Below are positions 1-64,000 of a stretch of DNA of 64,000 nucleotides, one piece after another. The stretch is from Saprospiraceae bacterium (GTDB lineage Bacteria; Bacteroidota; Bacteroidia; Chitinophagales; Saprospiraceae). Position 1 is the first letter of the stretch; each line of letters opens with the position of its first letter. The DNA is taken from contig JAJCYH010000012.1 of NCBI GenBank assembly GCA_029262995.1, positions 124,001-188,000 of the forward strand. The letters are read 5' to 3'. The notes under the pieces were generated by a model. The model did no database searches. It worked only from the letters and a program-made list of their open reading frames with translations, and had not been told where the DNA came from. Both the position numbers and the translations under genes were made by a program.

Positions 1-2
1 GA

Positions 3-1811
3 GATTCAACAGGATTGATTTTACTTGAATTAATGAATGCGACTGAACCTGTTTCCTATTTATGGTCGACAGGAGATAGCACAGCTGATCTATCTCATGT
101 GCCAGCTGGAAATTATAGTGTTGTAATTACAGATGCGCTAGGTTGTGTAGACTCACTTGCAGGACTGGTGATATCGGAACCGGATTCCTTATTGGTTGTG
201 AATGTGAATACTGAAAATACAATTTGTACATCTGATTTAAGCGGGAGTATTTCATTTCAAATAATAGGAGGCACGCCAGGGTATGATTTAAGATGGTCAC
301 ATGGGATAACCAACGACACAAGTATAATGGGAATGGATACTTTAATTAATATTCCAGATACATTGACCAATCTTTCGGCAGGACTATATAGTTTTACCAT
401 TACCGACATGAACTCATGTGTATTGGCAGACTCTATAGAGATATTAGCAATAGATACATTCATACCTTTGATTAACTGTAATAACACCAACATTTCTTCG
501 ACAAGTTGTATTCCTATAATTTATAATGAACCTACTGCTTTTGATAATTGTGATGGGCTTGAAATAGAGCTCATTTCTGGTCTACCTTCGGGGTCATTTT
601 TTCCTGAAGGCGAAACTATAGTATCATATAGGGCAACAGATGAATCAGGAAATTCTTCTAGCTGTTTCTTTATAGTTGACTTGGATTTTGATCTTACTGT
701 CAATGCAGTAGCAATCAATGCTTCCTGTGATACTGCAGATGGGCAAATTATATTGGATATACAAGGAGGACAGGCACCTTATATAGTTACGCCAAATGAA
801 TTAGATGCTTTAGATTCTGGTGATTATACTATTACTGTTTTAGATGATTTGGGCTGTCAAGTACAAATCAGTGTAACTGTTGGCCAAGAAGTAATTGACA
901 TTGACTATGAATTAATTCATGTCGAAGTTAGCTGCTTTGGGGGAAGTGATGGTTCCGTTGAAGTAATTATAGATGGGAATGAAGATGATTATGATATAAG
1001 CTATTCTACTACGCTAGATCCTATGTCTTTACAGGCTGGTGAATATACAGTCATAATAACCGACAAATCAAATGGTTGCAGTATAGAGGAATCTTTTGTA
1101 ATTCAGGAACCTGACGCTTTAGAAATATCTGCATTTAATTTTGTAGCAGATGCATGTACTGGCGAATTTGTAAGTGTAAATTTAGAAATAACAGGAGGTG
1201 TTGGAGCTGTAGAAATAGATACATTAATGCTGGATGATAATGTAATATTTTTTGCCACTGACGAAAATCAGTGTACATCAGCAATTATGATTCCATTAGA
1301 TCTCATTGATGAAATACTTGCGATAGAAGTCCTTGCAGTGACAGATTCTGGTGCCAATAACAATTCTGGCAGTATTTCTGTTGAGGTTTCTGGAGGAATA
1401 TTACCATATACTTTTGAATGGGTTGATGAAACAGGTAATCTTATTAGTACAGAAAAAGATTTATTTGATTTGTTTCCTGGTGAATATATTCTTGTCGTTA
1501 CAGATGCCAATGGTTGTGTAGTTGAAAGCTTCCCAATAATAATTGACGAGATTACTTCATTGTCTGAAGAAGAATTAACAAATGGTCTTGTACTCGTATC
1601 TCCAAATCCTACAAAAGGCATGCTTAGATTAGAGTTGCAAGGGCGTGGTGAAGTTTCGATAATAATCTATGATATTTCTGGTAAGCTTATGCTTCAAAAG
1701 GTGATTCAGAAGTCTCAGACTATAGACTTATCTTCTTATGATGCAGGTTTATATATTATGCTTTCGCAAAAGGCAGACAATGTCGTAAGCCAATTGCTGG
1801 TCAAACAATAA
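3..1811 (+). CDS. SprB-repeat/HYR secreted protein with T9SS sorting domain (5' partial)
   Basis: The reading frame is open to the left edge, so this is the C-terminal part of a larger surface or secreted protein. Several SprB-like repeats are visible, each with a core like AGxYxVxITDxxGC (for example near residues 30-45 and 270-285 of the visible part), followed by Ser/Asp-rich segments. Residues of about 150-225 look like a HYR (hyalin repeat) domain, with the DNCDG and RATDESGN signatures. The last 75 residues are a type A T9SS C-terminal sorting domain (SPNPTKG, then YDISGK, ending in LLVKQ). By family knowledge the product passes the outer membrane through the gliding/T9SS machinery and is attached or released outside. 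The adhesin role is inferred. It converges on pckA with only 14 bp between the stop codons. Confidence 0.85.
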   Translation, partial: DSTGLILLELMNATEPVSYLWSTGDSTADLSHVPAGNYSVVITDALGCVDSLAGLVISEPDSLLVVNVNTENTICTSDLSGSISFQIIGGTPGYDLRWSHGITNDTSIMGMDTLINIPDTLTNLSAGLYSFTITDMNSCVLADSIEILAIDTFIPLINCNNTNISSTSCIPIIYNEPTAFDNCDGLEIELISGLPSGSFFPEGETIVSYRATDESGNSSSCFFIVDLDFDLTVNAVAINASCDTADGQIILDIQGGQAPYIVTPNELDALDSGDYTITVLDDLGCQVQISVTVGQEVIDIDYELIHVEVSCFGGSDGSVEVIIDGNEDDYDISYSTTLDPMSLQAGEYTVIITDKSNGCSIEESFVIQEPDALEISAFNFVADACTGEFVSVNLEITGGVGAVEIDTLMLDDNVIFFATDENQCTSAIMIPLDLIDEILAIEVLAVTDSGANNNSGSISVEVSGGILPYTFEWVDETGNLISTEKDLFDLFPGEYILVVTDANGCVVESFPIIIDEITSLSEEELTNGLVLVSPNPTKGMLRLELQGRGEVSIIIYDISGKLMLQKVIQKSQTIDLSSYDAGLYIMLSQKADNVVSQLLVKQ

Positions 1812-1825
1812 TTATGAGCTGAAGA

Positions 1826-3445
1826 TCAATCTGCTAATGATAAGGCTTTAGGTGCTGCTGCGCTTATACTCTCATCTACTTTATCATTGAACTTTTCAAA
1901 GTTTTGATTGAACATTTCTGCAAGTTCAAGGCGGTTGTTGTTGTAGCTTTCTTTATCAACCCAAGCGTTTCTAGGATGTAAGATTTCTCCAGGAACATCA
2001 GGGCAATAAGAAGGAATCAAAAAGTCAAATACAGCAAAATTTGTATAGGAAATATCATCCATTTCGCCATTAAGAACAGCAGAAATCAACCTTCTTGTGT
2101 ACTTAAGCAATATGCGATTGCCTTCTCCGTAGGCACCTCCAACCCATCCTGTATTTACAAGCCACATGTTTACATTATATTTTTTTACTTTCTCACCGAG
2201 TAACCTTGCATAGTCATTTGGATGAAGAGGTAAAAAAGGAGCACCAAAGCACGCAGAAAAAGTGGCAACTGGCTCAACAATACCATCTTCTGTTCCTGCT
2301 ACCTTAGCGGTGTATCCAGACATAAAATAAAACATTGCCTGTTCAGGACTCAACTTCGATAAAGGAGGTAAAATGCCAAATGCATCACAGCAAAGAAAAA
2401 AGATGTTCTTAGGGTGATTGGCTAGGTTTTCTTGATAATGATTTGATATATGATGTATAGGGTATGAAACTCTTGTATTCTCAGTTATGGAAGTATCCGA
2501 ATAATTAGGACGTGAAGTACCTTTATGAAAACAAATGTTTTCGAGAATGGCTCCAGGTTTTATGGCATTAAAGATATCTGGTTCTGTATCAGGATTCAAG
2601 TTGACACATTTGGCATAGCAGCCACCTTCAAAATTAAACAATCCTTCATCTGACCAACCATGTTCGTCATCTCCAATTAATTTTCTATCCGGATCTGCAG
2701 ATAGTGTAGTTTTTCCAGTACCGCTTAGACCAAAAAATACTGCAGTGTTCCCATCTTCACCCACATTTGCGGAGCAATGCATGGAAAGGACATTGTATTC
2801 TTTAGGTAAAATGTAATTAAGTACAGAAAACATCGCTTTTTTTATTTCACCAGTATAGGCAGAACCGCCAATAAGAATTGTTTTATTGGTGAAATTGATT
2901 ATAGAGAAGTTTTCAGCATTTGTACCATGAACTTGAGGATCAGCTTTAAAGCCTGGCGCACAGTATATATTCCATTCAGATTCAAAGTCCTTTAATTCTT
3001 CATTATTCAATCTGATGAACATATTGTGAACAAACTGTGCACTCCAAGGGTATTCTGCGATTACTCTAACCTTTAATGAGTAGTGCTTATCTGTGCATAA
3101 GGCAGCCTCTTTTATAAAGATGTCTTTATTGCTGAAGTAATTTGTTACTTGATCAAATAACAAATCATAATGATCAGGCGAAATGCATTGATTAATGTTA
3201 TTCCAGTTAACTGTAGTTTTCGTGTTTGGATCTAAAACAATAAACCTGTCTTTTGGAGACCTGCCTGTAAATCTGCCAGTGTTAATGCTTAGCGTCCCAT
3301 TTTGGGTAAGAGTCCCATGATTTCTTCTAAGACTTTGCTCAATCAGTTCATTTGGCTTTAGATTCCAAAAAGCACTTGAGATATTTGCTAAGCTTAATTC
3401 CTCCAAACGTGTCTTTGGGTTTTTTAATCCGAATTCTTGTGACAT
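1826..3445 (-). CDS. pckA: Phosphoenolpyruvate carboxykinase (ATP)
   Basis: Catalyses oxaloacetate + ATP to phosphoenolpyruvate + CO2 + ADP, the first committed step of gluconeogenesis in the cytoplasm. The length (539 residues) fits the ATP-dependent family. Visible signatures are the P-loop GLSGTGKTTLSADP, the kinase-2 motif LIGDDEHGW, the FEGGCYAK metal-site region and TGRSPKDRF near the N-terminus. I place the start at ATG 3445; a TTG three codons upstream is in frame but less likely. It fits the amino-acid and propionate catabolism genes elsewhere in the window, which feed the TCA cycle and call for gluconeogenesis. Its upstream region holds a pair of imperfect direct repeats. Confidence 0.97.
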   Translation of the reverse strand: MSQEFGLKNPKTRLEELSLANISSAFWNLKPNELIEQSLRRNHGTLTQNGTLSINTGRFTGRSPKDRFIVLDPNTKTTVNWNNINQCISPDHYDLLFDQVTNYFSNKDIFIKEAALCTDKHYSLKVRVIAEYPWSAQFVHNMFIRLNNEELKDFESEWNIYCAPGFKADPQVHGTNAENFSIINFTNKTILIGGSAYTGEIKKAMFSVLNYILPKEYNVLSMHCSANVGEDGNTAVFFGLSGTGKTTLSADPDRKLIGDDEHGWSDEGLFNFEGGCYAKCVNLNPDTEPDIFNAIKPGAILENICFHKGTSRPNYSDTSITENTRVSYPIHHISNHYQENLANHPKNIFFLCCDAFGILPPLSKLSPEQAMFYFMSGYTAKVAGTEDGIVEPVATFSACFGAPFLPLHPNDYARLLGEKVKKYNVNMWLVNTGWVGGAYGEGNRILLKYTRRLISAVLNGEMDDISYTNFAVFDFLIPSYCPDVPGEILHPRNAWVDKESYNNNRLELAEMFNQNFEKFNDKVDESISAAAPKALSLAD

Positions 3446-3768
3446 ACCAATCAAATTATTAAAGTGAAACTCAGAACTGATGCGAAGTAAGTGAGATCAG
3501 TTGATTTTCATAGTGTGAAATTTACATAAAGCATCATCACTATTTTAATTTTCTGATAGTGTCAAATAAACATAAAGCCTTTTATTATTGAACATTCAGA
3601 TATGGACTTTAAAGCAAAATCCAAATGTTAAATAAATGTTAAATTTATAATGTGTAAAATTTTGATTTATAGTATTTATATGGCATAAATGAAATTAATT
3701 TGGATTTTTTTAAACCATAAGTAGGGGTATTTGGTTTGAGCTTCATCTAAAGGAATAAATACTAAGTA
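3446..3768. promoter_or_regulatory. Divergent intergenic region pckA / Crp-family gene with direct repeats
   Basis: This 323 bp gap must hold the promoters of both divergent genes. Two 22-nt imperfect direct repeats (19 of 22 identical) start at 3511 and 3557, both of the form TAGTGTsAAATwwACATAAAGC; start-to-start distance is 46 bp. On the pckA strand the second copy contains TTTATTTG, one mismatch from the Bacteroidota -7 consensus TAnnTTTG. The rest is AT-rich with no reading frame. A duplicated activator site or duplicated promoter for pckA is a guess. Confidence 0.4.
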
Positions 3769-4458
3769 ATGAACCAATCTTCCAAATTTTTAATGTTAAG
3801 GTCAATTGACGTCTTATCTTCATTGACCGATCAACAAATTGAACAGTTAAGTAATCAATCTGTACATGATTCTTATGCTAGAGGTTCCTTTCTTTTTGAT
3901 ATTGGAGATTCGGTGTCATATGTTTTTTTACTAACCAAAGGCACTGTAAAAGTTGGATTAACTACAAGCAATGACAAGACCCTAATCAAGGAATTTGCTT
4001 ACGCTAATAATCTGGTGGGTGAAAATATTCTTACTGGATTGTCCAATCGAAGATTGTTTGCTCAAGTTGTAAAAGATACTGAGGTATTTAAAATTCCTGC
4101 CTCTTACTTTAAAGCCCTATTTGAGCAGAACAGTCAATTTTGTGAGGACATCACTAAATTACTTATTTCAAAATTGGCTGAATTGGAAGACAGGATGAAT
4201 AATTTCGTTTTCAAAAAAGCTCAAAACAGAATAGTTGATTTTATTAAGGAGTTGGCAAGGACAAAGGGAATGAAAATCGGATTGGACGAAATTCTAATCA
4301 ATCATGGGTTGTCACATAAGGAAATAGCAAATATTACAGATACTTCACGCCAAACCGTTGCACGCGTTTTGGGCGATTTAAAAAGACAGAACATCATCCA
4401 TTTCAGCGATAGAAAACCTCATAAGATTCTCATTAGGGATGTAATGAACCTTGGTTGA
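3769..4458 (+). CDS. Crp/Fnr family transcriptional regulator
   Basis: A cNMP-binding-like beta-roll domain fills residues 15-120 and a Crp-type winged helix fills about 150-225, with the recognition region LSHKEIANITDTSRQTVARVL. There is no N-terminal cysteine cluster, so it is not an Fe-S FNR sensor. In the recognition helix the usual glutamate of CRP (RETVGR) is replaced by glutamine (RQTVAR), so its site may differ from the classical TGTGA or TTGAT box. The effector is unknown. It is transcribed alone; a hairpin follows the stop. Starts at the first ATG with no Shine-Dalgarno sequence, which is normal here. Confidence 0.85.
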   Translation: MNQSSKFLMLRSIDVLSSLTDQQIEQLSNQSVHDSYARGSFLFDIGDSVSYVFLLTKGTVKVGLTTSNDKTLIKEFAYANNLVGENILTGLSNRRLFAQVVKDTEVFKIPASYFKALFEQNSQFCEDITKLLISKLAELEDRMNNFVFKKAQNRIVDFIKELARTKGMKIGLDEILINHGLSHKEIANITDTSRQTVARVLGDLKRQNIIHFSDRKPHKILIRDVMNLG

Positions 4459-4475
4459 TCTATGTGGTTTTTTAC

Positions 4476-4513
4476 AGCCCTTGTATTTTAAATGTACAGG
4501 GGCTTATTTATTT
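4476..4513 (+). terminator. Probable terminator after the Crp-family gene
   Basis: AGCCCTTGTA (4476-4485) can pair with TACAGGGGCT (4495-4504), with one wobble pair and a 9-nt loop, followed by a T-rich tract. It lies 18 bp past the stop codon. The T-tract is interrupted by A, so strength is uncertain. Confidence 0.55.
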
Positions 4514-4521
4514 AATTCCTA

Positions 4522-4553
4522 TTGATTAGGCTGCCATTGTTTTTTTATCTTTG
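4522..4553 (+). promoter_or_regulatory. Bacteroidota-type promoter before terC
   Basis: TATCTTTG at 4546-4553 matches the -7 consensus TAnnTTTG fully; a TTG at 4522-4524 lies 21 nt upstream and may serve as the -33 element. The predicted start site is about 15-20 nt before the terC ATG. Confidence 0.55.
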
Positions 4554-4576
4554 GTCATTCTACTATAAATGCTGGA

Positions 4577-5413
4577 ATGATATATCTTTTAACAATGCCG
4601 GATTTTTGGAGTTCTGCCTTTTGGTTGAGCCTCTTGACACTTACTTTCCTTGAAATTGTGCTTGGTGTAGATAATATTATTTTTATTTCGATTGCTGCAA
4701 ATAAAATCCCTGCGGATCAGCAAAAGAAAGCGACCAGTATAGGTTTGGTCTTGGCTATGCTGATGAGAATTATACTATTATTTGGAATCTCAGTATTGAT
4801 AGCCATGAAAGAGCCTTGGATTGAAATAAACAATAGTTTAGTCAGTGCGGGATTTTCTGGTCAAAGCTTTATTCTGATTGCTGGAGGATTATTTTTATTA
4901 TATAAAAGTGTAAGTGAGATTCATTATAAACTCGAAGGAGAGACACATGGTAATAGAGGAACAAAGAAATCTGTAAGTTTTACTAGTGTAATCGTTCAGA
5001 TTACTTTGATTAATATCGTTTTTTCTTTTGATTCAATCTTGACTGCAGTTGGAATGACCAATGGCCTAGAGGGAGCATTGTTTATTATGATCATTGCAGT
5101 AGTGATCAGTGTTTTAATTATGATGCTATTTGCTGTACCGGTCGGTAGATTCGTAAATAAGCATCCAACCATTCAAATACTAGGACTTTCATTTCTAATC
5201 CTAATCGGATTTATGCTTATTATCGAAGGTGGCCATTTGGCACATTTGAAAATATTAGGATCTGAGATTGGAGCTGTTCCAAAAGGGTACTTGTATTTTG
5301 CAATCGCATTTTCACTATTCGTGGAATTTATAAATATAAAAGTTAGAAAAAAATATCCATCTGTACAGCTGCATGGCGTTCAGGAGGAAGCCAAAAATGA
5401 AGGAATATTATGA
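4577..5413 (+). CDS. TerC family integral membrane protein
   Basis: A 278-residue polytopic protein with about seven hydrophobic segments. It carries both TerC signature stretches, LEIVLGVDNIIFIS near residue 25 and VFSFDSILTAVGMT near 155, whose acidic residues lie in the membrane and are thought to bind metal ions. Family members are implicated in tellurite resistance, metal export (manganese or calcium) and metalation of exported proteins; the exact substrate here is unknown. The stop codon overlaps the start of the next gene (ATGA), so the two are co-translated. An in-frame ATG seven codons in (4595) is an alternative start. Confidence 0.88.
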   Translation: MIYLLTMPDFWSSAFWLSLLTLTFLEIVLGVDNIIFISIAANKIPADQQKKATSIGLVLAMLMRIILLFGISVLIAMKEPWIEINNSLVSAGFSGQSFILIAGGLFLLYKSVSEIHYKLEGETHGNRGTKKSVSFTSVIVQITLINIVFSFDSILTAVGMTNGLEGALFIMIIAVVISVLIMMLFAVPVGRFVNKHPTIQILGLSFLILIGFMLIIEGGHLAHLKILGSEIGAVPKGYLYFAIAFSLFVEFINIKVRKKYPSVQLHGVQEEAKNEGIL

Positions 5414-6249
5414 CGAGCAATATTAAATTTAATCTTAAAAGACCTATCGTATTTTTTGACATTGAAGCCACAGGTTTGAATGTTATCAGAGATCGCATCA
5501 TACAGTTAGCAATGATCAAATACAGCAACGAAAGTGAAATCCCTGAAGAGATGTCAATGCTGATCAACCCAGGTGCTGTTCTAATATCTGAAGAAGCCTA
5601 TAAGGTGCATGGTATTTCAGCGCAAATGGTTGCGAATAAACCAACTTTTGATCAGGTAGCAGATAAGATATGGGCATTTATTGGTAATGCTGATCTAGCC
5701 GGATACAATTCGGATCGATTTGATATCCCTATGTTGATGGAAGAATTTGCCAGAGTAGGAAAAGAACTCGATTTGGATAATAGAAAGACGGTAGATGTCC
5801 AAAAGGTCTTTTATAAAATGGAACCAAGGACATTATCTGCAGCCTATCGTTTTTACTGTGGTAAAAACCTTGAAGGCGCACATGATGCTTTGGAGGATGT
5901 AAAAGCTACCGTTGAAGTACTGATGGGACAGATAAATAAATACCGAGGTGTAGACTATATAGATAAGAATAATAATGTCATAGAAAATGCGGTTGTAAAC
6001 GACATGGATGCTTTGGCTAATTTCACCAGTGATTCAAGAACGGTTGATGTTACTCAGCGATTAAAGTATAATGACAATGGAGAAGTTGTCTTTAACTTCG
6101 GCAAATATAATGGCCAAAAAGTTTTGGACGTAATAACTCGGGATCGTCAATATTACAACTGGATCTTAGAAAAGGATTTTTCGGCACAGGTAAAGCAAAT
6201 CATCAAAAAAATTGCGAAAGAACATGAAATTAATTCTTCTAAGTCTTAG
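5410..6249 (+). CDS. DEDDh 3'-5' exonuclease (DnaQ/ExoX-like)
   Basis: Residues 12-175 form an RNase H-like exonuclease domain: ExoI motif FFDIEATGLN (Asp and Glu metal ligands), ExoII around AGYNSDRFD, and ExoIIIe HDALEDVKAT with the His and Asp of the DEDDh class. The last 65 residues contain FNFGKYNGQKVLDV...YYNWIL, a small domain also found at the C-terminus of ExoX-type exonucleases. Expected role: 3' end trimming in DNA repair or proofreading, cytoplasmic. It overlaps terC by 4 bp (ATGA), and its 3' end overlaps the next gene by 26 bp, so the three genes probably form one unit. Confidence 0.9.
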   Translation: MTSNIKFNLKRPIVFFDIEATGLNVIRDRIIQLAMIKYSNESEIPEEMSMLINPGAVLISEEAYKVHGISAQMVANKPTFDQVADKIWAFIGNADLAGYNSDRFDIPMLMEEFARVGKELDLDNRKTVDVQKVFYKMEPRTLSAAYRFYCGKNLEGAHDALEDVKATVEVLMGQINKYRGVDYIDKNNNVIENAVVNDMDALANFTSDSRTVDVTQRLKYNDNGEVVFNFGKYNGQKVLDVITRDRQYYNWILEKDFSAQVKQIIKKIAKEHEINSSKS

Positions 6250-7006
6250 TATTGGCATATGCTTTCTAATGGCTTGTGAGGATACTGAAACCGGATGCCT
6301 TGATTTACTGGCTGAAAACTATTCCGTTTTTGCAGTTAATGAATGCGACTCATGTTGTAGCTATCCTAAATTAAATATTGCATTTAATTTCATAAACGAT
6401 TCTTTGACATACAACATAGGAGACACTTTAGTAATGACAAACAACGATAGCGTTATCGTTTATAAATTCAAGTTTCTGGTCTCAAATTTCGTTTTTGGAA
6501 ATCCTCAAAATTCATATGTCATCAGTGATAGTTTGCATAAAGCAGATATATCCCTAAAAGATGATTTCGCCTTTTTTGAAAGGGAAACCACCAGGGCTGT
6601 AGGAACTACAAGATTTTCTGATAGCCTAAGCTATGTCAAGTACTATTTTGGTTTTGATAATGCGAATGTTGAACAATTAAAACCCTTTGAATCAATTGAT
6701 CAGACGAGTAATCTAGATCTTGCTTTAGATAGTTTATATGATATCAAGCTGGATAAATATATAGCAGCTGAATTTTCATTTGAATATCTTCCCATAGATA
6801 CGATCTTAGTGTTTGAAATTCCGTCACTTGGCGTTAATCCAAGAACAGCGTCTATTGATCGCTTTGTAGGATTGGGCGCAAACTGGACATTGACAATTTC
6901 TTTGGATTTGAAAATTTTGCTGCAATCGATTGACTTTCGTCAAAATCACATAAATGTTGAAGAAGAACTTAGCGAAAACATAATTGAAGCAATTGAGATA
7001 AAATAA
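6224..7006 (+). CDS. MbnP-like lipoprotein lacking the WxW motif
   Basis: Signal peptide with lipobox FLMAC (Cys18), so an exported lipoprotein of about 260 residues. After it comes a Cys-rich strip (GCLDLLAENY...CDSCCSYP) of the kind often found behind Bacteroidota lipoboxes, then a beta-rich domain (YKFKFLVSNFVF, LKDDFAFF) resembling MbnP, the partner of MauG-like di-heme enzymes. The following gene is just such an enzyme, which supports the assignment. In characterised MbnP, copper binding depends on turning the first Trp of a WxW motif into kynurenine. Here the only Trp is Trp221 (GANWTLT), and the WxW region appears replaced by LYDI. I chose ATG 6224, which gives a clean signal peptide, over a TTG at 6212. 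Confidence 0.65.
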   Translation: MKLILLSLSIGICFLMACEDTETGCLDLLAENYSVFAVNECDSCCSYPKLNIAFNFINDSLTYNIGDTLVMTNNDSVIVYKFKFLVSNFVFGNPQNSYVISDSLHKADISLKDDFAFFERETTRAVGTTRFSDSLSYVKYYFGFDNANVEQLKPFESIDQTSNLDLALDSLYDIKLDKYIAAEFSFEYLPIDTILVFEIPSLGVNPRTASIDRFVGLGANWTLTISLDLKILLQSIDFRQNHINVEEELSENIIEAIEIK

Positions 7007-7038
7007 AACTAAGTTTTAAAAATTTACGTTTATCAATT

Positions 7039-8142
7039 ATGAAGTTTATTACGTTGACATATTTGTCTTGGATTATCTTGGTATTAGGATGCAGTAAGGA
7101 TACGAATCCTTCGGAGGGAATGTCAACTAACCTCAGAGATATTCCTTACACTCCCATCATTTATGAAGCAGATATTCCAGAATATTTTCCACAGTTGGAA
7201 CAACCGACTGACAATCCAATGACTTTAGATGGTGTTTTTCTTGGGCGGAATTTATTCTATGATCCTATTCTAAGTATTGATAGCAGTTTGTCTTGTTCAT
7301 CCTGCCATCTTCCAGATAAGAGTTTTACCGATCAATTGGCAAAGAGTCCAGGTGTGAATGGTAAACTAACACCGAGAAGTTCAATGTCATTGATCAATGT
7401 CGGTTTTTACTATAGTGGATTGTTTTGGGATGGAAGAGTTCAAAGTCTAGAAGAACAGGCAATACATCCAGTTGAAGATGTCATTGAGCTCAATAATACA
7501 TGGCCCGAGGTTGTGAAGCGGTTGAAGAGGTCCTCAGAATATCCCGAAATGTTTCGAAGGGCTTTTGGGATTAACAACAGTGATGAGATTTCTAAGGATT
7601 TAGCTGTTAAAGCGATTGCTCAATTTGAGCGCACCTTAATTTCTTCAGGAAACAGCAAGTATGATAAAGTAATAAAAGGTCTAGCAGCATTTACGGATGA
7701 AGAGCAGCTTGGTTTTGATATTTTCTTTGATAGAGATCCTGAATTACCAGACGGCGAATGTTTTCATTGTCATAGTGCACCTTTGCTTACAAGTAATGAT
7801 TATTTAAATAATGGATTAGTAGCAGCTGAAGAATTTGAGGATTTTCAAGATATCGGTCACGGTATGGTCACGGGTAATAGAATAGACAACGGCAAATTTA
7901 GGGTTCCAACTTTGAGAAATATCGAATTTAGTGCACCTTATATGCATGATGGAAGGCTTGAAACGTTGGAGGATGTGTTAGACCACTATAATAGTGGAGG
8001 TCAAATATCAAAAGGGAAAGATGCCCTGATCTCACCTCTTGGTTTATCAAAGGACCATCTAAAGGCTTTACGTTCTTTCCTCCATACTCTAAATGATGAA
8101 GACTTTATGTCAAATGAAGACTTTAGCAACCCTAAGGGATAA
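7039..8142 (+). CDS. Di-heme cytochrome c peroxidase / MauG-family lipoprotein
   Basis: Lipobox LVLGC near residue 18, then two c-type heme sites, CSSCH near residue 91 and CFHCH near 237, in the arrangement of bacterial cytochrome c peroxidases. The C-terminal motif YMHDGRLETLEDVLDHYNSGG is typical of the MauG/MbnH/CcpA superfamily. It may reduce peroxide with electrons from cytochromes c, or oxidise the neighbouring MbnP-like protein (gap 32 bp). The pairing is conserved in Bacteroidota, but which activity applies cannot be decided here. The 3' end overlaps the convergent glycosyltransferase gene by 11 bp. Confidence 0.88.
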   Translation: MKFITLTYLSWIILVLGCSKDTNPSEGMSTNLRDIPYTPIIYEADIPEYFPQLEQPTDNPMTLDGVFLGRNLFYDPILSIDSSLSCSSCHLPDKSFTDQLAKSPGVNGKLTPRSSMSLINVGFYYSGLFWDGRVQSLEEQAIHPVEDVIELNNTWPEVVKRLKRSSEYPEMFRRAFGINNSDEISKDLAVKAIAQFERTLISSGNSKYDKVIKGLAAFTDEEQLGFDIFFDRDPELPDGECFHCHSAPLLTSNDYLNNGLVAAEEFEDFQDIGHGMVTGNRIDNGKFRVPTLRNIEFSAPYMHDGRLETLEDVLDHYNSGGQISKGKDALISPLGLSKDHLKALRSFLHTLNDEDFMSNEDFSNPKG

Positions 8143-9379
8143 TATTTTTCAGCACATTTATTTTTGAGCACAAATATTCACTTGCATAACAGATAAGTAA
8201 GGGTTCAAGTGTAATGACTCGAAATCTGTTCTGCGGGTAAAATATAATAAAGATAAGACCGATTGTAATCATAACACTTAAAGAGTAGTAGCTGTGCGTA
8301 GATTTGCTTTTGATACATTTATACAATTGCAAATAGGCAGGAATGTAAATAAGTAAGCCCAATATCAAACTTACCCAAAATTTAAAATCAGAATATACCC
8401 GATAGTCTAGACCTGGTACGATAAAGCGATAGATACCATTTAGTTTTAATTCTAGAAATTTCAGTGGATTATTAAATATCCATGAAAATGCCATTTTATA
8501 ACGAATGCTATTGCGCTGTGGCAAATGTAATTGATTTACTTGTCCATATTTGCCAAAATCATAGGGTGCGTGGAAAATCAGGTTCAAATTACATCCATCT
8601 TCAATGATTTGTGGGTATTCATATATTTTACGTGTTAGGCATGGATAGGTTTCTTCGCTATGCCCCACCAGAAATAGGCTGCCGGATGCAAAATTTGATA
8701 TTCCCCATGAGTTGTAAATTGTTTTATTTAGAATGCCTTGAGGCAAAAACATAAGCATACTTAATCCAAGAAAGGCTAATGTATACCTGATATTTGTGAA
8801 GCGATAAACAAGGAAAACTAGAAAAGGTAGAAGTAGGGTAATATGTGATTTTGTCAGAAAAGACAAACAAAGAAATAGAGAGGATAGATAAAGACTTTTG
8901 TTTTTTTTGTGGATAATAAAATCTAGAAAATAGTAACTGAAAATGATAAAGTAGGACTGAAAGCTGGTTTCCTGTGAAAGCGTATAGTTATACCAAAGTG
9001 TAAGTGGGTACAATATATAGGCTGATGCTGCAAGCAATGCAGTTGTATGAGACTTAAATAAGAGTTTAGATATCTTATAAATATAAATTGCAGAAATGGA
9101 TACCAAGATAAATTGGTATAATATCATTAGCTGTTCCCATTGAATAGGAAATAATATTTTGGCAAAAGCCATAGTATAAGGGTACAGAGGAGATACAACA
9201 AATGCTATCAAATCCATATTGTGATTTCCTTCAATTATGTTCTGGCTTAGAATATCATATCTAATGGCATCACCGAACATTTCAAATGCTTCATTTCCTG
9301 TAATCCATTTAAATATAAGCCTTGAAAGAAGGCATGCAAGAAAGATAGAGAAATAAGATTTTTGACACTTTGAGAACAT
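8132..9379 (-). CDS. GT-C type membrane glycosyltransferase (ArnT/PMT-like)
   Basis: About 415 residues with ten or so hydrophobic segments. The first periplasmic loop carries GDAIRYDILSQNI, matching the acidic motif in GT-C enzymes of the PMT/ArnT/GT39 type; such enzymes move a sugar from a polyprenyl-phosphate donor to an acceptor at the outer face of the inner membrane. The later sections contain aromatic-rich loops (SWGISNFASGSLFLVGHSEE). Substrate unknown. ATG 9379 is preferred to TTG 9385. No neighbouring envelope genes help the assignment, so the family call is moderate. Confidence 0.7.
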   Translation of the reverse strand: MFSKCQKSYFSIFLACLLSRLIFKWITGNEAFEMFGDAIRYDILSQNIIEGNHNMDLIAFVVSPLYPYTMAFAKILFPIQWEQLMILYQFILVSISAIYIYKISKLLFKSHTTALLAASAYILYPLTLWYNYTLSQETSFQSYFIIFSYYFLDFIIHKKNKSLYLSSLFLCLSFLTKSHITLLLPFLVFLVYRFTNIRYTLAFLGLSMLMFLPQGILNKTIYNSWGISNFASGSLFLVGHSEETYPCLTRKIYEYPQIIEDGCNLNLIFHAPYDFGKYGQVNQLHLPQRNSIRYKMAFSWIFNNPLKFLELKLNGIYRFIVPGLDYRVYSDFKFWVSLILGLLIYIPAYLQLYKCIKSKSTHSYYSLSVMITIGLIFIIFYPQNRFRVITLEPLLICYASEYLCSKINVLKNIIP

Positions 9380-9469
9380 GTGCAAAAGTTAAGCTTAGTA
9401 GATGATTTTTTTGGTCTGGAACATTTATTAAAGAAAAAATAATTTGCTAACTTGCGTCTATTAAATCAT

Positions 9470-9488
9470 TGTTTCACATAATGAAACA
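9470..9488. promoter_or_regulatory. Perfect palindrome at the head of the kynurenine operon, likely IclR operator
   Basis: TGTTTCACATAATGAAACA has 7-bp perfect arms around a 5-bp spacer. It covers the first possible ATG (9481) of the decarboxylase gene, which suggests the true start is ATG 9499 and the palindrome is in the leader or promoter. IclR-family proteins usually bind palindromes of about this size near the genes they control, and an IclR gene is second in this operon. Confidence 0.55.
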
Positions 9489-9498
9489 CAAGGCATAT

Positions 9499-10260
9499 AT
9501 GAATTATAGTAAAATATCAGGAATATTAGATAAAGCAGCAAGTATTGCAAAACCTGTCGAGCAAGTCTCATCTTATCGAAATATTAATCTTGAAGAAGCC
9601 TATGGCATCCAATGTTTAAGTATCGGCAGGCGCTACAAGCGGGCTGAACGTTTTGTGGGCATCAAATTGGGATTTACAAGTAAGGCCAAAATGGAACAAA
9701 TGGGTGTCCATGATCTTATATGGGGTAGGTTGACAGACAGAATGCAATATTTAGCGAATGAGAAAATGGACAGGAGTCAATTCATTCACCCTAGAGCAGA
9801 ACCTGAAGTTGCTTTTTTGCTTAAGAAACCTATCGATAAGGTATTAGATAGAGAATCAGCAAAGGAATATATTGAATCGGTATGTATTGCTATTGAGGTT
9901 ATTGATTCAAGATATAAGAATTTTAAATTTTCTTTAGAAGATGTTGTTGCCGATAACTGTTCTTCTGCTGGATTTATTCTAGGGGAGTGGTTATCTCCTG
10001 ATGTTGATTATCATAATTCTGAAATTGAACTTTGGGTTAACGACGAATTAAAGCAAAAAGGGAATACCAGTGCTATATTGGGAGATCCATTAGAATCATT
10101 TTTGGAAGCGTCCAGAATGATTATGGAAAGCGATGAAGATATTGATGCTGGCGATATAGTTTTGGCAGGTGCTGCAACAGCGGCAGAATATATAGATTCT
10201 GGGATGAAGGTTGAGGCCAAATCACCACAATTAGGTTCCGTAATTCTGGATATCGATTAG
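9499..10260 (+). CDS. 2-oxo-3-hexenedioate (4-oxalocrotonate) decarboxylase
   Basis: Member of the 2-keto-4-pentenoate hydratase/decarboxylase family (FAH superfamily), about 253 residues, with FVGIKLGFTSKAKM, the metal-site region IHPRAEPEVAF and the closing block GDIVLAGAATAAEYI. In the 2-aminomuconate branch of 3-hydroxyanthranilate breakdown this enzyme makes 2-oxopent-4-enoate plus CO2 from 4-oxalocrotonate. The sequence could also be the sister hydratase; the operon needs both and shows only one. ATG 9499 is chosen because ATG 9481 sits inside the palindrome; an earlier TTG (9469) also exists. It is followed after 1 bp by the iclR gene and is the first gene of the nine-gene unit. Confidence 0.82.
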   Translation: MNYSKISGILDKAASIAKPVEQVSSYRNINLEEAYGIQCLSIGRRYKRAERFVGIKLGFTSKAKMEQMGVHDLIWGRLTDRMQYLANEKMDRSQFIHPRAEPEVAFLLKKPIDKVLDRESAKEYIESVCIAIEVIDSRYKNFKFSLEDVVADNCSSAGFILGEWLSPDVDYHNSEIELWVNDELKQKGNTSAILGDPLESFLEASRMIMESDEDIDAGDIVLAGAATAAEYIDSGMKVEAKSPQLGSVILDID

Positions 10261-10261
10261 G

Positions 10262-11035
10262 ATGAATGCCAGCGGAATAAATAATAGTGTTGTAAAAGCA
10301 TTTACGCTTCTGGAATATTTCTCCGGATCCAAAACCCAATGGGGTGTAAGGGAAATGGCGAGACATTTAGGTGTGCATGAGAGTACCACATATCGTCTTA
10401 TGGCAACACTTGAATCTTTAGGTGTGTTGTATAAGAACCCTGAAAATGACAAATATGCATTAGGGTTAAAATTATATGATCTGGGGCATAGAGTTAAAGT
10501 ATTTGAAACACTCGTTCAATTGTCACATCCTGAGCTTCAAAAACTGTCGGATGAAATAGAAGAAACCGTCCATCTTGGCATTTGGCATAAGGATGAAGTT
10601 TTAATGATCGATAAGGTAGAAGGAGAAAAGGGGCTTAGGTTAAATTCGAGGATAGGACAATCAAGCCCGATTCATTGTACTGGTTTGGGAAAAACATTAC
10701 TTGCATTTCGAGAGGATTGTTTTGTAGATATACTATTTGGTAATGGTGAATTAGAAGTATATACGCCATTTACGCTGTCTTCAAAAACCATGCTTCAGGA
10801 AAACCTTAAACTAATCAGGAATCAACAATTCGCTATTGACCGACAGGAATTCGAATTAGGTTTAATCTGTGTTTCTGTTCCGGTGTTTAATAAGGATGGA
10901 GAAATTATAGCGGCATTAAGTGCTGCAGGACCTTCGGATCGATTTAAAGAATCACATTTGAATAATTATGTATCCATTCTAAAGGAAGGAGCGGATAGGA
11001 TTAAAAATAAAATTGGAAATTTTAAAGCAAGATAA
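10262..11035 (+). CDS. IclR family transcriptional regulator of tryptophan catabolism
   Basis: 257 residues. The N-terminal winged helix (about residues 7-65) has VVKAFTLLEYF and VREMARHLGVHESTTYRLMATLESLG; the IclR effector-binding domain (about 75-250) carries HLGIWHKDEVLMIDKVEG and SSPIHCTGLGKTLLAF. IclR proteins are dimer/tetramer repressors or activators that respond to aromatic or central metabolites. Being second gene of the operon, 1 bp after the decarboxylase and 2 bp before tryptophan dioxygenase, it probably controls its own unit; the ligand may be kynurenine, anthranilate-type or muconate compounds (inference). Confidence 0.92.
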   Translation: MNASGINNSVVKAFTLLEYFSGSKTQWGVREMARHLGVHESTTYRLMATLESLGVLYKNPENDKYALGLKLYDLGHRVKVFETLVQLSHPELQKLSDEIEETVHLGIWHKDEVLMIDKVEGEKGLRLNSRIGQSSPIHCTGLGKTLLAFREDCFVDILFGNGELEVYTPFTLSSKTMLQENLKLIRNQQFAIDRQEFELGLICVSVPVFNKDGEIIAALSAAGPSDRFKESHLNNYVSILKEGADRIKNKIGNFKAR

Positions 11036-11037
11036 AT

Positions 11038-12153
11038 ATGGAAGCTGCAAATGAAAAATACTCAACAATACATTACAGGAATTACCTACAATTGGATAAA
11101 ATCTTATCTGCACAGACTTTAAGAAGTTCTGAAGTAGAGGAGAAGCCCGCTCATGAAGAGATGTTATTTATAATCGTCCATCAAGTATATGAATTGTGGT
11201 TCAAACAAATCATCCATGAATTGGAATCTGTTGTAGAAATGTTCCGACAGGACAAAATAGACGAAAGCAATATGGGTACTTGCATTGGAAGGTTGGAAAG
11301 AGTGATTGATATTCAGAAAATATTAATTGAGCAGATAGGCATAATGGAAACCATGACACCATTGGATTTTCTTGATTTCAGAAAATATTTATTCCCTGCT
11401 TCGGGGTTTCAAAGTTTCCAGTTTAGAAAAGTTGAAAATTTGTTGGGTCTGGAGTCAACGCAACGAATGACCTATAATGGATGTCCATATAGCAGTGTGT
11501 TCAGCGAAGACCGTCAGGCGATGTTAAAGAAGTTGGAAGATGATACCTCCCTTTTTGAGGCTGTTGAAGACTGGTTAGAAAGAACACCTTTTTTAAAAAT
11601 TGGTGATTTTAATTTTCTTGAAGAATATAAAAAGTCTGTGGAACGAATGCTGCAATTTGAAAAGAAAGCAATAAATGAATCTAATTATTTGACAGATGAA
11701 GAAAAGCATATGAGAGTCAATATGCTTGAAGGTACAGATAACTATTTTAATATTATTTTGGACCCAGATAAATATAAGGAGCTTCAGAATAAGGGCGAAG
11801 TCAGGATGAGCTATAAATCCATGATTGCAGCCTTATTGATTAACCTTTATAGGGATGAACCATTATTGCATTTGCCATTCAAATTGTTAACATGTATCAT
11901 TGAGATTGACGATCATTTGACGACATGGAGATACAGGCATGCACAAATGGTATTAAGGATGCTAGGAAATAAAATGGGAACTGGAGGGTCTTCAGGTCAT
12001 GACTATCTAAATGCAACGGCACAAAAGCATATGATTTTTAAAGACCTTCATAGTATATCAACATTATTGATTCCAAGGTCCGAGCTGCCTGTTTTACCAA
12101 CTGAGTTAAAAAGAAAATTAAGTTTTTATTACAGTAATATTTCTAACAATTAG
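11038..12153 (+). CDS. kynA: Tryptophan 2,3-dioxygenase (animal-like length)
   Basis: Heme dioxygenase opening the indole ring of L-Trp to N-formylkynurenine. Key residues are all visible: distal His48 in VHQVYELWFKQ, substrate-carboxylate Arg115 in DFLDFRKYLFPASGFQS, proximal heme His301 in WRYRHAQMVLRMLG, and the GTGGSSG loop just after. At 371 residues it is closer to animal TDOs (about 380-405) than to many bacterial ones (about 280-300), and local sequence (NYLQLDKILSAQ, MLFIIVHQ, GNKMGTGGSSG) also resembles the animal enzymes. Starts 2 bp after iclR and ends 2 bp before the aldehyde dehydrogenase gene. Confidence 0.97.
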   Translation: MEAANEKYSTIHYRNYLQLDKILSAQTLRSSEVEEKPAHEEMLFIIVHQVYELWFKQIIHELESVVEMFRQDKIDESNMGTCIGRLERVIDIQKILIEQIGIMETMTPLDFLDFRKYLFPASGFQSFQFRKVENLLGLESTQRMTYNGCPYSSVFSEDRQAMLKKLEDDTSLFEAVEDWLERTPFLKIGDFNFLEEYKKSVERMLQFEKKAINESNYLTDEEKHMRVNMLEGTDNYFNIILDPDKYKELQNKGEVRMSYKSMIAALLINLYRDEPLLHLPFKLLTCIIEIDDHLTTWRYRHAQMVLRMLGNKMGTGGSSGHDYLNATAQKHMIFKDLHSISTLLIPRSELPVLPTELKRKLSFYYSNISNN

Positions 12154-12155
12154 AA

Positions 12156-13592
12156 ATGATTGAGATACAGAATTATATCAATGGAGAACTAAGACCACCA
12201 CATAGCAAGGAATATCTTGATGTATTTAATCCTTCTAAGGGTGAAGTTTATGCCAAGGCTCCTTCTTCCGATCTCAAAGATGCGGAATCTGCGGTTGAAT
12301 CCGCCCGTTTGGCTTTTAAAAAATGGTCATCAAGTTCATCGGAATATCGGTCAGAGATAATGCTAAGGATTGCAGATTTAATAGATCAGAAACACGAAGA
12401 GCTTGCACAAGCAGAAAGCAAAGATAACGGTAAGCCAATATGGTTGGCTCGAATGGTTGATATACCAAGAGCATCAGCAAATTTCAGATTCTTTGCGAAA
12501 GCAATAACACAGTTTTCTTCACATGCCTATGAAATGCCTGGTGCAATAAATTATACGATTAGACAGCCTCTAGGTGTGGTAAGCTGTATTTCGCCCTGGA
12601 ATCTTCCTTTGTATTTATTCAGTTGGAAGATTGCCCCTGCTCTTGCTGCAGGGAATACTGTTGTTGGTAAGCCTTCCGAAGTGACTCCAATGACAGCATA
12701 TTTATTATCTAGAATTTGTATTGAGGCAGGACTTCCTCCAGGCGTATTGAATATAGTTCATGGAAGAGGTGATAAACTGGGAGAAGTGCTTAATGCTCAT
12801 AAACGTATAAAAGCAATTTCGTTTACGGGAAGTACAAGAGTCGGAGGGGAAATTGCAAAGACAGCAGCACCTTTGTTTAAGAAGTTGTCTCTTGAGATGG
12901 GTGGTAAAAACCCAAATATCATTTTCGCAGATTGTGACTATGAAAAAATGATAAAAAATACTATCCGTTCATCATTTGGAAATCAGGGGCAGATATGTTT
13001 GTGTGGCTCAAGAATTTTGGTGGAGAGAAGCATTTATGAGCAATTTAAAAGTGATTTTGTTAAAATTGCCCAAAACCTTACCCCTGGTCCTGCGCACCTT
13101 GAAACAAGTAAGATGGGAGCAATAGTTTCTAAAGAACATTATGAAAAGATACTTTCTTATATTGAAATTGCCAAGGAGGAAGGCGGCAAGATTCTTTGTG
13201 GTGGTTATGCCGTTCATCCTGAAGGTTTCGAGTCAGGATACTATATTGCACCAACTATTGTAGAAGGACTTGACCAAAATTGCCGTAGCAATCAGGAAGA
13301 AGTATTTGGTCCTTTTGTAACCATACAAGCATTTGATACTGAGGAAGAAGCAATAGAAATGGCAAATGCTACACAATACGGACTTTCTGCAACAATATGG
13401 ACACAGAATCTTTCAAGAGCTCATCTGATGGCAAAGAAAGTAGAGGCTGGAATTGTGTGGATCAATACTTGGCTGTTAAGAGATTTAAGAACACCATTTG
13501 GTGGAATCAAACAATCGGGTGTAGGTAGAGAAGGAGGCTTTGATGCCTTGGAGTTTTTTACGGAACCAAAAAATGTTTGTATTGAATTTTAA
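12156..13592 (+). CDS. 2-aminomuconate 6-semialdehyde dehydrogenase
   Basis: NAD-dependent aldehyde dehydrogenase of 478 residues. Visible: ISPWNLPLYLFSWKIAPALAAGNT, the cofactor motif SFTGSTRVGG, the catalytic Glu in LEMGGKNPN, and the catalytic Cys in NQGQICLCGSR. In the operon it should oxidise 2-aminomuconate semialdehyde, made by the ACMS decarboxylase encoded next, to 2-aminomuconate, diverting flux from NAD synthesis to carbon recovery. The family also includes 2-hydroxymuconic semialdehyde dehydrogenases; context favours the amino substrate. Confidence 0.9.
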   Translation: MIEIQNYINGELRPPHSKEYLDVFNPSKGEVYAKAPSSDLKDAESAVESARLAFKKWSSSSSEYRSEIMLRIADLIDQKHEELAQAESKDNGKPIWLARMVDIPRASANFRFFAKAITQFSSHAYEMPGAINYTIRQPLGVVSCISPWNLPLYLFSWKIAPALAAGNTVVGKPSEVTPMTAYLLSRICIEAGLPPGVLNIVHGRGDKLGEVLNAHKRIKAISFTGSTRVGGEIAKTAAPLFKKLSLEMGGKNPNIIFADCDYEKMIKNTIRSSFGNQGQICLCGSRILVERSIYEQFKSDFVKIAQNLTPGPAHLETSKMGAIVSKEHYEKILSYIEIAKEEGGKILCGGYAVHPEGFESGYYIAPTIVEGLDQNCRSNQEEVFGPFVTIQAFDTEEEAIEMANATQYGLSATIWTQNLSRAHLMAKKVEAGIVWINTWLLRDLRTPFGGIKQSGVGREGGFDALEFFTEPKNVCIEF

Positions 13593-13603
13593 TCTTAAGT
13601 AAT

Positions 13604-14674
13604 ATGAGAATTAACGGGCATTCCCACCTTTTACCATACCCTGAAAACATTCCTTCATTCATGAAGGAAAAGGAGATCTTTTGGGTCGATGATGAGCGAA
13701 AATATATGCTTCAGAAAGACTGGAAAAGACCGGTCACACATCCCAGCTTTTTTCTTGACGAAAAATTGGAGTGGATGGAGAGAAATAAAATTGACCATGC
13801 AGTTGTATTAACGCTTTCCCAATTATATGGCAATGGATTGCGACTTGAAGAGATGAAACAAGCGTTGAAGTTTCAAAATGATTTTAACGCTAAAGTACAA
13901 CAGGATAACAATGAAAAATTTACTTGTGGATTTGTTTTGCATTGTGGATTTGTGCGAAGCGCACTTTGGGAAATGGAAAGGTGTGTTGAACAATTGGGAC
14001 TGCGAGTGCTGTGCTTACCAACACATTATATGGACTCTATTGGTACTTGGAGAAGCATTTTTGACAAAGAAGTAGAACCTGTTTTTGAACAAGCAGATAA
14101 ATATGGGTTGGCCGTGGAAATTCATCCTTATGATGGTGAAAAATTTATTCAGCTTGAAAATACGGCATGGAGGTTTCACTTGGTTTGGATGCTTGCCCAA
14201 TGCGCTGATGCATATCATTTTTATACCTTGAATAATTTCCAAGAACGGTTCAAAAATATGCGTGTTTGTTTTGCACATGGTGGACAACTTGCTCAGATGA
14301 ACCTTGGAAGAAGGATACAAGGGTTTGATGGCCGTCCTGATTTATTTGAAGGGAAAACACATCCTCGAAAAGCGGTAGCTCATCCAAACATATTTTTTGA
14401 CACTCTTGTTCATGATTGTGATTCTTTGGAATTAATGATTAGAAGAAATGGAACACACCAAATTATCATGGGACTTGATGATCCATATCCACTGGGAGAA
14501 ATGGAAAGTGAACGTCAATCTTCGTATCCAGGAAAACTCCTCGACTTGGCAAAAGAAAGAGGTATTATCGATGAGAAACAATATGATGAAATTTGGTGTG
14601 ATAATGTATTAAAATGGTTGGGTATCGAACGTGCAGACCAGATTAAGGAAATGATTAGTAAAAACCAGAACTAG
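13604..14674 (+). CDS. 2-amino-3-carboxymuconate-6-semialdehyde decarboxylase (ACMSD)
   Basis: Amidohydrolase-superfamily TIM barrel of 356 residues. Metal ligands of the ACMSD group can be read off: His6 and His8 (NGHSHLLP), a later His in VEIHPYDG, a catalytic His in CFAHGGQL, and the Asp in IMGLDDPYPLGE. It removes CO2 from the unstable ring-opened product of 3-hydroxyanthranilate and so decides between quinolinate/NAD formation and full oxidation. Eleven bp follow the dehydrogenase gene and 4 bp precede kynureninase. Confidence 0.93.
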   Translation: MRINGHSHLLPYPENIPSFMKEKEIFWVDDERKYMLQKDWKRPVTHPSFFLDEKLEWMERNKIDHAVVLTLSQLYGNGLRLEEMKQALKFQNDFNAKVQQDNNEKFTCGFVLHCGFVRSALWEMERCVEQLGLRVLCLPTHYMDSIGTWRSIFDKEVEPVFEQADKYGLAVEIHPYDGEKFIQLENTAWRFHLVWMLAQCADAYHFYTLNNFQERFKNMRVCFAHGGQLAQMNLGRRIQGFDGRPDLFEGKTHPRKAVAHPNIFFDTLVHDCDSLELMIRRNGTHQIIMGLDDPYPLGEMESERQSSYPGKLLDLAKERGIIDEKQYDEIWCDNVLKWLGIERADQIKEMISKNQN

Positions 14675-14678
14675 ATTC

Positions 14679-15950
14679 ATGTACGAAAATAATTTAGACT
14701 TTGCTCAGTTGGAAGATCAAAATGACGACCTGAGAAAATTCAGGGAACGCTTTCATATTCCTACACGGTCTAACGGTGAGGAACATATTTATATGTGTGG
14801 GAATTCATTAGGACTACAGCCAAAGGCTTGTAAGGAATATTTAAATCAAGAGCTGGAGGATTGGAAAAACTATGGTGTAGAAGGACACTTTAAGGCCAAA
14901 CACCCATGGATGCCCTATCACGAATTTCTTACGGAGGCCATGGCAAAAGTCGTTGGTGCCAAAAGTCATGAAGTTGTTGTCATGAATACTTTGACGGTTA
15001 ATTTGCATTTAATGATGGTTTCTTTTTACAGACCAACAATTAAACGTCATAAGATATTGATTGAATACGATGCCTTTCCTTCTGATAAGTATGCAGTAAG
15101 CTCGCAATTAAGATATCATGGTTATGATCCTAAAGATTCAATGATTGAATTAAAGGCTAGAGAAAATGAACATTGTTTGAGACATGAAGATATTCTTAAG
15201 ACAATTGGAGAGCAAGGTGATGAGATAGCTTTGGTAATGATTGGCAATACAAATTATTATACGGGTCAATTTTTTAACATGAAAAGTATCACACAGAAAG
15301 CACATGAGAAGGGTTGCTTGGTTGGTTTTGATTGTGCCCATGGTGCAGGGAATGTAGATTTGGATTTACATAATTCAGGAATTGATTTTGCTGTTTGGTG
15401 TAGCTATAAATATTTAAATTCTGGACCAGGAAGTCTAGGTGGTTGTTTTGTACATGAACGCCATGCAAATTCTAATGATATTCCAAGATTTGAAGGGTGG
15501 TGGGGACACAATAAGGAAACCCGATTTGCTATGCGAGATGGCTTTGAGCCAATATATGGTGTTGAAGCATGGCAATTAAGTAATCCACCAATTTTGTCAA
15601 TGGCTGCGATAATGTCTTCTATAGACATTTTTGCAGAAGCAGGAATAAAAAACTTAAGAAAAAAGTCTGTTAGGTTAACAGCTTATCTCGAATATCTATT
15701 GAATGAAATAATAGATGAAAGGCTTGAAATAATTACACCATCAAATCCTGAAGAGAGAGGCAGTCAGTTATCTCTTAAAATAAAGACAATTGGAAAACAA
15801 GTGTATGATCTAATTGCAGAAAAAGGTGTAATTGCTGACTGGCGTGAACCTGATGTTATTAGAGTGGCACCAACAGCACTTTATAACTCGTATGAAGATG
15901 TTTATAAATTGGCGGCGATAATTAAGATGGAACTTCAGAAGATTAGTTAA
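14679..15950 (+). CDS. kynU: Kynureninase
   Basis: PLP enzyme of 423 residues splitting (3-hydroxy)kynurenine into (3-hydroxy)anthranilate and alanine. Evidence: YMCGNSLGLQPKAC near the N-terminus, the PLP ring-contact region GFDCAHGAGN, the Schiff-base Lys in WCSYKYLNSGPGSLGG, and GWWGH with FEPIYGVEAWQLSNPP. With kynurenine monooxygenase beside it, the natural substrate is probably 3-hydroxykynurenine. Confidence 0.97.
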   Translation: MYENNLDFAQLEDQNDDLRKFRERFHIPTRSNGEEHIYMCGNSLGLQPKACKEYLNQELEDWKNYGVEGHFKAKHPWMPYHEFLTEAMAKVVGAKSHEVVVMNTLTVNLHLMMVSFYRPTIKRHKILIEYDAFPSDKYAVSSQLRYHGYDPKDSMIELKARENEHCLRHEDILKTIGEQGDEIALVMIGNTNYYTGQFFNMKSITQKAHEKGCLVGFDCAHGAGNVDLDLHNSGIDFAVWCSYKYLNSGPGSLGGCFVHERHANSNDIPRFEGWWGHNKETRFAMRDGFEPIYGVEAWQLSNPPILSMAAIMSSIDIFAEAGIKNLRKKSVRLTAYLEYLLNEIIDERLEIITPSNPEERGSQLSLKIKTIGKQVYDLIAEKGVIADWREPDVIRVAPTALYNSYEDVYKLAAIIKMELQKIS

Positions 15951-15967
15951 TTAAAGATTTAAAACAA

Positions 15968-17338
15968 ATGGAGGACTCCAAAAAAATAATCATTGTAGGC
16001 GCAGGCTTGTGTGGTTCTTTACTTGCGCTTAGACTAGTACAGAGAGGATTTAAGGTTGAGCTATTTGAGAAGAGACCAGACATGCGAAGGAAAGAACTTG
16101 ATGCTGGTAGGTCAATAAACCTAGCATTATCTTCAAGAGGATTATGGGCATTGGATAGGGTAGGACTAAAAGACAGAGTTCTTGAAACATGTATCCCTAT
16201 GAAGGGCAGATTGGTTCATCCTATTGATGGCGATGCTTTTTTATCTCCTTATAGTGGAAGGGCAGATGATCATATCAATTCGGTTTCTAGACCTGGATTA
16301 AATGCCTTGTTATTAGACGTTGCAGAACTAAATGATGATATCCAAATAAGATTCGAATGTTCAGTTCAAAAGGTGAATCTTGAACAAGCAAGGGTAGAAG
16401 GCTTTGACCATAAGAATAACTGTTCTTTTAGTTCGCAAGGAGCTATCGTGATTGGTACTGACGGTGCTGGATCTGTCGTAAGAAGAACATTGATGGCTAG
16501 GACTCCGGAATTGTTATTCAACTATTCTCAAGATTTCTTAAGACATGGATATAAGGAACTTAGTATTCTACCTGATAGTAATGGTGGATTTAAGATTGCA
16601 AAGAATGCTTTGCACATTTGGCCTCGAGGTCATTTTATGATAATTGCTCTTCCTAATCTTGATGCTAGTTTTACATTAACCATGTTCCATCCTTATGAAT
16701 CAGAAATCGGTTTTAATAATTTAAAAACTAAAGAGCAGCTGAAAGCATTTTTTGAAAAGTATTATGCGGACCTTTTGCCTTATATCCCTCATTATCAGGA
16801 GGAATATTTTTCAAATCCTGTAGGAAATTTGGGTACAATAAAATGTTACCCTTGGCAGGCTTACGGAAAATGTCTTATCATGGGTGATGCTTCACATGCG
16901 ATTGTTCCCTTTTATGGGCAAGGCATGAATGCCTCTTTTGAAGATGTCAGAGAATTTGATGAATTAATGGATGTACACGGCGATGACTGGGATAAATTAT
17001 TTACATCTTTCCAAGACAAAAGACATAAAAATACCAATGCTATAGCTGATCTTGCTATAGATAACTTTTATGAGATGAGGGATCGTGTAGATGATATTGA
17101 TTTTAAGGAAAAGCGTAAACTGGAAATGCACCTCGAACAGAATTATAAAGAATATTATTCTAAATATTCCATGGTAACTTTCAGGCCTGAATTACCTTAT
17201 GAAAAAGCTATGATTCTAGGAAGGAAACAAGATGAAATCCTGCTCAACATGGTAAGAGACAAAAGCCAAGTGGTTAATGTCGATCGGGTACTGACAAAAA
17301 TTAAGGAACTTCACGAAAATATGCGAAATGAAATCTGA
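15968..17338 (+). CDS. kmo: Kynurenine 3-monooxygenase
   Basis: FAD and NADPH-dependent hydroxylase of 456 residues. The N-terminal dinucleotide fold is IIIVGAGLCGSLLALRL, the middle FAD/NADPH motif is VIGTDGAGSVVRR, and the C-terminal FAD motif is IMGDASHAIVPFYGQGMNASFEDV. It hydroxylates L-kynurenine at C3. No clear C-terminal transmembrane anchor, unlike mitochondrial KMO, so a soluble or peripheral enzyme is expected. Its last 11 bp overlap the following ridA-like gene. Confidence 0.96.
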   Translation: MEDSKKIIIVGAGLCGSLLALRLVQRGFKVELFEKRPDMRRKELDAGRSINLALSSRGLWALDRVGLKDRVLETCIPMKGRLVHPIDGDAFLSPYSGRADDHINSVSRPGLNALLLDVAELNDDIQIRFECSVQKVNLEQARVEGFDHKNNCSFSSQGAIVIGTDGAGSVVRRTLMARTPELLFNYSQDFLRHGYKELSILPDSNGGFKIAKNALHIWPRGHFMIIALPNLDASFTLTMFHPYESEIGFNNLKTKEQLKAFFEKYYADLLPYIPHYQEEYFSNPVGNLGTIKCYPWQAYGKCLIMGDASHAIVPFYGQGMNASFEDVREFDELMDVHGDDWDKLFTSFQDKRHKNTNAIADLAIDNFYEMRDRVDDIDFKEKRKLEMHLEQNYKEYYSKYSMVTFRPELPYEKAMILGRKQDEILLNMVRDKSQVVNVDRVLTKIKELHENMRNEI

Positions 17339-17747
17339 TAGTAAAACTTTAAAAGACAGAGCATTACCCTTAGGTAATTATCCACATGTTAAAAGGGTTG
17401 GAAGTTTTATTTATGTTTCAGGAACAAGTAGTCGAAAATCAGATAATAGTCACGATGGTGCGGAGCTTCAGCAAGATGGATCTTATGCTTTGGACATCAG
17501 AAAACAGACGAAAGCAGTAATTGAAAATATTGGTGTTTTGCTGGAAAGTATGGGCGCAGGACTCGATAATATTATTGATATTACGACATTTCTAGTCGAC
17601 ATGAAGGACTTTAAAGGTTATAATGAAGTATATGGAACGTATTTTGATCATACAGGACCTACACGGACTACAGTTGCGGTAAAGGAGCTGCCTCACCCTA
17701 ACTTGTTAATAGAAATAAAAGCAATTGCATACAAAGTTGAAAACTAA
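17328..17747 (+). CDS. RidA-family 2-aminomuconate deaminase
   Basis: 139-residue YjgF/RidA/UK114 fold protein. The conserved Arg is in GPTRTTVAV and the Glu in LIEIKAIAYK. In pathways that pass through 2-aminomuconate a protein of this family hydrolyses it to 4-oxalocrotonate and ammonia; position in the operon (overlapping kmo by 11 bp, with aminomuconate semialdehyde dehydrogenase upstream) makes that the best call. A general imine deaminase cannot be excluded from sequence alone. Confidence 0.88.
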   Translation: MKSDSKTLKDRALPLGNYPHVKRVGSFIYVSGTSSRKSDNSHDGAELQQDGSYALDIRKQTKAVIENIGVLLESMGAGLDNIIDITTFLVDMKDFKGYNEVYGTYFDHTGPTRTTVAVKELPHPNLLIEIKAIAYKVEN

Positions 17748-17770
17748 ACACATAACCAACTAATATTACA

Positions 17771-19465
17771 ATGATTAAGGATATTCAATTTCATAATTTG
17801 AAGGACATTCAAATTGCGCAGTCAGCCAATATTTTACTGATAAAAGATATAGCCTGTAAATTAAATTTGACAGAAGAAGAACTGGAAACATATGGGAATT
17901 ATAAGGCTAAAATTCCATTGACAGTTTTGGATGATGAGAAGATTAAGCGATCAAACTTAATTCTGGTAACTGCGATGTCCCCTACACCTGCTGGAGAAGG
18001 GAAAACCACCACATCGATTGGGTTATCGGAAGGATTGAATAAATTAAATAAAAAATCAATTGTTGTTCTTCGAGAACCATCTTTAGGTCCTGTATTCGGT
18101 ATTAAAGGTGGAGCAGCTGGGGGCGGATACGCTCAGGTGATTCCAATGGAGGAAATTAACTTGCATTTTAACGGTGATTTTTCTGCCATTGAAAAAGCGA
18201 ATAATTTATTGGCAGCGTTAATAGATAATAATATTCAAAGCAAATCGAATAATATAAACTTAGATCCTCGAACGATCGTCTGGAAGCGTGTAATGGATAT
18301 GAATGACCGTTCGCTAAGAGAAATTGTTATAGGATTGGGTGGAACAGGGAATGGAGTTCCTAGACAGGATGGCTTTAATATAACGCCTGCATCGGAGGTA
18401 ATGGCTATCCTATGTATGGCTGAGAATTTTTCAGATTTGAAGGTAAGATTAGGTAGAATTTTTATTGGATATACTTTTGATAGAACTCCAGTCTATGCTT
18501 CTGATCTAAAAGCAGAAAATGCAATGGCAATTTTATTGAAAGATGCCATCAAACCAAACCTGGTTCAAACTTTGGAGAACAACCCAGCGATTATTCATGG
18601 GGGTCCATTTGCTAATATTGCACAAGGGACAAATACTATTATTGCAACCAAGATGGGCTTGTCTCTAGCTGATTATGTTGTAACTGAGGCAGGCTTTGGA
18701 GCAGACTTAGGAGCAGAAAAGTTTTTTAATATTAAATGTGTGTCTGGAGGATTAATGCCTAAGGCTTTGGTTTTAGTAGCTACAATCAGGGCGTTACGCC
18801 ATCATGGTGGGGCTACTAAAGATGAATATAATACGCCAAGTCTTGAAAAGGTAGAATTAGGTTTTGAAAATCTCAAAAAGCATATTGAAAATTGCAAGCT
18901 ATTTGGCTTAACTCCAATCGTAGCTATCAATGGATTTCCATCGGATAGTCAAGAAGAGCTGGATCTTATAAAGTTTAAATGTGAAGCATTAGGTGTAAAA
19001 GCTATTGAAGCCTATGGTTGGGCTTTAGGAGGAGAAGGAATGAAAGAGCTAGCGCAGGAAGTTGTTAACTATATTGAATCCGGTGATAGTGAATTTAAAC
19101 CACTTTATGATTGGGCCTTACCAGTTAGAGAAAAGATTGATATTATTTGTAAACAGATTTATGGCGCTGAAAATGTTGTTTATTCCAAGAAGGCAATATT
19201 AGATTTAAAAAGAATAGACAAATTGGGATTAAGTGAATTACCTATGTGTATGGCTAAAACGCAAAAATCTCTTAGTGACAACGAAAAGTTACTCGGGGCA
19301 CCAAGTGGATTTGAAATCAATATAAGAGAATTCGAATATGCTGTAGGTGCAGGATTTATCATCCCGATTCTAGGCAATATGATGCGAATGCCAGGTTTGC
19401 CTGCAATACCAGCATCTGAACAGATGTTTATCGACGATCAAGGAAATATATCTGGGTTGTCTTAA
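17771..19465 (+). CDS. fhs: Formate--tetrahydrofolate ligase
   Basis: 564 residues, normal length. Signatures: ATP site SPTPAGEGKTTTSIGL, EPSLGPVFGIKGGAAGGGYAQV, and PFANIAQGTNTI. Makes 10-formyl-THF from formate, THF and ATP. It starts 23 bp after the RidA gene in the same direction with no terminator visible between, so it reads as the ninth gene of the tryptophan operon. That makes sense: N-formylkynurenine hydrolysis releases one formate per tryptophan. It converges on purL, whose pathway consumes 10-formyl-THF, with 1 bp between stops. Confidence 0.96.
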   Translation: MIKDIQFHNLKDIQIAQSANILLIKDIACKLNLTEEELETYGNYKAKIPLTVLDDEKIKRSNLILVTAMSPTPAGEGKTTTSIGLSEGLNKLNKKSIVVLREPSLGPVFGIKGGAAGGGYAQVIPMEEINLHFNGDFSAIEKANNLLAALIDNNIQSKSNNINLDPRTIVWKRVMDMNDRSLREIVIGLGGTGNGVPRQDGFNITPASEVMAILCMAENFSDLKVRLGRIFIGYTFDRTPVYASDLKAENAMAILLKDAIKPNLVQTLENNPAIIHGGPFANIAQGTNTIIATKMGLSLADYVVTEAGFGADLGAEKFFNIKCVSGGLMPKALVLVATIRALRHHGGATKDEYNTPSLEKVELGFENLKKHIENCKLFGLTPIVAINGFPSDSQEELDLIKFKCEALGVKAIEAYGWALGGEGMKELAQEVVNYIESGDSEFKPLYDWALPVREKIDIICKQIYGAENVVYSKKAILDLKRIDKLGLSELPMCMAKTQKSLSDNEKLLGAPSGFEINIREFEYAVGAGFIIPILGNMMRMPGLPAIPASEQMFIDDQGNISGLS

Positions 19466-19466
19466 T

Positions 19467-22400
19467 CTAATTATTTTGCTTGTCGCACCAGATTTTAGCA
19501 TTTACAAAGGCTTGAACCCAAGGTGATGCATCGTCATCGCGTTCAGGGTAGTCTGCCCAGTTCCATTTGAATAGAGATCTTTCGATATGAGGCATCATAA
19601 CTAAATGCCTTCCGTCATCACTACATAGCATAGCAGTATTGTAATCGCTTCCATTAGGATTGCTTGGATAAGCATTGTAAGCGTAATTGGCAACTATATT
19701 GTATTTTGATTGCACTTCTGGCAGAATAAATTTTCCTTCTCCGTTAGAGACCCAAACACCAAGTGTGGAACCAGAAAGATTGCCTAGCATTACAGAATTG
19801 TTTTCCTGAATCTTTACTGAGGTAAAGGCACTCTCATGTTTTTGAGAATTATTATAAGTCATTTTACCATGGATCTTATGCTCTGGATTGATAAGTTCTA
19901 GCTCCATAAATAATTGGCATCCATTACATATCCCAACTGATAATACATCCTTACGAGAAAAGAAACTTCCTAATGCTGTCTTAGCTTTCTCATTGTATAA
20001 AAATGCTCCAGCCCATCCTTTAGAAGATCCTAAAACATCTGAATTGGAAAACCCACCAACGGCTCCTAGGAATTGAACCTCTTCAAGTGTTTCTCTCCCA
20101 CTCACTAAATCTGTCATATGAACGTCTTTTACGTCAAAACCCGCCATATACATGGCAAATGCAAGTTCTCTTTCTGAATTGCTTCCCTTTTCCCTTAGAA
20201 CCGCCGCAACAGGCCTTTTGGTTGAATCATCTCTTTGAGGTTTTTTACCTGTAAAGGAGTCTGGAAAATTATATTTCAGTTCCTGCTGTTTATAGTTGTT
20301 GAATCTTTCAAGCGCAAGATCACCTGCGGTTTGATGTTTGTCAAGAAGATAGGATGTTTCGTACCAGTCATCTCTAAGTTGAGAAATATTAAACTCATAT
20401 CTTTCGCCATGATTGATCAATTGAAGGTGATTGCCTGGATTGACTGTTCCTATTTTAATGCAATCAACATTTTTGCTTTTAAAAATTTCAATGATATCTG
20501 TTTGTTTGGATTGAAAGATTATTCCATTATTTTCCGCAAAGAGTAATTTGATGATATCATGTTCGCCAAGGGGACTTAAATCTATATTGGCTGTTGTGTT
20601 AACGTTAGGAAAGCATGACTCTAATAGACAAGTAATTAAGCCACCTGAAGAGATGTCATGTCCTGAATTAATCTTACCTTCTTTAATAAGATTTTGTAAA
20701 GTGTTAAAGCAGTTTTTGATGAAAGTTGCATCGGCAGTTTCAGGGCAATTTTTTCCTATTCTATTATTTATTTGTGCAAATGAGGAGGCACCCAATTCAT
20801 AATTTCCCGAAGACAGATTGATATAATAGATATCGCCTTGATTGATTTTGAAACCCGTTTTAACTGATTTTGTAATATCGGAACAATGTCCAGTTGCGCT
20901 TATTACTACTGTACCAGGTGCAATTACCTCCATATCGGAATACTTTTGTTTCATCGATAAGGAGTCTTTCCCAGTTGGAATATTTATTCCTAATGCAATA
21001 GCGAATTCTGATAGTGCTTCAACTGCATTATATATTCTAGCATCTTCACCATCGTTTTTGCAAGGCCACATCCAATTTGCTGATAAAGAAACTGAGGCAA
21101 GATTATTATTTAATGGTGCCCATACAATATTTGTAAGTGCTTCGAGTAATGCGAGTCTAGATCCTTTTGCTGGGTCAATTAAGGCGGCAAGAGGAGCATG
21201 CCCCATGCTTGTAGCGATTCCGTTTTTACTCTCAAAATCTATCGCGGAAATACCACAATTGTTTAATGGGAGTTGCAAGGATCCCGTACATTGCTGTAAG
21301 GCTACCTTACCTCCAACGCAACGGTCTACTTTGTTTGTTAACCAATCCTTACATGCAACAGCTTCTATTTTTAAAACTGCCTTCAAATAATTTGTCAATT
21401 GATCAGACGTATATTGAAGATCTTGATAGTTGGCTGAAATGGTCCGGTCCTCCATTATCGTTTTTGGTGATTTCCCAAAAAGATATTCCAGCTTAAGGTC
21501 AATGGGATTTAGTTTTTCTGATTTGCTTGTAAAACTGAAATGATTATCACCAGTTACTTCACCAACAACATACATTGGTGCACGTTCGCGTTCTGCAATA
21601 TTTCTTAATTTTTCCAAGTCTTTTTCTGGTATTACCAATCCCATTCTTTCTTGTGATTCATTACCAATAATTTCTTTGGCCGAAAGGGTAGGATCTCCTA
21701 ATGGTAATTTTTCTAATTCTATAATTCCACCTGTATCTTCAACCAATTCTGAAAGACAGTTTAGATGACCACCTGCTCCGTGATCGTGAATAGAGACAAT
21801 AGGATTATCATCAGATTCAACCATTGATCTAACAGCATTACATACACGTTTTTGCATTTCGGGATTAGATCGTTGTACAGCATTGAGTTCAATGCCTGAA
21901 CTTAACTCTCCTGTGTCAGCAGAAGAAACAGCAGCACCTCCCATTCCAATTCTATAATTGTCACCTCCTAGGATTACAATCTTATCACCTTTTTTTGGTG
22001 TATCTTTTAAAGCTTGAGATTTTTTACCATATCCGATGCCACCCGCTAGCATGATCACTTTATCAAAGCCTAGGAAACGATCATTTTCTTTATGTTCAAA
22101 AGTAAATAGAGATCCATTGATAAGTGGTTGGCCAAATTTGTTTCCAAAATCAGAAGCACCATTAGATGCTTTGATGAGAATATCTAAGGGTTTTTGATAT
22201 AACCACTTACGTTCAGGATTATTATTCTCCCAATCTCTTCCATTTCCAAGCCTTGGATAGGCAGTCATATATAATGCAGTACCAGCTAACGGAATGGATC
22301 CTTTACCTCCTGCCATTCTATCCCTAATCTCTCCACCAGATCCGGTAGCAGCACCGTTAAAAGGCTCTACTGTAGTAGGGAAATTATGTGTTTCAGCTTT

Positions 22401-23129
22401 TAGGGATATGACAGATTCAAATGATTTTCTTGTATAAAAATCTGAAGTGTCTTGATGATTGGGAGCAAATTGAATACTATCAGGTCCTTTGATAAAGGCA
22501 ACATTGTCTTTATAGGCGGATACGATATCATTTGGATTTTCAGCAGAAGTCTTTTTGATCATTTTGAAGAGACTACTTTTCTTCTCTTGGCCGTCTATAA
22601 TAAAACTACCGTTAAAGATTTTATGTCGACAGTGTTCGCTATTAACTTGAGAAAATCCAAATACCTCACTATCGGTTAATGATCTTCCTAGTGTTTTGGA
22701 CAAATCAACGAGATAATTTATTTCATCTTCATTTAAAGCCAAACCTTCCACTTGATTATATACACCAATATCATCAATGAGTATAATCTCCTCTGCTTGA
22801 ATTTTTACATCAAAAATATTTTGATCCAGGTGGTCAAACTTTTGATTAAGCATGGGGTCGAATATTTTACACTTAGCTATATTTTCAAGACACTCAATTC
22901 TCTTGATGTTTTTAATGCCCATGTTTTGGGTTATTTCAACAGCATTGGTACTCCAAGGGCTAATCATATTTGCTCGAGGACCAATAAATGGTGCATTAAT
23001 GCTTTGTTGATTTATAAATGGAGCCTCTCCAAAAAGCCAGACTAATTTTTGAATATCTTTTTCATTTAATTCTGACGTCAGTTGAACTGAATAAATATGA
23101 GAATCCTGAAAACCAAAGAATTGTATCAT
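19467..23129 (-). CDS. purL: Phosphoribosylformylglycinamidine synthase, single-chain
   Basis: 1220-residue large-type FGAR amidotransferase, combining the PurL synthetase and the PurQ glutaminase. The N-terminal and central parts hold AETHNFPTTVEPFNGAATGSGGEIRD and GRDWENNNPERKW; the C-terminal class I glutaminase has the nucleophile Cys in GICNGCQLFMEL and the His-Glu pair in VMMPHIERSLFKW. Fourth step of purine synthesis, cytoplasmic. The start ATG 23129 gives a normal N-terminus. It stands alone, with fhs converging on its 3' end. Confidence 0.97.
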   Translation of the reverse strand: MIQFFGFQDSHIYSVQLTSELNEKDIQKLVWLFGEAPFINQQSINAPFIGPRANMISPWSTNAVEITQNMGIKNIKRIECLENIAKCKIFDPMLNQKFDHLDQNIFDVKIQAEEIILIDDIGVYNQVEGLALNEDEINYLVDLSKTLGRSLTDSEVFGFSQVNSEHCRHKIFNGSFIIDGQEKKSSLFKMIKKTSAENPNDIVSAYKDNVAFIKGPDSIQFAPNHQDTSDFYTRKSFESVISLKAETHNFPTTVEPFNGAATGSGGEIRDRMAGGKGSIPLAGTALYMTAYPRLGNGRDWENNNPERKWLYQKPLDILIKASNGASDFGNKFGQPLINGSLFTFEHKENDRFLGFDKVIMLAGGIGYGKKSQALKDTPKKGDKIVILGGDNYRIGMGGAAVSSADTGELSSGIELNAVQRSNPEMQKRVCNAVRSMVESDDNPIVSIHDHGAGGHLNCLSELVEDTGGIIELEKLPLGDPTLSAKEIIGNESQERMGLVIPEKDLEKLRNIAERERAPMYVVGEVTGDNHFSFTSKSEKLNPIDLKLEYLFGKSPKTIMEDRTISANYQDLQYTSDQLTNYLKAVLKIEAVACKDWLTNKVDRCVGGKVALQQCTGSLQLPLNNCGISAIDFESKNGIATSMGHAPLAALIDPAKGSRLALLEALTNIVWAPLNNNLASVSLSANWMWPCKNDGEDARIYNAVEALSEFAIALGINIPTGKDSLSMKQKYSDMEVIAPGTVVISATGHCSDITKSVKTGFKINQGDIYYINLSSGNYELGASSFAQINNRIGKNCPETADATFIKNCFNTLQNLIKEGKINSGHDISSGGLITCLLESCFPNVNTTANIDLSPLGEHDIIKLLFAENNGIIFQSKQTDIIEIFKSKNVDCIKIGTVNPGNHLQLINHGERYEFNISQLRDDWYETSYLLDKHQTAGDLALERFNNYKQQELKYNFPDSFTGKKPQRDDSTKRPVAAVLREKGSNSERELAFAMYMAGFDVKDVHMTDLVSGRETLEEVQFLGAVGGFSNSDVLGSSKGWAGAFLYNEKAKTALGSFFSRKDVLSVGICNGCQLFMELELINPEHKIHGKMTYNNSQKHESAFTSVKIQENNSVMLGNLSGSTLGVWVSNGEGKFILPEVQSKYNIVANYAYNAYPSNPNGSDYNTAMLCSDDGRHLVMMPHIERSLFKWNWADYPERDDDASPWVQAFVNAKIWCDKQNN

Positions 23130-23214
23130 GATTGATGAGCTTGTAGATTATAGGACAAATTTCGATTATTTGATTCTAATACCTAAATTATAGGCTGTTA
23201 AAAACCATCTTATT

Positions 23215-24102
23215 TTAAGAGATGATTTTTAACAATCCTTTTCTGTATTCTGAAGGGGTCTGATTTGTTATTTTCTTAAATTGTTTAATGAAGTGAGATT
23301 GACTGTTAAAACCACATTCGATCAATATTTCAGTTAGAGAAAGTTGACCTTCAAATATCAACTTAGTTGAATGAACGATCCTGAAATTGTTGACATACTC
23401 AATAAATGTTTTATGTGTTGATTTTTTAAAATAGCGACAAAATGCTGGGACAGTCATATTAACTTTTTCAGCTATACTCTCCAGACTGATTTCTTTATCA
23501 AAATTGTTCCTGACATACTTGAATATCTGATCCATACGATCATTATCTTGTTGGTTGCTTATAAGATAATGAGATTCAGCATTTAGCAGCTCATATTCAT
23601 CATGTTCTGCCATTTCTTGCAATAATTTGATCAAATAAATAAGACGATTGAAAGGGAGCATTTCTATGATCTCATTTAGTTTATTCCCAATGTATGGCAA
23701 CAGATGATCTTCAAATCTGATTCCTGAATTTGAGCGTCCCAGCATCTGTTTGATTTTTTGCATCTCATCGGAATCGAAGAATTTTGGACCTAGAAAGTCT
23801 AAGCGGAATTGTGTAATGATTTCTTCTTCATTGACGCTCATACGATCTATAAATCCCAAATGGGGAAGGTTTGGACCTATCAAAAGCAACGCACCATTAG
23901 AAAAATAGGAGAGATGCTGACCGATGTGGATTTTACCCGAGCCTTTGGCAATATATACTAATTCTATTTCGGGATGGTAATGCCAACTTGGTTTGGTATT
24001 GGGCTCATCTTTATAAAATCGTTTCATGAAAAACGAACTACCAAATCCAGGTTGAACCTTTTCTAGCAATGGTGGAGTCTGCAATAGTATATTTGTTTTC
24101 AT
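23215..24102 (-). CDS. AraC family transcriptional regulator with cupin-like sensor
   Basis: About 295 residues. Residues 30-90 look like a cupin sensing domain (SWHYHPEIELVYIAKGSGKIHIG, GPNLPHLGF); residues 195-290 are the double helix-turn-helix of AraC proteins (SLESIAEKVNMTVPAFCRYFKKST, then LTEILIECGFNSQSHFIKQFKKITNQTPSEYRK). Such proteins commonly sense sugars or other small molecules. ATG 24102 is preferred to TTG 24111. The region upstream is rich in TTAAC inverted repeats, likely its own operators, shared with the divergent gene at 24287. Confidence 0.9.
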   Translation of the reverse strand: MKTNILLQTPPLLEKVQPGFGSSFFMKRFYKDEPNTKPSWHYHPEIELVYIAKGSGKIHIGQHLSYFSNGALLLIGPNLPHLGFIDRMSVNEEEIITQFRLDFLGPKFFDSDEMQKIKQMLGRSNSGIRFEDHLLPYIGNKLNEIIEMLPFNRLIYLIKLLQEMAEHDEYELLNAESHYLISNQQDNDRMDQIFKYVRNNFDKEISLESIAEKVNMTVPAFCRYFKKSTHKTFIEYVNNFRIVHSTKLIFEGQLSLTEILIECGFNSQSHFIKQFKKITNQTPSEYRKGLLKIIS

Positions 24103-24140
24103 ATTTGACAAACGAAATTAAAGTGCAAAATATTTTTCAA

Positions 24141-24213
24141 TGTTAACCTAAATTAACAAAAAATTGCTATAAAATTAACAGGCAGGTTAATTAAGAGCAT
24201 ATTTGTGTTAACA
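24141..24213. promoter_or_regulatory. Cluster of TTAAC inverted repeats between araC-like gene and 24287 gene
   Basis: Three palindromic elements sit in 73 bp: TGTTAACCTAAATTAACA (24141-24158, 6-bp arms), AATTAACAGGCAGGTTAATT (24173-24192, 7-bp arms) and TGTTAACA (24206-24213). They share the half-site GTTAA/TTAAC. Likely binding sites for the divergent AraC-type regulator, though AraC proteins more often use direct repeats. Confidence 0.45.
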
Positions 24214-24242
24214 TTACGCAATATTATATGGCAGTTCTGCTT

Positions 24243-24250
24243 TATCTTTG
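24243..24250 (+). promoter_or_regulatory. -7 element before the 24287 gene
   Basis: TATCTTTG matches TAnnTTTG exactly and lies 36 nt before the ATG. No convincing -33 TTTG at the usual distance; an activator may compensate. Confidence 0.5.
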
Positions 24251-24286
24251 TATTAGATAATTACTTAATCTTTTAATTTATTTATT

Positions 24287-24847
24287 ATGAAAATTCTATT
24301 AGCCTTATTATTTGCAGTCAATATGTATGGAAATGTGTCTCCTGAGTATATCAGCACATTTTACTATGACCCTAGTGTTATAATTAACTTTGAAAACTGG
24401 AAGGAAGGCGATTTATCTGTCAAAATCCTTTCTGAGAATGGGACTCTCCTTTACAATGACAGATTGAATACCTTAAATACAAAAGGTATCAAGTATAATT
24501 TGAAAAACTTAACTTCAGGAAAATACAAGGTGATTCTTGAAAACGAATCCAAAAGAGTGATTGAAACTATAATCTTATTCGATAGTAAGATTGTAACAAA
24601 AGAAGCAGAAGTATATTTCAAGCCTGTTTTTAAAATGAAGGAAAACAAATTGATCATTAATTTCCTAAGTTTTAATGATTCAGCTACTGTTGCTATTTAT
24701 AATCAAGAAGATCAAATTTATCTTGAGAAGTTTAATAAAGTAAATCCATTGAATAAAGTTTTCAATCTTGATTTATTGCCAATGGGGAATTACAAGGCAA
24801 TTGTAAATGACGAAAAAATCTCAAAGACTTTTAAGTTTAAGATTTAA
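24287..24847 (+). CDS. Small secreted beta-sandwich protein, unknown function
   Basis: 186 residues with a short signal peptide (MKILLALLFAVNMYGNV). The mature part seems to hold two similar beta-rich units of about 80 residues, each with a VKIL/VAIYN...LY strand followed by a LPMGNYKAIV or LTSGKYKVIL strand, like the Ig-like modules near T9SS sorting domains, but without the sorting signal itself. No known function recognised. It is divergent from the AraC gene and followed by a good terminator, so it is a single-gene unit probably controlled by that regulator. Confidence 0.65.
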   Translation: MKILLALLFAVNMYGNVSPEYISTFYYDPSVIINFENWKEGDLSVKILSENGTLLYNDRLNTLNTKGIKYNLKNLTSGKYKVILENESKRVIETIILFDSKIVTKEAEVYFKPVFKMKENKLIINFLSFNDSATVAIYNQEDQIYLEKFNKVNPLNKVFNLDLLPMGNYKAIVNDEKISKTFKFKI

Positions 24848-24873
24848 GACTTACTGGTTATAACTGATTATTT

Positions 24874-24907
24874 AATGGAGGGCTTCTATTGAGGACCTCC
24901 ATTTTTT
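24874..24907 (+). terminator. Rho-independent terminator after 24287 gene
   Basis: AATGGAGG (24874-24881) pairs with CCTCCATT (24896-24903) across a 14-nt loop; a run of six T follows (24902-24907). Confidence 0.75.
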
Positions 24908-24958
24908 ATTGTAGTAGCGAATTGCTTAGATTATTGAAGAAAATGACATGGATTGAAA

Positions 24959-25465
24959 TCAGCTTTTCTTCTTATAGATGCCATCAAAAGCAATTTGCCA
25001 ATCTGTTTGTTCTTCTTGTTTTTGTTCCCACAACTGCCGTACAGTTCCGTCTTCTTGAGCGGTCCAACTAATTCTGTTGTTTGTAATCTTTCCCAGGACA
25101 GTGCAGCTGTTGGTCAATACCATTTTTCCTTCTTCAAGTTTACCTGTGATATGTAAAGTAAGCCCACTGTTATCAACATAGAATTGTTCCCAAATACGTT
25201 TTTCTTGATTGTATTTATTCAAACTAGTGCCTTCATATTTTCCAGAATTGGCTGTGTAATTTTCTTGAATGGCATTACCGTTCAATATTGACAAAATTAT
25301 AGAGTGGCCTACAATTTTATCTGTTCCGTTTTGATAAACATCCCATTCGCCAATCCAAAAATTAAAATCATTCATATGTGGATCTTTGATATTTTGACAA
25401 TATAAGCTACATGATATACAGAGCAGATATAGGGTTGTTATCGATCGGATAAACGAAATTATCAT
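24959..25465 (-). CDS. Exported DUF1579-like lipocalin-fold protein
   Basis: 168 residues starting at ATG 25465 with a signal peptide ending near SLYCQN. The mature part has the pattern of a widespread family of secreted beta-barrel proteins: FNFWIGEWDVYQNG, then LNKYNQEKRIWEQFYVDNSGL, then an even spread of short strands to the end FDGIYKK. Function is unknown. Transcribed alone, leftward; its 3' end faces the terminator of the previous gene. Confidence 0.7.
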   Translation of the reverse strand: MIISFIRSITTLYLLCISCSLYCQNIKDPHMNDFNFWIGEWDVYQNGTDKIVGHSIILSILNGNAIQENYTANSGKYEGTSLNKYNQEKRIWEQFYVDNSGLTLHITGKLEEGKMVLTNSCTVLGKITNNRISWTAQEDGTVRQLWEQKQEEQTDWQIAFDGIYKKKS

Positions 25466-25528
25466 AAGATTCAATTTATATAAAAATAGTAAATCTAATG
25501 TAAAATCAAGCGTTAAATAAAGCTCTGG

Positions 25529-26419
25529 TTAATGTGTCTTGGCAATTTTACCATCCATAAAGAGATTAATATAATTTGCTATTTCTTCTCCCTTATCTTC
25601 CTGTAAAAAGTGACCAGCATTTTCAATAATAATCTTTGGTTGATTTTTACATGAGGGTATCATATTGGTAAAAAAGCTTTCCAGACCACTAAAAATAGGA
25701 TCTTTGTCAGAGAATAAGACCAATGCTGGTTTGTTCCATACTGACAATACTTCTCTTGCCTTAATTAAATAAGGAACTGCAAGATTGTCCTTACTTGAGG
25801 GCACAAGGGATGGAAAGGATTTCGGACCAGTTTTATGTTTTTTGTCAGGGAATGGCAGGTTATAGGCAGATATTACATTTTTGGGGAGATGGCTAAATGT
25901 ATATTTTTGCATTATACTTCCAACGGGTAAGGATGGGTGATATCGAGCATAGGTTTTCCAAAGTTTAAAGCCAAAGGGTAATTTTTTTCCTCTTGGTAGA
26001 AATGTGTTTAAAATGACAACACTATTAAACCGTTCAGGATGAAGGCCAAGCAGGCTTAAGCCTAATAGTCCTCCCCAATCCTGTACAATAAGATTAATAT
26101 TATTTAAAGAAAGATGATCGATTAGATGTTCAAGACTTTTGAGATGAATTTCGAAAGTATAATCATTCCAATCTGCTAATTTATCAGACTTTCCAAAACC
26201 AATTAAATCTGGAGCAATAAAACGGTAGTCTTTCAAAACTGGAATAAACTTCCGATACAAATAACTCCAACTTGGTTGGCCATGCAGCGCAAGAAATACA
26301 GGACCTTTACCTTGATCAATATAATGCATATTGATATCTTGGAATTTTGTAAAACAAGCCTCGTAAGGGTAATCAGTCAAACCAGAAAAGCGAGTCAAGT
26401 CAGTTTTTAGAATTTCCAT
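25529..26419 (-). CDS. Alpha/beta hydrolase, haloalkane dehalogenase-like (HLD-I)
   Basis: 296 residues that track DhlA-type haloalkane dehalogenases. LHGQPSWSYLYRKFIP corresponds to the oxyanion-hole segment, FIAPDLIGFGKSDK follows, and the nucleophile elbow is VQDWGGLLGL with Asp114 and, next to it, Trp115, the halide-binding Trp of the family. The cap has a Trp (FKLWKTYARY) where DhlA has its second halide Trp. The acid is in LFSDKDPI, the base His in NAGHFLQED. The HGQP (instead of HGEP) may modify the oxyanion hole. Activity on halides is inferred; other hydrolase roles are possible. It stands alone and divergent from the stress cluster. Confidence 0.78.
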   Translation of the reverse strand: MEILKTDLTRFSGLTDYPYEACFTKFQDINMHYIDQGKGPVFLALHGQPSWSYLYRKFIPVLKDYRFIAPDLIGFGKSDKLADWNDYTFEIHLKSLEHLIDHLSLNNINLIVQDWGGLLGLSLLGLHPERFNSVVILNTFLPRGKKLPFGFKLWKTYARYHPSLPVGSIMQKYTFSHLPKNVISAYNLPFPDKKHKTGPKSFPSLVPSSKDNLAVPYLIKAREVLSVWNKPALVLFSDKDPIFSGLESFFTNMIPSCKNQPKIIIENAGHFLQEDKGEEIANYINLFMDGKIAKTH

Positions 26420-26482
26420 TTATTATTGGTTTTCGACAGTCAAACGTTTTGTTATGCTTTATTGCTTCTTGCTTAGCGCAAA

Positions 26483-26502
26483 AGTGTAAAGTTCATTACA
26501 CT
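26483..26502. promoter_or_regulatory. Additional palindrome upstream of the 26587 operon
   Basis: AGTGTAAAGTTCATTACACT has perfect 7-bp arms and a 6-bp spacer, centred 20 bp upstream of the first FNR-like box. The TGTAA-N6-TTACA half-sites differ from the TGA-N6-TCA boxes, so a second regulator may bind. Confidence 0.45.
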
Positions 26503-26504
26503 AT

Positions 26505-26571
26505 TATGACTTTTATCATAGACATTAATGAGTAGTATCATATAGTAACTAAGTCAATAGGACGAAATTTA
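26505..26571 (+). promoter_or_regulatory. Tandem FNR/FixK-like boxes and -7 element, promoter of 26587-27815
   Basis: Boxes TATGA-CTTTTA-TCATA (core 26507-26518) and AATGA-GTAGTA-TCATA (core 26529-26540) lie 22 bp apart. A weak -7 element GAAATTTA (26564-26571) starts 35 nt after the start of the proximal core, placing that box near -41.5 of the predicted start site. Predicted leader about 10 nt. Confidence 0.7.
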
Positions 26572-26586
26572 TTCTAAAACAATATT

Positions 26587-26946
26587 ATGAAAATTAGTCC
26601 TGATTTAACGGTAAATTCATTGATTAATGAGTTCTCCGAATTGTTCCCTGGGTTAAAGTTGGAATTATATTTCGAAAATCATAACCAAGGAGAAAACACT
26701 TCTTCTAAAAGCATGATTGATCATGAAATTAAATTGGAGGACATTAATACAAGCATAAGAGCAGGTGAAATGTATGTAAACCCTGAAATGACTGTTGCTG
26801 AATTTGAAAATAAATTTCACAAGACATTTGGTCTTAATGTTCAAGTATTTAGAAAGTCAAATGACTTATGGCTTCAGACTTCTGCTACAGATGAATGGAC
26901 TTTAGAAGTGCAAAATAGAAAGGGTTTGCATTCCGTCCAATCTTAG
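26587..26946 (+). CDS. Conserved small protein of the stress cluster, unknown function
   Basis: 119 residues, no signal peptide or membrane segment, so cytoplasmic. Begins MKISPDLTVNSLINEFSELFPGLKLELYF and repeats a similar unit in the second half (VNPEMTVAEFENKFHKTFGLNVQVFRK), suggesting an internal duplication of a ubiquitin-like or small alpha/beta unit; it closes with LWLQTSATDEWTLEVQNRKG. I recognise it as a recurring companion of universal stress protein genes in Bacteroidota but know no function. First gene of the 26587-27815 unit, under the tandem FNR-like boxes. Confidence 0.7.
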   Translation: MKISPDLTVNSLINEFSELFPGLKLELYFENHNQGENTSSKSMIDHEIKLEDINTSIRAGEMYVNPEMTVAEFENKFHKTFGLNVQVFRKSNDLWLQTSATDEWTLEVQNRKGLHSVQS

Positions 26947-26984
26947 ATTGGCTTTTATGATTCACAAATCAAAATTGAGTACTT

Positions 26985-27815
26985 ATGAAAATAATGGTTC
27001 CTACTGATTTTTCAGAATGTGCAGATAATGCTTTAAAACAAGCTTGCCAGATAGCACAAAAACAGAATTCTGAGATACACTTGATACATGTTGGCGTATT
27101 TCCATTTTACACTAAAGATGCTATTGGCAAGGATATACTTAGTAAGCTTAAGTCTCCAATAACTCAAAGTATTGAAGAACTTCTTAGTCAACGAAAAGAA
27201 ATTGCTAGATCATATAGTATAGAGATACAAACTCATTTTGTCTTTGGAAATTTTATCTCATCCTTAATAGATTATGATGAGTCTGAGAATTTTGATTTGG
27301 TTGTAATGGGCTCTTATGGAGCGAGTGGCAAGCAAGAATGGTTTATTGGTAGTAATACGCAAAAATTAATTAGAAATCTTTCTAAGAATGTTCTTGTAAT
27401 TAAAGGTCCAAATGAGAATTTAAGTTTGAAGAATGCTATGTTTCCATCTAATTTGACTGAAAAGGACCAAGAAGCATTTGTCAAATTTTTGGAATTCCTT
27501 AAGCCTTATAATATAGTAAAAATGCATATTCTTTCGATTAACACCGCCAGCTATTTTACTCAGCCAGCACCATTAATGATGGAATTGTTGGATGATTTTA
27601 AAAAGCTTGCTTTAGGCATAAAGTGCACAACATATTTTCTATCAGATTATTCTGTCGAGGCAGGAATCAGACATTTTTCAGATGAAAATAAAATTGATAT
27701 CATTGGAATATCAAATTTGGTTAAACATCCGATTAAGAGATTCTTTCAAGGTAGTAATGTAGAAATGTTGATCAATCATTCTGATCTCCCGGTACTTGTG
27801 ATTGGTCAAGTATAA
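26985..27815 (+). CDS. Universal stress protein, tandem UspA domains
   Basis: 276 residues, two Usp domains (about 1-140 and 145-276). The first has the ATP-binding type motif MGSYGASGKQEWFIGSNTQKLI (G-x2-G-x9-GS); the second lacks a clear one (SNLVKHPIKRFFQGSNVEMLI). UspA proteins accumulate under starvation, hypoxia and redox stress and may bind ATP. Downstream of the small conserved gene by 38 bp, same direction. Confidence 0.92.
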   Translation: MKIMVPTDFSECADNALKQACQIAQKQNSEIHLIHVGVFPFYTKDAIGKDILSKLKSPITQSIEELLSQRKEIARSYSIEIQTHFVFGNFISSLIDYDESENFDLVVMGSYGASGKQEWFIGSNTQKLIRNLSKNVLVIKGPNENLSLKNAMFPSNLTEKDQEAFVKFLEFLKPYNIVKMHILSINTASYFTQPAPLMMELLDDFKKLALGIKCTTYFLSDYSVEAGIRHFSDENKIDIIGISNLVKHPIKRFFQGSNVEMLINHSDLPVLVIGQV

Positions 27816-27860
27816 ATACTTATTGAGTTATTATTATTTAAATAATATTTAAAAACTTAT

Positions 27861-28574
27861 ATGATGGAGAAGTTGAAATATATATTTCTGCTTGTACCAA
27901 TTATCATGGCATGTGAATCTGACTTCACTCTTAAAAACCCTTTACCTCCAAGTTTGGAAGCTCTAGATTATATTCCAGATAATTATATAGGTAGGTACAT
28001 CTGTCACAGCGATAGTTCCATTATTTATATTTCTGAAAAAGCTATTACTGTTGAAACAAAATCTGTTTTTGAGTCTAGTATAAATAATATTCAAGAGACA
28101 GAAAACTGCAGCATAGTTGATGGGGGTCTTTATTTTCCAGGAAAGAAAGAATGCATTCCTTTTGAATATATATCTGAAGATAGCATTCGTGCTATAGTCT
28201 GGGACTTGGATACGCTTATTGATTTGTCATCAAAGCTAGATGTTATCAAGCATTATGAAAAAGTTATGTATGTTAACAAGTCAAATGAACAAGATCATTG
28301 GTTATGCTGGACAGTAGAACACTTTGATAATGGAATATTAAAAGTTGCGATTTTAGATATCCCTACTTCAAGAGATAGTATAGAGCTAATAGCTGAATCC
28401 TATGAAACAGTTTTAATGTCTAATGGTAAATCTAAATTTATTTTAAATCCTGATTTTGCAGAATTTAAGTCAATGATTGATATGAAATTATTTAATGAAT
28501 TTGAAGTATTAGAGCCTATCAATTTAGAATTTCAAAAAACAATTAAACAAGCTGGTAAAGGAGACAAAAATTAA
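27861..28574 (+). CDS. Lipoprotein of unknown function
   Basis: 237 residues. Signal peptide with lipobox IIMAC near residue 18. The mature part begins with a short Pro-rich linker (LKNPLPPSLEAL) and continues as an alternating strand pattern (IIYISEKAITVETK, HWLCWTVEHF, ILKVAILDIP) without a domain I recognise. Two Trp-rich strands near residue 147 and a highly charged C-terminus. Probably co-transcribed with the next gene (gap 20 bp). No function assigned. Confidence 0.6.
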   Translation: MMEKLKYIFLLVPIIMACESDFTLKNPLPPSLEALDYIPDNYIGRYICHSDSSIIYISEKAITVETKSVFESSINNIQETENCSIVDGGLYFPGKKECIPFEYISEDSIRAIVWDLDTLIDLSSKLDVIKHYEKVMYVNKSNEQDHWLCWTVEHFDNGILKVAILDIPTSRDSIELIAESYETVLMSNGKSKFILNPDFAEFKSMIDMKLFNEFEVLEPINLEFQKTIKQAGKGDKN

Positions 28575-28594
28575 TTAATCCACAGAACAATATA

Positions 28595-29383
28595 ATGAGA
28601 AAAATAACAATTCTTTCTAGCAGAAATACACTATTACTCCTCTTTGCAGTAGCATTTTTTACTTTATTTAATTCTATGACAATTAATTCACAATCTGAGT
28701 TATTAGAGGAAAGGCATTTGGTCTTTCCTACATTAGATCAGCAGCTTGTTAGATTATGGATTGCTTCTCATGATCAGGATACGAAAAACGCTTCTGATGC
28801 CATTGATAGAATAAAAGAAGAATGGATCATTTTAAAGGAAGAAATAAAGACCAAGAATATAGAACATATAAATATCAAGGATTTTAACAAAGGAATTAAT
28901 GATTATGTAAATGCACTTCCTACTTTTTTAGTAAAAAAGAAATTCTCTAGTTTGAAATCAATCTCTTATCATTTGTTGTATGAATTTCGTTCGCTTCGCC
29001 AATGTCTATTTAAGACTGAATACAGTATGGATATATTATGGGAGAGTATGGACGCTTATATACTAATTAAGAATACGGTTGAGGATCGCATGTTTAATTT
29101 GAAAGAATGGTTTGAGTTTGAAGATGACATCAATGAATTTATTTGTAAATGGGAACAGTATGACCTAAAGTCTATTCAAGAAATTCAATCATACTACCCA
29201 GGAATTAAAAAGATAAAACATTCACAGCTTAAGCAAAAAGTAAATTCATGTATTGTGGATCTTTTGAACTCAGTAGAAACAGGCTATCAAAACAACTTTG
29301 TTCTTCCTTGCGATGACTTGGGTGATGCACTTGAAGACTTAATGCGTTATTATGCCAATTCAAGTATGAAACTATTAATGTAA
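28595..29383 (+). CDS. Exported helical protein of unknown function
   Basis: 262 residues with a signal peptide (LLLLFAVAFFTLFNSMTINSQ, about residues 13-33). The rest is predicted helical with regularly placed aromatic and Leu residues (QQLVRLWIASHDQDTKNASDAIDRIKEEW, YHLLYEFRSLRQCLF, NSCIVDLLNSVETGY). Helical-bundle appearance resembles periplasmic sensor or cytochrome c'-like bundles, but there is no CxxCH. Together with the preceding lipoprotein gene it is likely a two-gene envelope unit. Unknown function. Confidence 0.58.
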   Translation: MRKITILSSRNTLLLLFAVAFFTLFNSMTINSQSELLEERHLVFPTLDQQLVRLWIASHDQDTKNASDAIDRIKEEWIILKEEIKTKNIEHINIKDFNKGINDYVNALPTFLVKKKFSSLKSISYHLLYEFRSLRQCLFKTEYSMDILWESMDAYILIKNTVEDRMFNLKEWFEFEDDINEFICKWEQYDLKSIQEIQSYYPGIKKIKHSQLKQKVNSCIVDLLNSVETGYQNNFVLPCDDLGDALEDLMRYYANSSMKLLM

Positions 29384-29417
29384 AAGAAGCTTCAGCAAGG
29401 AAGATTTTATTTTTCAT

Positions 29418-30101
29418 TTACAAGGTAATGCCAATTTGGAGGTTTAGTTTTGGCTTTACCCCGTAATAGCCAAGATCAAAAACTTCGTTATCGTCATCAT
29501 AATAGTAATAATTGGTGTCCTCATTAAAATAGATGGAGTTGTCTATTGAATCATCGATTTCAGAATAACGAACTCCGCCTCCTGCCAATAAGTCCAAAGT
29601 GATTCTTTTACCTACAATAAATTTCATTCCAACAAATATTCCCGCCTCGGTTGCAAAAATATTTCGAGTGTGGTCTTCACGAACAACAGTTGGCATTTGG
29701 TTAATATTTGGGTAAAACTCTGCAGTATAGTCTCTTTCAAAACTTAATCCTAAGCCATATAATCCTACGAAGAAATCGATATTGCTAAATGGACCTAATT
29801 TAGTCTCTGTATCATTCCATTTTTTTAAATAATTCCGATACTGAATCTCTCCTTGAATGCCTCTGAATTCTTCGAAATTATTTCTCTTAAGCATAATCAT
29901 AGGTGCAATTTGAATCGAAGACTGCCCGCCCTTCATTCCGAATTCATAAGCAAATTCGAAGTATGATTTCCCAAATTGAATTGGACTTATTTTTAGATTG
30001 TCCTTGTACTCTTCGATAGACAAGGAATTGGATTGTCCATTGATATCGCTTTGCATACTTAGTAGGCCAAAGAATACGAGGAATGAGAGATATTTTTTCA
30101 T
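29418..30101 (-). CDS. Outer-membrane beta-barrel protein
   Basis: 227 residues from ATG 30101, chosen because it begins a proper signal peptide (MKKYLSFLVFFGLLSM...NGQ); 15 further codons upstream are open but lie in the CBS gene. The mature part is amphipathic strands (YFEFAYEFGMKGG, FFVGLYGLGLSFERDY, IFVGMKFIVGKRITLDLLAGGGVRY) ending with LNLQIGITL, typical of a small OmpA/OmpW-like barrel. It begins 1 bp after the CBS gene stop at 30103, so it is the last gene of that three-gene unit. A membrane component of the low-oxygen response is a guess. Confidence 0.72.
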   Translation of the reverse strand: MKKYLSFLVFFGLLSMQSDINGQSNSLSIEEYKDNLKISPIQFGKSYFEFAYEFGMKGGQSSIQIAPMIMLKRNNFEEFRGIQGEIQYRNYLKKWNDTETKLGPFSNIDFFVGLYGLGLSFERDYTAEFYPNINQMPTVVREDHTRNIFATEAGIFVGMKFIVGKRITLDLLAGGGVRYSEIDDSIDNSIYFNEDTNYYYYDDDNEVFDLGYYGVKPKLNLQIGITL

Positions 30102-30102
30102 T

Positions 30103-30528
30103 TTATAATTTTTCCAAGTTTTTAGAAAGGTATTTAATAATGTCATGAGTTGTTAAAATACCAATGACAACACCAGTATCAATGATTGGAAGGCTTTTTA
30201 GTTTATATTTAGCGAGAAGTATTATAGCTTCTTTGATGGTTTGATTTTCTTCCAGACATATTGGATTTGAGCTCATCACAGTGGTAACGGGAATATTATT
30301 CATTTCAAGGTTGGTATATGTTTTTCCAGTTGTTTTTGAAATGATATCGTTTAGATATTTCAAAATGTCTGTCTTGCTGATTATACCCTGTAATTTATTT
30401 TTTTCATCTGTTATGATAAGATGAGAAAGTTGTTCTTTCTTCATTATAGTAAGCGCATCACTGAGCATTGCAGAATAAGAAATGCTTGTTGGACTCTTGG
30501 ACATGATTTCTTTGATGGCAGTTTGCAT
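30103..30528 (-). CDS. CBS-pair protein
   Basis: 141 residues: two CBS domains, about 1-60 and 75-138, with DEKNKLQGIISKTDILKYL and IDTGVVIGILTTHDIIKYL as the adenosine-nucleotide-binding signatures. No other domain. Stand-alone CBS pairs sense AMP/ATP or S-adenosyl compounds and regulate partners. Second gene of the unit starting at 30982 (gap 7 bp). Confidence 0.9.
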   Translation of the reverse strand: MQTAIKEIMSKSPTSISYSAMLSDALTIMKKEQLSHLIITDEKNKLQGIISKTDILKYLNDIISKTTGKTYTNLEMNNIPVTTVMSSNPICLEENQTIKEAIILLAKYKLKSLPIIDTGVVIGILTTHDIIKYLSKNLEKL

Positions 30529-30535
30529 AATTATT

Positions 30536-30982
30536 TTATTTATTTATCAATGCGGGACCAACAACAGATTTTAAGATATCTATGGGAGTTACTATACCGG
30601 CAATTTTACCCTCTCTCTCCACTATAATGGAATGAATATCGTTTTTGATGAAAATCTCTACAGCATCAGCAATAGAACTATTTTCGTCCATACAATAAGG
30701 ATCTTCAGTCATTATTTCCTTTGCAAGAATTGATCGCATTATCTTCTCATTCTCTCTATCGCTTCTAGCAATTTGAAGTCTGGTAAAGTGGTGTTGAAGT
30801 TGTTTATAATCCGCTGCGCTAATAATACCAATGGCTGTGTTTTCTTCATCTACAACAGGTAAGTGATGAAATTTTTGTGTATTAAATATTTCAGCTATTT
30901 CTGTTCCAAGGCAAAGAGGTCCAACAGTTTTTACATCCTTGGTCATAATACTCTGTAATGTCTTGTTTAAGATAATATCCAT
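30536..30982 (-). CDS. CBS-pair protein
   Basis: 148 residues, two CBS domains (about 5-65 and 85-145) with VDEENTAIGIISAADYKQL and VEREGKIAGIVTPIDILKSV. First gene of a three-gene leftward unit (CBS, CBS, outer-membrane barrel) under its own tandem FNR-like boxes, 144 bp downstream of the Usp gene. Likely an energy-status sensor; target unknown. Confidence 0.9.
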   Translation of the reverse strand: MDIILNKTLQSIMTKDVKTVGPLCLGTEIAEIFNTQKFHHLPVVDEENTAIGIISAADYKQLQHHFTRLQIARSDRENEKIMRSILAKEIMTEDPYCMDENSSIADAVEIFIKNDIHSIIVEREGKIAGIVTPIDILKSVVGPALINK

Positions 30983-31043
30983 ATATATAAATTAATGTTT
31001 ATTGAAATCAGAATATACCACACTTAAACCTTTAATATTGACA

Positions 31044-31110
31044 TAAAGGTCACATATTAAGTCATAAGTTATTATGATTACAATCAAAACAATTTATGAT
31101 GTTAATCAAA
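31044..31110 (-). promoter_or_regulatory. Tandem FNR-like boxes and -7 element, promoter of the CBS-CBS-barrel unit
   Basis: Cores TGA-TTACAA-TCA (31075-31086) and TGA-TGTTAA-TCA (31097-31108) lie 22 bp apart; both read ATGAT-N4-ATCAA, one base off the classical FNR box. On the minus strand the -7 element GACCTTTA starts at 31051, 35 nt from the start of the proximal core. A further TGAC-N6-GTCA lies at 31039-31052. Confidence 0.68.
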
Positions 31111-31126
31111 GATATGATCTATTAAG

Positions 31127-31930
31127 TTAGTCTGTTAGAATCAACAATGGTCGGTCAATGTCAAACAGTTCCATTTTAGTGATGCTTCTTTTAAACAGTT
31201 CCTGAAACCAATTCTTTCTGTGATGAATCATACAAAGAATGTCTGCATCATGCTTTTTAGCATATTCACTTAATGTGGAAGAAATTGAACCAGATTTTTT
31301 TACAGAGTCTAGTACAAAATCAACGTCTCTAAAAAATTCGTCCAATGCAGCATCTAGCGTCATTTTTTCTTCATCATCTTCTCTTATATGTACCAATCTG
31401 ATATTGGCATCAAAGACATTGCAAATACTGAAAATAGGTTGAAGGATTTCTTTGTTTTCGATGAGTTTACTGTCAATGCCTAGTACAAGGGTTTGCACTT
31501 TACGATAAGTAATATTATCAGGTATAGTAAGTACAGGTTTCCCCGATTCTTTAATGCAGTATTCCGTTACAGAACCAATAGTAACATCTTTTAATGCAGT
31601 CAAACCTTTAGTGCCAGTTACAATCCAGTCATAGTGTTGATGCCTTGAATAAGATACTATGTATTCTTTGGGCTCGGCTCTTATGATATGGTGAGAAAAC
31701 TTAATATCTGGACCTAGTTTTTTAAGTTCAGAGATAAGCATTTCAAGATCTCTCGTAGCATTTTCTTTAAGTAAGTCATCCATATGACTAAACATTGAAG
31801 ACCGGTGTTGGGTCTCCATGCAGTGTAAAAATGTAATCTCACCGCCACCTACATCATTGAGAAACCTTGTGGTCCATCCTGCAGCTTTAACTGACACCTG
31901 GGAAAAATCAATTGGGCAAAGTATTTTCAT
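31127..31930 (-). CDS. Universal stress protein, tandem UspA domains
   Basis: 267 residues in two Usp domains. The first has VTGTKGLTALKDVTIGSVTEYCI with the G-x2-G-x9-GS nucleotide pattern; the second is shorter and degenerate (MIHHRKNWFQELFKRSITKMEL). Last of the four-gene leftward unit CBS, Trx-Usp, Usp, Usp (30 bp after the preceding gene). Confidence 0.9.
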   Translation of the reverse strand: MKILCPIDFSQVSVKAAGWTTRFLNDVGGGEITFLHCMETQHRSSMFSHMDDLLKENATRDLEMLISELKKLGPDIKFSHHIIRAEPKEYIVSYSRHQHYDWIVTGTKGLTALKDVTIGSVTEYCIKESGKPVLTIPDNITYRKVQTLVLGIDSKLIENKEILQPIFSICNVFDANIRLVHIREDDEEKMTLDAALDEFFRDVDFVLDSVKKSGSISSTLSEYAKKHDADILCMIHHRKNWFQELFKRSITKMELFDIDRPLLILTD

Positions 31931-31960
31931 AGTTGACTTTTAGAATCCTAAAAGTAAGGA

Positions 31961-32788
31961 TTAGTCATGAAGAAACAATACAGGTATCGAGGATTTTAAT
32001 ATCAATTCTTTTGAAAGGCTTTTAAACAATAGAGAATGCATTAAAGAATGGTTTTCTGCTATCACAATCAAAAGCTCGGCATTATTGTCATAGGCATGTT
32101 TTAGGAGTGAATCTCCAATATTCTTGCTATTTACGGTGGAAATGTCAAATGCGAAATCAACATTTTCATTTTCAAACAGTTCAGAAACAATAGTTTTGTT
32201 TTCAGTAGAATGAGTACTTGAAAGAAAATCTTTTACATGTATAAATTTAAGGTAGGCATTATGGTTTTCATTCCATCTTTTGATTTCATTTATAATTTGC
32301 TTCTTTGCAAGATGATAATCTGTGGCTACTACCACTTTGTCAAAGCCACTAAAAGATGAATTTTTTGGGATTAGATAGACAGGAATGAATAATTGTTTTA
32401 CCAAACCTAATGATATCGTTCCAACCCACTTATCAAATAAGTCATACTTATCTCTGGTCCCAACAAATGCTTTATCGATAAAATTGCTTTTCGCAAATTT
32501 GACAATTGTATGTACTGGATCTCCTGTTAGGACTTGGAGGCTTATATTTTTAGGAAGCGTTTCTAATTGCAGATGTTTAATAATAATATCATTCATTTCT
32601 TTTTGAATGTTATTGGCATGCGTTTTTCCAGCTGCAAGCATATTTGTGTTGTCTACATTCAACAGCCCTGAATAGCAATGTAGAATATACAATTCATCAT
32701 TCTCATCGGAATAGTCAATAGCATATTTAATCGCATTTAATGAAATTTCAGAGAAGTCAAACGGAACAAGAATTTTACGTAATGACAT
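31961..32788 (-). CDS. Universal stress protein, tandem UspA domains
   Basis: 275 residues, two Usp domains (first begins MSLRKILVPFDFSEISLNAIKYAIDYS; second about 140-275). The first carries VGTRDKYDLFDKWVGTISLGLV, a variant of the nucleotide loop, the second IAENHSLMHSLLFKSLSKELIL. Only 5 bp after the upstream Trx-Usp gene, so co-translated with it. Confidence 0.9.
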   Translation of the reverse strand: MSLRKILVPFDFSEISLNAIKYAIDYSDENDELYILHCYSGLLNVDNTNMLAAGKTHANNIQKEMNDIIIKHLQLETLPKNISLQVLTGDPVHTIVKFAKSNFIDKAFVGTRDKYDLFDKWVGTISLGLVKQLFIPVYLIPKNSSFSGFDKVVVATDYHLAKKQIINEIKRWNENHNAYLKFIHVKDFLSSTHSTENKTIVSELFENENVDFAFDISTVNSKNIGDSLLKHAYDNNAELLIVIAENHSLMHSLLFKSLSKELILKSSIPVLFLHD

Positions 32789-32793
32789 AATAT

Positions 32794-33876
32794 CTAGGAT
32801 TGTAAAACCAATAAAGGGATAGTGGAGTTGATACTCATTTGTTTTGTTTCACTTTTGTGAAAAATGCTTTCAAGGAAGCCTCTTTTTTTATGAGCCATTA
32901 TCAAAAGGTCAATGTTGGCATGTTCTATATATTCGTTAATGCCATGATTAACTTCTGTATCTTGAATAAAATGATTTTCAACTGTTGTGTTTGGAAATTT
33001 AGTCTTCCATGTATTCAGCAAATCAAAATACATATCCATTTCATCTTCTTTTTCAATATGGATCAGATGAATCTCTGCATTGAATCTTTCTGCCATAGCA
33101 TTTACGGTATCCATAAGTTTGTCTGGAATCTCATCATACTCACATGCATATGCGACTTTCTTAATAGGCCTATAGACTGCTTTCGGAGGAACTATAAAAA
33201 CCGGCTTGTTGGCTCTTTGGGCTACCGTTGTAGAAACTGAGCCAAAAAAATGCTTAAACACTCCTGTATCTCCAGTGCTACCCATTACTATGTATGCATC
33301 TTCTTCGTCTGCTAGCCTAACTATTTCTTCTACTGGAAATCCCAATTTGAATGATTTAATAATTTTGGTCTCATGCGTTTTTTCTCCTACCCACTTTTTG
33401 CTGACTTTTTCATAGAATTCATTCAATTGGGATTCTTTCATTTCTTTGATAGAATTTTCTGTTAAGGTGTTAACATCAACAGCGGAAGGAAGATAGCAAT
33501 GCATTAAATTCAATATACCATTGACTGATCTTGCCAAACCAACAGCATAGGCTACAGCATTCCATGATGTTTCAGAAAAGTCTATTGGAACGATTATCTT
33601 TTTCATATTGCCAAAATTTCCTTCTTTTAATAATGATAAATTAACACGGTTGATAAACTCATTGATTGTTTCGCCTTTAAGATAATTAATATTAATGTGA
33701 TCATTGACTTTGATCGTAGGTATTGAGACAATTCCTTCTTTAATCATTTCCTTTATGTCCTTTATTTCATCAATGACAAGTTCAATCCCAGCTTTTTGAG
33801 CTTGATCCTTAATCTTCATTTTGACATATTCAAAAGTTGATGTTGGTTGACCATATAATCTAAGATGGATTATCAT
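32794..33876 (-). CDS. Thioredoxin-like domain fused to tandem UspA domains
   Basis: 360 residues. Residues 1-85 look like a small thioredoxin/glutaredoxin fold (MIIHLRLYGQPTSTFEYVKMKI, then GIVSIPTIKVNDHINI with the cis-Pro), but the CxxC active site is missing. Then follow two Usp domains, the first beginning MKKIIVPIDFSETSWNAVAYAVGLA near residue 91, with VMGSTGDTGVFKHFFGSVSTTVA as ATP loop. The Met at the junction could also start a shorter product. Second gene of the unit, 6 bp after CBS. Likely a stress-adaptor whose Trx-like part binds partners rather than does redox chemistry (inference). Confidence 0.82.
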   Translation of the reverse strand: MIIHLRLYGQPTSTFEYVKMKIKDQAQKAGIELVIDEIKDIKEMIKEGIVSIPTIKVNDHININYLKGETINEFINRVNLSLLKEGNFGNMKKIIVPIDFSETSWNAVAYAVGLARSVNGILNLMHCYLPSAVDVNTLTENSIKEMKESQLNEFYEKVSKKWVGEKTHETKIIKSFKLGFPVEEIVRLADEEDAYIVMGSTGDTGVFKHFFGSVSTTVAQRANKPVFIVPPKAVYRPIKKVAYACEYDEIPDKLMDTVNAMAERFNAEIHLIHIEKEDEMDMYFDLLNTWKTKFPNTTVENHFIQDTEVNHGINEYIEHANIDLLIMAHKKRGFLESIFHKSETKQMSINSTIPLLVLQS

Positions 33877-33882
33877 TATACT

Positions 33883-34299
33883 TTATTCTTCTGATAGCTT
33901 TCTTATAATATCAAATGTTGTTATTATGCCTACTAGCTTGCCTTCTTTTACTATTGGAATAGCATGAAACAAATTTTCCTTAAAGACTTCAACGGCTACT
34001 CCAATCCTTTCATGGGGCTCTAATTTGGCTATACCTTTTGTCATGATATCTTCCACTTTGTGTGTTTTCATTCTGAATTCATCGATTCTATTATCTGTTG
34101 ACTGATCATTAAATCCTCTCTTGAAAAACAGATAGTCAGACTTGCTTACGATCCCAACAAGCTTTTCATCTTCTACTACAGGAATATGATGAATCCTGTG
34201 ATTTTTGAATAATTGTTCAACTTCTTTGATCGTGTCTTCTCGCTCAACACTGATTAAGTTTTCAGACATCAATGTAGAAACCGGCGCTAATAAATCCAT
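33883..34299 (-). CDS. CBS-pair protein
   Basis: 138 residues, two CBS domains (about 5-65 and 78-136; VEDEKLVGIVSKSDYLFF and VKEGKLVGIITTFDIIRKL). First gene of the four-gene leftward Usp unit, divergent from the heme-PAS kinase gene; the 95 bp between them hold the tandem FNR-like boxes and a consensus -7 element facing this gene, with a predicted leader of about a dozen nucleotides. Confidence 0.9.
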   Translation of the reverse strand: MDLLAPVSTLMSENLISVEREDTIKEVEQLFKNHRIHHIPVVEDEKLVGIVSKSDYLFFKRGFNDQSTDNRIDEFRMKTHKVEDIMTKGIAKLEPHERIGVAVEVFKENLFHAIPIVKEGKLVGIITTFDIIRKLSEE

Positions 34300-34317
34300 A
34301 GTTTGATAATTTTATTC

Positions 34318-34384
34318 CAAATCTATATGTAGCTTTGGGTTTTCTAAATGACTTTTGTCATTAAAATTTATGACAATCATCATA
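34318..34384 (-). promoter_or_regulatory. Tandem FNR-like boxes and consensus -7 element, promoter of the CBS-Usp operon
   Basis: AATGAC-TTTT-GTCATT (34347-34362, perfect palindrome) and TATGA-CAATCA-TCATA (34369-34384, perfect arms) have cores 22 bp apart. On the minus strand TAGATTTG (34325 down to 34318) is a full TAnnTTTG match and starts 35 nt from the start of the proximal core, so the boxes centre near -42 and -64. Confidence 0.75.
34330..34337 (+). promoter_or_regulatory. -7 element facing the heme-PAS kinase gene
   Basis: TAGCTTTG matches TAnnTTTG on the plus strand. A transcript from here would start near 34344, just before the tandem boxes, so an occupied box would block it. No clear -33 element at the standard distance. 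Confidence 0.4.
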
Positions 34385-34394
34385 CCTTCATACT

Positions 34395-35612
34395 GTGCAT
34401 AGAATCTCTAATGATATTGGATTAAGGCTAAAAGCCATCATCGATACTGCAATTGATGGAATAATCACGATTGATGATAAAGGATTAATTGAGTCAGTAA
34501 ATCTTTCTGCTCTTAGCTTATTTGGCTATAGCCAAAATGAATTATTAGGAGAAAACATATCCATTCTGATGCCTGATCCATACAAAAGAGAGCATGATGG
34601 TTATTTAGAGACTTACAATAGGACTAGGATACCAAAGATTATTGGTATAGGAAGGGAAGTTCAAGGGATGACAAAAAATGGTCGGATATTTCCTTTGCGT
34701 TTAGCAGTATCTGAGGTTATTCTTAATGACAGGATAATTTTTACTGGAATTGTACATGACCTCAGTGAAATTAAAAGGACACAGGATGAATTGCGCCTTG
34801 TTAATGAAGCCCTTGAAGAAAAAGTAGAGGAAAGGACCGTTGAGTTGGAACGGCTTATCAATGATTTACTATTGACAAATAGAAAACTTGAAAAAAGTGA
34901 GCTTGAACTTACTGAGGCACTGAATAAGGAAATTCAATTGAATGAATTAAAATCTAGATTCGTATCAATGGCTTCACATGAGTTTAGAACACCATTAAGC
35001 ACAATATTATCTTCGGTTTCTCTAATTTCAAAGTATACCACTGAAGAACAAGATGATAACAGACAGAAGCATGTAGAACGCATTAAATCAGCTGTTGTTA
35101 ACCTAACTGGTATTTTGAATGACTTTCTATCCTTAAGCAAGATTGAAGAAGGTAAAATTGAAATTAACAAGCGTATTATAGATTTATATGGCCTTTGTAA
35201 GGCAGTAAAAGATGATGTAAAATCCTTATTGAAAGAAGGACAAGATATCACGCACAAGGTACTGGGCGAGGAAAAAGAAATTCAAACAGATGAACGTATT
35301 CTTAAAAATGTATTGTTTAACCTCGTCTCAAATGCTATAAAGTATTCTGATGATAGCATAGAATGTATAGTTGAGTATAGGAAAGAAAGATTTGTTGTAC
35401 ATGTAAAGGATTATGGCATTGGAATTCCTAAAAATGAGCAGACTCTTTTATTCGATAGATTTTTTAGGGCTTCTAATGTTGAAGTGATACAAGGCACTGG
35501 ATTAGGACTTAATATTGTTTCAAGATATGTTAATTTATTACATGGAGAAATTAACTTTGAGAGCAAAGAGGGTGAGGGTTCTTGTTTTTCAGTTGCGTTA
35601 CCATATATTTGA
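34395..35612 (+). CDS. FixL-like heme-PAS sensor histidine kinase
   Basis: 405 residues starting at GTG 34395; no ATG is available and a stop lies in frame at 34371. Residues 8-122 are a PAS domain very like the oxygen-sensing domain of FixL: LMPDPYKREHDGYLETY with the predicted proximal heme ligand His67, and IIGIGREV with Arg87 at the place of the FixL Arg that contacts bound oxygen. A coiled coil (130-185) leads to the kinase: H-box MASHEFRTPLS (His195), N-box NLVSNAIKYS, G1 DYGIGIPKN, G2 GTGLGLNIVSRY. No membrane segment, so a soluble sensor. Gene 21 bp upstream of its likely partner. Heme binding is inferred; some non-heme PAS domains share part of the motif. Confidence 0.85.
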   Translation: MHRISNDIGLRLKAIIDTAIDGIITIDDKGLIESVNLSALSLFGYSQNELLGENISILMPDPYKREHDGYLETYNRTRIPKIIGIGREVQGMTKNGRIFPLRLAVSEVILNDRIIFTGIVHDLSEIKRTQDELRLVNEALEEKVEERTVELERLINDLLLTNRKLEKSELELTEALNKEIQLNELKSRFVSMASHEFRTPLSTILSSVSLISKYTTEEQDDNRQKHVERIKSAVVNLTGILNDFLSLSKIEEGKIEINKRIIDLYGLCKAVKDDVKSLLKEGQDITHKVLGEEKEIQTDERILKNVLFNLVSNAIKYSDDSIECIVEYRKERFVVHVKDYGIGIPKNEQTLLFDRFFRASNVEVIQGTGLGLNIVSRYVNLLHGEINFESKEGEGSCFSVALPYI

Positions 35613-35633
35613 TTTTTTTAAAGGGCTTTAAAA

Positions 35634-36689
35634 ATGAAAAAGAAAATTCTAGTAATTGAAGATACATTAGAAGTAAGAGAGAACATCTGCGAAATTCTTG
35701 AATTAGCAGGCTATGAAGTTTTGAATGCATCCAATGGGAAAAGAGGTTTAGTATTGACACAGACCCAAATTCCTGATTTAATTCTTTGTGATGTTATGAT
35801 GCCTGAACTTGACGGATATGGTGTATTAAAAATTTTAAATAACAACAGCAAGACCAATAAAATTCCCTTTATCTTTTTAACAGCCAAAGCAGAGAAAAAT
35901 GATTTTCGGAAGGGTATGGGACTTGGAGCAGATGATTATATTACCAAACCCTTTGATGATACAGATCTTCTTGAGGCCATAGAAATGAGATTGAATAAAT
36001 ACGATATATTTTCTAGCCAAATGAAAAACTCCGAGGAAGGATTAAAAAGATTCTTTTCAGAGGCTAAAGCAAAAGCGGAATTTGAGAAACTATCAGAAGA
36101 CAGAGAAATTAGAATCTATAACAAGAAAGATATTATTTATGAATATGGAGGGTCTCCACGTTGGTTATTCTTTATCGTAGAGGGCAGTGTTAAGATTTAT
36201 CAAAACAATGAATTTGGAAAGGAATTGATCATACATCTCTATAATTCTGGTGATTTCTTCGGCTTTTTCCCTTTAATAAATGCAAAGAATTACAGTGATT
36301 CCGCTTTGGCATTGGAACAAACAAGGGTTAGATTAATTCCAAAAGCAGATTTTACATTGTTGTTATATAACAATAGAGAGTTTGCTGCACAGTTCATTAA
36401 AATGCTTGCTAATTCAGTTGCTGAAATTGAACAGGATTTGATAGAATTGGCCTATAGCTCAGTTAGAAGAAAGGTTGCAATGGCTTTGGTTGCATTTGTA
36501 AAAGAAAATTCAAATTCAAATGAATTGGAAATTAAAGTATCCCGAGATGATCTTGCCGCAAGAGCAGGAACAGCCAAAGAAACTTTAATAAGAACACTGT
36601 CAGATTTCAAATCTGAAAATATCCTAGAAATTGAAGGAGGAAATGTAATAATTAAAAATCTAGATAAGCTTCAGAGCATGCCTCAGTAA
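35634..36689 (+). CDS. Response regulator: receiver domain fused to Crp/FNR-type DNA-binding module
   Basis: 351 residues. Receiver domain 1-125 with phospho-acceptor Asp53 (ILCDVMMPELDGYG), switch Thr in FLTAKAE and Lys105 (ITKPFD). A cNMP-binding-like beta-roll (about 155-255) follows, then a Crp-type winged helix (about 270-340) with SRDDLAARAGTAKETLIRTLSDF. The recognition helix keeps the Glu and Arg that read TGA half-sites in FNR and CRP. In rhizobia FixL passes its signal to FixJ, which then induces FixK, a Crp-family protein; here receiver and FixK-like output are one chain. It should bind the TGA-N6-TCA boxes around it (inference). Confidence 0.9.
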   Translation: MKKKILVIEDTLEVRENICEILELAGYEVLNASNGKRGLVLTQTQIPDLILCDVMMPELDGYGVLKILNNNSKTNKIPFIFLTAKAEKNDFRKGMGLGADDYITKPFDDTDLLEAIEMRLNKYDIFSSQMKNSEEGLKRFFSEAKAKAEFEKLSEDREIRIYNKKDIIYEYGGSPRWLFFIVEGSVKIYQNNEFGKELIIHLYNSGDFFGFFPLINAKNYSDSALALEQTRVRLIPKADFTLLLYNNREFAAQFIKMLANSVAEIEQDLIELAYSSVRRKVAMALVAFVKENSNSNELEIKVSRDDLAARAGTAKETLIRTLSDFKSENILEIEGGNVIIKNLDKLQSMPQ

Positions 36690-36711
36690 ATGACATTTTT
36701 TTTTCAAGTAA

Positions 36712-36870
36712 TTAATTCCCAAACTTTACTCCTAATAAGGCACTTAGCAAAAGTGGAGCAGCTAACAATGCGAGTAATGGTAAGTGACCAAAGAGCGCAA
36801 TGAATACTATGCCCATCATCAAATAATATCTTAGAATTACAGTTTTAATACTTGCTTGGAATAATTGCAT
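36712..36870 (-). CDS. Small hydrophobic membrane protein, 52 residues
   Basis: Starts at ATG 36870 (MQLFQASIKTVILRYYLMMG) and ends at TAA 36712-36714. After a short basic amphipathic start come two hydrophobic stretches (about residues 17-27 and 29-47) broken by GHLP, consistent with one hairpin or one long membrane helix. It converges on the REC-Crp gene (22 bp between stops). What makes it credible is its promoter: tandem FNR-like boxes with the standard 22-bp spacing and a -7-like element in place, the same as for the stress genes. Function unknown; perhaps a small regulator or a stabiliser of a respiratory complex. Confidence 0.72.
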   Translation of the reverse strand: MQLFQASIKTVILRYYLMMGIVFIALFGHLPLLALLAAPLLLSALLGVKFGN

Positions 36871-36889
36871 AACTTTTAATTTTGTAGTA

Positions 36890-36956
36890 TAAAAGTGAGC
36901 ATTTACTTTCCTATAGAAATTGACCTTGATCAGTTGAATAGATGATTTTGGTCAGA
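36890..36956 (-). promoter_or_regulatory. Tandem FNR-like boxes and -7 element, promoter of the 52-residue membrane protein
   Basis: Cores TGA-CCTTGA-TCA (36921-36932) and TGA-TTTTGG-TCA (36943-36954) lie 22 bp apart; minus-strand element CACTTTTA starts at 36897, 35 nt from the start of the proximal core. Predicted leader about 14 nt. From 36957 to 37038 nothing else is visible. Confidence 0.65.
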
Positions 36957-37038
36957 AGCGTTTATTTTAAGTTTCTGAACGGCAAGATTAAGTATAGCAG
37001 CTGATTGAATTTAAAAGTAATTTCAAAAGAAGCAAACT

Positions 37039-38178
37039 CTAAAAGAAAATCATTGTTATGATATATGAGAATATTGAGAGGGCAATACCATACATAAAGA
37101 AGTTATAGCACCATCGGAGATAATCAAATTTTCTACCCAATGACTTTCCTAAAAAGAATAGATCTCTAGTAATTGAATTATCAAGAATATCATCATTGGA
37201 TACAACCTCCTTTATAGCATTTTCATATTCATCGATGTTCATTCTATAGTAATTCCCAAAGAAGAAAAGATTTGATTTTTTGCTTTTTATATCTTCCGGC
37301 TTTGTCTTTCCGCTCATCTTTATGGGCCTGGTAGATAGTGTCGCAAAAATCATTGAGGTTAAGCAAACCATTGAAAGTATAAAGGTAGGTACATAAAGCT
37401 GAGTATTAGTTGCTGCTCTTTCTATCATTAAAGGTAATCCTACAGTAATTATTACTGCATTAACACTTAACATAATATTGGCCTTATTATCAGCAATTGA
37501 AGATAGGTCAATGTGATTTCTTAATGAAGTTTTGAATTGTGTTTGTGCACCCTTGTTTGTCGAAATAGTAGACTCTGCTTTTGCTTTCTTATTAAGCTTT
37601 TTGAGTTTTTTTAAATTCTTTTTCTTTCCCTTCTTAAAAAGGGCTTTGCCTTCCTTGGTTTTATAATTATGGTTTTTTAAAAATTCTATGTTTTGTTTTA
37701 TCCAGGATTCTTTGTCAATATCAGTTTCTCCCCTAAAGCTCATTTCCTTTCTTAGGCTTTCACTGATTTCATCATATTCTGAAGAAGCCAATCCACTTAA
37801 ATCGGCATCTTTGATCATATTGCAAAGTTTATCTTCACCACTCCATTCCATTTTGGTAGCTTCAATACATGATAACACCTTAGAGATTTTAGCTTCAGGA
37901 TAATCATTTTCAAGAAGAAATTTCTTGGCAAGAATTTTTGAATGATTTTCATGGTCACAAGCATTCTCACTAAAACCAAGATCGTGAAAGTAGGCTGCTA
38001 AGGTAAGTATTTCCTTATTTTCATCATCAAGATTTGCTTCGGAAGTAAGCTTGTCCAAAGCAGCAACAACCCTTTCTGTATGCAGAAAATTGTGGTATTC
38101 AAATTCATTAGGAACATTTTTTGAAAAAATGGTCTTTACATGATTCCTTGCCTTTTCTATGATTGGTTGATTAATCAA
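37039..38178 (-). CDS. HD-domain protein with Pycsar-effector type membrane domain (PycTM/DUF5706)
   Basis: 379 residues. Residues 1-165 are an HD phosphohydrolase: His29/His33 (YHNFLHTERV), His65-Asp66 (AAYFHDLGF) and Asp126 (MIKDADLSGL) give a complete metal site. A very Lys-rich linker (about 180-205) follows, then a PycTM/DUF5706 region (about 215-379): RNHIDLSSIADNKANIMLSVNAVIITVG, a second hydrophobic segment and a last one at the C-terminus. In Pycsar antiphage systems PycTM proteins are membrane effectors triggered by cyclic pyrimidine nucleotides. The start is TTG 38178, overlapping the TGA stop of the upstream gene (TTGA). No cyclase gene is recognisable nearby. Confidence 0.82.
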   Translation of the reverse strand: MINQPIIEKARNHVKTIFSKNVPNEFEYHNFLHTERVVAALDKLTSEANLDDENKEILTLAAYFHDLGFSENACDHENHSKILAKKFLLENDYPEAKISKVLSCIEATKMEWSGEDKLCNMIKDADLSGLASSEYDEISESLRKEMSFRGETDIDKESWIKQNIEFLKNHNYKTKEGKALFKKGKKKNLKKLKKLNKKAKAESTISTNKGAQTQFKTSLRNHIDLSSIADNKANIMLSVNAVIITVGLPLMIERAATNTQLYVPTFILSMVCLTSMIFATLSTRPIKMSGKTKPEDIKSKKSNLFFFGNYYRMNIDEYENAIKEVVSNDDILDNSITRDLFFLGKSLGRKFDYLRWCYNFFMYGIALSIFSYIITMIFF

Positions 38179-40547
38179 TTCTTTGCGTTTTGTCTAACCG
38201 TAATTCTTAGAGCATGTAATCCTTCTGCTCCTTGTAAGTCATTCAGCTCATGATCTTCGATTTCCGTTTCTATATAATTCTTGGAGATAAGGTAGCTTAA
38301 AAAATCGAGATACTCAGCTTTATCTTTATCACTTAAGTAAACGATAGCGATTTTTCCAGATGCAGTTAATCGCTCACCTGTAGACTTTATTGTAGCTTTA
38401 TCTATTCTTTTTTTAAGAATTTCATACCGTACATTATAAGCGCCATCAACATCAAATTTCTTTTCATCCATCCGAAATCTAATGCTTAGAGAATGGTTGT
38501 AAACAAATATCAATTCTGCAGTTCGTAGTGGTACATGCAATTGAGGAGATAAATCATGAACCAGCCTACTTACATCACAAGTGGATACAAGCTGCCATAA
38601 CTTGAAGTTTCTAAGATCATCTTGAGTGAATTGATCGTTTTCTAGCAAACTGCTTCCTAGATATAGGTTGTACTCTACACCATCCGTTTTGTATTTTTCA
38701 AAATAATGGGGTAGCAGATTTTGCATTTTACTTTCCTCTGCTTCCATGTATTCTGAAATAGCAGAATTTAGTTTGTTTACACTTCTTTCAAAGTCTTTTC
38801 TTTTCTTGTAAATGATATGTAATTCGTCATCTAACTCAGAGAGGTATGCCTTGTAATGCTTATCATTTAATTCTTTATATCTGCTTATACATTGATCTAA
38901 AAGAGGATGAATCTCAGTAGTTATTAATGTGACAATTCTTGTCTCATCTGAAGAGATGTAATCTTTTTCGAGGTGCGCAAGAATATCTTCAAGTTTGAGC
39001 TTGTAAGCTTCAATCAAATGGATATGCCTTTTATGCATCCAATGGTTTAAGAGATCAATCAAATGCACAACATTATCGATAAGATCTGATTTGATCAATT
39101 CGTTTCTTATCGTGCTAGAATTTACGATATCAGACTGACCATAAAGTGGAAAAACATCATTGAAAATAATTGGTGCAATGTTTAATTCTTCAAGCCCGGA
39201 CTGTTTTGACATATAGTAGTTTTGAGCTACTTCCTCAAACTTCCATGCAACACTGGGGTGAATAGATGTAAAGTTTTTTTGGATGACTCCGGTAATTCTA
39301 TTTCTATATTCTACCTTATACTTATCAAAATTTAGTTTGAGCTGATTAAAGATTTCCAATAGCTTCTTTGCACTCCAGCTGTTGAAAGCACCAGCATGTG
39401 TAGATCCTAATTCTAGTACTGCCAATACATCACCATTTTCATCAAGCATCGGACTGATGAGAAAACTTCTGAACTTTCTTTTGATCAGTTTTTTCTCCAT
39501 TTTAGATGGATTATCCAGCTTTTTTAAGTCCTCGATATACAAAACACGTTTTGCGCTAAGCAAATGATCATAAATCCCATTGGCATCTCCATTCTTTGCA
39601 AGCATTTTTGCAAACTCTGTTTCGCCGGTCAAACCAATATTGGCATCAATCATACTCATTGATTCATCTAGCATGATATTACCAACTTCTATGCTTTCTT
39701 CAGAAAGGTAGGATTTAATAAAGGATGCAACTATCTTGAAAAATTCACTAGGGTTTAAGTCCTCACTGTAATTCAACCATTGCTTGAAATTGGAAAGCAC
39801 TTGAATATCTGTTACATCGTATAGGTTACCAACGCAAAAGCCAGAAAATACAAATTTGTTTACTGGTAAATATTTAAGCCAAAGATCTGTATCATCATAG
39901 TTTTTAAGAATAATATCTATCTGTGCCTGGGTTAATTTTGGGAGTTCACCCTTTACTTCTACTTTTACAAAATCTGTTTTAATGTTCAGGCGATGGTATT
40001 TTACCAGTCCTGTTGTTTTATTTCTTATGCAAAACAGATCAGCGGTATCTGTTGGAATATTCTGATTATAAAGGCTGTTTAAGATGTGAATACCAGCCTG
40101 TGCAACAATTTGCTTGTGTTTGTTTTCAAGATCTTCCATATTAATTTCCGCTTCCCATCCTTCAGCTTGAAGAAAGGATTCAAAACTTGGTGTTTTAACC
40201 AAAAAACTTTTTTTGAAAGGAGGAGCTATATAACTTAATTCGTTGCTAAACAGCATAGATGGAACAACCATGCTCATGATGGTTTTAAACTGTGGGCTTT
40301 TGACAATATTTTCAATATTATCACTGTGTGATTCTAAATACTTGTGATTATGTTCAAGCACAGGTGCCAGTGCTGACTTTGTATAGTCGCAAGCATTACC
40401 CATTTTTGATTTTAGTGTATCTAGATAAGGTTGGAGACTAAATTTAATCTCATAAGGAATACTTGGGCTCTTGTCCAAAATATTTTCCATTTCAGAAAGA
40501 GGAAAAAAGCCTTGAGTTGGCTTAGTTGTTACTTTTGTAGCTGACAT
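38175..40547 (-). CDS. Large GAF-domain protein coupled to the HD-PycTM gene
   Basis: 790 residues, cytoplasmic, no membrane segment. A GAF-like section lies near residues 290-410 (SAKRVLYIEDLKKLDNPSK, SFLISPMLDENGDVLAVLELGS). The N-terminal 200 and the C-terminal 350 residues are long and mostly helical (HKAYLSELDDELHIIYKKRKDF...), without any motif of a nucleotide cyclase, kinase or nuclease that I can see. The family recurs in Bacteroidota beside HD-PycTM genes. The four-base overlap with the next gene implies fixed stoichiometry. Function unknown; a sensor or producer of the ligand read by the partner is an inference. Confidence 0.75.
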   Translation of the reverse strand: MSATKVTTKPTQGFFPLSEMENILDKSPSIPYEIKFSLQPYLDTLKSKMGNACDYTKSALAPVLEHNHKYLESHSDNIENIVKSPQFKTIMSMVVPSMLFSNELSYIAPPFKKSFLVKTPSFESFLQAEGWEAEINMEDLENKHKQIVAQAGIHILNSLYNQNIPTDTADLFCIRNKTTGLVKYHRLNIKTDFVKVEVKGELPKLTQAQIDIILKNYDDTDLWLKYLPVNKFVFSGFCVGNLYDVTDIQVLSNFKQWLNYSEDLNPSEFFKIVASFIKSYLSEESIEVGNIMLDESMSMIDANIGLTGETEFAKMLAKNGDANGIYDHLLSAKRVLYIEDLKKLDNPSKMEKKLIKRKFRSFLISPMLDENGDVLAVLELGSTHAGAFNSWSAKKLLEIFNQLKLNFDKYKVEYRNRITGVIQKNFTSIHPSVAWKFEEVAQNYYMSKQSGLEELNIAPIIFNDVFPLYGQSDIVNSSTIRNELIKSDLIDNVVHLIDLLNHWMHKRHIHLIEAYKLKLEDILAHLEKDYISSDETRIVTLITTEIHPLLDQCISRYKELNDKHYKAYLSELDDELHIIYKKRKDFERSVNKLNSAISEYMEAEESKMQNLLPHYFEKYKTDGVEYNLYLGSSLLENDQFTQDDLRNFKLWQLVSTCDVSRLVHDLSPQLHVPLRTAELIFVYNHSLSIRFRMDEKKFDVDGAYNVRYEILKKRIDKATIKSTGERLTASGKIAIVYLSDKDKAEYLDFLSYLISKNYIETEIEDHELNDLQGAEGLHALRITVRQNAKN

Positions 40548-40614
40548 TTACTTTGTATGAACTGTTAATCAAAAAACAACATTCATACCACGATGTTTAA
40601 CTAAAGTGCTTGAC

Positions 40615-40649
40615 TTTTGATCAAAATCTTCAAATTGAAGACTTCAAAG
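40615..40649. promoter_or_regulatory. Stacked palindromes upstream of the GAF/HD-PycTM pair
   Basis: TTTTGATCAAAA (40615-40626) is a perfect 12-bp palindrome; CTTCAAATTGAAG (40628-40640) is a perfect 13-nt palindrome whose right arm continues into a second one, TTGAAGACTTCAA (40635-40647). They sit 70-100 bp before the GAF gene. Likely operators; they do not have the TGA-N6-TCA spacing. Confidence 0.4.
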
Positions 40650-40751
40650 TAATTAAACTGGTGTGATTGTTTGCTTAAGATAACGCATTAAGTGGGTATA
40701 AAGGTTCTATTCGGAAAAGCATTATATCCTGGAATTGAGACTAAAAATTGT

Positions 40752-43700
40752 CTAATCAGCTAGAAATACATTCAAAATTTGGCAAGCAGCCTCAGAAATT
40801 ACAGTTCCAGGGCCAAATACACCTAAAACACCCTTTTCAAATAAGAACTCATAATCATGGGGAGGAATAACCCCACCAACAATAACTACAATGTCTTCAC
40901 GGTTTTTGTCTTTCAACAAGTCAATTACCTCAGGAACAAGAGTTTTGTGTCCAGCGGCAAGCGATGAAATACCAATAATATGGACATCATTTTCAATAGC
41001 TTGCTTGACGGCTTCATCTGGTGTCTGGAACAGTGGTCCTATATCAACATCAAAGCCGATGTCTGCAAAACTGGTGGCAATTACTTTTGCTCCTCGGTCA
41101 TGGCCATCTTGACCCAATTTGGCTACCAAAATCCTTGGACGTCGACCATATTTTTCTGTAAAACGGTTGGATAATTCAATTGCTTCCATAAACACTTTAT
41201 TGTTTGCAATGGCCTTAGAATATGCGCCACTAATAATTTTATTGTTAGCCTTGTATCTCCCAAATACCTTTTCCATTGCCATTGAGATTTCACCCAATGT
41301 CGCTCGGTGTCTTGCAGCTTCAATGGCTACTTCTAGTAAATTGCCTTTGTTCGAAGAGGCGCAAATTGTAATTTTCTCAAGAGCATTAACTACATCTTCT
41401 TCATTTCTTTGAGACTTGATTAAATTTAGTTTGTCTACCTGAGCTTTTCTTACTGCAGAATTATCTAATTCCAGGATATCTATTTGTTCTTCAGTTTGAT
41501 TTTGGAAGATATTTAAACCGATGATTTTGTCTTCTCTTGCGTCGATTCTAGCTTGTTTTTTAGCCGCTGCTTCTTCGATTTTCATTTTGGGTAAACCCAG
41601 TTCAATGGCTTTGGCCATACCTCCATGGGCTTCTATCTCTTCAATGGTTTGCCATGCTTTTTGAACCAACTGATGGGTCAAGTATTCCACGTAATAGGAT
41701 CCTCCCCACGGATCAACAACATTAGTTATACCGGTTTCATCCATTAGATATTTCTGTGTATCTCTAGCAATTTTTGCCGAAAAATCAGTAGGTAATGCCA
41801 AGGCCTCATCTAAGGAGTTGGTATGCAGAGATTGTGTACCACCAAATATCGCCGATAGTGCTTCTATGGTTGTTCTGCCAATGTTGTTAAAAGGATCTTG
41901 TGCGGTAAGACTCCAGCCCGAAGTTTGACAATGTGTTCTCAATGCCATTGATTTTTCTTTTTGAGGATCAAAAGATTTTATGATTTTTGCCCATAAAATT
42001 CTTGCTGCCCGCATTTTGGCAATCTCCATAAAATGATTCATACCTATCCCCCAGAAAAATGAAAGCCGAGGTGCAAAATCATCGATTTTCAATCCTGTTT
42101 CAATTCCTGTTTTAACATATTCCAGACCATCACTAAGGGTAAAGGCTAATTCCAGATCTGCAGGAGCTCCTGCTTCATGCATATGATAACCACTGATGCT
42201 AATGGAGTTAAATTTAGGAATATGTACTGATGTAAAATTAAATATATCGGCGATGATTTTCATGGAGTGAGATGGTGGGTAGATATAGGTATTTCTAACC
42301 ATAAACTCCTTGAGGATATCATTTTGTATCGTGCCACTAAGATCTGACATTTTTACACCTTGCTCTTCAGCAGCAACGATATAAAATGCCATGATAGGAA
42401 TTACAGCACCATTCATTGTCATACTTACAGACATTTGATCCAATGGAATCTGATCAAAAAGAATATTCATATCCTCAACAGTATCAATGGCTACGCCTGC
42501 CATGCCAACGTCACCCTTGACGCGTGGGTGATCAGAATCATAACCTCTGTGTGTTGCAAGATCAAAAGCAATAGATAAGCCTTTTTGGCCCTGAGCCAAA
42601 TTCCGCCGGTAAAATGCATTGCTTTCTTCTGCTGTAGAAAATCCTGCATACTGACGTATTGTCCACGGGCGAATGCTATACATTGAGCTGTATGGTCCTC
42701 TTAGAAAAGGAGCGATACCTGAAACAAAATTTAAATGTTCTACATGCTTAATATTTTCGGAGGTATAAAAGCATTTAAGCTTTATATTTTCTGCGGTGTC
42801 CCATTCTTTCAATTCTTTATTGGCATCTTCAGAGACAGATTTATATTGTAAGGATGACGGTATCTTAGAGATAATGTCTTGTGTAAGTTTTTCAAAGAAA
42901 AAACTTCCTGCAGCAGGATCTGCAACCCTATCCAAATAGGATTCCATCTTTAACAGATGATGAATATTCCTTGAATTTCTTCGAGACTGAATAGTGCCTT
43001 GTGGATTGATCTCTGAATCAGAATAGGGTAGTGAGATGATGTCAGAACCTCCAATAGCTAATGACAGTGCTTGGGTACTTATTTTTATTTTATTGCTATT
43101 TTCATCCCTATGATTAGCAGTATTGCAAGTTGTTGATATTTTGATATATTCTGGAAAACATTTTCTGAGTACCCGAAGTTTGATGATATTTTCGTAATAC
43201 TTTTCTCCGAAAGCAAAATGAAATTCAATATTTTTAAATTGCCTATTAACACTATTGCCATCATGTGAAAGCTTCAAATTATTATGACAATAATTGAGGC
43301 AACTTGTTATTTGCTCATGTATAGGTAAATTGTTAAATGAATCATGGCTACAATCAATTTGCACATGAAATTGAGCATATTTATTTGAATATTTGTTAAT
43401 CAGAAGTAAAGGATCAGCGAAAGACGAGACCAGAGTGAACCCCCAATAAATTGATTCGGGAATTGCTGAATTTGACTCTAAATATTGATCAAAGATATCA
43501 GCAAGCGAATCTTCAGTCTCTTCGTTAGAAGAAAACATCAATTGTATAAATTCTAAGTGGATGTCCTTTAATAATAATTTAAAATCATCTACGGAAGGAA
43601 GTTTGCTAAAGGAGAAATGTAATCTCTCCATACCTTGCTGAAGGGCTTCAAGAGCAATGCTATTTGCTTTTTGGAAATCTTCAATTTCTATTTTTTCTCC

Positions 43701-43901
43701 AGCGATCCATTGATTGGAATGCTTGCTAGATCCATGAGTACTGTCTTTGTAGTCCTCTGATGCAAAGAAAGGCGAATAATTAAGGGACTCATCAAATAGC
43801 CAATCTAGGGATGATATCTCTTTGCCCTTTAAGTCATTCTTTACCTTTTCTAGCCATTGATCTTTACTTATTGCATTAAAGTTATCGAACAGTTTATTCA
43901 T
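40752..43901 (-). CDS. Methylmalonyl-CoA mutase, fused small-like and large chains
   Basis: 1049 residues in one chain. Residues 1 to about 365 resemble the substrate-barrel part of the small (MutA) subunit ([26 protein letters not shown]). From about 370 on the large catalytic subunit follows in full: [35 protein letters not shown], the barrel with [18 protein letters not shown], and the C-terminal B12 domain with the cobalt-ligand motif DGHDRG. So the small chain has lost its own C-terminal half and is fused in front. Converts (R)-methylmalonyl-CoA to succinyl-CoA. ATG 43901 is preferred to TTG 43904. Fits with the carboxylase genes at 44.9-48.4 kb. Confidence 0.92.
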
Positions 43902-43997
43902 CAAATTCTTTTTGTCTATTGAAGATTCAGCTATAAATAAAGTATAAATTTACCAAAATACAGGTGAAGCCAACAGAGGTAAAGATTTATTAATAAA

Positions 43998-44816
43998 ATG
44001 AATATGAATAATAGTTTTGATTTTTTTGAAATAGAAATGATTCATCGCATTGCTGTTGTTACCATCAATAGAGAAGCGAAATCCAATGCTTTTAATGAAG
44101 GGTGTTGGGAAGAACTTGGAGAGGTATTCGATGAATTGGACAATAGGGAAGATGTGAGGGTTGTTTTGCTTTGCGCAAAAGGTAAAAATTTCAGTGCAGG
44201 CATGGACTTATCCACCTTGATGGCAATTCCTTCTAGGTGGGAAAATGGTGACGAGGCAGTAAAGAGGAAATCTATTCAGGCTTTTATAAGGAAAATACAG
44301 GATTGCATTTCTTCCATTGAGAATTGTTCCAAGCCAGTAATTGCAAGTGTACAAGGCGCATGCATTGGAGGAGCCCTAAGCATTGTAACAGCTTGTGATT
44401 TTTGTTTTGCTTCTGAAGACGCGTATTTTTCGATAAAAGAAGCACAATTGGGAATTGTTCCGGATATAGGTGTATTGCAGCGGATGCCTAATTTTGTTCC
44501 TTCAGGCAAATTGGCAGAACTATCTTATACAGCAAGAAATTTTGATGCCAATGAGGCAATGGAAATTGCTTTGGTAAATCAAGTTTTTCCAAATAGAGAA
44601 GAATGCTTTGCGCACAGCAAAAGCATTGCTGAGAGGATAGAGGCTAATTCACCTTTGGTAATACAAGGCATTAAAAAAATGCTATTATACAAAAGGGATC
44701 ATTCTGTTGAAGAAAGCCTCGACTATGTAAGTCTTTGGAATGCTTCATATCTTCTATCCAATGATTTGGTTGAAGCCATGACCGCCTATATGGAAAAAAG
44801 GAAAGCTCAGTTCTAA
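43998..44816 (+). CDS. Crotonase-family protein, dienoyl-CoA isomerase (ECH1)-like
   Basis: 272 residues of the enoyl-CoA hydratase/isomerase fold. Oxyanion-hole segments are KNFSAGMDLS and QGACIGGALSIVTACD. The acid residues sit in IKEAQLGIVPDIGVLQRMP: Glu and Asp in the spacing of delta-3,5-delta-2,4-dienoyl-CoA isomerase (ECH1). So isomerisation of odd double bonds in fatty-acid oxidation is more likely than plain hydration. Divergent from the mutase gene with 96 bp between. The fatty acid and propionate functions fit together because odd-chain or branched acids end as propionyl-CoA. Confidence 0.85.
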   Translation: MNMNNSFDFFEIEMIHRIAVVTINREAKSNAFNEGCWEELGEVFDELDNREDVRVVLLCAKGKNFSAGMDLSTLMAIPSRWENGDEAVKRKSIQAFIRKIQDCISSIENCSKPVIASVQGACIGGALSIVTACDFCFASEDAYFSIKEAQLGIVPDIGVLQRMPNFVPSGKLAELSYTARNFDANEAMEIALVNQVFPNREECFAHSKSIAERIEANSPLVIQGIKKMLLYKRDHSVEESLDYVSLWNASYLLSNDLVEAMTAYMEKRKAQF

Positions 44817-44870
44817 TTTCTGAAGTTTGAATAAAATAAACTAGATACTGAGTCGAAAGGCATCTGAAAC

Positions 44871-46412
44871 CTACAGGGGAATATTGCCATGTTTTTTCTT
44901 TGGAAGCTGCTTTACTTTAGTTTCGAGAACAGCATAAGTTCGTATCAATTTCCTTCTTGTTTCTTCAGGCAAGATGACTTCATCAATGAACCCTCTTTGT
45001 GCAGCACTATAGGGGTTGGCAAATAGTTTTGCATATTCTGCTTCTTTTTCCGCAAGTGTAGCTTCAGGGTTATCAGAAGCATCGATCTCTCGCTTAAAGA
45101 TTATCTCACTCGCACCCTTTGCGCCCATGACAGCAATTTCTGCTGATGGCCAAGCGAAGTTGAAGTCAGCACCTATATGCTTTGAGTTCATTACGTCATA
45201 AGCACCTCCATAGGCCTTACGTGTAATTAAAGTTACTTTAGGTACAGTGGCTTCACTGAGGGCATAAAGCAATTTGGCTCCGTTGACTATTATACCATTC
45301 CATTCCTGGTCCGTACCTGGAAGGAAGCCTGGAACATCTACAAGTACAAGTAGAGGAATATTAAAACAATCACAGAATCTAGTAAAGCGAGCTGCTTTTT
45401 TTGAACTGTCTACATCAAGGCAACCTGCAAGACTTAAGGGTTGGTTTGCTACAATCCCAACAGATCGTCCTGCAAGCCTGGCAAATCCAACGATAATATT
45501 TTCTGCATAGGATTCGTGAATTTCAAAAAAGCTATCTTCATCCGCAAGACCATCGATAACATGTTTCATATCATATGGTTTATTAGCGCTTTCAGGTATG
45601 ATATTTTCAAGGTCCGGTCTCAATTCGTCATTAAGCACGTAATCAATGCGTTGGGTTTTTTCCTCGCAATTTTGAGGCATATAGCTTAGAAGCTTTTTAA
45701 TTTTATTGATGCAGCTAAGATCATTTGATGCCGTAAGGTGAGTAACACCCGACTTTGTTGAATGTGTACTTGCCCCTCCTAATTCTTCAGCGGTAACTAT
45801 TTCATTGGTAACAGTTTTAACAACATTGGGGCCTGTAACAAACATGTAACTGCTGTTTTCTACCATTATAGTAAAATCTGTAATAGCAGGGGAGTAGACA
45901 GCACCTCCGGCACATGGTCCCATAATTGCTGATATTTGTGGAATAACCCCTGAAGCCATTACATTGCGATAGAAGATATCAGCGTAACCACCCAATGATC
46001 TTACACCCTCCTGAATTCTTGCACCACCACTATCATTCAACCCGATCAAAGGAGCACCAGTCTTCATAGCGAGGTCCATTATTTTGCATATTTTTTCAGC
46101 ATGAGTTTCAGAAAGTGAGCCTCCGAAAACAGTAAAGTCCTGAGCAAAAACATATATAATTCTACCTTCTATTGTTCCATGCCCAGTAACTACCCCATCT
46201 CCATAAAACACCTGTTCTTCCATTCCGAAATCTTTGGTTCTATGCGTTACAAGATTGCCAATCTCTTCAAAGCTTCCCTCATCTAGCAGCAATTCAACTC
46301 TTTCTCTTGCTGTCAGTTTGCCTTTCTTATGTTGCTTTTCAATTCTGTCTAAGCCTCCACCGAGATGTGCTTGGTCAATTTTATCTTGTAAAATTTTCTT
46401 TTGTTCTTTCAT
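44871..46412 (-). CDS. pccB: Acyl-CoA (propionyl-CoA) carboxylase carboxyltransferase subunit
   Basis: 513 residues. Two crotonase-like halves: [32 protein letters not shown] and [23 protein letters not shown] in the first, [26 protein letters not shown] and [18 protein letters not shown] in the second. Transfers CO2 from carboxybiotin to propionyl-CoA to make (S)-methylmalonyl-CoA. Last of a three-gene leftward unit (biotin carrier, biotin carboxylase, this). The mutase gene downstream on the same strand makes propionyl-CoA the best substrate call; other acyl-CoAs (methylcrotonyl, acetyl) are possible. No epimerase gene is in the window. Confidence 0.92.
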
Positions 46413-46438
46413 GGATTATTTGTTTTGATAATCGCCTT

Positions 46439-47911
46439 TTATTTTCTTGAATTGACCCAATTGTCATTCGAATGTTTTGGTTCGGATAACAATGAGGATT
46501 GATCTAAATATAGACCTAATGCTAATTTAGCTGCCGTTTCAGTTATGTTCTTTTTTTCTTCCTTTAAAAGTTCAGAGGTATAATATTTTTTGACAAAATG
46601 TGTGTCAAAATTTCCTGACTTAAATGCTTCATGATCGCATACAAAACTTCCGAATGGTAAAGTAGTTTCAATGCCTTTGATTCTAAAATCTGATATAGCT
46701 TCTTTTAGGGCTTGAATAGCTTCTGTTCTATTTTTGGCGAAAGCCACTAATTTAGCAATCATAGGATCATAGTATATTGGAATCTCCATACCTTCCTTAT
46801 AGCCACTATCTAACCTTCTTCCTTCTTTTTCAACAAAACGATACTCTTCTAATGTGCCTACACTGGGAAGGAAGTTATTCAGGGCATCTTCTGCATATAC
46901 TCTTAATTCTATTGCATGACCTTTGAATTGAATTTTGTCTTGACTCAGTTCCAAAACTTCATTTCTGGCTACTTTGATTTGTTGTTCTACCAGATCGATG
47001 CCTGTAATCATTTCCGTTACAGGGTGTTCTACTTGAAGTCTGGTATTCATTTCAAGGAAAAAGAAATTCTTGTTTTCATCCAATAGAAACTCAACAGTCC
47101 CCGCACCAGAATAATCACATGCTCTTGCTACCATTACTGCAGCCTCTCCCATAGCATCTCTAAGTTTTTTATCCAGTATAGACGATGGAGCTTCTTCAAC
47201 GACCTTTTGATGTCTTCTTTGTATACTACATTCACGTTCAAATAAGTGAACAATATTACCGTGGTTATCAGCAAGCACTTGGATTTCAATATGACGAGGA
47301 GAGCTTATGTATTTTTCAATAAATACAGAGCTATCACCAAATGAAGATTCCGCTTCACTGATTGCTCTTTTCATTTGACTTACCAGTTCAGATTCTTTTT
47401 CTACTATACGCATCCCCTTACCACCTCCTCCAGCTGAAGCTTTGATAAGGATGGGATATCCGATTTGCTCAGCAATGATCTTGGCTTCTTCAGAATCCGT
47501 GATGGCATTGTCAGTTCCAGGTAACATAGGGATTTCAAATTTCCTGACGGCTTCTTTCGCAGCAAGCTTACTGCCCATTAAGTTGATGGCATAAGGTTTT
47601 GGGCCGATGAATTTGATATTGTTTTTCTCTACCAGTTCTGCGAATTTTGCATTTTCACTAAGGAATCCATATCCTGGATGAATGCCTTCTGAATTTGTGT
47701 CAAGTGCAGCATTAATGATCTTATCTATAGCGAGGTAAGATTCAGATGAAGCATTCGCTCCAATATGAACAGCTTCATCTGCATATAAAACATGAAGGGC
47801 ATTTCTGTCAAAATCAGAGTAAACAGCTACGGTTTTTATACCCATTTTTTTTGCTGTCTTCATTACTCTTAAGGCGATTTCACCTCTATTGGCAACTAAT
47901 ATTTTTTTCAT
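46439..47911 (-). CDS. Biotin carboxylase subunit
   Basis: 490 residues from ATG 47911, the normal start MKKILVANRGEIALRV; a TTG six codons upstream is less likely. ATP-grasp motifs are clear: KASAGGGGKGMRIV, biotin/bicarbonate region RDCSIQRRHQK-type (here RECSIQRRHQKVVEEAPS) and EMNTRLQVEHPVTEMITG. Carboxylates the biotin of the carrier protein encoded 10 bp upstream. Together with the carboxyltransferase it forms a three-gene acyl-CoA carboxylase. Confidence 0.95.
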   Translation of the reverse strand: MKKILVANRGEIALRVMKTAKKMGIKTVAVYSDFDRNALHVLYADEAVHIGANASSESYLAIDKIINAALDTNSEGIHPGYGFLSENAKFAELVEKNNIKFIGPKPYAINLMGSKLAAKEAVRKFEIPMLPGTDNAITDSEEAKIIAEQIGYPILIKASAGGGGKGMRIVEKESELVSQMKRAISEAESSFGDSSVFIEKYISSPRHIEIQVLADNHGNIVHLFERECSIQRRHQKVVEEAPSSILDKKLRDAMGEAAVMVARACDYSGAGTVEFLLDENKNFFFLEMNTRLQVEHPVTEMITGIDLVEQQIKVARNEVLELSQDKIQFKGHAIELRVYAEDALNNFLPSVGTLEEYRFVEKEGRRLDSGYKEGMEIPIYYDPMIAKLVAFAKNRTEAIQALKEAISDFRIKGIETTLPFGSFVCDHEAFKSGNFDTHFVKKYYTSELLKEEKKNITETAAKLALGLYLDQSSLLSEPKHSNDNWVNSRK

Positions 47912-47921
47912 TCCTATTCTG

Positions 47922-48398
47922 TTATTCAAGTTCTAACAATATCTGGTGCTTATCCACTGAATCACCTTTTTTGATATGAATAGCTTTAACAATACCTTCT
48001 CCATCAGATTTAAGGATATTCTCCATTTTCATTGCTTCAAGAATGATAAGGTCCTCATTTTTAGTTACGCTTTGGCCTTCTTTGATCAAAATGTCGAGGA
48101 TTAGCCCAGGCATAGGAGCCTTAAGTTCTTTTTGACTGTTGTCAAAGCTTGCGTTCAGTCCCATTTTTTCAATCAATAGCTCAAGTGGTCCAGATATAGT
48201 AAATGAGAACTTTTCCTGGTTGAGTAAAATCTCTATTGTCTTTCTTTTTCTACTGATTTCAATAAGTTCCAGTTCAAAGCATTGGTTATCTTGAATGTAG
48301 TGATATCTATTGTTTCCTAAGGGAAACAGTTCAAGCGCAACTATATCTTGATGGGCAAAGCTGAAAATGCTGTCTTCTGATGTTACTGTGAATTGCAT
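47922..48398 (-). CDS. Biotin carboxyl carrier protein
   Basis: 158 residues. A poorly conserved N-terminal 85 residues (beta-rich, perhaps the BT-like coupling region), then a biotinyl/lipoyl domain (about 90-158) with the biotinylation Lys in ILEAMKMENILKSDGEG and the Pro-Met-Pro entry APMPGLILDI. First gene of the acyl-CoA carboxylase unit. Divergent from the cytochrome c gene; 170 bp in between. Confidence 0.93.
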   Translation of the reverse strand: MQFTVTSEDSIFSFAHQDIVALELFPLGNNRYHYIQDNQCFELELIEISRKRKTIEILLNQEKFSFTISGPLELLIEKMGLNASFDNSQKELKAPMPGLILDILIKEGQSVTKNEDLIILEAMKMENILKSDGEGIVKAIHIKKGDSVDKHQILLELE

Positions 48399-48511
48399 AA
48401 GTTCATTGGGCTTTTAAATGTTGAAAGCAATACAATATTCGGTTTGGTGCGTTAATGATACCACCAAAAGCAATTTTTCACAAAAAAAAATGGCAAAATC
48501 TAAAAGACTGT

Positions 48512-48528
48512 TTTATTTGGCAAATAAA
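48512..48528. promoter_or_regulatory. 17-nt perfect palindrome in the divergent biotin-carrier / cytochrome c region
   Basis: TTTATTTG-G-CAAATAAA, 40 bp before the cytochrome c gene. AT-rich, so chance is possible; a shared operator for the two divergent genes is a guess. A near-match -7 element TACCTTAG lies downstream at about 48547. Confidence 0.3.
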
Positions 48529-48568
48529 CTTCTGAATAAAATTTACCTTAGAATCTAAATTATAACTT

Positions 48569-49102
48569 ATGAAAATTAATATTCTTAGTGCCCTGTCTTT
48601 ATTTTTTATTGTAATTATATTCTCGTGTGTAGGAAGCGATAACAAGTCTAACAGTAATCAAGTTGCAGAATCTTCTATTAATAAGAAAAATGGAATTATT
48701 GCTGAAACTGAAACAAACGAAAATAAAGAAGTAGATGAGCAATATTCGGAGGAAGTTGTAGAAGGAAATGGAGATAAAGTATACGACCAAGATGAAGTAA
48801 AGGTGACTCCGGAGCAAATCGCCAAAGCAGATGAGTTGATCGCATCAGTAAAAGATTCTGATATTGAAAAAGTTGATGTAAATAAATTGTACAGAATGCA
48901 TTGTGCTTTATGTCACGGGTTTAAAGGAAATATGAAAATTAACGGTGCTAAAGATTTGACTATATCTGATATTCCTTTAAATGAAAGTGTTGCTCAGGTT
49001 TATCATGGGAAAGGATTGATGACTCCTTATAAGGGCATTCTGAAAGATGCTGAAATTGTAGCATTATCTAAATATATAGAAACATTACGTAAGAAAGGAT
49101 AA
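48569..49102 (+). CDS. Cytochrome c lipoprotein (mono-heme)
   Basis: 177 residues. Lipobox FIVIIFSC near residue 20, a long acidic, low-complexity linker (about 25-80, rich in Glu, Asn and Lys), then a small class I-type cytochrome domain with CALCH near residue 115 and a candidate Met axial ligand in GKGLMTPYKGIL. The end LSKYIETLRKKG is the usual C-terminal helix. Electron carrier on the periplasmic face. Its TAA overlaps the ATG of the thioesterase gene by one base. Confidence 0.9.
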   Translation: MKINILSALSLFFIVIIFSCVGSDNKSNSNQVAESSINKKNGIIAETETNENKEVDEQYSEEVVEGNGDKVYDQDEVKVTPEQIAKADELIASVKDSDIEKVDVNKLYRMHCALCHGFKGNMKINGAKDLTISDIPLNESVAQVYHGKGLMTPYKGILKDAEIVALSKYIETLRKKG

Positions 49103-49962
49103 TGGAAAATCTAGCTGACTTACTTGCCATATTAAAACTTGAAAAGACTTCTGAAACTGGATTCAGAGGACAAAATTATATTACACCGTGGCGTATTGTT
49201 TTTGGAGGTCAGGTACTAGGACAATCTTTGCATGCAGCCTATGAGACTGTACCTTCAGGCCGTTTTGTTCACTCCTTGCATGGATATTTTATATTGCCTG
49301 GCAATGTTGACACTCCTATAGATTATGAAGTAGATATAACAAGAGATGGAGGTTCCTTTAATACGAGACGTGTTGTAGCAAAGCAAGATGGCAAAACCAT
49401 TTTTGTTGCTGCTTTTTCCTTCCAACTTGAGCAGGAGGGTTTGGATCATCAGATTTATATGCCAAATGTTGTTTCGCCAGAAATATTAATGACTGACCTT
49501 GAACAATTGGAAGATATCAAAGAGTCACATCCAATGCTCTATCTAAGATTGTCAAGGCTGCATCCCAATCCTATAGAATTCAGACCTGTAGAACAAATTT
49601 TTTCAAAAGAAATGAAAAAACTAGCACCATTCAGACATGTCTGGATCAGATCTAGAGAGAAGCTAGAGCAGAATATCAGGTTGCACCATCAAGTATTGGC
49701 TTTTGCATCAGATTACAATTTATTAGGAACAGCACTTTTACCTCATAGAGAAACACTAATTAATCAAAACTATTTCATTGCTAGCCTGGACCATGCGATG
49801 TGGTTTCATAGGTCATATGATTTAAATAATTGGATACTTATTGCTATGGATAGTCCAAGTGCATGCAATTCAAGAGCCTTAACAAGAGCTAATATATTCA
49901 GTAAAGATGGAAAGCTTGTTGTCTCACTAGCCCAAGAAGGCCTTATACGTGTAATGAGATAG
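49102..49962 (+). CDS. tesB: Acyl-CoA thioesterase II
   Basis: 286 residues, double hotdog. GQNYITPWRIVFGGQVLGQSLHAAYETV in the first half; HSLHGYFILPGNVDTPIDYEVDITRDGGSFNTRRV and the second-half SLDHAMWFHRSYDLNNWILIAMDSPSACNSRAL contain the catalytic Asp (LDHAMW) with the Thr/Gln partners of the TesB family nearby. Hydrolyses medium- and long-chain acyl-CoA to free acids in the cytoplasm. The TAATG overlap with the cytochrome gene suggests co-translation though the functions differ. Confidence 0.92.
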   Translation: MENLADLLAILKLEKTSETGFRGQNYITPWRIVFGGQVLGQSLHAAYETVPSGRFVHSLHGYFILPGNVDTPIDYEVDITRDGGSFNTRRVVAKQDGKTIFVAAFSFQLEQEGLDHQIYMPNVVSPEILMTDLEQLEDIKESHPMLYLRLSRLHPNPIEFRPVEQIFSKEMKKLAPFRHVWIRSREKLEQNIRLHHQVLAFASDYNLLGTALLPHRETLINQNYFIASLDHAMWFHRSYDLNNWILIAMDSPSACNSRALTRANIFSKDGKLVVSLAQEGLIRVMR

Positions 49963-49987
49963 AGAATGTTCATATGCAAGACATTCT
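49963..49987. terminator. Weak hairpin after tesB
   Basis: AGAATGT (49963-49969) pairs with ACATTCT (49981-49987) across an 11-nt loop directly after the stop codon. No T-run follows, so only a possible terminator or mRNA-end protector. Confidence 0.3.
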
Positions 49988-50065
49988 AATCAACAAGTAT
50001 GAAATATCTTAAAGATTAGTTTTAAATATTGACTATATTGGTATTATAGTATTAATAAAGATTTT

Positions 50066-50806
50066 ATGAAAAAAAGAGAATTTATAAAAACAGGTTCAAT
50101 ATTAACGATAGGTGCATTGACTGTTCCTCTAACATCTTGTCAAAATTCAGGGTCTAAAAATGTAGAAGCAGATGGCAGTCAATCAGAAGGTGTTTCAGTT
50201 TTTGAATTACCTGAACTTCCTTATAGCGTTTCCGAACTTGAACCATATATTGATCAGAGAACAATGGAGATTCATCATGGGAAGCACCATGCTGGTTACG
50301 TTAAAAAATTAAATGCTGCACTTGAAGGTCATGATTTAGCTGGGAAAGCTTTGACTGATATAGTTAAGTCTGTCACCAAGTCCGATACTGGTGTAAGAAA
50401 CAATGGAGGAGGACATTACAATCACAGTTTGTTCTGGAAAATAATGAAACCAGGAGGAGGAGATAGTCCCTCGGGCAAACTATTAGATGCTCTTAATTCT
50501 ACCTTCGGGTCTTTGGATGCCTTTCAGGAAAAATTTGCTGGAGCAGCAGGCTCAAGATTTGGTTCTGGCTGGGCGTGGCTTTCGGTTAATAAGAAAAATA
50601 AACTGTTTATCAGTTCTACACCTAATCAGGATAATCCATTGATGTCGAATCTTGTTGAAAATCCCGGAGCTCCAATTTTAGGTATTGATGTTTGGGAACA
50701 TGCGTATTATTTGAAATATCAAAATAAACGTAATGACTACATTACCAATTTTATGAAAATAATAAATTGGGAAGAAGTAGCTAAAAATTACGATCAGTTA
50801 ATTTAG
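50066..50806 (+). CDS. sodA: Exported superoxide dismutase (Fe/Mn family), lipoprotein
   Basis: 246 residues. Unlike most Sods it starts with an export signal (KKREFIKTGSILTIGALTVP, twin-basic and with lipobox LTSC near residue 25), then an acidic linker. The Sod domain (about 47-246) has metal ligands in MEIHHGKHHAGY, GHYNHSLFW, and DVWEHAYYL. Mn or Fe choice cannot be fixed by eye. Role: removes superoxide in the periplasm or at the cell surface. Converges on the cytochrome gene with 9 bp overlap. Confidence 0.92.
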   Translation: MKKREFIKTGSILTIGALTVPLTSCQNSGSKNVEADGSQSEGVSVFELPELPYSVSELEPYIDQRTMEIHHGKHHAGYVKKLNAALEGHDLAGKALTDIVKSVTKSDTGVRNNGGGHYNHSLFWKIMKPGGGDSPSGKLLDALNSTFGSLDAFQEKFAGAAGSRFGSGWAWLSVNKKNKLFISSTPNQDNPLMSNLVENPGAPILGIDVWEHAYYLKYQNKRNDYITNFMKIINWEEVAKNYDQLI

Positions 50807-51307
50807 GTCTAAGACATACCATTCAATTGCATCTATGTCAAGATTTGGTCTTCTACCAGTATCTTTTGGGGCGTAGTGGGTTGATAAATAGTCTAAGATG
50901 TTAACTTCACTGTCACCCAAATCATGCAAACCTTGTGTTTTTTGCATCCATCTTATCATTTGGTGCCAGCCTTGCCTTGTCGCTCTGTTCTGAGTGATCA
51001 TTTTTGATGAATGACAGGAGAGGCAGTTAGCTTTGATAAATTTGAAGTTTTTGTCATATACCATTCCTGTTTTTACATGAATACCTTTTTCTACACGATC
51101 CCATTCATCAATTTGTATACTTGCTCTTTCAGTAGTTCTTTTAGCCAACTCAAGCTTGTCATATTTTGGTCTGTTGAAAAATTTATCAATGTCATTTCTA
51201 AAGCCAAAATATACGATTACGGTTATTGATAAAAGTACAATTGCACTAATCATGGACAAGAGGGTAGACCATAGCAAGTCAGTATTCCAATTATTATTCT
51301 CTTGCAT
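50798..51307 (-). CDS. Membrane-anchored mono-heme cytochrome c (SorB-like)
   Basis: 169 residues with one N-terminal membrane helix (about 10-35), then a charged linker and a cytochrome domain with CLSCH near 95 and a candidate Met ligand in QMIRWMQKTQGL. Encoded one base after the sulfite dehydrogenase-like gene (TAATG overlap), so it is the natural electron acceptor of that enzyme, in the way of SorB with SorA. Confidence 0.85.
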   Translation of the reverse strand: MQENNNWNTDLLWSTLLSMISAIVLLSITVIVYFGFRNDIDKFFNRPKYDKLELAKRTTERASIQIDEWDRVEKGIHVKTGMVYDKNFKFIKANCLSCHSSKMITQNRATRQGWHQMIRWMQKTQGLHDLGDSEVNILDYLSTHYAPKDTGRRPNLDIDAIEWYVLDLN

Positions 51308-52551
51308 TAGGATTCTACTTTTATAGCTATTCTGTGGCAGGCATTATTCAAGTAGCCTTTCGGATTCCAACCAGGTAAAATAATTGGTTGTGAATCTCCT
51401 GAACTATCGGTAGCTCTTGCCCAGACTTCATAGTACCCAGTTTTAGGGAATTGGATCTCAGCAGAGAAATTTTGCCAGGCGTATCTATTGGTTGCAGGCA
51501 GTAAGTTGCATGGTTTCCAATTTATACCAAAGTCAATGGAGTATTCAACCAGTTTGATTGACAGTTCATGAGTCCATGCATGACCTCGAATAGGAAGTGA
51601 TTGATTTTTCTTTATTGTAGCACCGGTTTGAGGATACGTTATTAAGGATTTGACAGGCATGTTCTCAATGATACACATTTCACTGTCTTCAACTTTTGCT
51701 CCTGGAGCTACTGGATCACAAGGTATTCTATAAGATTGGCCACCCATTTTGGCACCATCATGAACCTTATTTCGAATAGCAATCTTACTTAACCATTTGC
51801 CTGAACATGAAGCTGGATAACCTCCAAAAACCAATCTCAAAGGATAGCCATTCATCAATGGAATATCCTTGCCATTCATTTCCCAAGCAATTATACTCTC
51901 ATCTTCCATTGCTTTTTGTATCGGTACACCACGGGAGATGCTATCTTTTTTCGGGTCACCACTCAAATGGCTGTCTTTACCGTAATAAGCAAGATATGTG
52001 GCATCCGACTTGAGGCCAACATCCTTTAATACATCCTTTAGTTTGACCCCCGTCCATTCAGCACATCCTACTGCGCCGGTACTCCATTGGTTTCCTTTTG
52101 CGGGAGGATTAAATTCTTTTCGTCCATTTCCTCCACACTCTAGTGTGATTATTAGTTTGACAGGTTCAAATTTATTCTTTAGCTCTTCAAGAGAGTAAGT
52201 CTTTTTAGATTTTACCGATTCACCATCAAAACTTAATGTCCATTGGTTTTTGTCAGGATTTGATGGAGGTATTCCATTATTTCTTACGAAAAATAAATCG
52301 TTTGGCGTTAGATCGTTATCCAATAAGTGAGCAGGTGTCTCAGCGTTTACGGGTCTGTCATTTAATAATGTAAGCAAGTCGCTTTTACCGGGTATTTTAC
52401 TTAAAATGCCTTCCTCAAAAAGGGCGATGGGTAATATATCTTTCGTAAGATTTTTACCATAGACAACGGGGGCTCCAATTGCCAATGCAATACTTTGTAA
52501 AAGAGTGTTCTTTAAAAATTTTCTTCTATGATTGTGAACCTTATCTGCCAT
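51307..52551 (-). CDS. Sulfite dehydrogenase-like molybdopterin oxidoreductase (SorA-like)
   Basis: 414 residues. Tat-type signal peptide (HRRKFLKN then a hydrophobic run, cleaved near VVYGK). Molybdopterin domain of the sulfite oxidase family: the Mo-ligand Cys is in ITLECGGNGR, with FVRNNGIPPS before and SAWTGVKLKDVL-like block (here GCAEWTGVKLKDVLKDVG) after; RLVFGGYPASCSGKWLSKI near 250; the C-terminal Mo-co dimer domain starts near 310 (IRGHAWTHE...VEYSIDFG). Oxidises sulfite to sulfate in the periplasm. Its first 11 bp overlap the rhodanese gene. Confidence 0.88.
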   Translation of the reverse strand: MADKVHNHRRKFLKNTLLQSIALAIGAPVVYGKNLTKDILPIALFEEGILSKIPGKSDLLTLLNDRPVNAETPAHLLDNDLTPNDLFFVRNNGIPPSNPDKNQWTLSFDGESVKSKKTYSLEELKNKFEPVKLIITLECGGNGRKEFNPPAKGNQWSTGAVGCAEWTGVKLKDVLKDVGLKSDATYLAYYGKDSHLSGDPKKDSISRGVPIQKAMEDESIIAWEMNGKDIPLMNGYPLRLVFGGYPASCSGKWLSKIAIRNKVHDGAKMGGQSYRIPCDPVAPGAKVEDSEMCIIENMPVKSLITYPQTGATIKKNQSLPIRGHAWTHELSIKLVEYSIDFGINWKPCNLLPATNRYAWQNFSAEIQFPKTGYYEVWARATDSSGDSQPIILPGWNPKGYLNNACHRIAIKVES

Positions 52552-53596
52552 CTTGTATTTGTTGGTTTTTTAACTCGGTTGTTTCAGCAATCAAACTATC
52601 ATATAGTGTCATAAAGTTAAGAGAATCGCAAATTTGTTCTATTGGGATATCTGACTTTTTTTTATTCAAATAACTCCATTCAATCCAAGAGCCATCATAA
52701 TTTTTTACATTAGGAAAACCCAGCAAATGTTTCATTACAAAATAGCTGTGTGAAGACCTTGAACCTGATTGGCAATATAGAATTATATTTTTGTCCGAAT
52801 GTATTCCTTTTTGATGCAGGTTGTAATGCAAATCTTTAATGGACTTTATTCTGTGGTCTCCGGTTAAGTCAACCAGTTCTGACCAATTCAAATGAACAGA
52901 TCCTGGGATTTTGCCTCTATTGAAACTTCCTTTTTTATGCTTGTAAACTTTGTCATTCAGTATAAAGGGCTTTCCTTCAAATTCGTACACCTCCCGGGTA
53001 TCAATCAGCAGATAATCTTCATTATTAAGATTGGAGATAATTTCTTCGAATTTGGCATAACTTGAAAAGTCTTTCCGTGACTCCAATGTATAATTACTTG
53101 CAACGATTTTTCTTGATGGGTCTTGTTCTACTGGCAAGCCAAGTTGCTTCCAATATTTCATTCCACCGTTTAGGACTTTGAAATTGTCAAAACCATATAA
53201 TTCCAACACCCATGCAAATCTTAAGGCATCTACATTTCCTTTTATATCGTAAAGAATCAATTGAGAACTTTCCTCTACGCCCAAATTTTGAAGAAGCGAT
53301 TCTAATTTATTTTCATCAATTATCAATTCAGAGATGGAGTCTATGTTGCTGGTAGTGTATTGAGGCCTCCAAATGTTTATTGCTCCAGGCAAATGGCCTT
53401 TTTGGTAGTCTTCAGATTTGCTGATATGTAAAATGATGAGTTGCTCTTTTTCTGCTTTAAGCAAATGAGTTAATTCTTGGGCACTGATCAGGTGCTCATG
53501 CTGAATATCATCTTTGGAGTCAGACAATTCGTTTTGCGTAGCTTCCGGATTACAAGCTAACAAACAGATAAACAACATGTAGAGGATGATTTTCAA
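52541..53596 (-). CDS. Lipoprotein sulfurtransferase with two rhodanese domains
   Basis: 351 residues. Lipobox FICLLAC near residue 15. First rhodanese domain (about 38-160) is inactive-looking (no Cys loop); the second (about 185-325) has LIDTREVYEFEGK, then the active Cys in YCQSGSRSSHSY. This active-site loop is of the thiosulfate sulfurtransferase/mercaptopyruvate type. It is first in the unit rhodanese, SorA-like, SorB-like. Likely transfers sulfane sulfur from thiosulfate or polysulfides and releases sulfite for the next enzyme (inference). Confidence 0.9.
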   Translation of the reverse strand: MKIILYMLFICLLACNPEATQNELSDSKDDIQHEHLISAQELTHLLKAEKEQLIILHISKSEDYQKGHLPGAINIWRPQYTTSNIDSISELIIDENKLESLLQNLGVEESSQLILYDIKGNVDALRFAWVLELYGFDNFKVLNGGMKYWKQLGLPVEQDPSRKIVASNYTLESRKDFSSYAKFEEIISNLNNEDYLLIDTREVYEFEGKPFILNDKVYKHKKGSFNRGKIPGSVHLNWSELVDLTGDHRIKSIKDLHYNLHQKGIHSDKNIILYCQSGSRSSHSYFVMKHLLGFPNVKNYDGSWIEWSYLNKKKSDIPIEQICDSLNFMTLYDSLIAETTELKNQQIQDGR

Positions 53597-54020
53597 TTTT
53601 TCGGTTATCGGGAGAAAGATAGAAAGCTTTTATTGAAAACAGGAAGGAATGCTACTGAAATTAAAAATTCAATAGATTACTTGTAATACAAAACTTATTA
53701 GAATTATTGTTAGAGTTTGCTATTAGAGAATCCAAATTGCTTTAAAGTTTCTTGGTTATTTCTTGGTTTTATTAACGGTCGAATTACCCATTCAATAATA
53801 GATATATTATATAAAGTTATTTCATTTTTGCTTCTGTTGAATTTTCGAGTTAATCTCAAATACTGATACAGCATAAGTACAACATCAATTCTCAAGTGGC
53901 ATTGCGCACTTTTCAATATTATATTTGATTTAAATGTGCCGACTAAAAAATTAGTAATTAATTTAAACCATTTCTAAAATAAATTACGAAATAATTTACA
54001 GTTTGCATTTCTGGACATTC
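53597..54020. other. 424-bp gap between sulfur operon and copper block
   Basis: AT-rich, no convincing gene. A 68-codon open frame on the minus strand (53710-53916) has a basic, transposase-tail-like composition but no motif I can name and no partner. AAGTG and CACTT (around 53893-53912) form a short inverted repeat. This gap may mark the left edge of the acquired copper block. Confidence 0.35.
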
Positions 54021-54290
54021 TTAACTTTTTTTCCAGTTATAAATTAAGGCAATCATAAATCCTGATATCCATCCTATACCAAATGTCAAAATGATACCAG
54101 CAAGGGATTGTCCGATTGGAACATTAATTTGACTTACTGTTGAAACATCCAATCCGTGAAGGATGCTGTTAAAGAACCAAATAGTTCCATTCTGTCCGAC
54201 AATTAACATTAGGCATATACAAGCAAGATATAATACAGATCCAGTTACTCCAATTGCTAAAGCTAATTTACTTGATTTTATTGTTTTCAT
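54021..54290 (-). CDS. DUF5676-like small membrane protein
   Basis: 89 residues with two membrane segments (about 8-30 and 60-82) and the end FMIALIYNWKKS, characteristic of DUF5676 family proteins often encoded next to copper and mercury resistance genes. Function unknown. On the minus strand like the rest of the block. Confidence 0.72.
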   Translation of the reverse strand: MKTIKSSKLALAIGVTGSVLYLACICLMLIVGQNGTIWFFNSILHGLDVSTVSQINVPIGQSLAGIILTFGIGWISGFMIALIYNWKKS

Positions 54291-54733
54291 AATTTCTCTT
54301 TTATTGTGAAGAGATAGGTTTATCTTTAATAAGCCTTATCTTATAATTCTCTTAATTCCGTAGTCTTTTCATAGGACTTATTTTTGGGATCATGCTCATT
54401 ATGTTTTCAAGCCAAAGATTCTACCCTTAAGGATGAAGATGGTATTCATCAACAGTATTGTGACATAATTATTCATAACGAAACCCGAGCATATCATTGA
54501 ACTTATACATTGTGGATGAAAAATAATTCATTTGTTCAATGATGCACATGGGCGAAGAATTATTGTATCGAAATACTTCTTATTTATTATCTCTTATCCC
54601 TTCAAGTGCCACTTTGTCATTTTTGATAATATCAATAGGACCTTCTTCATCCTGGCGATATGAATTAGGAATAGGACTTCAAATAAGAGAATTATTTATA
54701 TTTCATGATTTAATATTTTGTTCACAAAAAGAA
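54291..54733. other. 443-bp gap without a supported gene
   Basis: AT-rich. A 70-codon plus-strand frame (54539-54751) overlaps the end of the cytochrome gene and has no recognisable content. No consensus promoter for the DUF5676 gene on the minus strand. Confidence 0.4.
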
Positions 54734-55003
54734 TTAATTAGCTGTTTTTAAGAAGTCTGCAATTTTTACAGCCTCTGGTTCTGTTAAGTTTGCTCTTACA
54801 CGCATGTGCATAACGGCTACATCCCACTCCGCATCACTGAAAGATTCGGGTGATGGTGTATTGTGACATCTAAGGCAATTTTCACCCCAAAGTTGTGCAC
54901 CTGTTTTGGCTTCCACTATGGTGCTGGTTGATCTGCAACTACTTATAATTGCAATGAGTGAAAGTAGGGTGAATAAAAAAATGATGATAGGTATCTTTTT
55001 CAT
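54734..55003 (-). CDS. Small cytochrome c lipoprotein
   Basis: 89 residues. Lipobox LIAIISSC near residue 23, heme site ENCLRCH near 43, candidate Met ligand in VAVMHMRVRANL. Close to diheme-class cytochrome domains that bind one heme with a hydrophobic C-terminal helix (EAVKIADFLKT). Follows the porin gene by 27 bp and is last in the unit 56701 to 54734. Confidence 0.85.
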   Translation of the reverse strand: MKKIPIIIFLFTLLSLIAIISSCRSTSTIVEAKTGAQLWGENCLRCHNTPSPESFSDAEWDVAVMHMRVRANLTEPEAVKIADFLKTAN

Positions 55004-55030
55004 TATAATTGATTTTATTTTGTTTAAAAA

Positions 55031-56245
55031 TTAGAATCCGATTGCCCAATGAATTAAGAAGGCATTTCCTTCTGCACCACCATGACCACCTGCTTCTTCT
55101 ATGTTTGAGTTACTAATTTGGTAACTCACTTTAAAGACGGTTCTCCAATCGATCCAGTAGTTTATTCCTAAATCAACTTGACTTTGATCAGTTTCCCATT
55201 CAGCACCTTCTGGTGTTTTTAAAGTAGAATAACGTCCAGCAAATTCCAGTCTTCGGACGAAACTATTTTCTACGAGTGCAGGACGCAAAGAGACTTGAGC
55301 AAACCATGTAGTACTATTGTTATCAAAAGTGATTAATTCTTCTGGATTCTCATGTGAAGGATAGTTAGCATCATCCACATTGACGGCTGAATATTGAGCT
55401 TTTATATCAAGTACACTGCTAATTGAAGATAAAGTTTTGATATATGAAATATCAAAAGCGTAATGCAATGCAGTGACATCTTCTTTGTCTGTATCTTTCG
55501 CTCCCACTTTCCCATACATTCCAGATAGTCCAAATTCAAGACTTGAATCAGAAAATGGGAAAAACCCAAATCTACTACCAAACGTTTTTCCTTTATTATT
55601 ATCTGGAAAAATTGCATGATGAAGAATCCCTGCTTCTTCGGGCTCTTCTTCACCATCATTTAATTGAGATCCATTGACTACATAGATGGAATAGTTGACT
55701 TTTATGTTACCTAGGTACGAACCACCTCTTAGCTCTAATCCGATGTCATTGGAAGGAATAATTCCATCATGCCCAGCTCCTAAAGGTGCTGTTGGAATCT
55801 TGTTAATCCAAGCTGGATGAAGATTTGGAACAAAAATTCCAAATGGCACTAATATTTTACCAGCTCTAAAAGTCAAATTTTTCGATAGAAGATAGGACAT
55901 ATTGGCGTATTCAATCTCAAGCTCAATTTCTCCACCAGATTGTTCTAAAGCCCATTCACTTTCAAATAGCAAGCGGTCAGATTGCTTGTAGATGAATAAG
56001 GGATTAAACGAGCCTCCAACAAAGCTGAACTCTTCATCTGTAATTTGCAAGCCAGAGTGAGCGTATCCTCTCAATAGAAATTTACTTTTCCCTGGTCTAT
56101 ACGTGTCACTTTCATTTTTGAGTAATTCAATCTCTTGTTTCAGTTTTTGAATCTCATCAGTTGATTGTACTTCTTGAGCATTTGCATTTTTATTCATAAA
56201 TGCGAGCATTAACGTCATAAATAAAATCAAATATTGATTTTTCAT
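55031..56245 (-). CDS. OprP/OprO-like outer-membrane porin
   Basis: 404 residues. Signal peptide (about 1-23), short coiled coil (DEIQKLKQEIELLKNE), then a 16- to 18-stranded barrel: YAHSGLQITDEEFSFVGG, FESEWALEQSGGEIELEIEYANMSYL, and the closing FLIHWAIGF with C-terminal Phe. The middle contains Asn/Asp-rich loops. Such porins pass phosphate, arsenate or other anions. Lies between two cytochrome genes and may serve as a channel for a copper or electron-acceptor related function (unclear). Confidence 0.8.
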   Translation of the reverse strand: MKNQYLILFMTLMLAFMNKNANAQEVQSTDEIQKLKQEIELLKNESDTYRPGKSKFLLRGYAHSGLQITDEEFSFVGGSFNPLFIYKQSDRLLFESEWALEQSGGEIELEIEYANMSYLLSKNLTFRAGKILVPFGIFVPNLHPAWINKIPTAPLGAGHDGIIPSNDIGLELRGGSYLGNIKVNYSIYVVNGSQLNDGEEEPEEAGILHHAIFPDNNKGKTFGSRFGFFPFSDSSLEFGLSGMYGKVGAKDTDKEDVTALHYAFDISYIKTLSSISSVLDIKAQYSAVNVDDANYPSHENPEELITFDNNSTTWFAQVSLRPALVENSFVRRLEFAGRYSTLKTPEGAEWETDQSQVDLGINYWIDWRTVFKVSYQISNSNIEEAGGHGGAEGNAFLIHWAIGF

Positions 56246-56272
56246 AATTATTGAGTTTTTTTAAATAATAAG

Positions 56273-56701
56273 TTAATTCAGCGATCTAATAAAATTGACC
56301 AATTGCCATCTCTGTTCTTCAGTTAAAGTTTCTTTATAGGAAGCCATCGGTGCTTTCCCTTCTGTCATTTTCCAAAAGACTGCACCATCGGTTTGATTTT
56401 GAACTATGTCCTTCGTGAAATTAGAAGGACGAGGTTTTATTGCCATTCCAGCGATTCCATCTCCCTTCCCTTTTGTTCCATGACAAATGGCACAGTAGAG
56501 TTTATATAATTCTTTTCCAGCAAGTGTCGCTTTTTCCATTCCTTTATATGGATTTTTCACCTTGTCGGCACTTGCAGGTGCAGTCCAATTCCCATCTTGT
56601 CCCAATAATTGATTTTCTGTAGTCCCGACAATTATCAGAAAAAAGAAAATCAAGAAAGTAGAAATGGTTATTTGTTTAATACAAAGAATATTATCAATCA
56701 T
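56273..56701 (-). CDS. Periplasmic cytochrome c (mono-heme, class I)
   Basis: 142 residues with a signal sequence (about 9-30) and CAICH near residue 70 in YKLYCAICHGTKGKGDGIAG. The Met ligand is in KAPMASYKETLTEEQRW, and the tail LVNFIRSLN is the typical C-terminal helix. First gene of the unit cytochrome, porin, cytochrome; an FNR-like site lies 130 bp upstream. Confidence 0.9.
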   Translation of the reverse strand: MIDNILCIKQITISTFLIFFFLIIVGTTENQLLGQDGNWTAPASADKVKNPYKGMEKATLAGKELYKLYCAICHGTKGKGDGIAGMAIKPRPSNFTKDIVQNQTDGAVFWKMTEGKAPMASYKETLTEEQRWQLVNFIRSLN

Positions 56702-57058
56702 AATTTTATTTTAGTAAAAATTAGTTATATCATTCAAATCAATACAGACTTGTTGATTATCCAATTTGTCTATATCTCAAAAATATAGAATACTCAGATT
56801 TATAATTTTATCTAATGTCATTGCTGGCAATGATCTTAGTCATTTTTGTTCGATTAAAAAAAAACAGAGGCATCACCGTTAAACAGTGATACCTCTGCGT
56901 TTAGAATTCCCTTAATGCTAATATCTGTAATTGGACCTTGACTGTAAATAGTGGAAATACAGTTTAAGGACATAAACTGAAGAAAATAATCTAGCTTAAA
57001 TAAGCTATTAAATTTTTGCCTTTTCTACATTTAACAATGTTAAGTAAGCAAAACGCTT
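56702..57058. promoter_or_regulatory. 357-bp region with terminator and several palindromes
   Basis: No gene. Palindromes read off: AATGA-TCTTAG-TCATT (56829-56844, FNR-like), overlapping the end of TCATTGCTGGCAATGA (56818-56833); CAGTTTAAGGACATAAACTG (56960-56979, 7-bp arms); TAGCTTAAATAAGCTA (56992-57007); TTAACAATGTTAA (57031-57043). The FNR-like site lies upstream of the 56701 cytochrome gene but is single and lacks the -7-like element at the distance seen elsewhere. The strong terminator is listed separately. Confidence 0.5.
56856..56897 (-). terminator. Strong rho-independent terminator, minus strand
   Basis: CAGAGGTATCAC on the minus strand (56897-56886) pairs with GTGATGCCTCTG (56876-56865) with one wobble and a 9-nt loop; a run of nine T follows on the minus strand (56864-56856). 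It ends transcription from the 57463 HMA gene. Confidence 0.85.
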
Positions 57059-57463
57059 TTATTTAGATGGTCGCTCATATTGGCAACAGCCAGGAAGCTC
57101 ATCATAAACCTTTTGGTCGGCACGAAACAAATCAGTATCATGACCAACTTTAGCAACCCTTTTCTTTATATCGTCCATTGTAATAATTTCCTTATCATAC
57201 TTGACGAGCAGTACTTTTGTCTCAACATTCCAATCAGCAGAATGAATTCCTTTCACATTACCAAGTGAACCGTCAATCCTACTTTTACACATGCCACAGT
57301 TGCCATAAACCATAATGAAATCGGTAGCACTATTTACTGGTTCGGATTTCTTGGATTTGGTATTGGTATTATGATCATGACTACCATGATTGTGTTGAGC
57401 TTCCATCTTAAATGAGATCAAGGTTAAAAAGGCAATGCTAAAAATAATTTTAAGATGTTTCAT
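57059..57463 (-). CDS. Exported heavy-metal-associated (HMA) protein
   Basis: 134 residues. Signal peptide ending near MEAQ, a His-rich stretch (HNHGSHDHN), then an HMA domain (about 50-120) whose metal site is GNCGMCKSRID (CxxC), and a conserved tail DELPGCCQYERP with a further Cys pair. Likely a periplasmic Cu(I) or Zn binding chaperone. A paralogue lies just upstream (57540-57995); the two are separated by a terminator. Confidence 0.85.
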   Translation of the reverse strand: MKHLKIIFSIAFLTLISFKMEAQHNHGSHDHNTNTKSKKSEPVNSATDFIMVYGNCGMCKSRIDGSLGNVKGIHSADWNVETKVLLVKYDKEIITMDDIKKRVAKVGHDTDLFRADQKVYDELPGCCQYERPSK

Positions 57464-57487
57464 AATTTAATATTTTTATAGATGAGG

Positions 57488-57516
57488 AAAAAATTGAACA
57501 GCGGACAACCCCGCTG
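57488..57516 (-). terminator. Rho-independent terminator between the two HMA genes
   Basis: On the minus strand CAGCGG (57516-57511) pairs with CCGCTG (57504-57499) across a 6-nt loop, followed by TTCAATTTTTT (57498-57488). Lies 24 bp past the stop of the 57995 gene. Confidence 0.65.
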
Positions 57517-57539
57517 GTCAAAAATCTTGACTATTTTAA

Positions 57540-57995
57540 CTAATCTTTAGGTCGTTCATATTGACAACAACCAGGTAAGCTATTATACACCTCCGCTTTT
57601 GCTCGGTGTGTGTCACTATCGTAGCCAACATCAGCAATTTTTTGTTTGATGGTATCAAGCGTAATTACATCAGGATTAAAAGTAACGGTCATCTCATCAG
57701 TGTCTTTATCCCAATCAGCTTCGCTTACACCTTCTACATCTTTCAGTGAATTTTCAATAGTTTTTTCACACATGCCACAGTTGCCATAAACTGTAAATTT
57801 CTCTGTTTTGTCAGTATTAGAACTGACCGTTGAAACCAAATTAACTTTTGCTTCAACATTTGCACTACTCGTTTCTTCAGGAGCAGATTTCTTGGTGCAG
57901 CCTGTTTTTTCTTTTGAGCTGCAACAACTTTGGGCAGTAGCTGAGATTGTAAAACTCATAACTGCGAATAGGGTTAAAAAAATGTACTTTTTCAT
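57540..57995 (-). CDS. Exported heavy-metal-associated (HMA) protein with extra Cys strip
   Basis: 151 residues. Signal peptide to about residue 21 (SATAQ), then SCCSSKEKTGCTKK, a Cys-rich N-terminus that could itself bind metal, a Ser/Thr linker, and the HMA domain (about 68-138) with GNCGMCEKTIE; the tail is VYNSLPGCCQYERP. Paralogue of the 57463 gene, with which it shares the C-terminal CCQYERP motif. Periplasmic copper chaperone is the best guess. Confidence 0.87.
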   Translation of the reverse strand: MKKYIFLTLFAVMSFTISATAQSCCSSKEKTGCTKKSAPEETSSANVEAKVNLVSTVSSNTDKTEKFTVYGNCGMCEKTIENSLKDVEGVSEADWDKDTDEMTVTFNPDVITLDTIKQKIADVGYDSDTHRAKAEVYNSLPGCCQYERPKD

Positions 57996-58011
57996 GTTTG
58001 ATATTTAATAA

Positions 58012-58134
58012 TTAATTGAATAGAATTGAAATCAATACTCCAGATAAGAGGAGTATAATTAACACTATAATTACAGTGTTATATATTTTACGGCCCTTTG
58101 AAGGACTATCATCTGCTTTACAACAATCTTTCAC
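58012..58134 (-). CDS. 40-residue single-pass membrane peptide with CC motif
   Basis: Starts at GTG 58134 (VKDCCKADDSPSKGRKIYN) and ends at TAA 58012-58014. A polar N-terminus with a Cys pair, then one membrane helix (about residues 20-39, VIIVLIILLLSGVLISILF). An in-frame stop lies 9-11 nt upstream of the GTG, so it is not an extension of the gene before. Small KDCC-type peptides recur in Bacteroidota copper and HMA gene clusters. The Cys pair suggests metal handling at the membrane. Function is inferred. Confidence 0.62.
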   Translation of the reverse strand: MKDCCKADDSPSKGRKIYNTVIIVLIILLLSGVLISILFN

Positions 58135-58168
58135 TTTTATATATTATGAAAAAATTAGTAATTCTGTT

Positions 58169-58732
58169 TTACCTCACTTGAAATGGGAATTCCACTTTAG
58201 TTTTTTCCCAAACCAAAGAAACTATACCACTGGAATCATCATTCTTTTTTACTAGGTATTTTAAATGTTCTTGACTATCTTCCAAGGCACTTGGGAGTAC
58301 TTCAATCCGTAAAACATCTTCTTTTTCATTGTATTTATCTGTTCCATGTACATCCCATCGTGTATTAAAAATGAGTGTCCATTTTTCTTGATTAGGAATG
58401 ATAAAGAAGCCATATTTTCCTGCTGACAAAATCTGACCTTTAATTATCAAATCCATATTGGTTTCTATTGATGTTGCATTATGAGCACCTGCTCTCCACA
58501 ATTTACCAAAGGGAATCAGCTCTCCAAATATGTTTCGCCCTCTAACTCCCGGAGATGAATAATCAATATGCACATGAGCATCACCAATCATTGCCATTGC
58601 TGTTTCGTGTGGACTAAGTGGTTTCTTTTTAGTTTCGTTATTGGGTAATGTATTATCATTCGGTGAACTTGTATTATTTTTGCAACTAGATGTTAATCCG
58701 AAAAGAAGAATAGAAAAAATCAAATATTTCAT
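58169..58732 (-). CDS. DUF2911 lipoprotein
   Basis: 187 residues. Lipobox GLTSSC near residue 17, a Pro/Asn-rich linker (SPNDNTLPNNETKKKP), then the DUF2911 domain with HVHIDYSSPGVRGRNIFGELIPFGKLWRAGAHNATSIET, GKYGFFIIP and a closing VWEKTKVEFPF. Family function unknown; it is frequent in Bacteroidota and here sits between the HMA and DUF2231 genes on the same strand, so a part in metal tolerance is possible. Confidence 0.85.
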   Translation of the reverse strand: MKYLIFSILLFGLTSSCKNNTSSPNDNTLPNNETKKKPLSPHETAMAMIGDAHVHIDYSSPGVRGRNIFGELIPFGKLWRAGAHNATSIETNMDLIIKGQILSAGKYGFFIIPNQEKWTLIFNTRWDVHGTDKYNEKEDVLRIEVLPSALEDSQEHLKYLVKKNDDSSGIVSLVWEKTKVEFPFQVR

Positions 58733-58758
58733 TTTGTATTTATTTAAACTGTTAATTA

Positions 58759-59448
58759 TTAGTGACTGTGATCGTGACCGTCATTTTGTGATTCAATAAA
58801 TTTTCCTTGAACGCCTACTCCATGAATATGAGCAAGTGTAGCGCCATAATGGCCTGCTTGACTGACACTATAAGCGCCTCCTACCAAAAACAACGCAATG
58901 ATAATTTCCAACCAAATTTTTTCCTTAAATAAAAACATGCTAACTGCTTTTAAAAGGAGCCCAATTCCACTTAACCAAATTGTATAATCAGCATATAAGT
59001 CATGTTTCTCAAGAACTAAAGTTGCAGCTTCCGATAAGCCAGTGGTATGTGGATGAACAAAAGTAGATGCAACATAAGCACCTAAAAACCCTCCTGCTAA
59101 TAGGAAAAGAGTTGTCCAATTAAATTGTTTTTTCCATAAAAAAAAGGAAACAATTTGGGCAATGATCGCTAACAACAATAGTACAATTGGAAAATGAACC
59201 ACTAATGGATGAAGATTAGAAAAATCACTCATAGCAGCATCTACTATTTTACTTTCATTTATCATTAAATGATTATCCATTTCATGATGGTCATGAGAAG
59301 TTTCGATTGGTGTTTCTTGCATATTTTCTTGCACAATAGTTGTGGAGTCTTGTACTTTTTTCTTATGGTCTTCATCACTATGGGCAAAGATTAAATTGCC
59401 AAAAAGTAGGAAGATTATCATGGATAAAAAAGAGATTCTGATTTTCAT
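58759..59448 (-). CDS. DUF2231-type membrane protein with His-rich ends
   Basis: 229 residues. Signal peptide ending near FAHS, then a His- and Glu-rich loop (SDEDHKKK, TSHDHHEMDNH), then five or so membrane segments with conserved HPLVVHFPIVLLLLA and a His-rich end (SQAGHYGATLAHIHG, GHDHSH). DUF2231 proteins may bind heme or metal in the membrane. Twenty-seven bp after it comes the DUF2911 gene. The His-rich ends point to metal binding. Confidence 0.8.
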   Translation of the reverse strand: MKIRISFLSMIIFLLFGNLIFAHSDEDHKKKVQDSTTIVQENMQETPIETSHDHHEMDNHLMINESKIVDAAMSDFSNLHPLVVHFPIVLLLLAIIAQIVSFFLWKKQFNWTTLFLLAGGFLGAYVASTFVHPHTTGLSEAATLVLEKHDLYADYTIWLSGIGLLLKAVSMFLFKEKIWLEIIIALFLVGGAYSVSQAGHYGATLAHIHGVGVQGKFIESQNDGHDHSH

Positions 59449-59470
59449 TATTTGAATAATTTAATGTGAA

Positions 59471-60127
59471 TTATTTGCTTGCAATCGTATATCTAAGCGT
59501 TCCTATTTTAGTTTTTGTAATATCTATTTGCTGTACATCTTTAAAGCCTATATCTTTTAAAAATATTGAGAGAAGTCCCTTCCTATTATCGGAAGTTGTT
59601 TCAAATCCATCCAGCATTTGGACTAGATAAAAACCTAAACTTGCAAAATAGTTATGTGGTTTTCCCCAGTCACAAATCAGCAACTTGCCTTCTGGTTTTA
59701 ACACTCTGTAAATTTCCATCATAGCTGTCTTTTTTACCTTGGTTTTTAACTGATGAAATACCAAACAGCTAAACACCTTATCAAAAATATCACTGGGATA
59801 GGGAAAAACCTTACCATCATACAATTCCAATTTTACATTTTTTAAAAAGTTCAACTTTTTAAGTTTTTTCTTGGCGATCGCTTCTACTTTGGGGTCTACA
59901 TCTAATCCGTAGTATGAAGCCTTGAATTCAGCACGAAGTGCATAAATAATATTCTGTCCTGTCCCAAAACCAAATTCCATAATTTGCTCATGTTGCTGTG
60001 GGTCCAAATGGTGAACAAGCTTATCTCTAAACGCTTTTTCAGGCATTGTCCAATCAATTGTTTTGTCATAGAATGAGGTCAATTGGTTGTAAGCTAATGC
60101 TGGTATAAAATCATTTTCCTTGCTCAT
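59471..60127 (-). CDS. Class I SAM-dependent methyltransferase
   Basis: About 218 residues from ATG 60127 (TTG 60133 less likely). Motif I is IMEFGFGTGQNIIYAL, the acidic motif II is YYGLDVD, and motif post I is SCLVFHQLKTK; a UbiE/arsenite-methyltransferase-like appearance with FYDKTIDWTMPE at the N-terminus. Substrate unknown. Often found beside copper and HMA clusters in this phylum. Confidence 0.8.
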   Translation of the reverse strand: MSKENDFIPALAYNQLTSFYDKTIDWTMPEKAFRDKLVHHLDPQQHEQIMEFGFGTGQNIIYALRAEFKASYYGLDVDPKVEAIAKKKLKKLNFLKNVKLELYDGKVFPYPSDIFDKVFSCLVFHQLKTKVKKTAMMEIYRVLKPEGKLLICDWGKPHNYFASLGFYLVQMLDGFETTSDNRKGLLSIFLKDIGFKDVQQIDITKTKIGTLRYTIASK

Positions 60128-60219
60128 TTTCAAATCATTTTTTTAATAATTCCTATTGCTTCATCATTTTGAATACTTGACTTGGTGGCAACAATATTCA
60201 ACAGCTGGAATGCAGATAA

Positions 60220-62562
60220 TTAAAATCGAATACTCAATCCTCCACCTGCACCAAAGCGATTATCATAACTTCCCATCAAAGAAATATTCTTAGATATAAT
60301 ATATTCTGCTCCTGCACTCCAAACTATTTCACTTTCATAATTTTTCCCTTCTTCGAAATCTGTAACCACACCAAAATCTACCTGGTATTCATAATACCCA
60401 AAAACTAAAAGTCGAGGAAATAGCATGATACTTCTTCCAATACCAATTCGTGGCCGCAACTTACTATCTAATCGTATATCTAAATTTAAAAGATAGGGAG
60501 TTAAAAAACGGAACCCTGCTACTCCAGTTATATTATACTGACCTAAACTATCTGGAATTGAATTTTCTAAGTTGACTCCACCAAATACTCTTGCATAATC
60601 AAATAGGTACCGTTCGTAGGTGAATTCTGCTTCTAAATTTTTATTGTATCCAAACTCAGCACTTAGGTTAAATTGATTTCTGATGTTGGATGAAATCAAA
60701 TTTATTCCAGTCATATGGGAAGCTACATCTAGTGTGGCCCACGAATAATATTGATCAGTTTCATGTATCAATTTTGAAATAGGGTAGTTTGCCATTCGTT
60801 TGTCCGAAGGTGTATCATAACTAAATACCCTTGCCATACCACCCATCATATGATATAATACATGACAATGGAAAAACCAATCACCATATTCATTACCATA
60901 AAATTCAATCGTAACCTCTTGCATTGGTGGAACATTTACTGTATGCTTTAGTGGAGAGTATTCTCCATTTTTATTAAGCACTCGAAAGAAGTGTCCATGA
61001 AGGTGCATCGGATGATGCATCATGGTTAGATTATTCAAGGTGACACGAGTGACCTCTCCTTCATTGATTTTTATTTTATCTGTTTCGGAAAGGGGAACGC
61101 CATTCAAACTCCAGATGTATCGATTCATATTTCCTGTCAAATTGAGTAAAATTTCCTTGACAGGAATATCTTTTGAGTAGTTGGTTTTGTTTGGTGATTT
61201 CAAAAAATCATAACTAAATTCTGAAGACGTATTCATTGAATTATCCATTATCATATCACTATGATTTAGGGGCATAGTGTCTTTAGGCATTTTCATTTCA
61301 TCATGATCCAATTGTCCTGCTTCCTTTTTATCATTATTCATCTTCTGATGCTTCATATCATCCATCTCTTCCATCTCCTCTATCTCATTCATCTCCTCCA
61401 TATCCATTTCGCTGTCCATTTGCATCCCATATTTTTTCTTCATTGCAAATCGGTTGTCCTTTTTTGGTTTGAACTTTAGAGCAGGTGCACCCATTTTCAT
61501 ATCCATTTTTGCCATGGTCTTCATCATTCCAATTTTATCGGGTCTTGGAACCTTGGGTGCTGATAATATATCTCCATTTCCCAAAAATGCAGAAGTTTGA
61601 CCTGAACCATCTTGAGCTGTAGCTCTGATTTCTATTTTCCCATCATCTGGAATTGTTACAATAAAGTCATATGTTTCTGCAATTCCGAAAAGTGTTTTAT
61701 TTCGAGTAACAGGAACAATATCTAACCCATCGGCAGCAACTAATAAAGGATTATCACCACCAAAAGTCAACCAGAAATAAGTCGAAGCTGCCGCATTGAT
61801 TAGTCGAACACGAACCTTCTCACCTGAATTAAATTTTGGATATTCTTGAGTAATATTTCCATTGGTTAAAAAAGCAGGATAATAAATATCCGCAATGTCA
61901 GCCCCTTCCATTCGTTGTTTCCAGAAGTTAAATTGTGCACTCAATGCACCTCTTTTTATCACTAGATTAAGTGGTGTAGCAGTTCTTTTTTTAATTCCCA
62001 TCCATTCGTTTCCTCTTTTAAGATTTCGCAAAATATTCATAGGTTTGTCATTCGTCCAATCCGAAAAAACAATGACTAAATCTGAATCATACTCTATAGT
62101 TTTCTCTTTTGGTTCAATGACGATAGAACCATAAACACCTGATTGTTCTTGCAACATTGTATGTGAGTGATACCAGTATGTACCACTTTGTTTAATAATA
62201 AACTCATAAGTAAAAGATTCTCCAGGTAGGATAGGAGGCGTATTTAGATAAGGTACTCCGTCAAAAAAATTAGGCAACAGAAGTCCATGCCAATGTACAG
62301 AAGTTTCTGTATTCATTTTGTTGGTGACATGAATCACAGCATACTCTCCTTCTGTAAATCGTAAAGTTGGTCCTGGAATAGAATTATTGATTGCCATAGC
62401 CAAAACTTCCTTCCCTGTGATATTGACTGTTTTATTTTCAATGGTTAGATTGTATTCCCGTATAGGTAGATTGAATACATTGCCTTCCACAGAATGTGTG
62501 GATTGGGCAATCAAAAAATTGACATTTACAAATAATAAAATTGATATTATTAAATATTTCAT
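60220..62562 (-). CDS. Multicopper oxidase (CopA-like) with C-terminal beta-barrel extension
   Basis: 780 residues. Signal peptide to about residue 20. Cupredoxin domains with all four copper motifs: HWHGLLLP, WYHSHTMLQEQ, HPMHLHGHFFRV and HCHVLYHMMGG. A Met/Asp/Glu-rich region (about 350-445, GMMKTMAKMDMKM and many EMNEIEEME steps) fits Cu(I) binding in CopA-type oxidases. From about residue 600 to the end the chain looks like an outer-membrane barrel related to CopB (FEFTYERYLF-like strands, VFGYYEYQVDFG, closing GAGGGLSIRF). The joining of oxidase and barrel is uncommon. Detoxifies Cu(I) in the periplasm. Confidence 0.9.
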   Translation of the reverse strand: MKYLIISILLFVNVNFLIAQSTHSVEGNVFNLPIREYNLTIENKTVNITGKEVLAMAINNSIPGPTLRFTEGEYAVIHVTNKMNTETSVHWHGLLLPNFFDGVPYLNTPPILPGESFTYEFIIKQSGTYWYHSHTMLQEQSGVYGSIVIEPKEKTIEYDSDLVIVFSDWTNDKPMNILRNLKRGNEWMGIKKRTATPLNLVIKRGALSAQFNFWKQRMEGADIADIYYPAFLTNGNITQEYPKFNSGEKVRVRLINAAASTYFWLTFGGDNPLLVAADGLDIVPVTRNKTLFGIAETYDFIVTIPDDGKIEIRATAQDGSGQTSAFLGNGDILSAPKVPRPDKIGMMKTMAKMDMKMGAPALKFKPKKDNRFAMKKKYGMQMDSEMDMEEMNEIEEMEEMDDMKHQKMNNDKKEAGQLDHDEMKMPKDTMPLNHSDMIMDNSMNTSSEFSYDFLKSPNKTNYSKDIPVKEILLNLTGNMNRYIWSLNGVPLSETDKIKINEGEVTRVTLNNLTMMHHPMHLHGHFFRVLNKNGEYSPLKHTVNVPPMQEVTIEFYGNEYGDWFFHCHVLYHMMGGMARVFSYDTPSDKRMANYPISKLIHETDQYYSWATLDVASHMTGINLISSNIRNQFNLSAEFGYNKNLEAEFTYERYLFDYARVFGGVNLENSIPDSLGQYNITGVAGFRFLTPYLLNLDIRLDSKLRPRIGIGRSIMLFPRLLVFGYYEYQVDFGVVTDFEEGKNYESEIVWSAGAEYIISKNISLMGSYDNRFGAGGGLSIRF

Positions 62563-62580
62563 TTTAGAATTTCATTTTGA

Positions 62581-64000
62581 CTAATGATTATGTCCTTGTA
62601 ATCGAGCATTAGTAGTTTGCTGCATGGCAGGGTTTTTGAAGTCCTTGTCAATGGTTGCTTTCACTACCCCACATGTCAACATTTTATCACCGAAATAAGG
62701 ATTTTGAATGGACTTATCTTTACTTATCCAATCTGCACCTTCGTTATTATTTACCATTGGGCAATGCTGTACATATAGGGTATCTTCAGAAATACCAAAT
62801 ACTTTTATCGACTTGATTAGAGCTTGAGAGAAAAAGTCAAATTGCTTGCGTTGTTCTTCAATATCACTCAATTCGGTTATATTCTTACTGTGTGATTGAA
62901 GGGCTTCGAGTTGCTCCATCCAATAGAGATGAGCATCATCTTTTACCAATGACATATCTACTTTTGACAAGTCTTCCATAACTTGTTGTGCGGTTGTTGT
63001 AGCGAGTTCACTATTGCTTGCAACTAAGGCATCCTTTAATAAAAGATAGGCATCCGAAACCATGACCAATTGTTGCTTAAATTCCATTGGGGTAGATTCA
63101 GTATGATCAGGTAAATGTATGGTATGGTCTGAGCCTTTTACCATCACATCTCTATTCATCATGCTTGCTTGGTTATTGAGTTGTGCAGCAGCATCAATGG
63201 TAAAGCTTCCATAAGTGACTACCTCTTCTCCCGATTCTAAGCCACTAAATACTTGATAACTATTTCCTAATGACTCACCTAATTCTATTTCTTTAAACTT
63301 AAAAGAAGGGATAGTCATATCAGGAACTTTGACATAAACAACGGACCGAGTTCCTGTCCACAGTACCGCTGATTTTGGAACAGTCAATTGGGCTTTGTGG
63401 GAAGGTTTTTTTTGCAATGTACCTTGCACAAACATTTCTGGTTTTAGTACTCCTCCACGATTATTGATTTCTGTTCGAATATAGGTAACTCGTGTAGTTG
63501 GATTAATAATAGGGTCAATAAAGGTTACACTTGTTTTAAAAGTTTTATTTGGAATTGAAGGAGCTGTAAACTCGATAGCATTGCCAACTTTAATGGATGG
63601 CAAATCTTCTTCATAAGCATCAAAAAGTACCCATACTTTTTGAAGATTCATCAAATCAAAAAGTGGTTCACCTTGTTTAATATAATCTCCAACTGCCACT
63701 CTCCTTTTAGTTACAGTTCCTACCTCGTCGGCAGTAACTGTAAAAGTTTCTTGAATAGTTCCATTTTTTTCAATTGCCTTGATTGCTGCATCCCCGATTT
63801 TCCAGTATCTTAATTTATTCCTAGCGGCTTCAACCAATCCAGGATTTAGGTCAACTAACTTCAAGGCTTCTAGAAGTTCTTTTTGAGCGGTGATTAAATC
63901 AGGAGAATAAATGGTGGCAATTTTTTGACCTTTGATGACTTTCTCACCTGTGAAAGTGACATAAAGTTTTTCAATCCGACCGGGGACGTGTGCCACTTGA
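62581..64000 (-). CDS. cusB: CusB-like RND efflux periplasmic adaptor (5' partial)
   Basis: Open to the right edge, so the N-terminus is missing. A barrel-sandwich and hairpin region (about 1-80 of the visible part, KGQKIATIYSPDLITAQKELLEA), a beta-barrel domain with DAYEEDLPSIKVGN and FIDPIINPTTRVTYIRTEINN, then a membrane-proximal part, and a C-terminal DUF3347 section (about 305-460) ending with a metal region HCPMVNNNEGADWISK, NPYFGDKMLTCG and NARLQGHNH. Adaptor between an inner-membrane CusA-type pump and an outer-membrane channel, for Cu(I)/Ag(I). The pump should lie beyond the window. Divided from the oxidase gene by 18 bp. Confidence 0.9.
   Translation of the reverse strand, partial: QVAHVPGRIEKLYVTFTGEKVIKGQKIATIYSPDLITAQKELLEALKLVDLNPGLVEAARNKLRYWKIGDAAIKAIEKNGTIQETFTVTADEVGTVTKRRVAVGDYIKQGEPLFDLMNLQKVWVLFDAYEEDLPSIKVGNAIEFTAPSIPNKTFKTSVTFIDPIINPTTRVTYIRTEINNRGGVLKPEMFVQGTLQKKPSHKAQLTVPKSAVLWTGTRSVVYVKVPDMTIPSFKFKEIELGESLGNSYQVFSGLESGEEVVTYGSFTIDAAAQLNNQASMMNRDVMVKGSDHTIHLPDHTESTPMEFKQQLVMVSDAYLLLKDALVASNSELATTTAQQVMEDLSKVDMSLVKDDAHLYWMEQLEALQSHSKNITELSDIEEQRKQFDFFSQALIKSIKVFGISEDTLYVQHCPMVNNNEGADWISKDKSIQNPYFGDKMLTCGVVKATIDKDFKNPAMQQTTNARLQGHNH

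Follow-up and report, generated by a model that had tools for sequence, protein, structure and literature searches.

The described systems closest to the locus reported here include FNR, DosST-DosR and the FixL-FixJ-FixK cascade. FNR carries cysteines for a 4Fe-4S cluster. The mycobacterial DosST-DosR system combines a heme-sensor kinase with a response regulator, and has Usp, CBS and Hsp20 targets, often behind paired boxes; DosR itself is a LuxR-type regulator with a different box. FixJ consists of a receiver plus a LuxR-type helix-turn-helix (HTH). The FixJ-FixK wiring of the FixL-FixJ-FixK cascade in Alphaproteobacteria is set out in one study (PMC4999443), and the microoxia tables for B. 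diazoefficiens have rows for Usp, CBS, FixI, CcoO and FixP (PMC6515984).

The way in which Saprospiraceae and other environmental Bacteroidota perceive a drop in oxygen is little known. In work on a reactor with intermittent aeration, a Saprospiraceae Crp/FNR homologue is predicted to sense carbon, and inference for some community members is described as limited by scant prior knowledge (PMC8510549). Among the matches listed in a literature with partial coverage, there is no FixL plus REC-Crp pair, and no tandem layout of the kind described below, in Bacteroidota.

Tandem boxes in the window and in the genome

The window—the whole 64-kb stretch of DNA analysed here—contains four predicted promoters (P1–P4; Table 1) for which a first-pass annotation had proposed tandem TGA-N6-TCA boxes, 22 bp apart from start to start. 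All four box pairs are present at the claimed positions, with zero mismatches. The accompanying claim that chance repetition is very unlikely was borne out by 100 dinucleotide-preserving shuffles of the window, which contain on average 0.01 exact pairs (largest number 1, never 4). Since lone TGA-N6-TCA boxes occur at chance level (33 versus 34.6 expected), it is the pairing that constitutes the signal.

Counting toward the downstream gene from the first base of the proximal box, a -7-like octamer (GAAATTTA, GACCTTTA, TAGATTTG and CACTTTTA, respectively) begins exactly 35 nt away in each of the four promoters, as had also been claimed; three of the four octamers fit TAnnTTTG at only 4/6 positions. 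The proximal box is centred 29.5 bp before this core promoter element and the second box lies upstream, on the same face, which is the arrangement of a class II plus class I Crp/FNR promoter. By the E. coli promoter distance, 29.5 bp corresponds to class II, giving predicted box positions near -41.5 and -63.5. The original list of four lacked a probable fifth promoter, P5, which emerges at two mismatches (a level at which the genome total is 22 versus 6 for the reversed control). P5 has a perfect distal box, a proximal box matching at 4/6 positions, and a perfect TATTTTTG at the equivalent position.

Scanning the whole genome for the full layout gave 6 exact copies, and 11 at no more than one mismatch. 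A gap of 10 accounts for 12/39 genomic box pairs with gaps of 0–30, with only 5 pairs at the next commonest gap. Three of these 12 pairs fall within long ORFs. When each of the remaining nine is read toward the gene chosen as its target, NAnnTTTR scores 41/45 at +35, and no other offset from +23 to +59 exceeds 25; with the better of the two directions taken each time, none of them exceeds 27.

Table 1. Predicted promoters, regulatory genes and putative target genes, in window coordinates.
Feature	Position	Strand	Details	Remarks
P1	26507..26571	+	distal 26507-26518, proximal 26529-26540, -7-like GAAATTTA 26564-26571	exact full layout; predicted targets: 119-aa gene and Usp
P2	31044..31108	-	distal 31097-31108, proximal 31075-31086, -7-like GACCTTTA 31044-31051	exact match; predicted target: CBS gene 30536-30982
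P3	34318..34382	-	distal 34371-34382, proximal 34349-34360, -7 TAGATTTG 34318-34325	exact match; predicted targets: CBS / Trx-Usp / Usp / Usp genes
P4	36890..36954	-	distal 36943-36954, proximal 36921-36932, -7-like CACTTTTA 36890-36897	exact match; predicted target: 52-aa membrane protein
P5 (probable)	56778..56842	-	distal 56831-56842, degenerate proximal 56809-56820, -7 TATTTTTG 56778-56785	
119-aa protein	26587..26946	+		family also behind same promoter in L166, L197, L320
Universal stress protein	26985..27815	+		
CBS-domain protein	30536..30982	-		behind P2
Usp protein	31127..31930	-		
Usp protein	31961..32788	-		
Thioredoxin-like plus Usp protein	32794..33876	-		both domain matches weak
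CBS-domain protein	33883..34299	-		first gene behind P3
PAS-histidine kinase	34395..35612	+	FixL-type heme PAS	start codon uncertain
REC-Crp response regulator	35634..36689	+	receiver, cNMP-type fold, Crp HTH	proposed P1-P5 activator
52-aa membrane protein	36712..36870	-		family behind same promoter in L284, L287, L289, L300, L307
Cytochrome c	56273..56701	-		probable P5 target

Predicted target genes and the adjacent FixL-type kinase

The 73 genes downstream of sites include Usp (10), CBS (10), CcoI (5), COX1 (4) and radical SAM (3) genes. Among 69 background genes, taken from this genome only and with figures from the best 25 of 129 families, Usp, CBS, COX1 and E1-E2 ATPase each occur at most once, and radical SAM twice; a Fisher value for the targets that presupposed zero background hits was set aside in view of these limits. 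In relatives, cbb3 oxidase and hemN genes lie behind the layout (by promoter position only); in this genome, a CcoI-type ATPase gene lies behind a site at one mismatch. Sequence evidence supports a putative regulon of low-oxygen respiration plus stress, genome-wide and in many Bacteroidota. The earlier reading of the sites as the local regulon of the adjacent REC-Crp protein is supported with an amendment: comparative evidence (see below) favours REC-Crp as the operator of the boxes, but a strictly local regulon is rejected, since relatives and other parts of this genome carry sites as well. The 119-aa protein behind P1 has zero matches in Pfam and NCBIfam; its predicted structure is a good model (pLDDT 86), with zero PDB matches at E ≤ 0.001.

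The earlier interpretation, otherwise supported, made no mention of the FixL-type heme-PAS kinase encoded beside REC-Crp. The PAS of this kinase matches the rhizobial FixL heme PAS at 1e-26 and shares 44% and 41% identity with the PAS of two FixL sequences, heme histidine included; the heme-histidine column is unchanged in 10/10 aligned PAS sequences, of which two are FixL. Heme binding by this histidine is a role that we presume from FixL. The strict FixL motif is present in the adjacent kinase at only 19/30 family loci (one regex match discounted) and near only 22/80 named loci around REC-Crp, with the histidine alone kept elsewhere. A FixL-type kinase as the universal partner of REC-Crp is, on the latter count, not upheld.

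Could REC-Crp work the boxes in response to a signal other than oxygen—redox state, nitric oxide or another ligand? Beyond the nearest families, most named loci have no strict motif nearby, and the targets also include RIC-like, sulfide-oxidation-like and YceI genes, both of which speak for such a signal. Against it stand the PAS identity and the histidine found here, together with the cbb3, CcoI and HemN targets, which point to low oxygen. On balance, we regard a non-oxygen signal as unlikely.

Site number tracks the REC-Crp regulator

REC-Crp comprises receiver, cNMP_binding and HTH_Crp_2 domains. Its phosphorylation residues (E9, D10, D53, T83 and K105) are unchanged in 14/14 sequences, and the regulator helix AKE[ST].IR is found in 30/30 family members. 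The only cysteines, C19 and C52, both lie in the receiver, with none after C52. The cAMP-pocket residues of CRP are Gly-Glu and Arg-Ser; the corresponding place in REC-Crp reads, by eye, GDFFGFFPLINAKNYSDSA, matching neither, and cAMP control was set aside for this reason. The structure model of REC-Crp (pTM 0.38) was excluded from use. Six Crp-type proteins encoded in the genome score above the HTH_Crp_2 cut-off; the E..R helix pair, which we expect to read TGA/TCA, occurs in REC-Crp only.

The proposed comparison with related genomes was made across 100 genomes of the family, with statistics that take no account of relatedness: there are 496 sites in the 70 genomes with REC-Crp, and 33 in the 30 without (reversed-pattern control, 4 sites in each group). 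At least one site is present in 66/70 of the former and 11/30 of the latter, and at least two in 62/70 and 6/30, respectively. A same-genus genome without REC-Crp has zero sites, while 4/70 REC-Crp genomes are without any site at one mismatch. The CcoI-type ATPase is found in 36/50 genomes with REC-Crp (14/50 lack it) versus 6/30 without. The tracking of REC-Crp by site number and the sole E..R helix in the genome together favour REC-Crp as the operator of the boxes.

Sites in the REC-Crp-less group are still above control (33 versus 4), and the six genomes with at least two sites indicate that another protein can use the layout. Two genomes, G027 and G078, have six sites each and a stand-alone, FNR-like E..SR protein. 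G049, likewise among the six and kept in the REC-Crp-absent group for statistics, has a broken C-terminal REC-Crp piece that shares its stretch with part of a kinase; in G037, a receiver match lies in a 333-aa frame without the Crp half. A search for a candidate regulator in G070, which has at least two sites, gave none.

As in G027 and G078, a stand-alone Crp/FNR-family regulator might work the boxes here too, REC-Crp being merely a neighbour of some of them. Besides REC-Crp, the genome does encode five Crp-type proteins that pass the cut-off, and a paralogue outside the reach of the HTH_Crp_2 search is possible. However, the five paralogues carry Q, Q, Q, S or V in place of the expected E, and site number tracks REC-Crp over the 100 genomes; a stand-alone regulator is, in our estimation, rather improbable.

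The layout in loci around REC-Crp

In the 80 named loci, a gap of 10 occurs in 60/113 box pairs (gaps 0–60). TAnnTTTG is found 46 times at +35, 42 times at +57, seven times at +58, and 0–3 times at each remaining offset from +12 to +79; 25/28 tandem pairs have it at +35. A site at one mismatch is present in only 43/80 loci, and the distal box is absent from 7/45 proximal promoters.

These counts bear on whether the boxes repress, with REC-Crp or a relative blocking RNA polymerase. Only 12 bp separate the end of P3 from the annotated start of the kinase, such that a bound protein could hinder kinase expression. Use of P3 to drive the kinase itself was rejected, as by eye there is no -7 at +35 in that direction. 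The fixed class II distance, with TAnnTTTG at +35 in nearly all tandem pairs, fits activation instead, and its exactness argues against repression because a repressor needs none. We therefore hold repression to be quite improbable. That the pairs reflect chance or a dispersed repeat can practically be dismissed: only single boxes are at chance level, nothing favours chance for the pairs, and against it stand the shuffles, the reversed-pattern controls and the at most 0.37 bit carried by positions beyond the boxes and -7, too little information for copies of one repeat.

Proposed mechanism

The layout, its spacing and conservation, the gene content, the co-occurrence, and the kinase and regulator sequences lead us to propose a two-component oxygen switch, from FixL to REC-Crp, in which tandem dimers activate microaerobic respiration and stress genes. 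We consider this switch probable; its heme, oxygen, phosphotransfer, binding, activation and start-site steps are predictions. Heme would be held by the PAS histidine of the FixL-type kinase. Oxygen on the heme would keep the kinase off, and low oxygen would lead to phosphorylation of REC-Crp at D53. In REC-Crp, a Crp/FNR-type DNA-binding half stands where FixJ has its output domain, which would make it FixJ and FixK in one. Once phosphorylated, REC-Crp would occupy the two abutting 22-bp sites (TGAY-N4-RTCA) as a pair of adjacent dimers. The proximal dimer, with its centre 29.5 bp ahead of the first -7 base (about -41.5), would be a class II activator, and the distal dimer (about -63.5) would add a class I contact and cooperativity. 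Genes predicted to be switched on are those for cbb3 oxidase, the associated copper ATPase, HemN, cytochrome c and sulfide-oxidation-like proteins, as well as CBS, Usp, Hsp20 and two uncharacterised small families; the genes for the kinase and the regulator may themselves be among the targets in some genomes.

A bolder and more tentative extension, to which we give somewhat less than even credence, is an oxygen regulon widespread in Bacteroidota and with its own promoter grammar, in which phosphorylation of the regulator would assemble two Crp-type dimers into an obligate unit on the abutting sites. The functional element would be the box pair rather than the lone box, and FNR-like proteins would take over the promoters in lineages after REC-Crp loss. 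If the proposal is true, REC-Crp would be a receiver-switched Crp-family activator: a FixJ-FixK merger in one protein. The rigid layout renders the FixL to REC-Crp wiring directly testable and, being fixed to a base, can be searched for in any Bacteroidota genome as a readout of the low-oxygen regulon.

Comparison with known systems

The system described here resembles FNR and Anr in the type of box, the classes of target and the class II distance; the Fe-S cysteines of FNR, however, are absent from the Crp half of REC-Crp. The likeness of FixL/REC-Crp to DosST-DosR is one of logic only; REC-Crp is not LuxR-type. FixL-FixJ-FixK is alike in its heme-PAS kinase, its FNR/FixK-type boxes, and its cbb3, CcoI/FixI, HemN, Usp and CBS targets. 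It differs in that here there is no LuxR-type FixJ, the receiver and Crp half forming one protein, and in that the boxes abut in tandem, with a fixed gap and a Bacteroidota -7. Nor was a separate FixK seen among the remaining five Crp-type proteins that pass the HTH_Crp_2 cut-off, from which the E..R helix is absent. In the hFixL-FxkR-FixKf system of Rhizobiaceae, a FixL-type sensor is likewise wired in an alternative way (PMC4999443) but, unlike the system proposed here, the signal still passes through a separate FixK-type protein.

Promoter layout in the window

The first-pass annotation described four promoters with paired TGA-N6-TCA boxes at constant spacing, and judged a chance origin of this repeated geometry very unlikely. 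Both points hold: the four pairs are present exactly as described, and dinucleotide-preserving shuffles give 0.01 pairs per window and never four. Single boxes lie at chance level (33 observed, 34.6 expected). On the coding strand, each promoter consists of (i) a distal box, (ii) 10 bp, (iii) a proximal box, and (iv) 23 bp followed by a -7-like octamer, which starts at +35 from the proximal box start. We refer to this as the full layout.

Features of the window and related stretches (sites outside the window: full layout in the host genome, at most one mismatch)
Feature	Location	Strand	Description
P1	26507/26529		box starts; precedes 119-aa gene
P2	31075/31097		box starts
P3	34349/34371		box starts
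P4	36921/36943		box starts; precedes 52-aa gene
P5 (probable)	56778-56842		precedes the cytochrome row
L016	about 4228-4452	+	second Crp-family HTH in window; helix SRQTVARVL
Hydrolase	25529-26419	-	haloalkane dehalogenase-like alpha/beta hydrolase, above NCBIfam cut-off (NF002043); divergent from P1
119-aa protein	26587-26946	+
Kinase	34395-35612	+	PAS-histidine kinase
REC-Crp	35634-36689	+	receiver plus Crp half
52-aa protein	36712-36870	-	membrane protein
HD + PycTM protein	37039-38178	-	adjoins 52-aa gene; PF18967 'Pycsar effector protein', 1.9e-25
Cytochrome row	54734-56701	-	cytochrome c, porin-like and second small cytochrome c-like genes
Site	C23		CBS gene
Second C23 site	C23		within ORF
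Site	C30		105-aa protein without assigned family
Site	C20		CcoI/FixI-type ATPase
Site	C20, opposite direction to the ATPase site		YgaP-like membrane protein
Site	C32		CBS gene
Site	C16		no clear downstream gene
L252	G049:C319:4500-7400		C-terminal REC-Crp piece, kinase piece and CBS gene in one stretch

Precision of the spacing

Spacing was measured, without presupposing the layout, in 80 named REC-Crp loci, the best 80 among 578 relatives, each taken with at most 10 kb of flanking sequence. Seventy-seven are labelled Bacteroidota, including Saprospiraceae (which hold the nearest named relatives of the host genome's REC-Crp within this best 80), Dyadobacter, Runella, Fulvivirga, Chryseolinea and Chitinophagaceae; L151, L152 and L209 carry proteobacterial titles, taken as given. 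Among 113 box pairs with gaps of 0-60, the gap is 10 in 60 and 11 in 10, while reversed boxes give seven pairs and none with gap 10. TAnnTTTG (searched from +12 to +79) starts at +35 in 46 cases, +57 in 42 and +58 in seven, with 0-3 at other offsets; when only exact tandem pairs serve as the anchor, +35 accounts for 25 of 28. The gap-11 pairs and the +58 class hint at a minor 23-bp class.

Most promoters carry both boxes, and lone boxes are exceptional: 35 of 45 unique proximal-box promoters keep at least 4/6 distal letters at -22 (seven have no distal box) and 40 of 42 distal-anchored promoters keep at least 4/6 proximal letters. With at most one mismatch, the full layout occurs at 92 sites (38 exact) in 43 of the 80 loci, and its reversed control at none. 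The resulting consensus is TGAY-N4-RTCA for the boxes and TAnnTTTG for the -7 element, with little information between. PMC7366714 gives TAnnTTTG as the -7 consensus for B. fragilis and states that it has been confirmed for F. johnsoniae.

Sites across the host genome

The host genome (3.77 Mb, 32 contigs) contains 12 gap-10 pairs. This is the most frequent gap, accounting for 12 of the 39 pairs spaced at 0-30, and the runner-up has five. Three of the 12 fall within long ORFs. The remaining nine give a -7 score of 41/45 at +35, with direction set by the target gene; at other offsets it is at most 25, or 27 if the better direction is chosen. The genome-wide scan for the full layout that the first-pass annotation had proposed returned six sites without mismatch and 11 with at most one, namely the four window promoters and seven others (see table). 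At up to two mismatches there are 22 sites, versus six for the reversed pattern; these include a YceI gene and the window's cytochrome c gene. A further CBS gene, divergent from the C23 CBS target, has one box only, with TACTTTTG at equal distance.

Co-occurrence with REC-Crp

The layout also recurs in related genomes, as the same annotation had suggested checking. REC-Crp was found in 70 of 100 family genomes (E <= 1e-40), and all 100 were searched at up to one mismatch. The 70 genomes with REC-Crp hold 496 sites (reversed control 4), with at least one in 66/70 and at least two in 62/70, versus 33 sites (reversed control 4), 11/30 and 6/30 in those without. The two groups differ statistically (Mann-Whitney on site number, 5e-10; Fisher for at least two sites, 4e-11; both uncorrected for relatedness). 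A same-genus genome without REC-Crp has no site at up to one mismatch.

Six genomes counted as lacking REC-Crp nevertheless carry two or more sites. G049 has four, and a broken C-terminal REC-Crp piece is present (L252 in the table). G027 and G078 have six each; both encode a free-standing FNR-like protein whose helix carries E..SR (L267 and L272; SREA[VI]SR), and this protein may have taken the place of REC-Crp on the same promoters. A candidate regulator was sought in G070 (at least two sites) and none was found; G009 and G037 (two sites each) have no E..R protein among the proteins read.

Regulator and sensor

REC-Crp retains its phosphorylation residues, and its recognition helix is near-invariant (AKE[ST].IR, 30/30). 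In CRP and FNR, TGA is read by E and R. Of the host genome's five other Crp-type proteins above cut-off, three have Q instead of E, one has S and one V; a sixth match, below cut-off, is DtxR-like in appearance. Judging by its helix, L016 would not be expected to read TGA/TCA.

The PAS domain of the kinase directly upstream of REC-Crp has rhizobial FixL heme domains as its best PDB matches among PAS domains (1e-26). The histidine column that holds the heme ligand of FixL is invariant (10/10) across this PAS, two FixL PAS domains and seven partner kinases of other loci. Of 30 family loci, 19 have the strict FixL motif in the adjacent kinase (a regex matched 20, of which L078 was discounted by eye); among the named loci, 22 of 80 have it near REC-Crp.

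Outside the nearest families, the partner kinases of L147, L149, L176, L195, L199, L202 and L209 have a different PAS type, keeping the heme-histidine column and lacking the strict motif. Their sequences suggest that there the sensor diverged and the regulator was conserved.

Regulon content

In other family genomes (a few without REC-Crp), 73 genes stand behind 87 unique sites, 14 of which have no ORF of at least 50 aa starting within 300 bp. Among the 25 of 44 Pfam families listed are Usp (10), CBS (10), CcoI-type ATPase (5), COX1 (4), rhodanese (3), radical SAM (3), metallo-beta-lactamase fold (2) and pyridine-nucleotide oxidoreductase (2), with one member each of Hsp20, YceI, PPDK and POR_N. 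Usp, CBS, COX1 and E1-E2 ATPase are absent from the families with at least two members in a 69-gene own-genome sample. CcoI-type ATPase is present in 36/50 genomes with REC-Crp versus 6/30 without (p 8e-6). Targets in the named loci, named by eye, comprise CcoN-like, CcoI-like, HemN-like, CBS, Usp, Hsp20-like and RIC-like genes, together with REC-Crp itself and the kinase. Family relatives of the 52-aa and 119-aa window genes stand behind the same promoter elsewhere.

Proposed mechanism and comparison with known systems

Sequences, distances and co-occurrence were observed directly; the roles of oxygen, heme, phosphate, binding and activation in the following model are drawn from knowledge of the protein families. 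At low oxygen, the FixL-type kinase would become active and phosphorylate REC-Crp. Two abutting REC-Crp dimers could then occupy one DNA face, the first placed near -41.5 for a class II contact and the other near -63.5 for a second contact, with activation of cbb3 respiration and of CBS/Usp/Hsp20-type stress genes as the predicted outcome. Proximal box and -7 element are as far apart as in class II promoters of E. coli.

A literature search of partial coverage found no earlier description of a REC-Crp/tandem-box system. The target content of the proposed system resembles that of DosR. Its predicted mode of working is similar to that of FixL-FixJ-FixK, from which it differs in having neither a FixJ as partner nor, among the Crp-type proteins above cut-off, a separate FixK; a single receiver-Crp protein would combine the parts of FixJ and FixK, and its promoters would follow a tandem-box grammar.
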